Source: Beroe forskalii (lineage: Eukaryota > Ctenophora > Nuda > Beroida > Beroidae). Taken from it: a stretch of DNA of 64,000 nt. The notes below the pieces were generated by a model, which saw only the letters and a program-made list of their open reading frames with translations, did no database searches and was not told where the DNA came from. Location: positions 496,501 through 560,500 of the forward strand of contig WFMF01000042.1 of the NCBI GenBank assembly GCA_011033025.1, written 5' to 3'. A program made the position numbers and the translations under genes. Of this stretch, positions 1 through 64,000 are shown piece by piece (the stretch's first letter is position 1; each line of letters opens with the position of its first letter).

Positions 1-1470
1 GACTCGACAACTGGCATCGACTCGATTCGTCGAGTCGAGTCGTCGAGTCGAGTCGTCGAGTCGAGTCTTCGAGTCGAGTCGTCGAGTCGAGTCGTCGAGT
101 CGTCGAGTCGTCGAGTCGAGTCGAGTCGAGTCGTCGAGTCGAGTCGTCGAGTCGAGTCGTCGAGTTGTCGAGTCGTCGAGTCGAGTCGTCGAGTTGACTC
201 GACGAGGCGACTCGACTCGACGACTCGACCCAAAGCCTGTGACCCGACATTTCGCCATCAATCCACGACTCGACCGACTCAACTCGACGACTCCACAACT
301 CGACGACTGAACTCGGAAACTAAATCTTCACATTAAAACTCTGGCCTCTATTCAGATCTAATTTACATCATTTAATGATATCGACTCAACTCGACTCGAC
401 GACTCGACTCGACGACTCGACTCGACGACTCGACTCGACGACTCGACTCGACTCGACGACTCGACTCGACGACTCGACTCGACGACTCGACGACTCGACT
501 CGACTCGACTCGACGACTCGACTCGACGACTCGACTCGACGACTCGACTCGACGACTCGACTCGACGACTCGACTCGACGACGACTCGACGACTCGACGA
601 CTCGACGACTCGACGACTCGACGACTCGACGACTCGACTCGACTCGACTCGACGACTCGACGACTCGACGACTCGACTCGACGACTCGACTCGACGACTC
701 GACTCGACTCGACGACTCGACTCGACGACTCAACTCGACGACTCGACTCGACGACTCGACTCGACGACTCGACGACTCGACTCGACGACTCGACTCGACG
801 ACTCGACTCGACGACTCGACTCGACGACTCGACTCGACGACTCGACTCGACGACTCGACGACTCGACGACTCGACGACTCGACTCGACGACTCGACTCGA
901 CGACTCGACTCGACTCGACGACTCGACGACTCGACTCGACGACTCGACTCGACGACTCGACTCGACGACTCGACTCGACGACTCGACTCGACGACTCGAC
1001 GACTCGACTCGACGACTCGACTCGACGACTCGACTCGACGACTCGACTCGACGACTCGACTCGACGACGACTCGACGACTCGACGACTCGACGACTCGAC
1101 GACTCGACTCGACGACTCGACGACTCGACTCGACTCGACGACTCGACGACTCGACTCGACTCGACGACTCGACGACTCGACTCGACGACTCGACTCGACG
1201 ACTCGACTCGACGACTCGACTCGACGACTCGACGACTCGACGACTCGACGACTCGACGAATCGACTAAACAACTTGACTCGACAACTGGCATCGACTCAA
1301 CTCGACGACTCGACTCGACGAATCGATTACACGTCCAGTCAAGTCGTCGAATCGAGTCGATGCCAGTTGTCGAGTCAAGTTGTTTAGTCGAGTTGTCGGG
1401 TCGAGTTGTCGGGTCGAGTTGTCAAGTAGAGTTGTCGAGTCGAGTCTTCGAGTTGAGTCTTGATGTATGT
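1..1470. repeat. TCGAC / TCGACGAC satellite with strand switches
   Basis: Almost pure tandem array of a 5-bp unit (TCGAC) interspersed with an 8-bp form (TCGACGAC). From the window edge to about 190 the units read in the GTCGA orientation. From about 190 to 1340 they read as TCGAC, apart from degenerate and unique DNA at about 230-370. From about 1340 to 1470 they flip back. Long open frames on both strands (Ser/Arg/Val/Glu on -, Asp/Ser/Thr/Arg on +) are products of the repeat and not genes. The array is extremely CpG-dense. Confidence 0.95.
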
Positions 1471-1793
1471 TCTGCGACTTCCTATCAGGATCGCCGTACA
1501 TAGATCTGCTGCACGGCAGCACCAGACTGCTGAGGAGTTGACGCATCAGCATTCCTTTGAGATCTTGGCTGAGTCTTAACAGGACAGTCTGATCTGGGCT
1601 GGTGGCAGTGCCTGAGTTGATGGGGGAGTCTCAACTGGCGTCGCTGACTGAGTTCAGAGGAATGCTGAACTCAGCACCTTCTGAGAGGATTATGTGGTTA
1701 CTCTGTCTCTGCTGCATACTTCTCATTACCTTCCTCTGTTCTCTTTCTTCCGCCCCATCAGGAGATCGTGTCACCTTAGCAATCTCCCACTTT
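1471..1793. other. unique DNA, no gene seen
   Basis: Spacer between the two satellites. A 67-codon open frame starts at 1602 but runs into the minisatellite and resembles nothing known to me. Confidence 0.6.
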
Positions 1794-3096
1794 ATTATAT
1801 GCTAATATTTCTATTGTTTTTCCTTGCCCTGGGCTATATGCTAATATTTCTATTGTTTTTCTTGCCCGCTATATGCTAATATTTCTATTGTTTTTCCTGC
1901 CCTGGGCTATATGCTAATATTTCTATTGTTTTTCCCTGCCCTGGCTATATGCTAATATTTCTATTGTTTTTCCTTGCCCCTATATGCTAATATTTTATTG
2001 TTTTTCTTGCCCTGGGCTATATGCTAATATTTCTATTGTTTTTCCTTGCCCTGGGCTATATGCTAATATTTCTATTGTTTGCCTGGGCTATATGCTAATA
2101 TTTCTATTGTTTTTCCTTGCCCTGGGCTATATGCTAATATTTCTATTGTTTTTCCTTGCCCTGGGCTATGCTAATATTTCTATTGTTTTTCCTTGCCCTG
2201 GGCTATATGCTAATATTTCTATTGTTTTTCCTTGCCCTGGGCTATATGCTAATATTTCTATTGTTTTTCCTTGCCCTGGCTATATGCTAATATTTCTATT
2301 GTTTTTCCTTGCCCTGGCTATATGCTAATATTTCTATTGTTTTTCCTTGCCTGGGCTATATGCTAATATTTCTATTGTTTTCCTTGCCCTGGGCTATATG
2401 CTAATATTTCTATTGTTTTTCCTTGCCCTGGCTATATGCTAATATTTCTATTGTTTTTCCTTGCCCTGGGCTATATGCTAATATTTCTATTGTTTTTCCT
2501 TGCCCTGGGCTATATGCTAATATTTCTATTGTTTTTCCTTGCCCTGGGCTATATGCTAATATTTCTATTGTTTTTCTTGCCCTGGGCTATATGCTAATAT
2601 TTCTATTGTTTTTCCTTGCCCTGGGCTATATGCTAATATTTCTATTGTTTTTCTTGCCCTGGGCTATATGCTAATATTTCTATTGTTTTTCCTTGCCCTG
2701 GGCTATATGCTAATATTTCTATTGTTTTCCTTGCCCTGGGCTATATGCTAATATTTCTATTGTTTTCCTTGCCCTGGGCTATATGCTAATATTTCCATTG
2801 TTTTTCCCTGTCCTGGGCTATCTGCTAATATTTCTATTGTTTTTCCTTGCCCTGGGCTACATGCTAATATTTCTATTGTTTTTCCTTGCCCTGGGCTATA
2901 TGCTAATATTTCTATTGTTTTTCCTTGCCCTGGACTATATGCTAATATTTCCATTGTTTTTCCTTGCCCTGGGCTATATGCTAATATTTCCATTGTTTTC
3001 CCTTACCCTGGGCTATATGCTAATATTTTTATTGTTTTTCCTTTTCCTGGGCTATATGCTATCATTTCTATTGGTTTTCCTTGCCCTGGGCTATAT
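1794..3096. repeat. 39-bp minisatellite, about 33 copies
   Basis: Unit of 39 bp: starts TATATGCTAATATTT, then CTATTGTTTTTCC, then TTGCCCTGGGC. Because 39 is a multiple of three, every frame stays open over several units and encodes a hydrophobic 13-residue repeat (YMLIF...ALG). Copies differ mainly by 1-2 base losses in the T, C and G runs. The right-hand copies (after about 2780) carry more substitutions, as expected at the edge of an array. Confidence 0.95.
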
Positions 3097-3309
3097 GAGT
3101 ATCATGATATGATGCTATTGTTATAGTTATCATTGATAAGTTACTTGAATCTAAATTATATGTAAATTTGACATGGGCAATGGGCATAAATAAACTACTG
3201 CTGATGCGATATCAAGAACCATTGGGCTATGTATTGAAGTATTTATCTATCGATTGGATGGAAGGATCATGGATGGAAGGATCATTCCTTGAAGATGATC
3301 TCCATTGAT

Positions 3310-3560
3310 ACAATTATTAATAGATCCATTTTTGATTTTCAATGGACATTGCACATGTCCAATGGGTCCAATGGATATAGAACGGATCTATCCGAGTGGA
3401 TGAAATCGTCACAATAACCAAACCTGGTTTGTTGATTGGAAAATGGACATCAGTCCGGTATTTTTGTTCAATGAACCCACTGTACCCAATGGATCCATTG
3501 CATGCAATGGATCCATTGAATCCAATGCATCCATTGGACACAATGGATCCATTGGACTTG
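3310..3560. repeat. short palindromic repeat cluster (CCAATGGATCCATTG type)
   Basis: About 20 variants of AATGGATCCATT occur in both orientations, each near-palindromic around GGATCC or TGCATG. This is simple-sequence DNA; the small ORFs on both strands here (MDPL/NGSIG repeats) are its translation. Flanking DNA (3097-3310 and 3560-3937) holds no recognisable gene. Confidence 0.75.
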
Positions 3561-3937
3561 GCTTAAGTAGTCTCTCAAGCCAGGCAATGTCTGACATAAC
3601 AAGGTGCAACAGTACCTCGTTAAATTGAAACTTTATTTAACCAGAGGTATATACTGTCACACCAAGGTCCTGCTCCTTGTTAAGGCAAGCAAACACACCG
3701 AGCAAACAGAGATATTGTCATAGCATGCGGAAGCATCAATTATGCGTGCTCCTCCTTCCATCCATATGCCACGCAAAGCTAAGGAGTTTAAGAATAATAC
3801 AGGCATAATCCTGCTTGAAGATATTTTTTGAAGTTATCATTACCTAATAATGAATGCTCTTGTTAATATGGCGGGAGACTGACCTGATGGTGTCAATATG
3901 GACATTGTTGTGCCTCATATTCAAATAGCCCCCTTTC

Positions 3938-4875
3938 TTACCGTATATATTTTATCCAATGTGCTGTAAAAAATATAATTGAATTGAATTGAACATGCAA
4001 GGCAATGGACAATTTCATTCTTGGTTCCACAGCAACAGAACTTGTATACCTCAGTTGTATCTCAAGCAGAGGGAATCCCTGAACTCTTGCTTGTTTAGAG
4101 TATACCCAAGGTGTTTGAGAGGCAATGATGTTAGCCATGCTGAGACCCCCTTCTCTTTCTCAGCTGTAATAGAGCAATAAGCTAGTGGTGAAAAATTCTG
4201 ACTAAGGTTTTCAAACTCTCTGGTAATCTGGTATGCCTGGTTGCTTATTCATTTCTAAGGCTGTCCTTGATTGCTTTGATCTTATTTTGGTCTAGGGTTT
4301 CAAGTGAAATGGTCTGGTTCAGGATCAGGTTTTTAAGTTGCTCAGTGACTTTAACTGATGCTTCATACTCTAGTTAAGCAGTTTCTGTAGGATCCTGGAT
4401 TCCAAGACCACCATGTTTGACAGGAAGAGCAAGGATCATCCGTTCATTTGCATTTGGTGTGACTCTACCCCCAACAGCAGAAGGGATGAATTCATTTGCA
4501 ATGACTTCCTCCAATGGCTTGAAGAGGTGTCCTATGCCTGCTACAGTTCTCTGTACATAGATTCACCATCTACCAATTTATTTTCATCATATTATTTGAT
4601 ATATTATAATTATTTCCTTATTAATGGGTGGCCTTGCTAACAGTCTTGATGATTGACTAAGTGCTGTCCCTCAGCACAATCGAGACCTTCCTCTATATAA
4701 ATTATTGAAAAATGTATATTTTAATAGTGCTGTAAAATGATATTCAAATTCAAATTCAAATTCAGTCCTTTTGTGAAAGCACTAAGGGCTGCTTGAGGTT
4801 CATCTTCTGCTATTTGAGACAACTGTCTAACATCTTCAATCCAGGATTTCACCTTATCTTCAACCTAAGTGTTTT
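3938..4875 (-). pseudogene. decayed retroelement pol C-terminal fragment
   Basis: Read on the minus strand from 4875, the sequence encodes KVKSWIEDVRQLSQIAEDEP followed by QAALSAFTKGL. This is the segment that follows the palm in a family of animal retroelement polymerases. The next part, 4560-4380, gives FIPSAVGGRV, then ERMILALP, then HGGLGIQDP, the typical FIPS/LALP/GGLGI block, followed by in-frame stops. The two blocks are separated (about 4565-4765) by an A/T-rich insert ending in repeated ATTCAA, which looks like the 3' tail of a later insertion. Weaker coding traces continue to 3938. I cannot name the clade from this piece alone. Confidence 0.6.
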
Positions 4876-4877
4876 GA

Positions 4878-6960
4878 ATGAATTTAAAATTTTCTAATGT
4901 TGTGTTAGATTGTAAATTGCATAATAATTTAGGTTTTATATTGGGACCTGTCATGTCATCATCAGAATTCCTAACTCTACTGGAGTTTCTATTAAATCAC
5001 AACATTGGAGATGAGAGTATCCTTTACAACCCTCTTTGTTCTGAAATCATCATGTGCCCAAGAGAAAACCCAGTCCATCAGTCTCTTCCTGGTGATATTT
5101 GCCTCATATCAGAATTGTGGAAATTGTTCATGAACACTCCATTTTATAAGGATTCATTAGTTAAGCTTCCACCCAGGATACTTGAGTTGATGAGTGGATA
5201 TAAAATGTACTTTAGGAGTTCAAAGAACCTTATCCAAATAACTGAACCTGACCATCAAGAAACTACTTTCATAAGGACCAAATCTATGGCAATAAATTTT
5301 GGAAGTCTCTTATTGCATCAGAGTGAAGACAATCAATGTGGCAATATTGGGATGAAGTATTTTAAATTATTGCGTTTGAAAGATACTGCTGATCAAGAAA
5401 GACAACTGATAGGAATGCTTGATATATGTGGTGAATCAAGCTTCTCTGGACAAGAAACTGAAACACTTATAGTATTATTCAATCAGCTTACTAAAAATTT
5501 AAGAAAGTTGAATGAATCTGCTTTGCTCCCTGCAGAATACCATCAGCATGTTGATATTGAACTCTCATCTGTAATTTCAAAGTGCAAAGTGGACTATAAG
5601 ATTGTATGTAAGTTCATTTCACGATTGATTATTGCCATTATTCCCAAAAACATTTTTGATGGCTGTAAACTAAGAAGGATATTCATTAGAGAGCTCTTGA
5701 AGCTGATAAGGAATTCACCTCATTTCAACCCAAATTTCATAAGTGAATTGCCTTTTTCCGAAGTAAATAAGAATTCTTGCTCATTTATCCCTACATTTCT
5801 AGATAATAAGCTCCTAGTTGTCACAAATATTTTGTACCTCATAGTAACAGATATCATTTTTCCAATCATGAAGAAACATTTCTATATGTGTAAAGATAAA
5901 GGTGCTTTATCTTTTTATAACAAGCCAATGTGGATGCAACTTCAAACAATGGCTTTTAATGACCGTTCTGCTGAGTTTGAGAATGTTGAGGTAGAAGAGA
6001 TGCAAGTTCTGAAATCATTTAACAACATTTTTGGTATATACACCATACGATTTCAACCAAAACATTCAGGTAGAATACGATTGATTTCACTTACAAACAA
6101 ACTTGAATGTGATGTAAAATTCTATGCTGATATGCCAATTAATGCCATGCTTGTGCCAGTATTGGCCACTATCAAGACCTTATACGAGGGGAGGACCTAT
6201 TCCTGCAAACCCTATCAAATCAAAGGCAAATTCGACCTGAAAAATGCTTTAGATGATTACAAAAGAAAAATAATGGCCATTGGCGATTGCCAAATTCAAC
6301 CATATGTTTGGTTTTTCCAAGCAGATGCTATCAATTGTTATGATAACATTAACACTGCTGTTTTAAAGAATGAAGTCTTGAATTGGTTGAATTGGGCACC
6401 TTTCTATCACATTCTGAAAATCAAAGTACATTCACATAGCACTGGCTCAATCAAAACTGAAAATATAGCTATACCATCCAAGACAAGAACTCCTCTTGAA
6501 TTCGAGCTCATTGCAAATAAGATAGGTACATCATTTAAATACTCCACTGTCACTCTGAAAAAGTATTATATATTTGAGTCAGAATATATAAAGGCAACCA
6601 TTAGAAGATTTATATGTCAGTCTTACGTCTATCATGGAGGCAAATTTTACAAAAGGAGAAATGGCATTCCACAGGGTGCAAACATATCAAAGCACTTATG
6701 TGACTTCTACTTCGCTTATATGTTTCGGAATTTGAATCTTAGCAGCAACAGCCTGTTTCTATCAGCTACAGATGACTTTCTTTACTGTCATTGCAGAAGG
6801 GAGAAGTTGATGAATTTAAGAGGAACTGTTACTCTGGAAATTTTGATTTTCTATTGAACGAAGAAAAGAGTGTGAGTTGTGAGGGAGGAAAGAAGAATAT
6901 CGTGTATTACGGGGTGAATATCAATATGCTAGATTTGACGACAAATCTCCATAATCAATG
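4878..6960 (+). pseudogene. TERT: telomerase reverse transcriptase-like ORF, intronless, frameshifted
   Basis: Open for 659 codons from the ATG at 4878, then continued in another frame to a TGA at 6958. Telomerase signatures in order: a possible N-terminal domain (residues 1-125); an RNA-binding-domain-like block (about 239-330); motif T FYNKPMWMQLQ (about 345); motif 2 GRIRLISL (about 398); motif A FFQADAINCYDNI with catalytic Asp483; motif B' GIPQGANIS (about 596); motif C TDDF with Asp632-Asp633. One T is missing in the run after motif C (about 6780-6785). The +1 frame then supplies motif D (FDFLLNEEKS) and motif E (VYYGVNINMLDL). The C-terminal extension is not seen. TERT genes are usually intron-rich, so 2 kb without an intron is odd and may point to a retrocopy. 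The T motif and linker argue against a Penelope RT. Family assignment is fairly sure; whether the copy functions is doubtful. Confidence 0.75.
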
Positions 6961-9900
6961 AATCTTGACATACCAGGGTTCTAACTACAGATTGAGGAAC
7001 AGGGGAATATGGAAGGATGGAGAGGCCATGGACAAGTAAGTTTAACTTATCGTGATTCTTGGATGCAATATTTCAGATCAAATACAACCTAAGACAAGAA
7101 TTTAAAGATTATCAAGTTAATCTAACCACTTAATAATGAAATTATGTGGACCAAAATTCATTGAAAGCGTTATCCGAGAAAAACTGTGGCATAATTGTGA
7201 ATTTATGTCAGATGTGAAGCTGAATTTATCATGTCTTATCGCATCTTCATCTCATAATTCAATAATTTCCAGATTACAAGAGAATGATGGAACATGGAAG
7301 TACAAATGCATCAACATGGAAGAACGGAAGTGAGTGGCAAATATGGTTTTCAGGTAGAAAATAGAAATAATGTCAGAAATTTGTGTAGATTTCTGTTGTG
7401 ATCAATCATCAAATATCCAGATGAGGATCAAAAGTTTAAATGATTTTTTGTTTGAATCAATAAATTCCTACGTTTTGAATCTATGCGGGTATCTCAAACC
7501 AGGTACAAAATAAGTAAGATGTTCTTTGGAATGAACGCCAATAAATAGGGCGAATACCATGTTGACTCAATCCGCATTTCCAAGAGTCAAGACAGCTTTA
7601 ACAGGTAAAATTCTCACAAACCACTGCTTCCTTATTTGATCAAATTGGATAGAAAATAATTGGGCTCTTTTTTCATTTTCATACTAAGAAACCATGAGAC
7701 CATGTAACTTTATATTTCCCGTGCTCACAATTTGGATCATAGATATAATGCGTTGTTTGTTATTGTTTGAATGTGACAATAGTATAATCATGGCATTTCT
7801 TCCAGATGACTGAGTAAAAGGCTCCCCTCTGATTGGAGAAGGATTATTGGAAACAGTCTGAGTGACTACCACTCACCTGCGTTCTGATGCTGAGGGTGGT
7901 ACAGAAACCTGTACAGATGAGAACAAAGCTGAAGCTGCCGATCTAATGTGAGTTATATAAGTCTTTTTTAGCCCCTTTCTTCGGTTCTAAATATGTGCCC
8001 GAAAACTGCTCAACAACATAAAATCAGTTGGTCAAACTGCATGTTGTGGATGCGCTGAATTAAGTAATTCTCAAATGAAAGGAGTTTTCTTTTCAACAGG
8101 TGGACAGTGACTCAGTAACTATGTGCACTCACGGTTGTGGATATGACTTCACGCTCATTGCAATTGCTGAACAAGCTGGAACAACAGTTACAGCCAATAC
8201 GAAAGGTTTTTGTACTTTCTTTTCGGTGGCACATTGCTACCTGTAGTCCCCATTCTAGAACCTGTAGTAATGTTAGTACAACCTGATTTTTGAAGGATGT
8301 CATGTTAGTATTGTTTCAGTGTCGTCACACAATCATAATTATGACTATACTATCACAACATTCATACATGTTTCTACTCCTCTCTAAAATGGGAACGTAC
8401 TGCAATAACCAGCCACCACCGACTACCAAGCGCTATTCAAGTTCTTAAGTATTTTTACTAGGCACATTTCTTCAAGGAGTAACCTTGCATATCAATGGGA
8501 ATTGGGGATAATATGCAAGCATTTTGATTGAATTATGAAATAGGTCAGAGCATAGCGTGGAGAGGAACAGGACACCCGCTCTCTCTACATAGTGCCAATT
8601 CGATTATCTACCTCCCCACTTCACTGTTGGACTAACATGAAAATGACTAACATGCTTTTGCAACGCAACATACAATAATACAGTGGGTTGCCTAGATCTG
8701 GGCAACCTGACATACAAATATGAACGGGGTTGCCTGTTTCTGAAACTTGAGCTCCCTAGCAGAGGAGGAGCAATATGCAATAGCATTTGTAAACAGTGAT
8801 GAACAGTGTCCACTAGCGACTGGTCAATGTATACAATCGGAACTGTTGATTAATTTCACAATTTTATTTCTGTGGATGTTTGTTGTCAACCGTCAAGCAG
8901 GTCACATGTTAGTAATTTTGTCCTTTTATTATCCTAGATGTTAGTACAATATGTTGCATAAGTTGCCTGGGTTTTTGAATGGGGCTTGGAATTAGATTCC
9001 GATGAGCTATTCCTAGATTTTTCAGTTCACTATAATGCTTGTGTAATTCCAGTTTTTTTTATCTAAGTGTCTTGAAAAAACACCAGTTCATATCAACTTA
9101 TCAATTTATAATACAGCCAATACGAAAGTGACATATGCTGTGAGTGATGAAACTGTGACTGTTGAGCGAAAGGACGCCATCACTGAGGAGTGAGGAATTT
9201 AAAGGTAACATTATCTTCAGAATGTTGCACAAGACTTTTTCATTAAAATTACGTTCGAGCGTTGTCATTGTTATTGATAAATTCTTGAAGATCTTGAACT
9301 TCCCACTCAGGAACGTTTCACTTGACAATAGACGGGTGACACACCAGAACATGACGTGCACCGTGTCAATACCAACATTCTGGAGACATTGAGCAACAAC
9401 GGGAATACACCAAGGCCAATACACAGGGATCTTCCTACTGTTAGTAGAAATATTCCACCGATGATATTAACTGATTATTTCAGTATTTCACTGATATTTT
9501 AATTCATCAATAAATCATGCCTCACTTCATAATCTGCTCTTTTGGCTACCTTGCTGATTTTCTCGTTACTCATAAGCACAGACATATTCTGTGCTGGTTT
9601 ATATTAAGAATTTAAGGCAAGTCCCTTACCAATGGTAGTAAGTCACAAGATTGTTTAGGATACACCCCTTGGCAAAATGGCAATATTCCATAAGATATTT
9701 GAACTCCATTTCATAAATTGGCTGTATTCCAACTACTATCCACAGACAGACAGTGGCATTTGGAACGAACAAAGGCTGGATACTTTGGAGAATCCTGCAT
9801 TGACAGTACTAATGTTGTGGGCAAGGGAACGCTGCAGGCAGCACTTGACAGCAGAGCACTTGACAGTGGCTGAGTGGCTTAGTATATACTGTATAGCCGA

Positions 9901-10760
9901 CGTTACATGTAACACCTAATGGATTATAATTTTATGTACTGATGTTACATCCCTGCTGGGCTGGCAGATAAGATGGAAAAGATCAATGTTAAAACTTTAA
10001 ACAATACTAGTAGTTTAATAATTGAGGAGTACCTTTCAATACAATATTAATCTGAGTACATCGACTGTAATTTGTTTGACTTCAAATATGATTCAATAGT
10101 CCAATGTTCTCTAGATCACTTGAATTGGTACCTTGTGAGCTTGTGCTCTTGTGAATGAATGTACTGAATTTTGGCACGTTGAGTACATTTCCAATACTAA
10201 TAATAGTATTACTATGTAAAATCAATGTGGAATATTGCGCAATTTGTATCTACTTTACTATAATTTGAGAAATTGGATTTGGATATGAGGACACAATCAT
10301 GAGTTATTTGGAGATTTTAGTCTTTGGTGCTTAATTTTGGCACATTTATGTACTATGAGCATTGTCTAGACTAACAATGCCAACAGGTGACTATTTGGAA
10401 GATAAATGTGATAATTTAAATCCTTTTTGAATTCATAATTTCAAATCATAATGAAAGTTCTTAGTTGTCATTTGCTGTGACTGATTATTATTATATTGCT
10501 GTTCTTGGGCACTTCCCTTCAAAAGATGGACTAGAATTGAGGATTTTTTCTTGAGTGCTTCAATTGAGCAAAACATCGCTCTATTCATAGGTGTGCCCCA
10601 CTGCTGCATAGTTTGGGATCATATTATCTTATGTAGAGATGATTGTAACAGCCATTTCAAATGTTTGAGTCTTGAGACATCATTGCTGAAAGTCGGACCT
10701 CTATCTATTCTACAGAACGGTACTATTAGCAAGTTCAATCTTTTATCCATAAAAAGAAGT
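6961..10760. other. gene-poor stretch; possible exon pair at 8100-9193
   Basis: No recognised gene. One weak candidate on +: 8100-8205 is preceded by a pyrimidine tract and AG and followed by GT, and reads VDSDSVTMCTHGCGYDF and onward in an open frame. A second block from 9113 joins in phase and reads NTKVTYAVSDETVTVERKD to a stop near 9193. The segment ACAGCCAATACGAAAG occurs both at the end of the first block and at the start of the second, so a duplication is as likely as a gene. Short ORFs elsewhere (7136, 7684, 9677) resemble nothing I know. Confidence 0.3.
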
Positions 10761-10774
10761 ATAAGTTTTGGTCA

Positions 10775-10850
10775 TCACTCAGAGCCGTTTCTGTGACATC
10801 ACTCAGAGCCGTTTCTCATGGGAGTTCCTAAGCCAGCATATGTGTGCGTA
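10775..10850. repeat. fragment of CG-rich repeat (CACTCAGAGCCGTTT)
   Basis: Two direct copies of CACTCAGAGCCGTTTCT, followed by a version of CCTAAGCCxGCATAxGTGTG. These are pieces of the dispersed repeats seen intact at 12128, 37280-37450 and 61430-61480. The stretch 10851-11850 shows no gene. Confidence 0.6.
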
Positions 10851-11844
10851 TTTACTCCATGTTATAAAGCCTTATTTCCACTAGGCTCTATTGTGTGGTG
10901 CCTAATGGAGGCTTGTGGAGGCTGAATGGAGCATTGTGGTTGGTTATTTTTCATGAGTTCTTCATCCTCTTTTTATACATAGGGCCTATACAACCTGTCT
11001 TAAGTCTTTGCCACAACGTTGAGACTGAGCCTGAATTGATATCCATCGACTCTAGTCAGACAGTCCGTGGGAATACTGAGGAGAGAGCCCGTCTCGACAT
11101 CTCTGCTCAAGGGTTATGGGGACCCTTCCAGAGGACAATGTTCGATGTCAGAATCTTCCATCCAAATGCTTAGGTACACTTACAAGAATCATGATGTAAA
11201 CTCAGTTTACATTCAGCCTGAGCAGAGGGGGGCGGTCGCCTAGTACTGTGATATGGCGCAGCTAGTCTCAGCAGATGATCAGGGGTCCACGGGCTCCACA
11301 GTTCCGATCTCTGGTAGGTAGACTGGGTATGGGAGTTGGCTCCCCGTACCCAGTGGGGTCCCTCTGCGGCGGGACTGCTGCCGATCACCGATGTCCCATG
11401 GCAGCCGGAATGCCGAATATCTAGCCTAGTCCATAGCGGACATAGCACCAAGTGTGCAACATACCAGAATACCTAGCCATAGCGGCTGCAGTCCCAAGCG
11501 GACAACTTTCTCAACCCCTTGCCATAACGGCAAAACGGATTGAACCCCATCTGACCAAACCTCGCGTCCTTCTAAAAAACGCAAAATTCACTAAAGACAA
11601 ACAACATTTTAGTAGACAAAGCCCCCTAATCAATGCGCGTTGAACGCGCGCGCGGCTTATAATGTCTTTGTTCTCCAAAAATGTAAAACTTGTCCACATC
11701 AGGTGACGTCACGTTGCACGTCCCATGCAGATAAGCAGTCACATTTAATCTACCGTCACGGCGTTTGTTTCTCAGCCTGCTGCCCAATAATCGAAAGCCA
11801 TACCATGCTCTTACTTTCTTTGCCTCTTTGACGTAGGAACTGAT

Positions 11845-11936
11845 ATTCCCCTAACCAGGGGTGTCGCGAAACGACAAGGCGCGGCGCGCGCGCGCGCGTA
11901 AAACTAGGGATCTGGTTAGAGCAAGAACTGATAATT
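11845..11936. mobile_element. CG-rich palindromic MITE, CTAACCAGG...CTGGTTAG type
   Basis: An insert that starts near CCCCTAACCAGG and ends with GATCTGGTTAGAGCAAG is bracketed by GAACTGATA on both sides, a 9-bp target duplication. The centre is CG alternation. A sister copy lies at 12440-12510, and a fragment at 58640-58710. Confidence 0.6.
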
Positions 11937-12019
11937 GAACTGAATCGAAGTACAAATGACTCTATGAAAATATGAATCAGAATGAACTGAAACAGGGCCG
12001 GGAACAGAAAATCGAGTAG

Positions 12020-12098
12020 TTGTCTGGCATTGACAGACCCTCTCGAGAATCAGCCCCGCGCTTCGCTGGTGTCAGCGGGTCATACATCGTACGACAAA
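12020..12098. mobile_element. micro-MITE, TTTGTCGTACG...CAGACAA family (decayed copy)
   Basis: On the minus strand it begins TTTGTCGTACGATGTATGAC and ends CCAGACAA, matching the 37736 and 37895 copies. The flanks CTACTAAA and CTACTCGA agree at 6 of 8 positions, so the target duplication has drifted. Confidence 0.6.
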
Positions 12099-12127
12099 TT
12101 TAGTAGGTGTCCCATATAACTCCGGCT

Positions 12128-12195
12128 TTCCTAAGCCCGCATAGGTGTGTGTACGCGCGCGCCGCGCAACGCAGACAGGGATATACGTGTTTAGC
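12128..12195. mobile_element. CG-rich MITE, CCTAAGCCCGCATAGGTG family
   Basis: A 68-bp insert, TTCCTAAGCCCGCATAGG through CGCGCGC to GGGATATACGTG, is flanked by perfect 10-bp direct repeats AACTCCGGCT (12118-12127 and 12196-12205). Other copies with their own target duplications are at 37569-37718 and 59040-59128. Confidence 0.75.
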
Positions 12196-12290
12196 AACTC
12201 CGGCTGAGCGACGTCACAGACTTAAAGGTCAATCCTCTGTTATATCCCAAATCTAAACACGGCCCTAACCAAAACCCTACAGATTTCACC

Positions 12291-12363
12291 TTTGCCAGGC
12301 GTTGCCTGGCCCCTTCGCGCGCGCGCCCCGACTCGCAGAGTCGGGGCAGGCAACGTCTGGCAA
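12291..12363. mobile_element. micro-MITE with 7-bp target duplication
   Basis: A 73-bp palindromic insert, TTTGCCAGGCGTTGCCTGG to CAACGTCTGGCAA, flanked by perfect TTTCACC repeats (12284-12290 and 12364-12370). Related to the 37383, 37736 and 37895 copies. Confidence 0.75.
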
Positions 12364-12439
12364 TTTCACCTTCCAATGATCATATTACAGGGTCAGGACA
12401 TTATGATCTCCCCATCCTGCCATGATGTCGTCATGATGA

Positions 12440-12512
12440 CCTAACCAGGGCCGGGGTGTCGCGAAGCAAGGCGCGGCGCGCGCGCGTAAAACTAGGGATC
12501 TGGTTAGAGCAA
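12440..12512. mobile_element. CG-rich palindromic MITE, second CTAACCAGG copy
   Basis: CCTAACCAGGGCC through a CG-alternating centre to GGGATCTGGTTAGAGCAAG, inserted in GTCGTCATGATGA, which is present on both sides. Same family as 11845-11936. From 12513 to 13262 I see no gene; a CG-rich low-copy segment with gTAAGG/ACTAGT stretches may be old repeat. Confidence 0.6.
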
Positions 12513-13262
12513 GTCGTCATGATGACCGTCATGATGTCATTGTGGCGTCCCCATGGGGACATATCATTCTGTTCTCACCGATTTCCACAGCAGGCATCAC
12601 AAAAACTCTGGGGTAGATAGCACCCCACCTATCAAGAGATAATTACCGAGGATTATCAGCTGACCTCAAGTACCATTCCAGCTCACAGTATCCTGCCACT
12701 GGGCGAGGGCGCACATGCATTTTCTAATCTAAAGCACACCACACGAAGCAGAAAGTAGATGCCCCTGCCTTTTATAAAATCAACTCTTCTGCAATAAAAA
12801 TGAATACGAACACACAAACCTTCCACAACATACAAATACAACACTAAATAATACCACTAAAACCAGCACACTCGCCATCAGAGCCATAGAAGTCGATGGT
12901 TGTAGGGTAAGGCCCATGTGCCACTTACCACAGGGAACAAGGTAGTCAATCTTCGGAGGGGTGCCCCGACTCAATTGGCATCTGTAAAGATGCTATCATC
13001 TGGCATCCCAGGTAAGGGGTACTAGTCAAACTAGTAGTGCATGCCAGACGGGTTCCAGTGGAGCTCTCTGTCCTGGAGAGCTGCCACCTCCCACGCGTGG
13101 TGGGGGAGGTGGTCAGTGAACATTGCAAAAAAAAATTCAGCCTGAGAACATCAAGAAGAGGGACTATGAACAACATGTCATCCAGGTCAAGAAGTGTAGC
13201 TTTACACCTCTCGTATACAGTACATCAAGCGGGATGGTTCCACAGGCGCAGGCATTCCATAA

Positions 13263-13423
13263 GGGATCGTTCACATATTACGTAATCAATTTTTGGCCGA
13301 TTTCAACCCCCTCCCCCTCGTAATCAAGTTTACAGTAGTTGTATTTGTTGCAATAACATGTAATGTAATCATTCGGAAACCCCCTCCCTCCTCTAGGTGA
13401 TTACGTAATATGTGAACAATCCC
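13263..13423. mobile_element. 161-bp MITE with TAA target duplication
   Basis: Terminal inverted repeats of about 26 bp (GGGATCGTTCACATATTACG at the left; the right end mirrors it with one mismatch) are flanked on both sides by TAA. GG-starting TIRs and a 3-bp T(A/T)A duplication fit the PIF/Harbinger superfamily. A second copy is at 37839-38111. Confidence 0.75.
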
Positions 13424-13984
13424 TAAACGGATTGCAGAACTCATTGCTGAGAAGACCAATTTGAGGAATACCCCAATGTTATAAGCATGATGAGAACAAC
13501 ATTTTCCTTTGCACTAATAAAAAGTGTGCTCGTGTCAGTGAGAGGATCCCGGGGGAAATCATCTCACAAGCGTGAAAATCCGATTTCAGAGGTTTCATTC
13601 AATCTTGTCCCAGATGGATTGACAGGGGATTTAACTTTTTCTCAATTTCCTTTTCCATTCACCTGCCTGATTATTTTTTTTCATTTTTTGAATTTAAAGG
13701 GATAGACTGTTTCTGTATTATTTAAGTGCTTATTTTGTCTTAAAAGTTCATCAGGAAAATCACCAATACACATGCACATCTTATTAATTAAGGTGGCTAA
13801 GTACAGTTAGATCACTTGAAGCACAACAGAAGTACAACAACAACAACAGCAACAACAATAAAAACATCAATATCAACCACAACACTACAAAGCCCACGAC
13901 AACACCAACAACAGCAGCGACATTAACAACAAATTATATCACCACCAAACAACTAGTTCTCTTCTCTGTTCCAGGAAGTAACCT
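13424..13984. other. no gene; CAA-rich simple sequence at 13835-13940
   Basis: A 72-codon ORF at 13487 has no recognisable similarity. The right half is a degenerate (CAA)n/(CAACA)n tract. Confidence 0.5.
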
Positions 13985-14340
13985 GAACTGGGCCCAGTTA
14001 AATCCCAATTGATGGGAATATATTATTTACACAGTCTGGCTGGGTCAAACCTCCGCGTGACTCATGAGGTGGTATACAGCCACCTTTGGCAGATCTCTGA
14101 CTTAACCTGCAGGCAAGCATCGTCTTGCTTTGCAGTCTGATTGTGCCATTGGTGTTGGCAGATTGCTGGTCAGGGGTCCTGTACTGGTGGGCTGCTCTCA
14201 GCCCAGGATATCCCCAGCAGTCCTAAAGCCACCTAGGAGTTCACACCCTTAGCCTAGCTTAACTAGGGATAGTCTCCATGCTCAGCATGGCTGCCACCGC
14301 CTGGTTGATTAAACTGACCCTGGCCATTTGACTAAGACTA
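13985..14340 (-). repeat. dispersed repeat of about 350 bp, copy 1
   Basis: This segment matches 59262-59640 in the opposite orientation along its length: ACACAGTCTGG..TGGGTCA, GGCAAGCA, AGCCCAGGATATC, GGGATAGTCTCCATGCTCAG, GGCTGCCACCGCCTGG. No terminal repeats or coding frame are evident. It lies where the next Integrator subunit 2 exons would be expected. Confidence 0.65.
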
Positions 14341-14604
14341 AGAACCAGACAGGTACCTGTCCAATACCTTTTCTACTTTTAAAAAGTTTTATTTTGATCA
14401 AATTCATGCAGCAGCAGCTGATATATCGTTATCAAAAGTAGATAAGAGAGCTACCTAAATCGATACAAAATATAAAGGAAAATCTTAAAAACTCAGTTTG
14501 CCAATCTATCTTCATACGATCAAATTGCCTAAATATGCTATTAAGGTAGCACCTGTTTGAATAAAACTATTTCCTCTAATCCACCTGAAAGTAATTAATA
14601 TCAC

Positions 14605-17600
14605 CTGCAGACACGGTGATCTTGAGTCCGGTGGTTTGTGATAAGATAGGACCTATCATCTCATATGTTCCGCTGTACAGGTGCATGCCGGTCAGAAGTA
14701 GAAGTTCCGCCTTTCTGCCCCCTTCGTACGAGTAATTCAACACATCAGTCAGCCACTTCCTCATTATAGTCCCAATCTGGGGGAGGGAAGGTAACTTGAC
14801 AGTGATGGAAATCTTCGTAGAATGAAACGGCAAGTTCAGGTGACTTGCGACCAGGACACGACTGCTATACTGCGTCTCTGTACTTTAGTAGATTTAGAAT
14901 TTAAGACTTTAAGTCACGGTGGAATTGAACTTCGAATAATCATGAATTATGATGGGCGAGAGAAGAGATTGATTACCTCAATGGAAGAGTTGAGTGAGCT
15001 GCAAGACATGAAGAGAGACAGAGACAGTTTGACGAACAAGTCTCCCTCAGGTCCCTCACAAGGCTTCTGTACCATCAAATTAATAAGTTCCCTGCACTCG
15101 CGTGGGAACAAGGATAACCTGGAATCGTAGAGAAGTGTTGTCAAAGAATCACTAGGACAACAAGACATTTTCATGACAACACCATGACAACACCATGACA
15201 ACACCATGACAACACCATGACAACAAGACATTGCCTTGACAACAACACACCTGCAAGTATTGACCATGTTCAGGTACAGCACCATGAGTTGGTTAGCCCT
15301 CACCACCTGAGACAGCCCCATGACTTGACAACACAATGACAACACCATGACAACACCATGACAACAATACATCACCTTGACAACAACACACCTGCAAGTA
15401 TTGACCATGTTGAGGTACAGCACCATGAGTTGGTTAGCCCTCACCACCTGAGAGAGCCCCATGACTTGACTACACCATGACAACACCATGACAACACTAT
15501 GACAACAAGACATCACCTTGACAACAACAGACCTGCAAGTATTGACCATGTTCAGGTACAGCACCATGAGTTGGTTAGCCCTCACCACCTGAGAGAGCCC
15601 CATGACTTGACTGCTGTCCCTCATGCTCTCCGCAGTCTCTGTTGTTTTGAGGAGGTCCTCCTTGATAGTATCGTCTAGGAAGGAGCAGTAGAAGGCGTCA
15701 CGTGACTTGTCCTCCATTGGAGTGTCCTCTTCCTCCTCCTTCATGCTCACATCCCCTCCTCCTCCTCCTCCTTTGCAGGTTACACTCTGTACCACTCCTA
15801 GCAATTTCTCTCTGATGTCAGAGAATCGCACCATCTTCTCAAACGACTTGCTCTGAGGGAAGAGTGGTTTTAGGGAAAACCTGTCATTATCATACTATCA
15901 TAGGAAAGATGATTTGAGGGAAACGAACCCCTGTACTGATATTAAACTTTCTCGTATCATTTACAATGTTTTCAACTTTCACACTAAACGTTACCTCGTT
16001 TTTGATGAAGTCAATGACGGGAGCAGTGTTCTCCTCAGAGAACATTGAGAGGATGAGTTGTTCAGGTGACTCTGTCAGAGAGTCCGGTAACAGAACGGAC
16101 TGTAACACCACCCTCTTCCTGGTGTTGGATACCAGGTCCAGAGACACGTGTTGTGTGGGGTCTGATACCAGACCTGACACCTCCTTCAGACAGGATAGCA
16201 ATTTCTGAGAGGGGTATACGTGTACGGTAAAAACCAGAGAATGTCATTAATCATAAACTGATTAAGATCTTAAGATAAAATTTGAAATTTTTATTTTCTC
16301 CAAATTACCCTAGGTTCCAAATTCAAAATCGTGTTTCAGATCGGTTCAGGTTAAGATTCACGGTCTCTTGGGACAGTCTGATATCCTGCATAGAGGGACT
16401 GCCAGTTCCTCTTGTAGGTCAGCTCCCCTCAAGAAATAGTAGTGACCCTATGAAAAAAGCTTCTACCTGCTCAATAAGGGTGTCTTTAGTCTCCACAAAC
16501 AAGTCCACGAAACATTGCAAGATCTCAGGGAATCTGACAGGGTTGTTCATCACTAGTCGGTGTATGTAGTACATGGTGTCAGTTGACAGTCTGATCAGAA
16601 CCACCAGGAGTCTCTTCACATCAAACACACCTGGCATTCTGTAGCACCTGTGGGTGGGAGTTGTTGTTAGAGGGAAAACACTGACCAATCAGAGCCTGAG
16701 TTGGCTATCAACTCGTGATGTGATTGGTTAGTGTTTCCTTACTCAGCCTGTGATTGGTCCTCGTTGATACTATGTGGTGGTGAAGGAAGTAATTATCATG
16801 TTACTCATGGGAATTGAAATCAGACAGTACTGTTTCAATCCTTTATATAACTCACAGTACACAAAGAACAGCAGTGATGAGATCCTTGTAGTCCGAGTAA
16901 GAGAAGAGCTCACTGCTAACACCACTCCCACAACTCCCACTATTACTCCCACTATTCCCACTACTCCCTCCACACTGTGACTCCAGGTAGATAACCTCCG
17001 CAGCAATGACTCTGACCATGCTGTCAATGTGTCCCCCTGCAAATACCATGTCCACTGAACTGTCATCACGTGACAAACAGGAGTCTTCACGGCGAGTTCC
17101 GCACTTCTTACGCAGATCCTGCTCCTTCACCGCGTCCTCCACTACCTGAGAAATAGAAAGTACATAGACACGTGTCTGGTAAGTAAATTTTGCGATACTT
17201 CCCATGGTGCAGCCAGAGGGATGAATCCGGCTTTATAGATCTGCAATCCCGAGGGCAAATAGGACGCTCATGAGTCCTTGGATTATATAGACACCGATGA
17301 ACACGACATAGGGTTCTATAAGTATATAAACATATTAATTTCCTAATTCCCTCTTCTACTATCAAAGCATTAGAAAGGCTCCCCACCACTAACCTCGTTG
17401 AAGTTATGTCTGAAGAGTCTCTGTAGGGTTGGAGCAAGGGAGCTCTTGTGAAGGATGGTAATGATGGTTACCTTGTGCTGCCCTCTAACCACTTGTAGCA
17501 GCTGTGATAGGTAGGGGAGATACGGAGCTAGGCTGATGTGGTCCTGGCGGAGTGACATCAGAGTTAGGGACATTCACTTCATGCTTTTATTAAATCCAAA

Positions 17601-17832
17601 TTACTCTGAAATACATCCCACCACGGCAGATACAAATTCATGGGGTGTGGGAGTGGAAGCAAGACACTCGATGCATTTGGAATTGCTAAATTGGCCTGAT
17701 TGGTTGCGAGACTGAAAACTAAGTTACCTAAAACATGTCCATTGCCCAAGTATTTACCTGATCGCAGAGTGCAGCTTGTAGGTCACCTCTTGTTAGGTGC
17801 TCGAAGACACTCACTTCCATGCTTCTAGTCAT
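14605..17832 (-). CDS. INTS2: Integrator complex subunit 2, N-terminal half (8 exons)
   Basis: Exons, in transcript order: 17832-17758, 17543-17394, 17145-16856, 16647-16467, 16204-15995, 15852-15533, 15118-14977, 14776-14605. All have GT/AG borders and the phases join, giving 513 residues. INTS2 is a helical-repeat scaffold subunit of the nuclear Integrator complex, which cleaves snRNA and other nascent RNAs. Diagnostic stretches: NEVVEDAVKEQDLRKK (exons 2-3), SSELFSYSDYKDLITAVLC (exon 3), YYIHRLVMNNPVRFPEIL (exon 4), NQLMVLYLNMVNTC (exon 6), KAELLLLTGMHLYSGTY and GLKITVSA (exon 8). Each lines up in order with vertebrate INTS2 (about 1200 residues). The start is the first ATG after an in-frame stop; a second Met lies four codons later. 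The C-terminal half is not found to the left: either a very long intron or truncation. The end of exon 6 is tandemly triplicated. Confidence 0.85.
15180..15610. repeat. 141-bp tandem triplication including an exon end and splice donor
   Basis: Three copies, 141 bp apart (splice junctions at 15533, 15392 and 15251), each contain the end of INTS2 exon 6 (VVRANQLMVLYLNMVNTC) and its CAG/GT donor, plus intronic CAACACCATGA units. The outermost copy is continuous with the upstream exon; the other two lie in the intron but keep intact donors. Confidence 0.85.
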
Positions 17833-18065
17833 GTGGAATCCAGATCTTAGTCACGTGGTCTACATTATTCCTTCTTTTTCCTAGGAAACCATTGCTAGGA
17901 AGGAAGGGATTATATAGGCTATGATAATAACAGGATAACGGGGTTTCTTACTGATTTCATCGTTGTAAACATTGCAATCATTTACTGATTGTTTTGAAGT
18001 TTTAAAGACACTTCATATGTTATTAACATTCATAATTCCCTAGATTGTATCCTAAAAGAGATCTA

Positions 18066-18225
18066 GTATGAGACAGTTTATTCCCGGCAGGGGGTAGCCA
18101 GGGGAAGGCAACACAGGCAGCTGCCTCCCCTGTTCGGAAAGAGATTGTGAAAATTTTGAGGTGATTAAAGCTTAGAGCCAAACAAAATAAGACATTTAAA
18201 AACAAACAATCATCAATGCACTTTA
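18066..18225 (-). repeat. dispersed repeat (GTAGCC..GGCAGCTG..TTCGG), copy 1
   Basis: GGGGGTAGCCAGGGGAAGGC, then ACACAGGCAGCTG, TTCGGAAAGAGAT and AGAGCCAAACAAAATAAGACA. The same order occurs at 22640-22790, in the same orientation. The pair brackets the two TERT-like pseudogenes. It looks SINE- or MITE-derived but I cannot assign it. Confidence 0.6.
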
Positions 18226-18399
18226 AATGCAATAGGTATGAATGGACAATTCATCCAGACATGATGTATAGAATAGAAAATTTAGAAGAAAATTATAAAA
18301 TTAAAATGATAATAAAATTGAAATAAGATGAATCAAGGTAAGGTACATGGGTGAAGTCCTTCTGAAGTAACAAAACGACAATTACATCTCAAGAAAAAG

Positions 18400-19950
18400 T
18401 TCGTAGCTTGATCTTCCTGTCAATAAATTATTATAAAAGATCTCAACCAGAATTCCATCAGATAAATAAATAAATATTCATAGGTATCAAGATTTATTGA
18501 TTAAGAAAATTTGTCGTCAAATCTAGCATATATTGATATCTACACCATAATACATGATATTATTCTTTCCTCCCTCATAACTAACACTCTTTTCTTCATT
18601 CAATAGAAAATAACAATTTCCAGAGTAACAGTTCCTTTTAAATTCATCAACTTCTTCGTTCAAAAGAAATAATAATTTTCAGAGTAACAGTTCCTTTTAA
18701 ATTCATCAACTTCTCCCTTCTGCAATGACAGTAAAAGGAAGTCATCTGTAGCTGATAGAAACAGGCTGTTGCTGCTAAGATTCAAATTCCGAAACATATA
18801 AGCGAAGTAGAAGTCACATAAGTGCTTTGATATGTTTGCACCCTGTGGAATACCATTTTTCCTTTTGAAAAATTAACCTCCATGATAGATGTAAGACTGA
18901 CATATAAATCTTCATATAGTTGCCTTTCATATATTCTGAATCAAAAGAAGAATCTTTTTCAGAGTGACAGTGGAGTAGTTAAATGATGAACTTATCTTAT
19001 TAACAATGATCTTGAGTTCAGCAGGAGTTCTTGTGTTGGATGGTGTAGCTATATTTTCTTGATTGAGCCAGTGCTATGTGAATGTACTTTGATTTTCAGA
19101 ATGTGATAGAAAGGTGCCCAATTCAACAAATTCAAGTCTTCATTCTTTAAAACAGCAGTGTTAATGTTATCATAACAATTGATAGCATCTGCTTTGAAAA
19201 ACCAAACATTTGGTTGCATTTTGCTATCGTTGATAGCCATCATTTTTCTTTTGTAATCATCCAAAGCATTTTTCAGGTCAAATTTGCCTTGATTTGATAG
19301 GGTTTGCATGAATAGGCCATCCCCTCAGCAGAACGGCCATCAAAAGCTATCGTTTGAAGTTGCATCCACATTGGCTTGTTATGAAAAGATAACCCACCTT
19401 TATCTTTACACATATAGAAATGTTTCTTCATGATTGGAAAAATGATATCTGTTACTATGAGGTACAAAATATTTGTGACAACTAGGAGCTTATTATTTAG
19501 CAATGTAGGGATAAATGAGCAAGAATTCTTATTGACTCTCAAAAAGGCAATTCACTTATGAAATTTGGGTTGAAATGAGGTGAATTCCTTATCAGCTTCA
19601 AGAGCTCTCTAATGAATATCCTTCTTAGTTTACAGCCATCAAAAATGTTTTTGGGAATAATGGCAATAATCATTTGTGAAATGAACTTACATACAATCTT
19701 ATAGTCCACTTTGCACTTTGAAATTACAGATGAGAGTTCAATATCAACATGCTGATGGTATTCTGCAGGGAGCAAAGCAGATTCATCTTCAGTTTTGATT
19801 GAGTCAGTGCTATGGGTCAACGTACTTTTTACAATGTGATAGAAAGGTGCCCAAGTCAACCAATTCAAGATTTCATTCTTTAAAACAGTCGTGTTAATGT
19901 TATCATAACAACTGAAAGCATCTGCTTGGAAAAGCCAAAGATTTGGTTTT
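18400..19950 (-). pseudogene. TERT: TERT-like pseudogene copy A (chimeric)
   Basis: Minus-strand remains of the telomerase-like gene at 4878. In 5'-3' order: a piece from just after motif A (NWLTWAPFYHIV...DSIKTE) is fused directly to the RNA-binding-domain region (ESALLPAEYHQH), followed by motif T (FHNKPMWMQLQ). About 55 residues carrying motifs 1/2 are then deleted (join at RSAE/GMAYSCKP). Motif A (FFKADAINCYDNI), motif C and motifs D/E follow. Several frameshifts are present. In motif C the TTTT run missing one base in the + copy is complete here. A 60-bp segment around motif D (KGEVDEFKRNCYS) is itself duplicated (about 18635-18720). Homology to copy B continues about 100 bp past motif E to about 18400. 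Confidence 0.8.
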
Positions 19951-20215
19951 TACTATCGTTTATAATAAAATTTTTTTTTCTTTTGTAAAGCCATTTTAGG
20001 GCTTAAATAACGAAATAATTTTGGGAAATTAACCCCCAGAAAACATTAAAACGAAAATTGGAAAAAAAATAATTTGGAATCGTTTATGTTTTAAAAAAAG
20101 GCCTTTTTTTTGGTTTTAGGGTGCCTTGATCATTTTGGAAATTGACCAAAAGCGTCATTATAAGGCTGAGTGTATTTTTAAATGCTTTTGAAACATTCAT
20201 GAGTAGGCAAGAATT
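19950..20215. other. homopolymer-inflated, low-complexity patch
   Basis: Where the TERT-like homology should continue, the sequence becomes long runs (nine T, eight A, eight T, repeated GGG/CCC) with only traces of the expected order. It abuts the G-rich minisatellite. This looks like poor consensus rather than biology. Confidence 0.5.
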
Positions 20216-20218
20216 ATG

Positions 20219-20540
20219 ATCAGGAAGTGGTCAGTAGGGGGTCAGTAGGGGGTCAGTGGGGGTCACCAGGGGTTCACCAGGGGTCAGTAGGGGTCAGCAG
20301 GGGGGTCAAAAGGGGTCAGCAGGGGTCAGTAGGGGGGTCAGTAGGGGTTCACCAGGGGGTCTCAGGGGGGGGGGGTCAAAAGGGGTCAGCAGGGGGTCAG
20401 TGGGGTCAGTAGGGGTTCACCAGGGGTCACCAGGGGTCAGTAGGGGGTTCACCAGGGGTCAGTAGGGGGTCAGTAGGGGGTCAGCAGGGGGTCAGTAGGG
20501 GGTCAGTAGGGGGTCAGCAGGGGGTCAGCAGGGGGTCATT
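20219..20540 (+). repeat. G-rich minisatellite (GGGGGTCAGTA)
   Basis: About 30 tandem copies of a 10-11 bp unit, GGGGTCAGTA or GGGGTCACCA/GGGGTCAGCA. Four-G runs every 10 bp on the + strand give strong G-quadruplex potential. It lies between the two TERT-like pseudogenes. Confidence 0.9.
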
Positions 20541-20577
20541 GGTATACTTTCATACGACCATGTATTATGTATCAAGG

Positions 20578-22446
20578 TAAGTCCTTCTGAAGTAAAAAAC
20601 GAAAATAACATCTCAAAATATTGATAAAAAGTTCGCAGCTTGATCTTTCTGTCAATAAATTAGATAATATCTTCACCAGAATTTCATCAGATAAATAAAT
20701 ATAAATAAATATTCATAAATATCACGATTTATTGATTTTAAGGAAATTGTCGTCAAATCTAGCGTATATTGATATCTACTCGATCATACTATCACATATT
20801 CAGATATTATTCTTCATTCAATAGAAAATAATAATTTTCAGAGTAACAGTTCTTTTTAAATTCATCAACTTCTCCCTTCTGCAATGACAGCAAGAGAAAG
20901 TCATCTGTAGCTGATAGAAACAGGCTGTTGATACTAAGATTCAAATTCAGAAACATATAAGCGAAGTAGAAGTCACATAAGTGCTTTGATATGTTTGCAC
21001 CAGGCTGTGGAATGCCATTTTACTTTTGAAAAATTAACCGACAGACCGTGATGGATGTAAGAATGACAAATAAATCTTCTAATGGTTGCTTTTATATATT
21101 CTGAATCAAAAGAAGAATCTTTTTCAGAGTGACAGTGGAGTAGTTAAATGATGTACTTATCTTATTAGCAATGAGCTCGAATTCAGCAGGAGTTCTTGTG
21201 TTGGATGGTGTAGCTATATTTCCAGTTTTGATTGAGCCAGTGCTATGTGAATGTACTTTGATTTTCAGAATGTGATAGAAAGGTGCCCAATTCAACCAAT
21301 TCAAGAATTCATTCTTTAAAACAGCAGTGTTAATGTTATCATAACAATTGATAGCATATGCTTGGAAAACCCAAAGATTTGGTTGCATTTTTCTATCGCT
21401 AATAGCCATACTTTTTCTTTTGTAATTATCCAAAGCATTTTTCAGGTCACATTTGCCTTGATTTGATAGGGTTTGCATGAATAGGCCATCCCCTCAGCAG
21501 AACGGTCATTAAAAGTCATTGTTTGAAGTTGCATCCACATTAGCTTGTTATAAAAAGATAAACCACCTTTATCTTTACACATATAGAAATGTTTCTTCAT
21601 GATTGGAAAAACAATATCTGTCACTATGAGGTACACAATATTTGTGACAACTAGGAGCTTATTATCTAGAAATGTAGGGATAAATGAGCAAGAATTCTTA
21701 TTTACCTCGCAAAAAGGCAATTCACTTATGAAATTTGGGTTGAAATGAGGTGAATTCCTTATCAGCTTCAAGAGCTCTCTAATGAATATCCTTTTTAGTT
21801 TACAGCCATCAAAAATATTTTTGGGAATAATGGCAATAATCAATTGTGATATGAACTTGAAGACAATCTTATAGTCCACTTTGAAATTTGAAATGTCAAT
21901 ATTAAGATGATGATGGTATTCTACAGGGAGCAAAGCAGATTCATTTTCAGTTCTGATTGAGCCAGTGCTATGGGTCAACGTACTTTTTACAATGTGATAG
22001 AAAGGTGCCCAATTCAACCAATTCAAGAATTCATTCTTTAAAACAGCAGTGTTAATGTTATCATAACAATTGATAGCATATGCTTGGAAAACCCAAAGAT
22101 TTGGTTGCATTTTTCTATCGCTAATAGCCATACTTTTTCTTTTGTAAGCATTTTTCAGGTCAAATTTGCCTTTGATTTGATACGGTTTGCATAAATAGGC
22201 CCTCCCCTCGTATAAGGTTCTGATAATGGTCAATACTGGCCCAAGCATTGCATTAATTGGCATATCAGCAAAGGATTTCAGAACTAGAATCCCTTCTAAC
22301 TCAACTTTCTCAAACTCAGCAGAACGGCCATTAAAAGCCATTGTTTGAAGTTGCATCCACATTGGCTTGTTATAAAAAGACAAACCACCTTTATCTTTAC
22401 ACAAAAGGAAATGTTTTTTCACAATTGGAAAAACGATATCTGTCAC
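20578..22446 (-). pseudogene. TERT: TERT-like pseudogene copy B (internally duplicated)
   Basis: Two successive telomerase-like modules on the minus strand. The first (22446 to about 21975) runs from motif T (FYNKPMWMQLQ) through motif A (VFQAYAINCYDNI, with the catalytic Asp replaced by Tyr) to STGSIRTEN. It joins straight into ESALLPVEYHHHL of a second module, which has the RNA-binding region, motif T, the same motif 1/2 deletion as copy A, motif A (again Asp to Tyr), linker, B' remnant, motif C (SATDDFLLLSL) and motif D. The TEN/ESALLP junction equals that in copy A, so both descend from one tandemly duplicated ancestor. An open stretch of 344 codons (22476-21442) spans the junction. Not able to polymerise as read, since the motif A aspartate is lost. 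Confidence 0.8.
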
Positions 22447-22586
22447 AAAGATACATGATTTGATACAGAAGTACAAAGTTGTTATGGCTGATGCCAGTGA
22501 GAGACAGGAACGTGGATGTTATCTTGTTCACTCTTCCCTGGACAGTGCTACTATTGACCAGCTATACAGCCACCAGAGACCCACAT
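22447..22586 (+). other. exon-like coding fragment of unknown origin at TERT copy B edge
   Basis: The TERT-like homology stops at about 22446. The next bases on + form an open frame, KIHDLIQKYKVVMADASERQ and then ERGCYLVHSSLDSATIDQLY, ending in TAG near 22586. Composition looks like genuine protein, but I do not recognise the family and see no splice signals that decide its limits. Confidence 0.3.
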
Positions 22587-22639
22587 AGTCTGTTGTCATC
22601 CCTCAGTTAGTTAATTATTATTAATTTTTCAGTGAGATT

Positions 22640-22790
22640 ACAAGGGCGTAGCCAAGGGAAAGGGGACACAGGCAGCTGTACCCCCTTTTCGGACAGAGAT
22701 GGTGAAGTTTTGTGGCGAAAAAAGCTTGGAGCCAAACAAAATAAGACATTCAAAACGTTTTCAATGTAACTCGCCGATCCCTTTGCAAAA
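22640..22790 (-). repeat. dispersed repeat (GTAGCC..GGCAGCTG), copy 2
   Basis: Same order of blocks as 18066-18225 (GTAGCCAAGGGAAAG, ACACAGGCAGCTG, TTCGGACAGAGATGG, GGAGCCAAACAAAATAAGACA). Confidence 0.6.
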
Positions 22791-22829
22791 ACTTGGCAAA
22801 GCCCCTGATACCCAGATCGCATAATCATG

Positions 22830-23182
22830 ACATAAAGCCAAAGGCCTAAAAAGAATCACAGTTATTCCGTCTACTCGTATTGATACATTATTAAGATCCT
22901 GTACGTGCCTACATCACAAGACCTGTCCCTGTTAGTTGAGCTTCAGCAAACCTTTGATAACTTTGAACGATCTATTGATCTGCGTTTAAATAAGTGCAGC
23001 TAGAGGTCAGAGGAAACTGTGACTTTGTTAGTTTATTATGATAAGACTGTAAATTCCTGATCCCCACGGCCCAGTGCCCACACGGAGGATCGCATTGACA
23101 TTGTTAATTGGTATTTTATTGATCGCATTGACATTGTTAAAAAAAAAATAAATAAATAAATAAATAAATAAATAAAACCCTG

Positions 23183-23220
<38 letters not shown>

Positions 23221-24309
23221 TCCTGTATCTACGAATCAATTATCGGTACTTACTTAATTGTATATACTTACTGTATACCTATACGGTATAATAATGTATA
23301 TTTTCGGAAAACGCAGGATAGAATGATACACAGTTAACAAAGAAAATAAATGTATGAAAAATTAAGATGATTTTTTTTTCTGGTTCAAATACTGTAATAG
23401 ACTTAACATGCAAGTTTTGAAAACTTCGATAAAAACCTTTTTGATTAGAAATGGTTACTGATAAAACCAGTTAATCTTTAGTGAATTAAATAATTAATCA
23501 ATATTTCAATACTCAGCCAAAAATTTGACTTTTTTAATACTGTATAGAATGTTCTCAAAAAGAAAACAAATCGTAATCAATCTCACAATCACTGATGGAG
23601 GATTAAATTAATGGCTCAATGTCTCACTGAGCAATGCAACAACCGGCAAGGACGATTAGTGCTTTCTAGACTCTTACTATCAATATCGATAGTCGGAAAA
23701 ATGCTCACAATCGCCCTTGCCCAACAACCACGTCAAAATGCTATTAACAATTGGATTTTTAAATTTAGGAACATCAATCAATATGATTATAACGAATATT
23801 AAAGTAATACGTAAATTGTAGAATAACCGCAGATTATTTTTATGCGTTTTTCAGATCTCAGTGATTAATATCATAACATGCAAGTAACATTTTTGGAAAA
23901 AATCAAATAATTTAAAACAAGTATTACGAAAGAGTTTCATGTCCCGTGGGAAATATTATAAGAGGAATCAGGATCAATCCCTGCAATCATGTGCTGAATC
24001 TCAATTAGACTGATCCAAATCGGAAGAGTTTCCTGAAGAATCCAGGACCGTTCCAAAGACCCCTGAGATTAAACTTCAATTATAATTAGCTCAAACATAA
24101 TGTTTGACAGCATTATCAGTCATCACATAAATCATTCAATTGAATAAATAGCTGCTATTTTCGAAAGCAGTGATTTAAACCTGCCTCTATTAGTCTATTC
24201 AAGAACATTAATTCAATCAGGAAAGCCTGAATCTCCTCAAACTCCGTATAACAGGGAACTAAAACCTCTGAAAACTTTCATAATGAAAGTAACACTACCC
24301 TCTTTCCAC
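22830..24309. other. intergenic DNA; A-rich tract at 23130-23219
   Basis: (AAAT)n followed by more than 30 consecutive A at 23182-23217, which could be the tail of a retroposed copy. The rest is A/T-rich, with no recognisable gene. Confidence 0.5.
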
Positions 24310-26724
24310 CTACCTCACAAGTCCATGAAAGTATATGGGACCGAGCAAGTCACGTTTCAAGATGTACGACCACCAAGAAGGCTGAAATTTCAAAAATATA
24401 TTTAGAATTCAGAGCACTATTTTCTGCATTATCATGTATACGTATAAATTTACTGGGTACTTACTACTTAGGTATGAATGATAAGTTCTGCACCAAAAAG
24501 CTGTCTAGCTCTGAAAATATGATCGAAAGACCAAGTTTTTGGACATGAATCTGCATTTGGATCTTAAACATTGGATCTAAACTTCAAACCTTAGCCTGGT
24601 TAACCAAAGGGAAAGTCTCCATTATCTCCAAATCATATCCGAACTCCGCCAGGATAAGCCTATTATCCCCGACTGTAAGCGGACAGGAAGTGTAACCATT
24701 GTAGGAGGACTCAAGAGACCCTCCCTTCATCACTGTCTTCAAGTTCTTGTAGAGGACACCAGCCTCAGCAGCCACTTTAGCAGCCGTCTTCCCCGTGGGG
24801 CAGTTGTTACAGTCCCCAATAGCGAATATGTTAGGGTAGTGAGTGTGCTGAAGAGTGTGTTTATTAACATCCACCCAGCCTGCTGTGTCTGCCAGAGGTG
24901 CGTACACAGGGAGGGGGCCACAAGGGGGCGCTACGTGTAGCATGGAGAACTGAAATAGTGTTGCGGGTTAGCAAATTCTCGACATATTCAGATGTGACTA
25001 TTAGTACCGATTCTAGTATTCTAGTACTAGTACGATATTGTTATGATCATAATGGTGAAAAGTCTGACTGAATGATCAGCTCTCATTCACATAGGTAATT
25101 TAGGGGTTAACTACAATGTCCCCTACTATTATTTCCAACTACAATGTCCACTGAAGAAAAAAGTAATTTGAAGAAATAACAACTCACTGATCGGGTGGTG
25201 AGTTCTCCAGTCTCCAAGTCCTCGAATACAGCCTCCCTCGCCTCTCCTCTCACCTCCACCAGGTTACTCCGAGTTCTGATGTCACATCCCTTAGCTGCTG
25301 CCACTTGTCTGAGGGAAGCTGCGTACTTAGGCACCCCGAATATGGCGGGGAGCGTGGTGTGGTAGGTCAGCGTGCACTCCTCTCTTACCCCTGCCTGGTA
25401 GGGGAGGTGGGATGAAAACCAGAGGTGGGATGAAAACCAGGTTAAATGGAGCTCTGATGATCATGCAGCAAGTTTAAAGTGTATTTGATAATCAAGTCAG
25501 ATCATGATATCATCACCCTCAATATAATGCAGAACTTCACGTGACCTGACCTTTCTCAGGTGAGTATCCGCCAGGTACATTATCTTCTGAGGAGCTCCAG
25601 GGCACTTTATGGGAGTGTTAGGGAAGGTGAAGATGAGGTTCCCTTCCCTCACAGATGACAGGGTCTCCCAAGTGTAGTCGGCATTACCTGGAATAATATC
25701 CGGGTTACTATTCAATGACTGTTTTATTCGATTATTTAGTTATTTTGGTCAAATCAGTTTATGGGTCACAGCCGGACACAGCACAGTTTTTATGTATGAG
25801 TTTCAGACTAAGAAAGTAAGAATACACGGCTATATCTGTTGATGGAGAATTATGCTGTATCTACCAAAAGTTTTCAGAGATTCGTTTAACTTGTTAAAGT
25901 GCATTTTAAAATCACATCCAAATTATCCTACCAGGTCCATAGTTGGAGCAAACACCATTTTTACCAAGTGTTTCAGTAAGGCCTTTGATTTTATCAAACC
26001 TCAATTCCATTCCCAGTGCAACAACCAAATAGTCGTATGTAATCTGAAATAAATCAAGGAAACTTTATAATCTGAGTTGTTTCCAGCTCCCATTTTAATT
26101 ACAAAATTAGGTTGTTACTTTGGAAAAGATTACAAAATTTCTTACAACCTTTATCATTTCAATAATTTTCTTACCTTTCGACCATTTGACATTACCAATG
26201 AGTTTTGGTCAGGCTCAAATTCCTTTACACCTTCATCAAACCAATGAGCATTGGCAGGAATACAATCAGTTTGAGGTCTACTTGTATCTTTCATTGCTTT
26301 GATTCCTGCACCAACCAAAGTCCAGAGTGGCTGGTAATAATGAGTCTGAAAAACAGGAAATTCATGATTATCAAAATACAGTACAGTACTGTTTATAAGC
26401 AGGTTTTTACAATTTGAATTGAGAGATCCATGAGAAACAAAGATAATTAATAGTGGCTAACGAGCTCAAATTTCAAAGAAAAAAAATCAAATTATGAAAT
26501 GTCAAAGTTCTCACATCTGCAGGGTCAATAACAGCAACATCACCATGTTTGACAAGCTTAGAGGCAACAGCACAACCACCTGCACCCCCACCAGCAACAG
26601 CAAACTTGTAGTGAGATGATAAAAACCTCACACCAATAGTATTTGAAGTTTTCAGCTTCAGTGCAGGGGACTTGGATATCACTTTCTGTATGATACCAGT
26701 ACCAGTTTTATAGTGCATTAACAT
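24310..26724 (-). CDS. SQOR: sulfide:quinone oxidoreductase, mitochondrial (7 exons)
   Basis: Exons: 26724-26515, 26345-26175, 26043-25932, 25687-25551, 25394-25188, 24949-24590, 24381-24310. All are GT/AG with matching phases and give 422 residues, about the length of the family. The enzyme is an inner-membrane FAD disulfide oxidoreductase that oxidises H2S and passes electrons to ubiquinone. Exon 1 carries a basic presequence and the FAD loop AVAGGGAGGCAVASKL. Exon 2 has YYQPLWTLVGAG; exon 4 has FTFPNTPIKCPGAPQKIMYL with one redox cysteine. Exon 6 has MLHVAPP, the second FAD site FAIGDCNN, and YNGYTSCPL with the other redox cysteine. The short last exon encodes the C-terminal membrane-associated helices (WWSYILKRDLLGPIYF). 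Start: Met at 26724 (or 26718); an upstream in-frame Met exists but the transit peptide fits the shorter form. Intact throughout. Confidence 0.93.
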
Positions 26725-27455
26725 ACCTATCATCAGGAAATAGTAAAATAATGATATGAACATCAAACAATTTCTGTATTAGTTTAGTCAAACCATGTAT
26801 GAAAATTATGCTTAAATTGTGTCCTAAATGATAGGATTAAATGTTGAATTAAATTCAAAGGGATCATGATTTATGACAGATAATCTGGGGTTGATAAATG
26901 ATGCATGGATGATATTCTATTAAAGTTTTTTAATGTTTGCACAGGAAATATATCATGAGAACAATAACTTAATAAATCCCTAGGAAAAAGAATTCTCTTC
27001 ATTTGAATAAAACTTCTAGTTATTCGTTCACTTCTTTAATAATTTAATTTGCACTCACCAGAATAAAGTCATTGGGAATGAATTTATTGCCATAACTCCA
27101 TAATTAACTGTATTTACATAAGTCATACATTGAATATAACTGATGAAATAATTTTGTGTTATACCATAAGTCCTAATAGAGCATGCTTCAGTACACCTCT
27201 GCTCCAACTTGAAGGCAAATTGGGATCCATACTGTGAAGATCTATCTTTGAATTGATGATTGATCCTTATTAATTCTTGTACTGCATATATGTATTTGTT
27301 AACAACTAAAATGTATGACTCATAAGTACGTAACATTTGGCAAACTGGAATGTACTTACAAAAAGGGACAGTGTTGGAGTTCAAGAAAAGAAGCTGCAGA
27401 AAAGTCTTGCTGATTCATGTTGGGGTGTACATAATATCTCTCTTATAATACCAAT
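26725..27455. other. intergenic spacer between SQOR and SLX1
   Basis: A/T-rich. A 109-codon minus-strand ORF at 27055-27384 has no recognisable domain and may be downstream UTR of the SLX1 gene. The two genes are on the same strand. Confidence 0.5.
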
Positions 27456-28202
27456 TCAGGTTTGAGTTAATTGTTCAGTCCAGTGTGGTTCCTCATCTTG
27501 TTGGGATGAGGAATTTTGGCTACAACAATAATTTTTAAGCTTCACCATTTCTCCCCACAACTGTTCATGCTTGCACTTAGGACAGCATCCGGATATGGGC
27601 AAAAGTTCAGAGTTTTCATTCCACGAATGAGCTAAGCAAATTAAATGAAATTTGCAATGTTTATTTACACAATAAATTCCAGTGTTTTTAGACACATGAC
27701 TGCTGCAAATATAACATTCCCCATCAAATTCTTTGATTAATTCCTCTGAATCATGCTGATCTTCAATGGGACCTTGTACAATTGGCATATGAAGTGGTGG
27801 TGTAAGAGGAAGTTTGTATTCACTCCTAAGCCACTGAACAATAAGGGGTAATTTCTTCCAGGGGGCTACATTCAGCATTTTCTCTAATACTTTGATTTGA
27901 TACTGAACCCCTGTTTCAGATTTTTTCTTCTGCCACTCATACATACTCAGTCTAATTGATCTCTTTGGGTTCTGCCAAGCCCATTCAAATCGTAGTCCTG
28001 CAGTTCTGCTGGGAAAATTATGGATACAAAGTATCATATCCCAAGGTGCATACTTGGCAGTTTTATGTGCACCACCTTTTTTAAATCTATTGTGTTGAAG
28101 TATGCGACGCCCAGGAGAAACAGTGTATCCAATGTATGTCCCATTTAAACTTCTGTTATTCTCTATGCTGCATAGTAAGTATACACCATGGAATCCTGAC
28201 AT
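27456..28202 (-). CDS. SLX1: structure-specific endonuclease subunit SLX1
   Basis: Single-exon ORF of 248 codons, complete. SLX1 is the nuclease subunit that, bound to the SLX4 scaffold, cuts Holliday junctions, flaps and replication forks in the nucleus. The N-terminal GIY-YIG (UvrC-type) nuclease domain covers residues 3-90: GVYLLCS (GIY), TYIGYTV (YIG), catalytic Arg in SPGRRILQHN, KKGGAHKTAKYAPWDMILCI, and the Glu in LRFEWAWQNP. The C-terminal zinc-binding RING/PHD-like domain (about residues 165-212) has CYICSSH, YCVNKHCKFHLICLAHSW and CCPKCKHEQLW. Length agrees with animal SLX1 (about 270). The ATG at 28202 directly precedes SGFHGVYLL, as expected for the family. No lesion seen. Confidence 0.95.
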   Translation of the reverse strand: MSGFHGVYLLCSIENNRSLNGTYIGYTVSPGRRILQHNRFKKGGAHKTAKYAPWDMILCIHNFPSRTAGLRFEWAWQNPKRSIRLSMYEWQKKKSETGVQYQIKVLEKMLNVAPWKKLPLIVQWLRSEYKLPLTPPLHMPIVQGPIEDQHDSEELIKEFDGECYICSSHVSKNTGIYCVNKHCKFHLICLAHSWNENSELLPISGCCPKCKHEQLWGEMVKLKNYCCSQNSSSQQDEEPHWTEQLTQT

Positions 28203-28394
28203 CCTAGTCTATAACAAGAATTTGATAGCAGATTTAACATCATATATATCAACAATTAAAGAATATTTCCTTTAAAACACATCGATCTGCATCATCATAA
28301 TGATTAATATAAGAATGGTGTGAATCATAGTAGGGAATTCCAGATATTTTGAATAATAGTTTCATCATATCACAAAATAAACTTGTGAAATAAA

Positions 28395-28573
28395 ATAACA
28401 AAATAAACAATTTTAATATTACATCAACAAATGTCACACAACTGTTTCTATGATTCACTAGACATTAAACTGGATCTTCCAGACCACATTAAGTATAGAA
28501 AATTGACATTAAGAAAAAAAAGGCAAGCTTACAGCTAACAAAAGTAACAGATTCATTATGGAACTCACAAACT
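28395..28573 (-). repeat. CR1-like LINE 3' end with CTGGAAGATCCAG hairpin
   Basis: Minus strand: CTTAATGTGGT, the hairpin CTGGA-AGA-TCCAG, a conserved ACATTTGTTGATGT, then an A/T pentamer tail. Nearly identical to 62375-62411 plus 62650-62795, which is interrupted there by a MITE. The 3' end of the large LINE at 28574 is inserted into it. Confidence 0.7.
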
Positions 28574-29339
28574 TACAAGAATTTACAAGAATTTACAAGA
28601 ATTTTTAAATATAATTTGTGACAAAAGCAATGTCATTCAAATCGCACACAAGTCTGTAATATTATGTTAATCGGGGATGATAGTGTGATTTGGTGATGTA
28701 TTTTGGTGATTGGAATTGATTTGGTGAAAAGTCATCAGCGTACTGATTCGAGGGAGCAGACGAAAGCATACAAAAAAAGGGGCCAATTTTTGAATACTAT
28801 AGAAGGATAATGGTGACTAGATGAGATTGGGGATCGTAATGTGGGCACGTACAGACCAAAGAGCCAACAGAGAGAGATGCCGAAGAGAAAAAAGAACTGA
28901 TGAGAAGAGCTGAAGTAACAGGAGTAATCGTGCAGGAAGAGCAAAGCAACAAGAACTCACGAAGACCTGGAGAAGGAGAATTAGAAAAGAAGAAATGGAT
29001 AGGGTTGATGTTGTCCCCGGCCTACGCATGCCCCCACGCATGGGACACAGTTAAGCCCAAATCGGTACGCAGCCAGGTGAGCATCGGAGAGGCACCTGCT
29101 TCCCACATATGTTGCAGGTGGCTGGATCACTACCAGCGCAAGTCGGAAACACCCCTCTTTTCCACTCAGCCATCTGGGATCCAAACTGAGTGGGACACTT
29201 AGACAACATCCAGGCCCTAAGTGATGAGGATTCAGACGATGAAAAGAGCAGACAAGGCTGGAAAAACAAAGAGCAGAAAGCGGAAAGAGTGAAAAGCTGA
29301 GATGAGAGAGATTGAAGGTGGAATCACAGGAAATCTAAG

Positions 29340-32300
29340 ATGAGCTTTCACCTTGCTGAGACAGTTCTTTTTTGTACTTTAGAGTGCTCTTGTACATAAT
29401 CTTGATTGCCCTGGTCATGATTTGTATATGTCTCTACAAGTGAGTCATTATTTGATTCAGCAGGACCTGGTGGATATGTCCTGGCTATCTGAATGCCATT
29501 AAGAGGAGTATCACCATGGTTGATGTCGATACTGTTGATCAGTGATGCCATCTTGTGCCTATGTGATGTTGTTAGTGGACAGGTGGCAAGGATGTGTTCT
29601 TCATCTTCAATAGCTGAGGTGTCGATTCCTTTTTGATGAGCAGAAGTCACAGATCCTTTCTGCTTTAGGAATGTTTTTGTGCCTTCCAGTTTCAATATTG
29701 AGTTTGTGAGCACTACAGCGAATCCTTGCAGTTAATTTCCTGTCCTCAAAATTGCGGGCATGGTCAAGGTAATGTTCCCACGTGATCTTGTCTTTTACCT
29801 CTCTGTAGAATGAGAGCCTGCTTGATTGCTCCAAGGTGAATCTCCATGCTTCAGTGAGGTGATTCTGAAGGTTCTTGACCAGTAACACAGGAGATGCAGC
29901 TTCAGCTAGACGAGTGGCGGAAACAGAGGCTGCCAGTTGATACTGATTATTGCTATCTGTTGCAAAACTTTCGATGATAGATTTCATGTTGGAGTACCAT
30001 GATAAACCAAGATTTGCCTGTTCGTTGAATGCTGCCTTGGCAAGGTTTGAATCTTCCATCTCAGCCAGTCTTTTGAAGTATTTGACGCAGAGCTTCAGGC
30101 TATCGATAAGAAGTGGAAATCTGCCAGTTTCACCCCAGGCAGCAGAGTTGGATGCATTAGCGCCTTATGCCTAGCAGATACTTGAGGTGACGTAGATGAA
30201 CCTGCTCAAGGCGCATCTTGGCAATTTTCGAGACACAATTGTTGATATTACTGTCACGGTCAAAGCAGGAGATGAGGTGTTTCACGACAGGTCGACTAGG
30301 AAGCCAGACTTGGCACCCATATGTTAGGATGGGTGTCACAAGGGAACCAAAGAGTTGCTGTAGGTTCTTGGGATCCACATATCTCCTGTCAACAGTATTC
30401 CTCAGACTGAAGTGTGCCCCGAGGCCTTTCTTGTAAAGCGAGTCTTCGGCCTGGCTGAAATTCCCCTTGTTGCTGATGATGATACCCAGGTAGCAGTAGG
30501 AGGTAACCAGCTCGATCTTATCTCCATTAATGATCGGCCTCCAGGTGGCACTTGGAGGATAGAGTCCATTCATAACCATGAACTTGGTTTTAGAGATATT
30601 TATTTCGAGACCCCAGGCATTGCAGTAGTTCTCAATAACATTCAGTTGTTTTTGAAGTGAATGGGTATCTAGAGCCAGGATGACAAGGTCATCAGCCCAT
30701 GCGAGATGGGATATTTTCAGACCAGATAAAGTGGGGCAGTTGACGTCCAATTCGTTGAGCAGCTTGGACAGCTTGAGAAAATAGTTTTTTAGTACGGCAA
30801 TTTTTAGTTGATTAGTATTTAGTATCATGAATTTATTCGTAGGTAGTACTATTTAGTGTATGAATCTAGGTAGCCCTAGAACCCTGAATTTCAAGTTCGT
30901 TGGTTAGGGCATTACATACTCCGTAGATTTAGAGTTTATGATTCTATTCTATATATTCTAATAATGTTATTGTATTTACAGACCTGAAGATGTCGTAGAA
31001 CGACGAAATTGATTGTCATTAAAGAACCACATCGTTTAGATTTGTACCTGTACCATTGAGTCAAAAGAGAATAAATTAATTACTCATCAATTGTAATCAT
31101 GCGACTCTTTTCAACGACCCGATCCGTGAAATCAGAGAAAATAGACTTTGAAAAGTTCAGGGCTAAGAGGGTGACCTTGTTCAGTCCCTTTGGATACATC
31201 AAAACTTTTGCTGATCCTGTTGTTGATTTTGATGTTTCCAGAAGAGCAGCTGTACATGTTTTTGATGATGTTGAAGAAACCGCCATTTATTCCATAGCAG
31301 GCAAGCTTGAAGAGCAATGCTTGACGGCAGACAAGATCGAAGGCTTTTCTCAGGTCAATGAAGACAGCATAGACCTTTTGCTTGACTCTTTTGTACTTTT
31401 CCATCAGTGTTAACAGTGTAAAATATGATCATTACACTGGCTACCCTTCTTGAAGCCTGCTTGGTTAGGGAGGGTTGGGAAAGTTAGACTCGATGGTTTA
31501 TCAAGCGACTGAGAAGCATCAGAGAAAGGAGTTTTCCAACACAGCTACACACAGCAATAGCCCTGTAGTTGTCAGGATCAGAGGTACAGCCCTTCTTGTG
31601 AAGCGGGGTAATGACACTTTGGCTCCAGAAGTAGATACCCAGTTTGAGACAGATGTTGAAAAGATTGAGCAGAAGATGGAGCATTTCAGCGTTGAGTGCC
31701 TTGATGATCTCATTGCTGATGTGGTCAAATGAGGATGCTTTTTCCTGTTTTGAGGCTGCTAATGGCGCTTTCCAGTTCATCCATCGTGAAAGGTTTGTTG
31801 AGCTCTTCATTAGGCAGACTGGAGTTGGCAGTGTCTACTGCATCATTGAGCAAAGCCTGCTTAGTCAGTTGATCAACAGTCGGATGCTTGTCAGAATAGA
31901 GCTGAGCATAGAACTTCTGAAAGTTATCAAGGTGTTCGGACTCATCAAGTTTGATGTCATTTTGCTTGAATTTTTTGAGCTTCTTGAAGTCTCTCCAGGA
32001 CAATACCTTTCCTGATTTGATTTTTTCATTCAGTTTACGAATGAACTTATCCTTTTTGGACTCCACAATGGCTCGATAATCTTTGACATTGAGACGATGT
32101 CGATCTTTGATACTTGTGTTATCAGGATTGTTGTCCATCACACGAATAGATCGTTTCAAAAGTCTCCTGGCTGTATGACAGGCAGGGTCAAACCATGCTT
32201 CATGCTTTGGCTTACTCTTGTCACTTTGTTTGGGAATATTAAAAAGCTTTCACCAGCGACTGAATTGATAAGGGACAAGATATCCTTATTGAGGGATTCG

Positions 32301-33337
32301 GCTTCATTACTGCTGATGTTGTCTGATGTAAGCCGCTCGTTGAGGGTTTCTATCTGGGCTAGGACTGATTGAGTATTGAGAATGTTCTGAAACTTGTCAA
32401 GACCTTCAGGAGTGATCTTGTATTTGAAAGGAGCAGGCTCGAAGTGGGCAGGAGCTTTTGTTGGAGTTACCGTCGGACTTTGATTCCAAAGATGAAGGAT
32501 AACAGGGCTATGATCTGAAAAGAGAGTGTGACTAGCCACCACCAGATTCCTGATGCGATGTGTGAAGCTACCAGAGCTGACAAAGAGGTCAACAACGCTG
32601 TTTCCATTCCACTTGAAGCATGTGTACTTTCCAGCACAGTCACCAAGAGTGCGACCGTTAAGTACTACTAGGTTCTGGGATCCGATGAGGTCAAGGAGAA
32701 GCTTCTTGTGACTGTTAGTGCCTTGATCGGAGCTAGATCTGTAGATAGAGACGGGAGCAGACTCATCGATGAAGTCTACGCTGTTTGAATTGTCAGCATC
32801 AGGGTGGAAGTCAGATCTGCTAAGAGAAGGATCGTTGTAGCCTGAAGCATCACCAATTCTGGCATTGAGGTCACCACAGAGTAATATTTCGTCATCTGGT
32901 TGTTCACGAAGACTGCTGATAGTGTTGTGTAGATAATCAAAATTCTGTGAGGAGTCATGCTTTACCCCTTTAGTGACACTGTTGGAAGGAGGGATGTAGC
33001 AATTCACAACGAAAGTCCTTATCTTAGTGGCTGGGTTATAAAACTTGACCACAACTAAATTTGCTGATGTGGTCTTATCATTGGGTAACTTGATGAGCTT
33101 GCAATGATGGAGCAAGTCATTACTTATCAAGGTTGTTACTCCACCACCTTTTACCCTGTTTGCGGAGGTTACTGAATGCTTTGTAGCCTCGATGTTTACT
33201 TCTGTCACAGTTTCTTGGAGACAGACAATTTTATGAGTCAGCAGGATTTTGGTGAACTCAGGATCGTCAGATTTTTGCCCAAGGATGCCGCTGGCGTTGG
33301 CAATGTTCCAGGTGATGATTGATGGGACATGATCCAT
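29340..33337 (-). pseudogene. LINE family L ORF2: endonuclease + reverse transcriptase (broken)
   Basis: N-terminal APE-type endonuclease: WNIANASG, CLQETVTEV, LLCGDLNARIGDASG, SDHSPVILHLW. RT: DNYRAIAVCSCVGKLLS (fingers), AVFIDLRKAFDLV (motif A), GTEQGHPLSPELF (B), AWADDLVILAL (C). A C-terminal zinc knuckle has CDFC and EEHILATC. Frames break at several homopolymers, at the 366-bp insertion (30777-31142) and near 29650. Motif A is intact here but frameshifted in the + copy, so the two copies complement each other for inferring the family consensus. Confidence 0.85.
30777..31142 (-). mobile_element. 366-bp insertion within LINE RT, with hammerhead-like core
   Basis: Absent from the + LINE copy, where TTTATTTTCTCAAGCTGTCC is continuous. 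Here CTATTTTCTC appears on both sides, a target duplication of about 10 bp. On + it includes CTGAAGA, a GTCGT/ACGAC stem with AGA loop, then GAAA (30982-31008), resembling the hammerhead-type core found near the ends of Penelope-like elements. The rest is A/T-rich non-coding. Confidence 0.65.
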
Positions 33338-33500
33338 AGAGTGTAGAAGCAGAAAGAAGAGTGTGGGTCAAGAAAAGCTGACAGATGCAGAAAAGGGGAT
33401 GGGTGAGACAGAGAGGGGGTGCAGCAAAGAGAGGATCAACCAGAGAGGAGAGAGTAGGGAGAAGCTGAGGAAAGACAGAGGTGGAGTTGACAGAAAAAGA

Positions 33501-35267
33501 TCAACTGGAGAGGAAAGCTTGATGGAGACTGGTTCTGAAGTTGCCCATGATGACTTTGATTCCTCTTTGGTTGAGATGGATAGTGCCGTCCCTGAACATG
33601 TAGTGATAAGGAGACCCACTTCCATTGGCAAAGAAGTTTTTGTTCAGGTTCTGTTCCACTCTGATCCAAAAGTCTGATGAGTCAGTAGATTTTGAAAGGT
33701 ATTCAATCTTATCTGAAAGAGCATCTCTGAATTCGCTAGCCTTTTCTTGCTCACTACCACAAGAGAGCACATGGGAGATGAACACTTTGCAGGATTGAGA
33801 TGTCTCACGTAGAATTTTGTCTACTGAAGAGGTAAGCATATCTACGGCCTCAAGAACAGGTACCTTCTCCACTAGATCATGAGTGCCAAGATGGATGTAG
33901 ATAGCTTCTGGCGCTTTTTGGGCGATGCTAGATGCTGATAGGTCAATAGTCTCGTTCCAAGCTGTGATTGAGCGTCTCTTGACCACCTGAACGCGTCATA
34001 TTTTCTGGAGAACTCCTCTGACTTGAACGTTTGCATTGTGGAGTCAGTGACAAGGACTACTTTGTGGGCATTGACTGAACGATGCTTACCGTTCTTTTTG
34101 CTTGAGTCTTTGTTCTTGGGAGCAGGTATACGACGATAAGTTGCCCTCCCTCCTTGCTCAGATCTGCTCAAGCCTGGAGTTTCTGGGTTTGTCCTCATTT
34201 CAGACGGCGATCTTGCCACGAATCTCGGGTCAGTAGAGGGTGAGTTAACACTTCCTACATTTGCTGCAGTTGGAATCTTTTCAGAGGAGATGCTAGCTGA
34301 TACCATCTGGTGGATTTCCTCGACGTTCACTATCACAGCTTTTGAAGACACTGTCACGCCAAGTTTCGAGGTCTCGTTTCAGCACTACCGTTTCCCTGAG
34401 TGTTTCCCTGAGGTTCTGAATACATTTCTCATTCTTCTCAAGCAACATATTGGATTCCTGGTTGAGGTTCTTGAGTTTTTCGATCATACCACCATGAATT
34501 TCGGCATTATTAACAGGAGATGGAGATGAGTTAGAATGCTTCGATGGTTGCTGAGCATTCATGGATCGTATTTCAGCAAGAAGAATGTCGATTTTGTTTC
34601 CACTGGCAATGGATGATTTCTCAAGGCTCTCCAGCTTATTACTCATCATAAGGCTAGACTTCTCAAGAACTTCAAGGCGAGTTTCGAATGACGACCCGCC
34701 AGAATGACTTTGTTGCTTGCTGCCTGTTAGAAGCTGGCTTATTCGTTTCTTCTTTGCTTTGAGGGAACCATCAGACTTCAGATTGAGGAACTGGAGGTCC
34801 GTGCCGATATCCTTTTCAGTAGCAGCATCCAGGGAGTCGAGGTACGAGGCAATACCTTTGAAGTCAGTTGTGGCAAGAGTTGTTCTCTTCCTCTTTGAGG
34901 ACGTCTTAGATGTTTTCACTGAGCTCATTTTAAGAAAGTCTTTTGATGTGGGCAGTGAGCTGGTAATACGTAGCCCCTCAGGTGATGATTCGTTGGTGTC
35001 ATTCGAACCACCAGGTGAGTAACTGAAGATGTCATTTGTGTCAGGAGAGGCTAGAATCCTTGATAGGCGGTCCTTAATAACTTCTTTTGATCCCTTCACT
35101 GATTGATTTAAGGCTTTCAGCTCAGATCTCACTTCTTCAACAACAAGTTTCTTCAAGATGGTATTGGTGACACAAAGAGGTATTGTTGTTTTGGGATCAG
35201 AGATGAGGGATAGAATCCTCGTTCTTTTGTCTTCTATCAGGTCCTTCTTGGAAACAGTTTGCCCCAT
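33501..35267 (-). pseudogene. LINE family L ORF1: SAP-like, coiled coil, SGNH esterase (broken)
   Basis: Begins MGQTVSKKDLIEDKRTRI. A SAP-like helix pair (VEEVRSELKALNQSVKGSKE) is followed by Ser/Lys-rich linker, a coiled coil (KLESLEKSS.., MIEKLKNLNQES..), and an SGNH/GDSL-like esterase domain (VTDSTMQTF as block I, IHLGTHDL as block III, DGTIHLNQRG as block V with the Asp-His pair). Frameshifts occur near 34330 and 33980. The block V region is open here but frameshifted in the + copy. ORF1 esterases are known from CR1-type elements. Confidence 0.75.
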
Positions 35268-35319
35268 AGCTGCCCCATAGCTGCTATGACGCAGCTGATG
35301 TATGTTTTAAAGATTATTT

Positions 35320-36470
35320 ATATATTATTAAAGATAAAGATAAAGATAAAAAATTTTGATTTGACATCAACAATCATTTCACAAAACAGTGTCAATGATT
35401 CAATAAACATTATGCTGGATCTTCCAGCCCATATTATATAGACATTAACATTGAAAAATACATAATACAATTTAATAAATTAACATTTACTGATAAACAT
35501 AATAATTTAATGGCGAATTTAAATTCTATCTGTATAAATTATAACGTAAATTATAGTATGAATAAAAAGAACAACCTGATAGAATAAAAACCTGCAAAAT
35601 AGAAGAAACGTATCCTGAATTCCCCAAGTTGATCAATATCTTAAATTGAAGTATTTCTTCTTAGCTAAAAAAGGATGCTCCCTTAAATACTCAAATTGCT
35701 TTGATCTATTTACAAGGTATGTTGGAGTATCAATTCTTGATTAAACTTCATAAGAAACATTCCAATAATATCCTACAGAATGAATACCATTTCTTATACA
35801 TGTGGACTTAAAAGTTTCTAAGTTACATTTAAAATCATTTACAGAATCAGATTCACGAACAAAAGTAGGCAACTTATTCCAAATTTCCCTAATTCTTTCT
35901 GTTAAAAACCTTCTGTGCAGCTTTCTGACATCATTAGAAATATCATTAGTAGTCTTCAAACAGGAGATAATATTGCTTCTATGTTTACTAAAATTGAAAA
36001 TATGCTTCAAGCCATTAATATCTCTATAAGCCTTGAAAGTTTCAATAAGATCACCCTGAAACGACGCCGGCAAGAGTTGTCAGCTGCAGATGCCCAAGCC
36101 TCTCTGAGTAAGGTAGGTGGCCCATCCCATCAATAAGTCGTGTGAAGCGCCTCTGGACACTTTCGATTCCAAGAATCAGAGACCAGTTTCCATGCTCAGG
36201 AGACGGGGACCACAACTGCACTCCATATTCAAGGTGTGGCCTTATCAAAGCTTTATAAATTTTAAGCATAACGTTTTTCTCCCTTAGAGAGTAATTCCTA
36301 ATAATCCAATTCATCATTTGATTAGCTTTACTTATACATTTATTGATCTGATCATTCCAAAGGAGGGAATCTGAGATGAGAATCCCCAAATCTTTTTCCT
36401 GATCAGATACTTCTAAACTACTGCCATTTAAATAGAAGCTCCATAGTACATAGAGATGTCTATATAAAGA
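35320..36470 (-). mobile_element. CR1-like LINE, 5'-truncated 3' fragment
   Basis: Minus strand: the end of ORF2, KDLGILISDSLLWNDQINKC then LKIYKALIRPHLEYGVQLWS, frameshifted into FKAYRDINGL and LHRRFLTERIREIWNKLP, to a stop at 35741. This is the thumb and C-terminus of a CR1-like RT. The 3' UTR follows with the hairpin CTGGA-AGA-TCCAG (about 35414), TTGTTGATGT and a TTTATC tail near 35330. The family matches the LINE at 56.1-58.1 kb, which ends about where this fragment starts. Confidence 0.75.
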
Positions 36471-36769
36471 TATAAGGGCATGTTTTCACCATAGCCGGTG
36501 ACCTGATTGCCACTGCTCCAACATAAACTTCAAAAGCACTCTAAAAGCATAAACCATAAACACTCATGGGGAGGGTTTAGACTTGAAGATGAATGTTTGG
36601 TAAGTGTCGTCTGGTGTGGGGCAGGGTGAAAGTTCATGGCACTAGCTGATATGTGAGCTGTGCAAGAAGTCTGGGGAATGCTGGGTGGTAGAAGAGGCTG
36701 AGAGGACGATGGGGGTGTATTCTGATGTGATGGGTTTTCTTCCTCTCTCTGCAGAAGAATCAGTTCAAA

Positions 36770-37300
36770 TTTGTGTAAAATGTCCAAAGCCCGCACAGGT
36801 GCGTGTACGCACAGCGCAACCCAAACAGGGATACACTCGACGGACGTTGCCCCGTCTATTTCTTCTGACTGGATGGCGAGGTTGCAAAGTGACGTCCAAA
36901 TGTGGAACGTTGCGCCGCGCGCGAGGGTAGGGTAACATCCTACGATGCCCAACTTGACGATAGCAGGGGTATACGTGTTTAAAAAAACCCTGTTTTTGCG
37001 TTGCGCGCGCTTCCTCAGAACTCGAACATGAACAGGTGCATCCCTAATCCCCTAATCAGGGGCGTCGCGCACCAAGGTCTTGGCTAGGGCAAGGAAGCGC
37101 GGCGCGGCGTGTACACACATCTATGCGAGTTTAGGAAGCGTCTTTTTTGAACGTGGCTTTCCGCTTTAGTTTGCGCGGCGTACAGACATGTTATTTAAAG
37201 ATATAAATTAATGTCTATGCGCCGCGCACACTGCAGTCCGAAGTGGCACTGTTAATCAGGCTCATGGGCTTTCCGCGGTATCTCTCCCATATAAACGGCT
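36770..37300. repeat. CG-rich MITE nest, fragments
   Basis: Overlapping pieces of the CCTAAGCCCGCATAGGTG family (AAAGCCCGCACAGGTGCG at 36788, GGGGTATACGTGTTT at 36968) and of the CTAATCAGG/GGTCTTGGCTAGG family (37050-37100). Individual boundaries are not resolvable. 36471-36770 shows no gene. Confidence 0.55.
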
Positions 37301-37495
37301 CTGAGTGACGTCACAGATCTAAACGTCAATCATCAATTTTTCTGTATCCTAAACCTAACCCTAACCAAAACCCTAACCTTAATTTGTCAGGCGTTGCCTG
37401 ACCCCCTCGACGTCAGACAAACCTTAATCCTAACCCTAACAAATCTTGACCCTAATCCTTAGTACTGAAAGCGCTAAGTGCGCTTAATTATATTT
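37280..37495. repeat. CRE-containing repeat with degenerate TTAGGG-like units
   Basis: CCATATAAACGGCTCTGAG, then TGACGTCAC, then AAACGTCAAT, TTTTCTGTATC and degenerate CCTAACCCTAACC units. The same order is found at 12205-12280 and, inverted, at 61321-61480. The CCCTAA units resemble the common animal telomere repeat. Confidence 0.6.
37383..37420. mobile_element. 38-bp micro-MITE with 7-bp target duplication
   Basis: TTTGTCAGGCGTTGCCTGAC to GACGTCAGACAA, flanked by perfect ACCTTAA on both sides (37376-37382, 37421-37427). Confidence 0.75.
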
Positions 37496-37568
37496 TTCTG
37501 AGTGACGTCATTGTCATAGATAATGAAGGCTCCCGTTTATATGGGAGACCTACCCTTTCCGCACACTC

Positions 37569-37718
37569 GTTCCTAAGCCCGCATAGGTGTGTGTGTGTAC
37601 GCGCCGCGCGACGATAACAGGGGTATACGTTGCTAAACACGTATATCCCTGTCTGCGTTGCGCGGCGCGCGCGTACACACACCTATGCGGGCTTAGGAAG
37701 GGTATACGTGTTAAGCAA
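37569..37718. mobile_element. CG-rich MITE with self-insertion
   Basis: The outer element (TTCCTAAGCCCGCATAGG...) is flanked by GCACACTC on both sides (37561-37568, 37719-37726). Within it, after GGGGTATACGT, lies an inverted copy of the same element (GCTAAACACGTATATCCC...GGGCTTAGGAA), followed by GGGTATACGT again, a 10-bp target duplication. Confidence 0.7.
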
Positions 37719-37735
37719 GCACACTCATGACTCTA

Positions 37736-37830
37736 TTTGTCGTACGGTTTTCGACCCGCTGACGCCAGCGGCGAAGCTAGATAAGAATCAGCGCCGCTGA
37801 TTCTCACGAGAGTCTGTTTACGGCCGACAA
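37736..37830. mobile_element. 95-bp micro-MITE with 7-bp target duplication
   Basis: TTTGTCGTACGGTTTTCGAC, then CCCGCTGACGCC, AATCAGCGCCGCTGATTCTC and GGCCGACAA. Flanks are perfect GACTCTA (37729-37735, 37831-37837). Confidence 0.78.
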
Positions 37831-37838
37831 GACTCTAA

Positions 37839-38111
37839 GGGATCGTTCACATATTACGTAATCACCAAGAGGGGGGAGGGGGTTTCCGAATGATTTTGCC
37901 GTACGTTGTATGGCCCGCTGACGCCAGCCGCGATGAGAATCAGCGCCGCGCGCGCGGCGCTGATTCTCGAGAGGGTCTGTCAACGTCAGACAAGAATGAT
38001 TACGTTACATGTTATTGTAACAAATACAACTACTGTTAACTTGATTACGAGGGGCCGGGGAGGGGGGTTGAAATCGACCAAAAATTGATTACGTAATATG
38101 TGAACGATCCC
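37839..38111. mobile_element. MITE (TAA duplication) carrying a nested micro-MITE
   Basis: Second copy of the 13263-13423 element, inverted, with the same TIRs and TAA on both sides (37836-37838, 38112-38114). It is interrupted at 37895-37993 by a micro-MITE, which explains its greater length. Confidence 0.8.
37895..37993. mobile_element. 99-bp micro-MITE nested in a MITE, 7-bp target duplication
   Basis: TTTGCCGTACGTTGTATGGC ... GTCAACGTCAGACAA, flanked by perfect GAATGAT (37888-37894, 37994-38000). The empty site is seen in the 13263-13423 copy, where the flanks are joined. Confidence 0.85.
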
Positions 38112-38114
38112 TAA

Positions 38115-39055
38115 AGGGAAAATTTCAATGTCACCAACGCTAACGAGTTACAATTACATTAATTTTAATTGAGGTTAATTATTGTTATTATCTGAGTGAG
38201 ATAGATATTAAAATAAACTCAATTGATGCTAAATAAACTCCATTGTATTAAAATAAACTCAATTATAATGTACTCCAATGCCATTCGATTTCGAACTTAT
38301 TAAAAGATAAAATTGAACAAGAGAGGCAATTTCATGTCGGAGATCTCTCCATTAATGCTATTTCATTTTCATATGAACAACAAATCTTTGAACCAATCAC
38401 CAGAATAGTAGTGAAAACCAGACTTGCAGAAATTGTGTATAAAATATCTCAAATTTGAAATTCAAAGCAAAACTACAGTCAAGATATTAGTTGACAATGA
38501 CAAAGCATGTCCAACTTTAATACCATGAACCACACGTTACGTATAATAGATAGTATGAGTATCAGCACTTGAGTGTGAGTGTCAGCCTGATGTCTCGACC
38601 TTTCGAGGAACCGCGTATAGGTTCTTCGCGACTGGGTACTTCTAAAACTATGTTGCGGCGCAAAACATACAAAAAAGTCGATCACATTTTTGCGCTTTCA
38701 CACGAAATGACTCTTGAAATAACGAAATTTTGACTTTATAATTATTAATTTGATGCACCCTGGCATTTTTTGAACAATTACTTTAATTTAACAAAACATA
38801 CAAAGCCCATGAAAGGCAACCCCTTGAATTCGCAGGGACATGTAACACTACTGTACATGTGGTAGTGTGCAATCCATGACAAGTAATTCTACCAAAGAAA
38901 TATCAGATTGTCTATTTATCCAGTAATAGAGTAAACTTATAAACATTGTATAGATACAGGTTTCTTAAATCGTTTATAATCATGTCCATGCGTTGCACAT
39001 AATGGCTTCGTGAAGTTTCCTCGTACTTTTAATGCGCCTCCTATTGGATACACCG
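38115..39055. other. intergenic, no gene seen
   Basis: A/T-rich. An imperfect TAAATAAACTCAATTG tandem lies at 38210-38270. Confidence 0.5.
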
Positions 39056-39335
39056 CTGAGCAACATTGATACGTTGGTAGGAAGCAACATTTCATCTGTT
39101 GCTAAGCATAGCAACATAAATCCGTTGCTAAGGAAGCAGCATTTCATTCCTTGCTAAGCAAAAGCAGCATTGCATATGTTGCTAGCAATAGCAATTTTAC
39201 ATTCGTTGCTATTGCTTAGGAAGCAACTTTACATTCGTTGCTAAAGAATAGCAACATCACATCCGTTGCCAAGGACGCAGCAACATTATATCCGTTGCTA
39301 GGGATGCAGCACAACATCGGTTGCTAAGGAAGGAA
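39056..39335. repeat. GTTGCTAAG/TAGCAAC degenerate repeat
   Basis: About eight units of 30-37 bp, each with CCGTTGCTAAGGAAGCAGCA or AGCAACATTnCATnCGTTGC, alternating with their reverse complement, so short hairpins form throughout. It lies just downstream of the SMAD stop codon. Confidence 0.7.
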
Positions 39336-39377
39336 TAAGAGGTTGGAATGTAAGGCATGCACGTGTTGAGTTGTTAT

Positions 39378-40834
<1,457 letters not shown>

Positions 40835-40835
<1 letters not shown>

Positions 40836-41633
40836 CTTGATATACTACAACATTCACTTATTTCCTTGATATACTTACAACATCACTTATTTCCTTGATA
40901 TACTACAACATTCACTTATTTCTTGATACTACAACATTCACTTATTTCGATATACTACAACATTCACTTATTTCCTTGATATATACTACAACATTCACTT
41001 ATTTCCTTGATATACTACAACATTCACTTATTTCCTGATATACTAATACAACATTCACTCTATATTTCTGATATACTACAACATTTCACTTATTTCCTTG
41101 ATATATACAACATTCACTTATTTCCTTGATATACTACAACATTCACTTATTTCCTTGATATACAACATTCACTTATTTTGATATACTACAACATTCACTT
41201 ATTTTCTTGATATACTACAACATTCACTTATTTCCTTGATATACAACATCATTCACTTATTTTGATATACTACAACATTCACTTATTTCCTTGATATACT
41301 ACAACATTCACTTATTTCCTTGATATACTACAACATTCACTTTATCTCCTTGATATAATTTCACTTATTTCCTTGATATACTACAACATTCACTTATTTC
41401 CTTGATATACTACAACATTCACTTATTTCCTTGATATACTACAACATTCACTTATTTCCTTGATATACTACAACATTCACCTATTTCCTTGATATACTAC
41501 AACATTCACTTATTTCCTTGATATACTACAACATTCACTTATTTCCTTGATATACTACAACATTCACTTATTTCCTTGATATACTACAACATTCACTTAT
41601 TTCCTTGATATACTACAACATTCACTTATTTCC
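40835..41633. repeat. 29-bp minisatellite, about 27 copies
   Basis: Unit TTTCCTTGATATACTACAAC followed by ATTCACTTA. Copies in the left half carry small indels; those after 41380 are almost identical. Confidence 0.95.
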
Positions 41634-41650
41634 AAAAAATACGGAAAAAT

Positions 41651-41974
41651 ACGCCCGGCTAGCCTCCCGGCTTGCCAGTTAGCCGGCCGGCTAGCCGATG
41701 AGCCAACCGGCTAGCCGACCGGCCAGCCGGTTAGCCGGCCGGCTAACCCCTACTCCAACACCCCTTTGCCTTCCTTCTCCAAACCTTCGTTTGCCTTCCT
41801 TCACTGGCGAAATATCCGAAATCAGCGTATCCAAATTTTCAGGAGTGCCTCTCAATCGGTGCATGAGTGGGTTAACGTATTCTCGCGGTATACCTACGTA
41901 TCTCGCGTCATGTAATGCCTTATCAAGATGAGAACATCGCTCTGATCCTACTTGGGATCGCATTCACCACTCCT
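41651..41974. repeat. left arm of long inverted repeat (GCCGGCTA-rich)
   Basis: An outer part of (C/G)GGCTAGCCGGn units is followed by unique sequence ending GGGATCGCATTCAC. It is the reverse complement, with moderate divergence, of 49936-50240. The conserved open frame RCSHLDKALHDARYVGIP and REYVNPL is shared by both arms. Confidence 0.8.
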
Positions 41975-44758
41975 TCTGAAGAAAGTCTCATGGCTTGTGA
42001 AGAGAACACTACAGTGGCTAGACTCAGCACATCTACTATGATACCAGGACTATCCGATCCATGCATCACCTACAGGAAGATTCCCGCCACTGGTTATACT
42101 TCAGTCTGTAATGATGATCGTAGGGATATCTTCGTCAGCAAACTGTTTGTCCCTCTGGAAGCCGCTGATGTCCTTCTAGAATCCACCGAGGAAAGTGTCC
42201 CATTCACGAAACATGGAACTCACCATCGTGAATTTGCTCTCTTTTGATCTAAAGAACTCTCCGCTCCTCGCAAATGGGATGTTTACAATCCTATTGACTT
42301 CAATGAAATCCCTATCATGTTACAGTGTATGAATCAGATTGTTCAGGACCAGATATTGCATGACAACCCTCAACTCAACTCCTGTCTCATTGAACGTTTC
42401 AAACCCGGGTCACATCACCCCGAAGTTCCAGTTATCCCATCTGCACTTGAAGACAGTATCCAGCAGGACAGCCCCATTGCCATCTTATACCTCGGAGAAC
42501 AGAGTCCAGCAGATCTGATCCCTAAATCCAACTCTGCATCTGTTGGGGGCCGCATCAATGTTGGAAGAATCTTCACAAGTCACGGATATGCCTCATTCTT
42601 CTCAAGTAGATCACTCAAAATGTTTTAGGTCAGATCTGAAAACGCTACTGATCCCCAAGCCAAAGTTCCTTCCTTCACCCTGACCTTCTTCCGTGCTAAA
42701 GGACCGTCAACTGGGGATGACGAGGTTATGGAAACCTCAGTGGAAGTGGAAGAGATGCCCACCAGTACTCTTAGCTCTAGATTTAGCCAAGTGCCATTCT
42801 ATCGCACTGCAGTGGAAACAAAGCTCTGTCAGAAATCGCTGGACACTGTGCTTGCAGCTATGGGACAAACTGTTTCCAAGAAGGACCTGATAGAAGACAA
42901 AAGAACGAGGATTCTATCCCTCATCTCTGATCCCAAAACAACAATACCTCTTTGTGTCACCAATACCATCTTGAAGAAACTTGTTGTTGAAGAAGTGAGA
43001 TCTGAGCTGAAAGCCTTAAATCAACCAGTGAAGGGATCAAAAGAAGTTATTAAGGACCGCCTATCAAGGATTCTAGCCTCTCCTGACACAAATGACATCT
43101 TCAGTTACTCACCTGGTGGTTCGAATGACACCAACGAATCATCACCTGAGGGGCTACGTATTACCAGCTCACTGCCCACATCAAAAGACTTTCTCAAAAT
43201 GAGCTCAGTGAAAACATCTAAGACGTCCTCAAAGAGGAAGAGAACAACTCTTGCCACAACTGACTTCAAAGGTATTGCCTCGTACCTCGACTCCCTGGAC
43301 GCTGCTACTGAAAAGGATATCGGCACGGACCTCCAGTTCCTCAATCTGAAGTCTGATGGTTCCCTCAAAGCAAAGAAGAAACGAATAAGCCAGCTTCTAA
43401 CAGGCAACAAGCAACAAAGTTATCCTGGCGGGTCGTCGTTCGAAAATCGCCTTGAAGTTCTTGAGAAGTCTAGCCTTATGATGAGTAATAAGCTGGAGAG
43501 CCTCGAGAAATCATCCATTGCCTGTGGAAACAAAATCGACATTCTTCTTGCTGAAATACGATCCATGAATGCTCAGCAACCATCGAAGCATTCTAACTCA
43601 TCTCCATCTCCTGTTAATAATGCCGAAATTCATGGTGGTATGATCGAAAAACTCAAGAACCTCAACCAGGAATCCAATATGTTGCTTGAGAAGAATGAGA
43701 AATGTATTCAGAACCTCAGGGAAACACTCAGGGAAACGGTAGTGCTGAAACGAGACCTCGAAACTTGGCGTGACAGTGTCTTCAAAAGCTGTGATAGTGA
43801 ACGTATCGAGGAAATCCACCAGATGGTATCAGCTAGCATCTCCTCTGAAAAGATTCCAACTGCAGCAAATGTAGGAAGTGTTAACTCACCCTCTACTGAC
43901 CCGAGATTCGTGGCAAGATCGCCGTCTGAAACGAGGACAAACTCAGAAACTCCAGGCTTGAGCAGATCTGAGCAAGGAGGGAGGGCAACTTATCGTCGTA
44001 TACCTGCTCCCAAGAACAAAGACTCAAGCAAAAAGAACGGTAAACATCGTTCAGTCAATGCCCACAAAGTAGTCCTTGTCACTGACTCCACAATGCAAAC
44101 GTTCAAGTCAGAGGAGTTCTCCAGAAAATATGACGTTCAGGTGGTCAAGAGACGCTCAATCACAGCTTGGAACGAGACTATTGACCTATCAGCATCTAGC
44201 ATCGCCCAAAAAGCGCCAGAAGCTATCTATATCCATCTTGGCACTCATGATCTAGTGGAGAAGGTACCTGTTCTTGAGGCCGTAGATATGCTTACCTCTT
44301 CAGTAGACAAAATTCTACGTGAGACATCTCAATCCTGCAAAGTGTTCATCTCCCATGTGCTCTCTTGTGGTAGTGAGCAAGAAAAGGCTAGCGAATTCAG
44401 AGACGCTCTTTCAGATAAGATTGAATACCTTTCAAAATCTACTGACTCATCAGACTTTTGGATCAGAGTGGAACAGAACCTGAACAAAACTTCTTTGCCA
44501 ATGGAAGTGGGTCTCCTTATCACTACATGTTCAGGGACGGCACTATCCATCTCAACCAAAGAGGAATCAAAGTCATCATGGGCAACTTCAGAACCAGTCT
44601 CCATCAAGCTTTCCTCTCCAGTTGATCTTTTTCTGTCAACTCCACCTCTGTCTTTCCTCAGCTTCTCCCTACTCTCTCCTCTCTGGTTGATCCTCTCTTT
44701 GCTGCACCCCCTCTCTGTCTCACCCATCCCCTTTTCTGCATCTGTCAGCTTTCCTTGA
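41915..44758 (+). pseudogene. LINE family L ORF1 with AlkB-like N-terminal domain
   Basis: One reading frame from 41915 to 44758, interrupted only by TGA (42245) and TAG (42626). AlkB-like 2-oxoglutarate/Fe(II) dioxygenase features: LFVPLEAADVLLESTEESVPF (42150-42212), LNSCLIERFKPGSHHPE (42380-), DSPIAILYLGEQ (42465-), and the last strand SFTLTFFRAKG (42675-), where the family has the 2OG-binding arginine. The HxD iron motif is at best HPE. Next come MGQTVSKKDL, a SAP-like segment (about 42986-43075), a coiled coil (about 43480-43790) and an SGNH esterase (VTDSTMQTF, IHLGTHDL). One A is missing near 44488 (AAAA against AAAAA in the minus copy), so block V (DGTIHLNQRG) lies in another frame. 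Whether the AlkB part belongs to the element or was joined later is not proven. Confidence 0.65.
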
Positions 44759-47700
44759 CCCACACTCTTCTTTCTGCTTCTACACTCTATGGATCATGTC
44801 CCATCAATCATCACCTGGAACATTGCCAACGTCAGCGGCATCCTTGGGCAAAAATCTGACGATCCTGAGTTCACCAAAATCCTGCTGACTCATAAAATTG
44901 TCTGTCTCCAAGAAACTGTGACAGAAGTAAACATCGAGGGCTACAAAGCATTCAGTAACCTCCGCAAACAGGGTAAAGGTGGTGGAGTAACAACCTTGAT
45001 AAGTAATGACTTGCTCCATCATTGCAAGCTCATCAAGTTACCCAATGATAAGACCACATCAGCAAATTTAGTTGTGGTCAAGTTTTATAACCCAGCCACT
45101 AAGATAAGGACTTTCGTGGTGAATTGCTACATCCCTCCTTCCAACAGTGTCACTAAAGGGGTAAAGCACGACTCCTCACAGAATTTTGATTATCTACACA
45201 ACACTATTAGCAGTCTTCGTGAACAACCAGATGACGAAATATTACTCTGTGGTGACCTCAATGCCAGAATTGGTGATGCTTCAGGCTACAACGATCCTTC
45301 TCTTAGCAGATCTGACTTCCACCCTGATGCTGACAATTCAAACAGCGTAGACTTCATCGATGAATCTGCTCCCGTCTCTATCTACAGATCTAGCTCCGAT
45401 CAAGGCACTAACAGTCACAAGAAGCTTCTCCTTGACCTCATCGGATCCCAGAACCTAGTAGTACTTAACGGTCGCACTCTTGGTGACTGTGCTGGAAAGT
45501 ACACATGCTTCAAGTGGAATGGAAACAGCGTTGTTGACCTCTTTGTCAGCTCAGGTAGCTTCACACATCGCATCAGGAATCTGGTGGTGGCTAGTCACAC
45601 TCTCTTTTCAGATCATAGCCCTGTTATCCTTCATCTTTGGAATCAAAGTCCGACGGTAACTCCAACAAAAGCTCCTACCCACTTCGAGCCTGCTCCTTTC
45701 AAATACAAGATCACTCCTGAAGGTCTTGACAAGTTTCAGAACATTCTCAATACTCAATCAGTCCTAGCCCAGATAGAAACCCTCAACGAGCGGCTTACAT
45801 CAGACAACATCAGCAGTAATGAAGCCGAATCCCTCAATAAGGATATCTTGTCCCTTATCAATTCAGTCGCTGGTGAAAGCTTTGATATTCCCAAACAAAG
45901 TGACAAGAGTAAGCCAAAGCATGAAGCATGGTTTGACCCTGCCTGTCATACAGCCAGGAGACTTTTGAAACGATCTATTCGTGTGATGGACAACAATCCT
46001 GATAACACAAGTATCAAAGATCGACATCGTCTCAATGTCAAAGATTATCGAGCCATTGTGGAGTCCAAAAAGGATAAGTTCATTCGTAAATTGAATGAAA
46101 AAATCAAATCAGGAAAGGTATTGTCCTGGAGAGACTTCAAGAAGCTCAAAAAATACAAGCAAAATGACATCAAACTTGATGAGTCTGAACACCTTGATAA
46201 CTTTCAGAAGTTCTATGCTCAGCTCTATTCTGACAAGCATCCGACTGTTGATCAACTGACTAAGCAGGCTTTGCTCAATGATGCAGTAGACACTGCCAAC
46301 TCCAGTCTACCTAATGAAGAGCTCAACAAACCTTTCACGATGGATGAACTGGAAAGCGCCATTAGCAGCCTCAAATCAGGAAAAGCATCCTCATTTGACC
46401 ACATCAGCAATGAGATCATCAAGGCACTCAACGCTGAAATGCTCCATCTTCTGCTCAATCTTTTCAACATCTGTCTCAAACTGGGTATCTACTTCTGGAG
46501 CCAAAGTGTCATTACCCCGCTTCACAAGAAGGGCTGTACCTCTGATCCTGACAACTACAGGGCTATTGCTGTGTGTAGCTGTGTTGGAAAACTCCTTTCT
46601 CTGATGCTTCTCAGTCGCTTGATAAACCATCGTGAGTCTAACTTTCCCGACCCTCCTAACCAAGCAGGCTTCAAGAAGGGTAGCCAGTGTAATGATCATA
46701 TTTTTACACTGTTAACACTGATGGAAAAGTACAAAAGAGTCAAGCAAAAGGTCTATGCTGTCTTCATTGACCTGAGAAAAAGCCTTCGATCTTGTCTGCC
46801 GTCAAGCATTGCTCTTCAAGCTTGCCTGCTATGGAATAAATGGCGGTTTCTTCAACATCATCAAAAACATGTACAGCTACTCTTCTGGAAACATCAAAAT
46901 CAACAACAGGATCAGCAAAGTTTTGATATATCCAAAGGGACTGAACAAGGTCACCCTCTTAGCCCTGAACTTTTCAAAGTTTATTTTCTCAAGCTGTCCA
47001 AGCTGCTCAACGAATTGGACGTCAACTGCCCCACTTTATCTGGTCTGAAAATATCCCATCTCGCATGGGCTGATGACCTTGTCATCCTGGCTCTAGATAC
47101 CCACTCACTTCAAAAACAACTGAATGTTATTGAGAACTACTGCAATGCCTGGGGTCTCGAAATAAATATCTCTAAAACCAAGTTCATGGTTATGAATGGA
47201 CTCTATCCTCCAAGTGCCACCTGGAGACCAATCATTAATGGAGATAAGATCGAGCTGGTTACCTCCTACTGCTACCTGGGTATCATCATCAGCAACAAGG
47301 GGAATTTCAGCCAGGCCGAAGACTCACTTTACAAGAAAGGCCTCGGGGGCACACTTCAGTCTGAGGAATACTGTTGACAGGAGATACGTGGATCCCAAGA
47401 ACCTACAGCAACTCTTTGGTTCCCTTGTGACAACCATCCTAACCTATGGGTGCCAAGTCTGGCTTCCTAGTCGACCTGTCGTGAAACACCTTATCTCCTG
47501 CTTTGACCGTGACAGTAATATCAACAATTGTGTCTCTTGAGCAGGTTCATCTACGTCACCTCAAGTATCTGCTAGGCATAAGGCGCAATGCATCCAACTC
47601 TGCTGCCTGGGGTGAAACTGGCAGATTTCCACTTCTTATCGATAGCCTGAAGCTCTGCGTCAAATACTTCAAAAGACTGGCTGAGATGGAAGATTCAAAC

Positions 47701-49195
47701 CTTGCCAAGGCAGCATTCAACGAACAGGCAAATCTTGGTTTATCATGGTACTCCAACATGAAATCTATCATCGAAAGTTTTGCAACAGACAGCAATAATC
47801 AGTATCAACTGGCAGCCTCTGTATCAGCCACTCATCTAGCTGAAGCTGCATCTCCTGTGTTACTGGTCAAGAACCTTCAGAATCACTTCACTGAAGCATG
47901 GAGATTCACCTTGGAGCAATCAAGCAGGCTCTCATTCTACAGAGAGGTAAAAGACAAGATCACGTGGGAACATTACCTTGACCATGCCCGCAATTTTGAG
48001 GACAGGAAATTAACTGCAAGGATTCGCTGTAGTGCTCACAAACTCAATATTGAAACTGGAAGGCACAAAAACATTCCTAAAGCAGAAAGGATCTGTGACT
48101 TCTGCTCATCAAAAGGAATCGACACCTCAGCTATTGAAGATGAAGAACACATCCTTGCCACCTGTCCACTAACAACATCACATAGGCATAAGATGGCATC
48201 ACTGATCAACAGTCTCAACATCAACCATGGTGATACTCCTCTTAATGGCATTCAGATAGCCAGGACATATCCACCAGGTCCTGCTGAATCAAATAATGAC
48301 TCACTTGTGAGACATATACAAATCATGACCAGGGCAATCAAGATTATGTACAAGAGCACTCTAAAGTACAAAAAAGAACTGTCTCAGCAAGGTGAAAGCT
48401 CATCTTAGATTTCCTGTGATTCCACCTTCAATCTCTCTCATCTCAGCTTTTCACTCTTTCCGCTTTCTGCTCTTTGTTTTTCCAGCCTTGTCTGCTCTTT
48501 TCATCGTCTGAATCCTCATCACTTAGGGCCTGGATGTTGTCTAAGTGTCCCACTCAGTTTGGATCCCAGATGGCTGAGTGGAAAAGAGGGGGTGTTTCCG
48601 ACTTGCGCTGGTAGTGATCCAGCCACCTGCTACATATGTGTGGGAAGCAGGTGCCTCTCCGATGCTCACCTGGCTGCGTACCGATTTGGGCTTAACTGTG
48701 TCCCATGCGTGGGGCATGCGTAGGCCGGGGGACAACATCAACCCTATCCATTTCTTCTTTTCTAATTCTCCTTCTCCAGGTCTTCGTGAGTTCTTGTTGC
48801 TTTGCTCTTCCTGCACGATTACTCCTGTTACTTCAGCTCTTCTCATCAGTTCTTTTTTCTCTTCGGCATCAGTTCTTTTCTCTCTTCGGCATCTCTCTCT
48901 GTTGGCTCTTTGGTCTGTACGTGCCCACATTACGATCCCCAATCTCATCTAGTCACCATTATCCTTCTATAGTATTCAAAAATTGGCCCCTTTTTGTATG
49001 CTTTCGTCTGCTCCCTCGAATCAGTACGCTGATGACTTTTCACCAAATCAATTCTAATCACCAAAATACATCACCAAATCACACTATCATCCCCGATTAA
49101 CATAATATTACAGACTTGTGTGCGATTTGAATGACATTGCTTTTGTCACAAATTATATTTTAAAATTCTTGTAAAAATTCTTGTAAATTCTTCAC
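41975..49195 (+). mobile_element. non-LTR retrotransposon, family L, plus-strand copy
   Basis: Order: AlkB-like/ORF1 (to 44758), 30 bp, ORF2 (44789-48408), a 3' UTR of about 770 bp, then a tail with ATTCTTGTAA repeats near 49170-49195. The minus copy at 28.6-35.3 kb shares everything from MGQTV to the tail. The two copies are head-to-head, 6.6 kb apart. Confidence 0.85.
44789..48408 (+). pseudogene. LINE family L ORF2: APE endonuclease + RT + zinc knuckle
   Basis: 862 codons open from MDHVPSIITWNIAN, then frameshifts near 47350 (extra G) and a 20-base loss near 47532, resuming to 48408. Endonuclease: WNIANVSG, LQETVTEV, CGDLNARIGDASG, SDHSPVILHL. RT: PDNYRAIAVCSC, QAGFKKGSQCNDHIF, GTEQGHPLSPELF, AWADDLVILAL, INISKTKFMV. 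Motif A (AVFIDLRK-AFDL) is destroyed by one extra A near 46779, with the frame recovered about 140 bases later. C-terminal CDFC...EEHILATC zinc knuckle. Nicks target DNA and reverse-transcribes from the 3' end in active relatives. Confidence 0.88.
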
Positions 49196-49360
49196 TCACG
49201 TGTCTTACGTGAAGATGCCTCATCACATGATCTGAACCGAATAGTAGCCAACTGAACGTGTGCAAGGTCTCATATCCCATCGCATCTCGTTAAGGATCCC
49301 ATATCTCGCCATATGAATGGTCTCGTATCACATCACCTCTCGTGATCACCACCCTCACTG

Positions 49361-49368
49361 TATAAATA
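49361..49368 (+). promoter_or_regulatory. TATA box upstream of gag-like ORF
   Basis: CACTGTATAAATAGCTTGG, 42 bp before the ATG at 49403. The position fits an RNA polymerase II core promoter with a start site near 49390. Confidence 0.5.
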
Positions 49369-49402
49369 GCTTGGCGGAGGGTTCTGTTTATCCAGTTTTT
49401 CT

Positions 49403-49867
49403 ATGACAAGACCACATCAAAGACGAACACAGTTCCAGAAAAAGATGATGAATCTACCACCTCTTCGAATGGCCCCTCTTCCACCCCCTTCAAGTCCACC
49501 TACACAGACTACATCTCCTGCTCCACCCACCTCTCCTGCTCAACCCACCTCTCCTGCTCAACCCACCTCTCCTGCTCAACCCACCTCTCCTGCTCCACCC
49601 ACCTCTCCTGCTACACTTACCTCCTCTACAACATCCTCATCTACCTCTCCACTACGCCCCACAGCACCCACCACTGCCACAGTTTCTACTGGTACCAGTT
49701 CTACGAGACATGGCATCCTCATGAGAACAGTCCCCGACATCTGTGCCGTATGCGAAGTCAGACACGACCCTCTCAACTGTCCAGTCCGACAAGCAAGGCT
49801 TGCTACCCACCGCAACTACATTGAATGTAGTCCTGATCAGTCCGTGTCACATGAGATACGTAAGTGA
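49403..49867 (+). CDS. gag-like Pro/Ser/Thr-rich protein with CX2CX3HX4C zinc knuckle
   Basis: 154 codons. A basic N-terminus (PHQRRTQFQKKMM) is followed by seven PTSPAx units (residues about 34-75), a Ser/Thr tract, and a C-terminal knuckle CAVCEVRHDPLNCP. The CX2CX3HX4C spacing is the one common in BEL/Pao-type Gag proteins and differs from the retroviral CX2CX4HX4C. No protease or polymerase follows; 70 bp later the right inverted-repeat arm starts. It could be ORF1 of a further retroelement or the 5' end of one broken here. Function is not known. Confidence 0.5.
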   Translation: MTRPHQRRTQFQKKMMNLPPLRMAPLPPPSSPPTQTTSPAPPTSPAQPTSPAQPTSPAQPTSPAPPTSPATLTSSTTSSSTSPLRPTAPTTATVSTGTSSTRHGILMRTVPDICAVCEVRHDPLNCPVRQARLATHRNYIECSPDQSVSHEIRK

Positions 49868-49935
49868 CCGATGTTACTATTCTGTTGGAAGTATTTTCAT
49901 CCTGCAATCAGTCATATTCACGTAACACACGTAAG

Positions 49936-50400
49936 TGAATGCGATCCCAAGTAGGAGAGCGATGTTCTCATCTTGATAAGGCATTACATGACGCGAGATA
50001 CGTAGGTATACCGCGAGAATACGTCAACCCACTGAAGCACCGATTGAGAGGCAGTCCTGAAAACTTGGATACGCTGATTTCGAATATTTTGCTCTTAATA
50101 CTGTCAGATGCCCGAGAAGGAAGGCAAACGAAGGCCCGGAGAAGGAAGGCAACGGGGTGTTGGACTGTTGGAGTAGGGGTTAGCCGGCCGGCTAACCGGC
50201 TGGCCGGTCGGCTAGCCGGTTGGCTCACCGGCTAACCGACCGGCTAGCCGGCCGGCTAAATGGCAAGTCGGGCGGCTAGCCGACCGGCTGATTGACTAGC
50301 CGGCCGGCTAGCCGGTTGGCTCACCGGCTGGCCGGCCGGCTAGCCGACCGGCCAGCCGGCCGGCTAACTGGCTAGCCGGCCGGCCAGCCGGTCGTGTCGG
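49936..50400. repeat. right arm of long inverted repeat (GCCGGCTA-rich)
   Basis: GTGAATGCGATCCCAAG, the RCSHLDKALHDARYVGIP frame, then GGAGTAGGGGTTAGCCGG, passing into about 20 units of GCTAGCCGGn. Inverted relative to 41651-41974; the satellite part is longer here. Confidence 0.8.
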
Positions 50401-50434
50401 AATAGTTCAAGACTGCCTTATTACTATTGTTATT

Positions 50435-52306
50435 ACCAACAGGTAAGAACTACTCAATATTAAAACGTGGCAAGACATGTCGATTAAAAGTTCTCAATCA
50501 ATCAAATTTACAAACTGAAATAAAATGAAATTCACAAACTGAAATTGATATGAAATAATGCAATCATCAATTAATATTACCTACTGTACAAACTGAAAAG
50601 ATAAAGCAAATAAAACTGATAAAATTATGATAAAGCAACGCCCTAAAAGATGCGCAATGGGATGGAATATTCCTGTGTATTTAGCGTTTGTTTCTTGCCT
50701 AGTTTGAGCATAACACTTTCCATATAGCGGAGCCGAAGATCGTTTGAGCAGTTTCCAAGGATTTGAATGTCCTTGAAAACAAACTCGCACTCGGGGTCAC
50801 CCGTTTCGGATATGTGCCCATGGAGAGCGCTATTCTTTGCTCTAGGATTAAGATGCCCATTTGAACTGTAAAATCTCTCATAAACCGTGTTTTTGGTTTT
50901 ACCCAAATAAGCCGCACTCGGCAAACACTTTTTACATTTAATGTAATAAATTACCCCCGATTTACATTCCAATGGCAAACTATCCTTGAATCGAAACATA
51001 TCCTTGATAGAAAATCCTCTCTTAAAAACAACCTTAAGATCAACACACGGATAGAATTTTCCAATCAACTGTCTTAATCTCTTAGCTAAAAGGTAAGAGG
51101 GCTGGCCTAGAAACGGCAAAACAAACGTTATAGATTTCTTTCTGACAGTATGAACTTGGTCATCAGGTACCTCATATAACTTAGCCAGAAATTCGTTAGT
51201 ACATTTGTCAATAAGTTTAGTAGGAAAACCATTACCAATAAATTTCTTTCTTAGAAATGTTAAATCTTGATGAAACCACGAATACGTTGTTGCTATGGAG
51301 TATATTCGAAAAATAAGATACCTTATGAGACTAAACTTATGAGAAATAGGAACAAAACTATGGAAAGCGTAGATAAAACCTCTGTCTGTGGCTTTCACTT
51401 TGGTTGAGACCTCCGTGAAAGGTTCGGACGAAGTCCGATGAACATAGGTGTCTAAGAATCCAAGTTTGTCATCGATTTCAAGTTCAATATCAAATTTAGT
51501 GGAGGAATCTATACTATTGAGGAATTCTAAAAATCTGTGGGCAGTTTCCTCGTCGTTAAATAGACAAAATGTATCGTCAACGTATCTTCTATAAAATTCA
51601 GGATACAGATCAGAGTGGACAAAATGTTCCTCTTCTAGGCAGCACATCCAGATGTCTGCTAGAATAGGACCTAAACTGCTGCCCATAGCAACCCCATCAT
51701 GCTGTTCGTAGACAGTACCATCGAAAACAAACGTACACAAAAACCAATAAGTTTGCGAAGTACTTGTTCTGGGAGTGGTGGAGGAGTGAGGTGGGAGCGG
51801 TACAGTCTGTCCATGCAAATATCCACAGTCCGAGTCAGGGGAACATTGGTGAACAGGGACTGTACGTCAGAGCTGACCATGAACTTGTCATATAAATCCC
51901 ACTGAGAGACTTGCGTTACGAAGTCGAAAGTGTTCCGCAAGTCAGTGCCATGACTGTTGACTGAGGCAGGTTTAATGATGCGTGAAACAAATTTCCCAAG
52001 GTCATAGGTCGACGTACCGTTAGCCGAACAAATCGGGCGCATTGGACATCCTGTTTTATGAACCTTGGGCAAACCATACATGATACCAATGTGACTGCCA
52101 TTATGCTTTATCATAATTTTATCAGTTTTATTTGCTTTATCTTTTCAGTTTGTACAGTAGGTAATATTAATTGATGATTGCATTATTTCATATCAATTTC
52201 AGTTTGTGAATTTCATTTTATTTCAGTTTGTAAATTTGATTGATTGAGAACTTTTAATCGACATGTCTTGCCACGTTTTAATATTGAGTAGTTCTTACCT
52301 GTTGGT
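50435..52306 (-). mobile_element. Penelope-like element with 202-bp inverted terminal repeats
   Basis: Two base-for-base identical inverted copies (50435-50636 and 52105-52306) enclose a Penelope-type ORF. Penelope-like elements have long terminal repeats that may be direct or inverted. The identity of the arms means a recent event or ongoing conversion. Confidence 0.9.
50643..52114 (-). pseudogene. Penelope-like RT with C-terminal GIY-YIG endonuclease
   Basis: Starts inside the RT at HIGIMYGLPKVHK (Penelope signature). Motif A MVSSDVQSLFTNVPL. One frameshift near 51745. Motif B HDGVAMGSSLGPILADIW, motif C FYRRYVDDTFC, then LGFLDTYVHR. The GIY-YIG domain at the C-terminus has SGVIYYIKCKKC, AAYLGKTKNTVYERF (YIG and catalytic Arg), SALHGHIS and the catalytic Glu in YMESVML, then TLNTQ. 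The N-terminal third is missing, and the inverted repeat begins where it would have been. Penelope RTs are the closest known relatives of telomerase. Confidence 0.9.
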
Positions 52307-52364
52307 TATCAATATTTATACGTTTGCGTGTGTGCAATGATATAAATTGACAATACAATTTCAG

Positions 52365-52395
52365 CCTGATGATGTCATATGTTATGATGAAAATT
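52365..52395 (+). other. possible hammerhead ribozyme core near Penelope element
   Basis: CCTGATGA, then a GTCAT/ATGAT stem with a five-base loop, then GAAAA. The order CUGAUGA-stem II-GAAA is the hammerhead core. Stems I and III are not evident. Penelope terminal repeats are known to carry such ribozymes. Confidence 0.3.
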
Positions 52396-53149
52396 CGCTG
52401 CAACTAACATGTCGTGGTTACTTGTATTTTATTTCTTCAGTACATTTTGTATTCCCTTCGATAAAATCAGCGAATGTCAATAAGCACATTAAAAAGCTAC
52501 GTACAGAGTTACGTACCCGCCTTCAATGCCATACTCTTGCAATCAATATTATAAACAGTAGAGAGGCGAGTTTTGCGGTTCTAAGACTTGACACTGAGCA
52601 TTGGGGTGCTCGTACAAGTGTTACGGAAAAAGCTCGTTCTTCAGACTCCAGCTGTCATTTTATTGAAGCACTGCACATTAGCGAGAAGAAGGCATACGAA
52701 TTTTTTACTTACCAAGTCATCACTTGCCTATCTAATCTAAATCTTGGCTGTATAATCACATTCGTCGCAATAGCAAAGGTTGTCAATAGTTATCAGACTA
52801 AAAACATTTATTACCATCACAGGGTGCTGCGGTCCGCCACCATTTATTATACACTTCCTGGGGTCATTGATACAGTCCAAAATGGGGCAGTATTTACATA
52901 ATACTATAATAGAGTATAAGTTGTGTTTCTTTAACTGTTTAATGAATGATCAACTCCTATGAACTTATGAACGGCTTCATGGTCCGCGAAAGTTTGAAAG
53001 AAGAAGGATAAAGATATACATATTATGAGCATATACTGTGTAATGTGTGTTTCTAAGGGTGTACCAATATAACTTTTTTTATTTTGAAGGTTTTACTTCT
53101 ATTCCAACAGCTGTAACAGCCAATGACAGGAATCGAAGGATTCAAGTGT
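52396..53149. other. no recognised gene; one 184-codon ORF
   Basis: An ORF on + at 52347-52901 overlaps the hammerhead-like segment, has no recognisable domain, and is probably chance or element-derived. Confidence 0.4.
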
Positions 53150-53388
53150 AATCAAGCCAGTGACGGTTAAGGAAGTTTAATCCATGCTTTCTTCGCCCGA
53201 GACTTCGCTGCAATGGGCAGCTCCTCATTTAACCCTCCCGCACAGTTTCCTGTACGCTCGGCTGAGTGAACCGTGTGGCTCCTAAGTTGAGAGTTCTCAC
53301 CCTTAGCACAGTAGGCAGGGCCGGGAATCGAACCACCAATCTCTCGATTAAAAGTACGACGCCTTAACCACCTGCGCTACACTAGCCC
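53150..53388 (-). mobile_element. tRNA-derived SINE (Lys-type head)
   Basis: On minus, 53388-53318 reads as a tRNA: GGGCTAGTGTAGCGCAGGTG (A box TAGCGCAGGTGG), an anticodon loop CTTTTAA as in tRNA-Lys(UUU), and GGTGGTTCGATTCCCGGCCC (B box GGTTCGATTCC). The acceptor 3' side lacks a CCA context, and the sequence runs on into TGCCTACTGTGCTAAGGG, GAACTCTCAACTTAGG and beyond, so this is a SINE rather than a tRNA gene. RNA polymerase III internal promoter boxes look intact. Confidence 0.75.
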
Positions 53389-53736
53389 AATTGATCTAAC
53401 TCAAAAAAGTGAACTGGGATTGGGGCCTGGGACATTTGTGACCAAAAAGGACAGAGAAATTTGGCATTTTAAAGTAGTAAGCATGGGTCATCTGCCGTAA
53501 TTGCTGGCAGGCAAATAAGATAGGATAAAATATACGCTGATCTTACGGTGCAAATATTTGGCCCTAATGCTGTGATTGAACGAAGCGAAGCCCAGTGAAA
53601 ATTACAGCACTAATCAAACGAGGAAAAGCAGAGTTTGATTATTTAACTCATTTCATGAGGCGAAGCCGACTGCAATTAGTGCACAGTACCACTAGTAGGC
53701 GCTAGATCAGCGTATATAATAAATTACGTATCCGTA

Positions 53737-53851
53737 TCTATAAATTACGTATCCGTCCAACAAACCATTTGCTCAGTTGCGTCTTGTTACATATTATGTA
53801 ACAAGACGCAACTGAGCAAATGGTTTGTTGGACGGATACGTAATTTATAGA
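53737..53851. repeat. perfect 115-bp palindrome (57-bp arms)
   Basis: Left arm 53737-53793 (TCTATAAATTACGTATCCGT...GTTACATA), one central T, right arm 53795-53851 its exact reverse complement. ATAAATTACGTATCCGT is also repeated directly just upstream (53719-53735). Confidence 0.9.
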
Positions 53852-56124
53852 GAAAGAGATCAACTGAATGAATTGAAAAAAATTGTTTTATTATAAATCT
53901 GGCAAATCCTAGAAAATCCCATCTAATCATTTTGATATTTTAAAGCATACAAAAAAGCAAGAAGAATATACAGGCCCGGTCAATTACTTGGTTACTAGTT
54001 ACACACACTCTCCTCCTATCATCATGGGAGTTATTTGCACGAGAGTGGTACAATACTATTTATATAGGGGGAGGGGGCAACCCACCAAATTTTAACCCCG
54101 TATTGGCGATTTTTGTATCCACCAAAAGTGAGGAGGGCGGCCCCAATATAAGTTTGAGAAACTATTTGGGCTTTATAATATCACCTTATTTGGCTCAAGG
54201 TTATTACAGGTCTTTATGAAGCTCAAGCTGAAAGGAGCTGCCGATCGAAAGAGCTTCCCGGACACCCTTTGAAGACACATGCTCAGTAGGAGCGTTCTCC
54301 TTGTTTCTTGTTGAGGGAATAGTGGTGAGACACTTTACCCCTTGTTTAAGTCGGGGGAGTTACTACAGTAAATGGGCAAAAAGATGAAGACAAACCGTGG
54401 TAAAGAGTTGCAAAGTAAAGTGTCACACCTTGCAATACTTTACCTTGCGGTTATTCCATGATTATATGAGCAAATATTGATCATTATGGTCGATTCCTTG
54501 GTAGGTTTTTCGAAGCAAATAATATATAACTCTCAACCTCATTACATTAAGCCTTTTTAACGAGATTTCTAATCAAAGATTACGTGGCGACTCATGTTTG
54601 CAACCTATAACGTAATCAAATGATTCACCAAGATTAACATATTATTATTGTTTAAATGGTTATGATGGCTTACCAATTGAATCAAAAGTACTGTTAAACA
54701 TGCTATTAAGTAATATAAAAGAAACTGTTACAGTGTTACACTGTGATCAGTGATACTGATAATGAAACATCTATACCGCTACCATGCTGTCTTCATTTCA
54801 GAATTTACTACTCTGTGCATTTTGCACAGTTGGTACTTAGGGAAATGGTGCACATCATTGACACTAATACCGGCTAAAAGGTACTGGTCTTGAAATGCAT
54901 CATGGCAATCGATTCGGAGTTCAAACCCCCACAAAATTCTAGTGTATTCTTGCTAATAAGAGGTGAGTGGATAAGTCAAAATACCTGTGCATTCCAGTAA
55001 CGATCATATTACTCCATCAGATATGAGGGGACAATGTTACGTCATGACCAGTTTGTGTCGGATCATCACGTGCTACTCATTGGTGGCGCTCCTGACTTCC
55101 TGAAAGTAATTCCAGTTGCAGTGTACAGACTTCCTGTCAGGTAATAATAATCATATCGCCCGATCGCATTTTTAATGTCCCGAGATCAAAAACAATAGTT
55201 GACAAATATTGTACATCAAATTTATCCACTTAAATTTAAGTCAGTACAATCTACTTTAAACTTTGGAATGAGTTCTTTTATGATAATGTAATTATATGTG
55301 AATGATCCAAGGGTTCTGGGACAGGAGTTTGAATCTTTCAAAAATACAGCTTTCAATATGTATCAGGTGCGCAGGGACACCAAAAATTAGAATTAAGAGT
55401 TTGAAATTATTATTTTCAATAAAACAATTTTTAATGAGCAGTAAACAGTTTGAATATGTATCATGTACTAGGTAGGTACTCACTGTATTGAAAATTCAAA
55501 TCAAGTCAATGATTTGCAATCAGACTGTCACCCAAATGAAAGAGAGAAATAATTCCACTTCATTTCCCAGGGAATCACAGGCTTGGATCATCCTTTTAAA
55601 GTATTTGGCATGAGTTGGTACGATTACAAGATATAAAGATGAAAACAGTTACTTCAAATAACAAAGGTAAGATGACTGTCACATGTTAAAATGTTAGTCC
55701 ATATTCAGCATCACGTTGCATGTAACAACTGGAAAGGCTCACAACATCTCTAATTTTTTTAAATTCATTATCAAATACTTTGACCTGCTAATTTCAGGTC
55801 CATCACTCATCATGCACCTCTCACTACCCCTCTATCACCACTTCCTTCACAGCCAAGAGTCTCGTTTACAGAATGGAGTGGAATTCAACCAACTTGACAC
55901 TAATTTGTTAATTCATACTTATGTTATAATGAAATATTAAATTCTCAATCAATTTAATTTTAGCAATTCTAATTTAATTTTGTTTTATAAAAATGAAAAG
56001 ACACACAAATGAAAATGTTAGTCTCACGACAGGGTCAGTCTTGGCCCTAGGTTTACCATGGATCAGCAAAGGATCACTAGAGAGTAAGGAGACCTCAGCT
56101 ATTCACTGGAAGTCATCTTAGTCT
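53852..56124. other. intergenic, no recognised gene
   Basis: A/T-rich. Small ORFs at 55292 (-) and 55716 (+) have no recognisable domain. The latter contains a hydrophobic N-terminal half, but no splice or start context supports it. Confidence 0.5.
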
Positions 56125-58130
56125 GGTGATTCCAAAGAAGAGTATCTGAGATGATAATACCCAGATCTTTTTCTTACTCAGATTCTTCCAAAATATTATC
56201 ATTAATCTTATATTCATACATTGGGTTTCTGTTATGTTTGATGTGAACTACTTTACATTTACTTGCATTAAACTTGAGTAACCAAATTTCTTCCCATTTT
56301 TCTAATTGCTCTAAATCATCTCTAATGTCTTCACACCTATTTGCATTTCCTATAAGTTTGAGATCATCTGCAAACAGTTTGATTTTGCTCTTTATTTGGG
56401 CTGGCAAATCGTTGATAAAGAGTACAAATAACAAAGGCCCTAGCACTGATCCTTGAGGGACCCCTGACAAAACACGTTTCAGTGAAGAAAATGAACCATC
56501 TACATAAACCTTCATACTCCTATCTTTAAGAAAATCTCTAATTATTTCTAGCACTTTCCCTTGAATTCCTAAGTTTTCCAGTTTCATTAAAAGTCTGTTG
56601 TGTGGTACAGTATCAAAGGCTTTTTTGAAATCAAAATACAAAATGTCTACTGCATTACCTTCCTCCAATAAATTCATAATATTATCAAATGTTTCAAGAA
56701 GATTCGTTAGGCAGGACCTATTATTGATGAAACCATGCTGATTAATATTAATTTTGTCCTCAAGGTAATCCACTATATGCCTTCTAATAATTTGCTCAAA
56801 GAAACAGGCCTATAATTTAATGCCTGTGATTTAGACCCAGATTTGTGTAAGGCAATGACTGTAGCAGTTTTCCAGACATTTAAACACATTGAGCTTCGAA
56901 AGTTCAGATGCCACCTCTGACATGGAGACATTTATTTCACCTATTACAGATCTATCAGAAATACTGGTACTACCTGATTCAGAGAGTGGCTCTGGCAAGG
57001 GGCCAAAGGGCTCCTCAGTGAAAACAGAGCTGAAAGCATTGGCTAGCTCTTCAGCAGCCTCATAAGAATTAACAGTATTAGTACCATTGCCCCTCTCCAA
57101 ATTTGGCACACCAGATTTAAGTCTACGGTTATTTCTTAAATAGCTATAAAATGCCTTACAATTGTCCTTGATTTTATAAGTTATTTTTTTCTCATAGTTC
57201 AATTTCAACCTGAAATTTTCCTCCTCATATATTTTCTGTCTATTCAGGGCATAGTTGAAGTTAGTTGCTGTAGGTTGGTCGTCAAACTTCCTCCAGGCTT
57301 CTTCCTTCTTCTTATGTTTCCGTTTAAGGGCTGATGTATACCATGGTAACTTGATAGGCACATTGGAACTATCATAAGGCATTGTTGGGACAATATCAGA
57401 TATTTCCTTCAGTTTGTCATTTATTTCTTGCAACATGTCCTCAGCATTTAATTGATCACTGCTGAAATTCCAGTTAATGTTTTCAATACTGAATTCCAGG
57501 ATTTCATCATTAGTGATTTTACACCATTTGTGTTTCTTTGATGATAAATTTCCACTTGATACCCCTAGATCAACTTTGATACATGAGTGGTCTGATTTAC
57601 CCAACGGAGACTTCATTTGGAAACCTGAGACTAGTCCATCATTGTTTGTCAAAAGTTGATCCAGTAAACTCTCTTGCATTATACCCCCCACAACCTTCCT
57701 GCGAGTAGGCTCTGATGTCAGTGACCAAGATAGACCTACTTCATTAAAACATTGAACAAACTGTGCCTGTTGGAGAAGTACTCTATTCACTGTGTCTTCC
57801 TTGAAATTATCAATACATATAGAATGCTTCCAACTTACATCTGGCAGATTGAAGTCCCCAACTATAAGAGTTTCATAGCTGTTAGATTCATGGCAGATAT
57901 CATGGATGAATTTGATGATCTTTTCATTCTGATTATCTGAAAATTCGCAATAAATTTTGGAAAATACAATGTTACCAATATCATAGCATAAGCCAAATAA
58001 ACACTGGTGATGGTGTTCAGTTTTACCGAAATCACACTCCATGCCTTGACTGAGACTTATTTTCACAAAATTCCACTTATGAACTATCCTATATAAATGA
58101 TAGTGATGCATTAAATGGTCAATCAATCGT
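56125..58130 (-). mobile_element. CR1-like LINE ORF2 (endonuclease + RT), broken
   Basis: Endonuclease remnant 58126-56831: TLIVGDFNLPDVSW and LGKSDHSCIKVDL, then the linker to RT. After a frameshift, RT 56773-56174: INQHGFINNRSCLTNLLE, ILYFDFKKAFDTVPHNRL (motif A), SGVPQGSVLGPLLFVLFIND (B), KLFADDLKLIG (C), FNASKCKVVHI (D). It stops about where a CR1 thumb would begin (SDTLFF). Endonuclease N-terminus incomplete. Same family as the 35.3-36.5 kb fragment. Confidence 0.88.
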
Positions 58131-58137
58131 CGGAAAA

Positions 58138-58270
58138 TAAAATAAAATAAAATAAAGTATTTTGATTAACACATCAACAATGTTTTCATAAACCAATTGC
58201 CTTCAAACTTCCACTATTAACTGGATCTTCCAGCCTCTAATGAGATAATTAAAATTAAAGATATATCTAG
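58138..58270 (-). repeat. CR1-like 3' UTR with hairpin and TTTTA tail
   Basis: Minus strand: AGGCTGGA-AGA-TCCAGTTAA, then ACATTGTTGATGTG, then (TTTTA)n ending at 58138. This is the 3' end of another copy, abutting the 5' end of the LINE at 56.1-58.1 kb. Confidence 0.65.
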
Positions 58271-58369
58271 GTAACAAAACCTGCAATAATGAAAAGGAAT
58301 GATAACCAGGGTATTAATTATCAACTTAAATCACGAATTTTCATACATCAATTTGTAGCGTTACACCCG

Positions 58370-58470
58370 GCCTTTCAAACCCCCCTACCCTATGTTCGCA
58401 CATGTTACAAATTTGAAAACCCCCTCCCCCCTAAATGGCGAACGTAATTTATGGATCGCCCCTAAACTGT
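58370..58470. repeat. decayed relative of the TAA-type MITE
   Basis: Contains AAACCCCCCTACCC, AAAACCCCCTCCCCCC, AACGTAATTTATGGATCG and CCCCTAAA in the order of the 13263 element's C-rich arm and right terminus, with many changes. Confidence 0.35.
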
Positions 58471-58589
58471 CAGTAGCAATAGAAAAGTGGTTCATGTGTG
58501 TGGGTTGGATTTCATTTTGTATTTCACTTTATTTCACTGCAATGATCAATCACGTCAAACATAATGAAAGAAAGGTTAGGGGAAGGTTA

Positions 58590-59190
58590 GAGCAAGTTTA
58601 GCTAAACTTGCTTTAACCAGCTAACCTTCCTCTAACCAGGGCCGGCGTCACGAAAAGAGCAAGGAACTACGCTGCGCGCGCGTAAACTATGGATCTAGAT
58701 CTGGTAAGGGCAACTCTATCTTTGCCCTAACCAGCGCCTTGCCCTAACCAGGACCCTGGTTACGCGCACGGAATAAATCACTTTGTTTACCTGTATGCGC
58801 GCGCGTAAGCACCTGGTTAGGTGTTGCTCTAACCAGATCCCTAGTTTTACGCGCGCTCCTGGTTAGGGGAAGGTTATAGGTGCAGTGAACTCTATTTAGA
58901 TCCCTAGGTTTACCTGCGTGGTATTATAGCTTGTTAGTAGTTCACTAGTTCCTTCATCCTTGCTCGTTTCGTGACGCTCCTGGGTTGGGTTGTCAAGCGT
59001 TGCCTGACCCCCTCGCGCGCGCGCCACGACTCGCAAATTGTAAAACACGTATATCCCTGTCTGCATTGCGCGGTTCCTCAGAACAGGGAAGCGCCGTGCG
59101 CGTACACACACCTATGCGGGCTTAGGAAACTCGCAAATTAATTTAAAATTTCAAATAATGAGTCTGACGACGTCAGACAATGCGGTGAGT
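58590..59190. repeat. CG-rich MITE cluster
   Basis: Several pieces of the CTAACCAGG/CTGGTTAG family (58610-58870), a TTGTCAAGCGTTGCCTGACC micro-MITE end at 58990, and a full CCTAAGCCCGCATAGG element at 59040-59128. GTCTGACGACGTCAGACAA closes the cluster at 59162-59180. Confidence 0.65.
59040..59128. mobile_element. CG-rich MITE with 11-bp target duplication
   Basis: GTAAAACACGTATATCCCTG ... CTATGCGGGCTTAGGAA between perfect ACTCGCAAATT repeats (59029-59039, 59129-59139). Inverted relative to the 12128 copy. Confidence 0.8.
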
Positions 59191-59261
59191 CTCCCATATA
59201 AACGGGAGCCTAGTTCATTGCATTATCTATGACTTAGTCTTAGTCTTAGTAAAACGGCCAC

Positions 59262-59640
59262 AGTCGGTTTAATCAACCAGGCCGGTGGCAGCCATGCTGA
59301 GCATGGAGACTATCCCTAGTACACTAGGCGAAGGGTGTGAACTCCTGGGTGGTTTTTTAGGCCACCCGACTGCCGGAGATATCCTGGGCTGAGAGTAGCT
59401 TACCCGTCCAGGACCTCACTGGACCAGTAAGCTACCAACACCCGGTGGCTTCAAACAGACTGCGAAACAAATCAGTGCTTGCCTGCAGATTAAGTCGGAG
59501 ATCAGCCGGAGGTGGCTATGTACCACCTCCCTTCGTCTGACTGAGCCACAGGGAGGTCTGACCCAACCAGACTGTGTAAATAATATTCCCATTAATTGGA
59601 GTTATGCTGGGATCAATGGGCAAAGCCCAGCTATGGGGTA
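59262..59640 (+). repeat. dispersed repeat of about 350 bp, copy 2
   Basis: Inverted relative to 13985-14340, as described there. A second short shared segment, ACTTAGCTGGT...ACCCAGCAGGT, follows at about 59848-59885 and recurs at 61115-61165. Confidence 0.65.
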
Positions 59641-60288
59641 CTACCTGGAAAAGAAGAGAGGGAACTGATTGTTAGTTTTGGTGATGTTTTTGGTGTTGTA
59701 TTATTTTCATTAATCATTTTAATGTTGCTAAATCAGATTTATTGAGAGGGGACATCCTTTTGAAATGGGCTGCAGTTTATAGTATTTATTTCTATGGGTC
59801 TAGATGTACAGAAATTTGTTGCTTGACGGAAGTGGTGAGGTAATGAGACTTAGCTGGTTTGAAGTACGGAGGACCCAGCAGGTGAGGGTGATAAAAGTGG
59901 GAGATATAACGAAATAAAATGTTGTTTACTTATTGGATATAATAAATAAATAAATAAATTAATACATTTATAACACGCTTAGACATTGTTGAATAAATAT
60001 CTGTGAGGGAAATATTCTAGCCATTCAAGCGTGACCTGAAGAAAATCCACACTACTTTGAAAACAAATATCACAGAAATCAAGTTTTAGCTCCACTAACT
60101 AAGTTATCAAATTATCTCAAATTATATTCACACGGAGATCCTGAAGATGGAATATTAATGAATTCCGAAACTGTCAGTAGATTTGCGTGGTTGTGTGAAA
60201 TTGTTAGATTCATTCCATTCATTATCATCATTGAGTTTCACTCATATCTCATTCACTTGATATCATGAAGGATCACATTAAAGATATC

Positions 60289-60650
60289 TCAAGGGATTCC
60301 ACTGAATGCTAGTTCAAAATAATGTGTCTTTAAACCTCGCTTAAATATATCAATATTCGACAAACATCTTAGTTCATAAGGTAACATATTCCATACTCTT
60401 GGTCCATTATAATAAAAAGCATTAAGAGTCCTAGAAAAATTCGGTGGACTTGGTGTCTTTAACATGAAAAAAGTCATCATCCCGGTATTTTCATTCTTTT
60501 TTAGTTTCTCTAAGGCAAAGAAGTTCTTTCAGATATTTGGGTGCCATGTTGTTGATGATTTTAAAGACAAGAAGAGCAGTTTTGAATTGTATTCTGTAGA
60601 CAACTGGAAGAAAGTGTAACTCCTTGAGGTAAGGACTGATTGGTGACCAT
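60289..60650 (-). pseudogene. LINE ORF2 C-terminal fragment
   Basis: Minus strand: LPVVYRIQFKTALLVFKIIN then NMAPKYLKELL, and after a frameshift FYYNGPRVWNMLPYELR and FKRGLKTHYFELAF. This is the classic end of many LINE polymerases. Upstream RT is absent, so it is 5'-truncated. 59641-60288 and 60651-61320 show no gene. Confidence 0.7.
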
Positions 60651-61320
60651 TTCATTTAACCATTCATATAATATGGGAGAGTTGGATAATGGGCTAATTT
60701 TTATAGCAGTAAGAGGGTTGATAATGCAGGGGTCGCCAATGTAACTGCTGATTCCAGAATGATACAAAATTTATTTCATGATGGTGCTGAGGGAACTGAA
60801 CTTTAACAAGTTGTATGAGGAGAAAATTTTATCAGGGCTTCTTGAGTGGCCTTTGAGAGTTTGAGGGAGGAAGCCATACTGGTTGTTTTGTAGTACAAAG
60901 TGAGAACTAACAACTGGGCTGCACCCACGTTGTTACAATATATAAATATAATATGTACCTAGGGGTATTAGTTCTTTTGAGGACAGCTTGTGTACCTGAA
61001 TTATAATGAATTAAGGAAAGAGATAAAAAGAATAGAATAGATAAAGAAAGAGGGGGCTAGGGTGGTTATAATGTAAAATCAAAAGTTGATATACCGTGAT
61101 GGGTTGGATAGTGAAGTTATGATACTTAGCTGGTGAGTGGTACTAGAGCGTACCCAGCAGGTAGAAGGTGTGGATGATACCAACTGCATGGGGAAGTGCA
61201 GTTGGCACACTCGGGAGGGGGAGGTGCGTGAAGCCCCAACTGGAAAGAACCAGGTCCCTGCCCCACATTATCTATGACAATGATGTCTCTCAGAAAAATA
61301 TAATTAAGCATACCTAGCGC

Positions 61321-61480
61321 TTTAAGGACTAGGGTTAGGGTCATGATTAGGGTCAGGATTTGTTAGGGTTACGGTTAGGATTGAGGTTAGGGTTTTTCTT
61401 TAGGGCTATGGATAGGTTTACGATACAGAAAAATTGACGTTTAGGTCTGTGACGTCACTCAGAGCCGTTTATATGGGATA
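61321..61480. repeat. CRE-containing repeat with TTAGGG-like units, inverted copy
   Basis: GGGTTAGGG, ATTAGGGTCAGG, GTTAGGGTTACGGTTAGG and further degenerate units, then AAATTGACGTTTAGG, GTGACGTCACTCAGAGCCG and TTTATATGGGATA. Same family as 37280-37495. Confidence 0.6.
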
Positions 61481-61882
61481 CATACCGACAATGCACACCT
61501 GTCAAATTATTTTCCATAAACGCACCTAGCTTAGTAAATGAAGGATAGCGAATGAGCTGGAAATGGCAAGCGCAATGTGAGACTGAGCAGGGCGTCGACC
61601 AGAAGGGTCCTTTAACGACAGAAAATTTCAATTTTAAAAATTTATTAAATCTTGTTGTTGCCTGACCCCCTGTGTGGCGCTAAAACATGCGTTCGAAAAG
61701 TCGCCTGGGTGGAATTAAATGTTCAATTATACCTTCCTTTTCTATGGTGATGGTTAAATACCACTATCCTTATGTTTTTATGATCAAATAAAGTGTCTGA
61801 AATAAATTCAAATAGTAGTACCCCACACTCTAGAAGTGTTCGACATTGTTGAACTTATATCACATGGCAATTGTTCTACATG

Positions 61883-62254
61883 AGGCGTCTGCATACTTTT
61901 GATCGAAAAATCGAGTTTAATGTAAACACACAAATGTTGCTACGAATATTTTTTCTTCTTAATTCTTTATGCATCAGTTAGAAAACTAAATTCTTCAGAA
62001 ACAAATGGAACTGGATTTTTGATTCAGACCTGCAAAAAATTTTGAGCCCATTTTACTCATATTTTTGCCAAATCTTTGGCCCAAATGGGCTAAAAAAGTT
62101 TTAGAGGCCTAAATCAAAAATCTGGCTCTATTGGTTTCTGAGGAATTTCGTTTTCAACTGATGCAAAACAATTCATGAAAAATATTATTTGTAGCAACAT
62201 TTGTGTGCTTACATTAAACCTGATTTTCAATCAACCAAGTCTATGCAGACGCCT
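61883..62254. mobile_element. 372-bp foldback element with arms of about 150 bp
   Basis: Left arm from AGGCGTCTGCATACTTTTGA to TGGATTTTTGATT; right arm AATCAAAAATCTGGCTC to CTATGCAGACGCCT. The arms are diverged (roughly 80% by eye). The spacer holds a second small palindrome (TTTGGCCCAAATGGGC). No clear target duplication. Confidence 0.7.
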
Positions 62255-62374
62255 TTATAATATTACTCCTACTGTAGTAAATGCCATAGTTTGAATAATT
62301 TGATTTATTAATTCTCAAGTATTTAGTTTTATGCATGCTCATGGTAAAGTTTTTAACTTTTTATAATTTCATAA

Positions 62375-62795
62375 GTTTGTGAGTTCCATAATGAATCTGG
62401 TACTTTTGTTAGGCGCCCGTAACGTTCGTTGGTCAATCGAATGGAATTGGTCAATCGATCAACTCCATTGGAACGAATGATGTGTTTTACTGGTCCCTAA
62501 TGACTTGAATCGTGTTTGAATTAGCAATATTTTGATGTTTCCCTACTAGCTCGAAGATTTTCTATCTAAAACACATCAGTCGATCAAATGAAGTTGATCG
62601 ATCGACCAATTCCGTTCGATCGACCGACGAACGTTACGGGCGCCTGACCTGTAGGCTTGCCTTTTTTCCTAATGTTAATTTTCTATACTTAATGTGGTCT
62701 GGAAGATCCAGTTTAATGCCTAGTGAATCATAGAAACAGTTGTGTGACATTTGTTGATGTAATATCAAAATTGTTTATTTATTTTTTTTTAGTTC
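62375..62795 (+). repeat. CR1-like 3' end, split by a MITE
   Basis: TAAGTTTGTGAGTTCCATAA to TTTTGTTA, the MITE, then TGACCTGTAGGCTTGCC, GGT-CTGGAAGATCCAG, TTTGTTGATGTAATAT and a TTTA tail. It is collinear with 28395-28573 (inverted). Confidence 0.75.
62412..62648. mobile_element. 237-bp MITE, TTA/TGA target site
   Basis: Terminal inverted repeats GGCGCCCGTAACGTTCGT. The related DNA at 28535 shows the empty site (TTTTGTTAGCTGTAAGC), so the insert and a 3-bp TTA (right copy TGA) duplication are defined. GG-starting TIRs plus TWA suggest PIF/Harbinger. Internal AATCGATC/GATCGATC repeats make it strongly foldback. Confidence 0.8.
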
Positions 62796-63563
62796 TTAAC
62801 ATGTATAGATTCGTCCGGGTTATTGCGTGAGGATTTAGCCAGCAGGAGGGGATAAAAAATAGAGCGATAGACACGCTGGCATAATCCCTCTATCAAATAC
62901 ATTCACTGTCTCTATCACATAGTTTCAGTGTGTTCTCCTTTTCAAACAACACGCACTCTTACTGCAACATGTATATACCAAATGTCTCGTTCCCGAGAAT
63001 CTCTAAACATGTAATTACCGTCCCACGTGACTGCACACACGTGCCACTGTTACTGTACCAAATCAAGGTCACGTGTTGCGGCCAAGACGTGCCACTGGTT
63101 TCAGGCAATAACTTTCAGCAAACGGTTTCTCATTCTCTCATACACAGTTTTTGCACTTAATTTCTGTTTCGTTTCGCCGTTCTGGCTCTGCTTTTACTTG
63201 TTAACACGGCGAGAAGAGGTCAATTTACCTCTTTGCATGCTCCTGCAGATTATCGTTATGCCTAACATTCGTCGATATTGTGTTTGTTGTTTTGATTCTT
63301 TGATTGATATTGTTTTGTTGTTGCATTTATAATCGTACAATAGTCCTCTTTGAAACATACTCCTGTTTAATTCATAGACTTATTTCTGTTCATGAACCAT
63401 CCTTCTCCTGCCATCCTCAAGTCAATCCTGCAAAGTTTCAAATCAACCAATCAAAGCACTGAATCTCTTGAAAAGCTGAAATGCTTGTTCTGCCAATTGT
63501 GTTACCAGTTATTTCCATTAGTTGTGTTTTTAGACTCTCATGCAATAACCCGGACTCATCTAT
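62796..63563. other. no gene recognised
   Basis: Overlapping ORFs at 62930 and 63027 on + have no domain I recognise. Confidence 0.4.
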
Positions 63564-63740
63564 AATACATAGACACGGTGCTCTCAGAGTCTATTTAAGT
63601 GTAACCCCTCGACTTCGTCTCGGGATTACACAAAGAATGAAAACTCGTGCGCTGCGCGTACTCGTATCATTCTATCAGATAGAACGCGCTACGTGGGTTC
63701 TATCTGAAATAGATCCCTTCGCGCACCGTGTCTATGTATT
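63564..63740. mobile_element. 177-bp TIR element
   Basis: Perfect 18-bp inverted ends AATACATAGACACGGTGC (63564-63581, 63723-63740), with shorter inverted pieces inside (CTATTT/AAATAG, GAACGCG). No clear target duplication. The final 260 bases of the window (63741-64000) show no recognisable gene. Confidence 0.7.
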
Positions 63741-64000
63741 TTTTTATTGTTCATATCAAGTGAGTCAATCAAGAACTGCACCTCGACCCATGATTTCTCG
63801 AACAACATTTTTCCCTCAATGTATCCATCTGCACCATCATATAGTCATCTGATTAGTGCTGGGCGCTTTTTGTTACTTTGTTTCCAGTCTCCAGGGGGCT
63901 TCCTCTTGGATGGGCACATTTCAGCATCATGTCCAGCTCCCTGGAATTTGCCACAGGTATGATAGAAGCATTGCCTGCTTGAATGGCCGGACCTGTTGCA

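Follow-up and report, generated by a model that had tools for sequence, protein, structure and literature searches.

A full-length TERT and scattered, scrambled TERT pieces in the genome of the ctenophore Beroe forskalii

The window, a 64-kb stretch of one Beroe forskalii contig (C492:496501-560500; assembly of 216,145,372 bases in 1134 contigs), contains one full-length TERT on the forward strand (the + copy) and two composite pseudogenes on the minus strand, not the three comparable copies that an earlier note on this DNA had described. Animals are thought to keep a single tidy TERT copy. We consider it probable that the + copy is the animal's own TERT, short, encoded in one exon and without a CTE, that it has undergone repeated DNA-level duplication, and that the duplicates have decayed while one copy was kept by selection. 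The TERT-related features of the window, with coordinates and strand, are:

3830..4865, minus: decayed coding remnant that we take to be transposon-like, with approximate limits and with stops and frame changes in its translation
4953..6780, plus: TERT coding sequence in the main frame (N-terminal part, RNA-binding domain, motifs T, 1, 2, A, B' and C)
6771..6795, plus: stretch with one base fewer in the + copy than in each of the four other copies spanning it
6797..6961, plus: TERT motifs D and E and the stop codon (6959-6961), in a shifted frame
18089..18201: second member of the 113-bp repeat pair, matching 22643-22755
18354..19786, minus: beta2, a duplicate of beta, with a 59-bp internal duplication among its indels
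19787..19988, minus: alpha2, remnant of a duplicated alpha segment
20229..20538: 11-bp tandem array between the two minus composites
20579..21945, minus: beta1, partial TERT (+ 5511-5975 and 6186-6971 plus 3' flank) with a 213-bp loss of motifs 1/2
21946..22446, minus: alpha1, partial TERT (about + 5844-6020 and 6117-6464) with an in-frame 105-bp loss of motifs 1/2
22643..22755: 113-bp repeat, 83% like 18089-18201 and in the same orientation

In the ORF list of the 64-kb window, the frame of the + copy opens at 4878 and ends at 6857 (659 aa); Met 4953 is the position at which the starts of three relatives (P0001-P0003) align. By its sequence the + copy is a real TERT, as the earlier note had proposed. 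The ORF matches the Pfam Telomerase_RBD model (PF12009) with 25.1 bits, just above the cut-off of 25, and at E<=1 the model matches all four family members (the + ORF plus P0001-P0003). The alignment of the ORF with human TERT spans the T motif to motif C, and the motifs that we take to be T, 1, 2, A, B' and C are collinear with those of human, Tetrahymena and yeast TERT in our alignments. The catalytic aspartates of motifs A and C (D483, D632, D633) are kept and are invariant with P0001-P0003. Searched alone against the PDB, the + ORF retrieves five distinct sequences at E<=1, all of them TERT. A profile built from the ORF and its three relatives could have placed it outside TERT; among PDB chains it finds only TERT (7 of 7 at E<=10; best E 3.4e-14). 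With P0001 alone as the query, human TERT is found with no better than E 0.0075; hits to five proteasome chains (E 0.5-0.7) were set aside as chance-level. AlphaFold models built from the four sequences are poor (mean pLDDT 38.8 and 43.1), so the Foldseek results obtained with the two models, in which the top 21 and top 17 chains are all TERT, serve as supporting evidence only. Matches to Pox_F11 and SARS_3b, each in one family member, are chance-level, and RT models of the group II and antiviral types stay far under their cut-offs on the family. In a check for a TEN domain, the N-terminal ~200 residues (profile A3) retrieved no PDB chain at E<=10. The window also encodes an RT that we take to be Penelope-like (50643-51866); it has the RT domain in common with the + ORF but, unlike it, matches RVT_1 only and has no Telomerase_RBD match. 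On the strength of its family membership, we propose a telomerase role for the + gene: the RNA-binding domain of its product would hold a separate telomerase RNA, and the RT domain would copy the template onto chromosome ends. We presume that the gene is expressed and active.

In its 3' part the + copy, as assembled, lacks one base between motifs C and D relative to all four other copies that cover the site (beta1, beta2 and two copies on contig C527), so that motifs D and E are out of frame: they lie not within the ORF 4878-6857 but in another frame, at 6797-6949. The motif set that the earlier note had seen is therefore present in the ORF for T, 2, A, B' and C, while D and E have to be read separately. 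In P0001-P0003 motifs D and E share one frame, which they do not in the + copy as assembled. The one-base shift could stem either from a miscalled base, the sequence here being rich in T, or from a recent loss that inactivated the gene; we infer a sequence error or a very recent event. Were the shift real and fixed, in a genome without an intact TERT, the lineage would be losing telomerase and keeping its chromosome ends by another route, which we regard as unlikely.

The shifted frame stops 14 residues past the Gly-Val of motif E. The relatives, only three among ~5.8 billion proteins, with a profile search returning the same three, are 666-675 aa long and share 38-46% identity with the + ORF across the full alignment. 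They stop 5-12 residues past the same Gly-Val, at protein-record ends that, like the record starts, may not be the gene limits; all four sequences end within 5-14 residues of this point. Genome-wide, the CTE (thumb) model TERT_C (PF21399) has no match over its cut-off of 27 bits. The best, at 21.4 bits on contig C460, contains stops and adjoins an ORF that is presumably transporter-like, and was rejected. ORFs of >=30 aa lying 3' of the + copy, inspected by eye, include no convincing CTE exon. We considered a splice site at motif E, which is unsupported because the + copy and P0001 are still similar past the motif. The visible coding part of the + copy is thus a single exon that ends just past motif E without a CTE, and for this part the description of the gene as intronless holds; spliced exons could lie downstream.

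No other TERT was detectable in the assembly. Across the genome, PF12009 exceeds its cut-off only at two of the window copies; the four matches listed are these two, a sub-threshold third in the window and one on contig C436. The last (17.6 bits) was rejected, as no convincing T, B' or C motif is found over 29.7 kb, and in that stretch no match to the family profile is better than E 2.6. The relative P0002 matches only contigs already known (C492, C802, C1080 and C527). With a human TERT segment as the query and a limit of E<=10, the 216 Mb yield just two matches: the full-length + copy (E 2.1e-7) and beta2 (E 0.10), which is part of one minus composite. An intron-containing TERT elsewhere, which the earlier note had suggested looking for, was found with none of these three queries (PF12009, P0002 and the human segment), which small divergent exons could escape. 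Since no other TERT is seen and the human segment reaches only these two loci, the TERT gene of this animal is most likely the + copy. Outside the animal, no further member came from the search for viral relatives (none of 61 pattern matches confirmed; nothing in BFVD at E<=0.001) or from that of GTDB contigs (none of 62 pattern matches confirmed).

The minus-strand stretches were correctly located by the earlier note and resemble the + ORF far beyond chance (86-97% DNA identity; blastn), but they are not ordinary copies: motifs 1 and 2 are missing from all four of their segments. From 22446 to 20579, an alpha1 piece is joined head-to-tail to a beta1 piece (blastn, alignment), and the stretch 19988-18354 repeats this alpha-beta composite in truncated form; the two composites are 91% identical. 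The pair of 113-bp repeats (18089-18201, 22643-22755) brackets the array. The 165 codons compared in alpha1 contain neither a stop nor a frameshift. Beta1 shows 5 stop codons over 385 such codons and, against the + copy, 7 indels that shift the frame; for beta2 the figures are 3 stop codons over 394 and 8 indels. One indel of each set belongs to the + copy itself. The motif A aspartate is lost in alpha1 and beta1 (Tyr in alpha1). At two of the three composite junctions there are three shared bases. Both internal losses (105 and 213 bp) and the alpha-beta fusion are in frame, for which the chance is ~1 in 27, and across these three rearrangements the alpha1-beta1 fusion retains a 358-aa open frame (22518-21442, minus strand) whose RNA-binding domain region scores 28.2 bits. 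Some stretches of alpha1 and beta1 have changes in common that are absent from the other copies in the alignment, which is suggestive of gene conversion. The stretch upstream of alpha1 (22472-22603) recurs at 88% near the TERT copies on C527 (L017:6986-7118), outside the TERT part. An A-rich run of ~80 bases lies at 23139-23218, ~0.7 kb past the alpha1 start and not at the end of a TERT copy.

Comparison of the segments suggests that the + copy is the one kept among the window copies. From 4953 it runs 609 codons without a stop. Among columns invariant in the relatives, where the + copy and a minus segment differ, the + copy keeps the conserved residue in 25 cells and the minus segment in 1, with neither keeping it in 8. 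The 25 cells represent 15 distinct positions, and the cells are not independent since the minus segments share history. The alternative that every copy is a pseudogene, even the + copy, with a functional TERT missing from the assembly or lost and the + copy the youngest of the dead ones, has several points in its favor. The one-base shift is absent from all four other copies covering the site, and a transposon-like remnant lies directly upstream of the + copy, within 90 bp of its start. In addition, the + copy matches 171 of the 218 columns invariant in the other three sequences (78%), as compared with 86-91% for each relative, which could reflect relaxed constraint. Other measures also count against a kept + copy. 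The dN/dS values between the + copy and the minus segments are 0.51-0.64, not low; simulated neutral change of 2% leaves no stop in 23% of runs and of 5% in 3%; and the + branch is near zero (tied) in one of three local trees and not the shortest in the other two. Against this alternative are the open frame, the retained catalytic aspartates and the conserved cells, as well as the far greater damage in the beta segments, and we judge it rather unlikely; a kept + copy accounts better for the pattern in our assessment.

The multiplication of TERT, seen by the earlier note within the window, extends through the genome. A DNA search of the assembly with the + unit found at least 24 TERT-derived pieces on 7 contigs (C492, 9; C527, 5; C1080, 3; C863, 3; C802, 2; C605, 1; C484, 1), and a protein search at least 26 matches on 6 contigs; in these genome searches, counts for repeats and large families are lower bounds. 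Among the pieces found, only the + copy on C492 is full-length, with none outside the window. C1080 carries two copies extending from about + 4940 to + 5791 and C802 one from + 5042 to + 5791, and on C527 two copies join + 4868 to about 5242 with about 6154-6966. Because identity to the + copy in the compared regions ranges from 80% (C605) through 87-91% (C527) to 89-98% (the others), the copies are probably of differing ages. A break at + 5235/5236 in C1080 was considered as an intron and rejected, as the insert lacks GT-AG ends and carries a piece of another retroelement's RT. The possibility that the copies are assembly duplicates of one locus is ruled out for the window, given their 2-14% divergence and rearrangements. 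C1080 and C802, which share a several-kb block including a 301-aa ORF, may be two haplotypes or else a segmental duplication. The exon containing this ORF, which we take to be from PRP8, is 97% identical between C802 (L015:6870-7775) and C1080 (L013:1869-2774) and lies next to the TERT fragments.

These arrangements bear on how the pieces arose. The + gene would have been duplicated repeatedly at the DNA level, both locally and to other contigs, and the duplicates would then have been broken, rearranged by deletion and left to decay, with one copy kept by selection. We favor DNA-level duplication, presumed here as the mechanism, because three copies (those on C1080 and C802) end at the same internal point with shared flanks, and because no target-site duplication above chance, at the five units examined, and no poly(A) at 3' ends is found. 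The earlier note had raised two other origins, retrocopies and a TERT-derived mobile element, and neither fared well. That the copies are processed pseudogenes derived from TERT mRNA would fit the lack of a visible intron in the coding part of every copy. It would also fit the four 3' contexts (the + copy, the beta pair and the two C527 copies), which diverge within a few tens of bases past the stop; no other observation speaks as strongly for retroposition as this coincidence of positions close to the stop, and it is incompletely explained. Yet poly(A) is not seen at the 3' ends, the five units examined for target-site duplication have one shared 6-mer, as do 98 of 500 random pairs, and no intron-bearing parent was found in the assembly. 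The DNA downstream of + 5791 common to the three C1080/C802 copies is likewise unlike 5'-truncating retroposition, and we hold this origin to be very improbable. We give a similarly slight chance to a mobile element derived from TERT, or to TERT pieces hitchhiking on transposons. The spread over seven contigs is in its favor, as is a dispersed repeat adjoining the C1080/C802 pieces (dozens of matches listed among 1546 candidates, of which 40 were scored). However, the TERT part is of low copy number, the ends of the pieces are inconsistent, target duplications are again not above chance at the five units, and the C1080/C802 pieces sit within a larger shared block that holds an ordinary-looking gene exon. 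DNA-level duplication followed by decay is the reading that we retain.

Parts of this picture have precedents. In PMC5405514, the TERT of the comb jelly Mnemiopsis leidyi is described as intronless, without a GQ motif, not extending past motif D and apparently incomplete; the GQ motif is reported absent in many animals, and the CTE absent in ants and Caenorhabditis, so a CTE-less TERT is not new. The + copy resembles the comb jelly gene of that account in being intronless and short and the ant gene in lacking a CTE; it differs from both in that four sequences here end just past motif E and in the many decayed pieces that accompany it. According to PMC7916837, TERT paralogues and pseudogenes occur in polyploid and some diploid plants, extra copies decay after duplication, and in one variant from Vigna a single exon is present as two neighbouring copies in inverted orientation. 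The decay of extra copies is common to both cases, whereas here the host is an animal, the pieces are more numerous and they form scrambled composites. The portions of PMC3546421 and PMC9841428 that we consulted contain nothing on extra animal TERT loci. Among the open-access papers listed, no title or opening of an abstract concerns an animal genome with scattered TERT fragments, which is weak evidence of absence as subscription papers fall mostly outside this set. TERT pieces on seven contigs beside one apparently kept, thumbless copy would constitute a natural record of selection on copy number, and the short-TERT family lends itself to asking which functions require the thumb. A real frameshift would mark a recent loss of telomerase, datable by comparison with the pseudogenes of the same genome.

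Several other elements of the window were observed. Positions 1-1460 are a large (ACTCGACTCGACG)n-type array in which both strands have long open frames; a segment of the array recurs at 80% on C1080 (L013:5383-5546). A near-identical pair of LINEs, presumably CR1-like, lies in opposite orientation ~7.6 kb apart (28592-35284, minus strand, and 42854-49175, plus strand), in blocks that are 98-100% complementary. The Penelope-like RT ORF is bracketed by a 206-bp inverted repeat (50432-50637 and 52104-52309; 100% complementary). Around the TERT cluster, the minus strand encodes an INTS2-like exon at 16852-17232 (24.9 bits, just below the cut-off), an SQOR-like exon at 24584-24967 and a single-ORF SLX1-like gene at 27456-28208.
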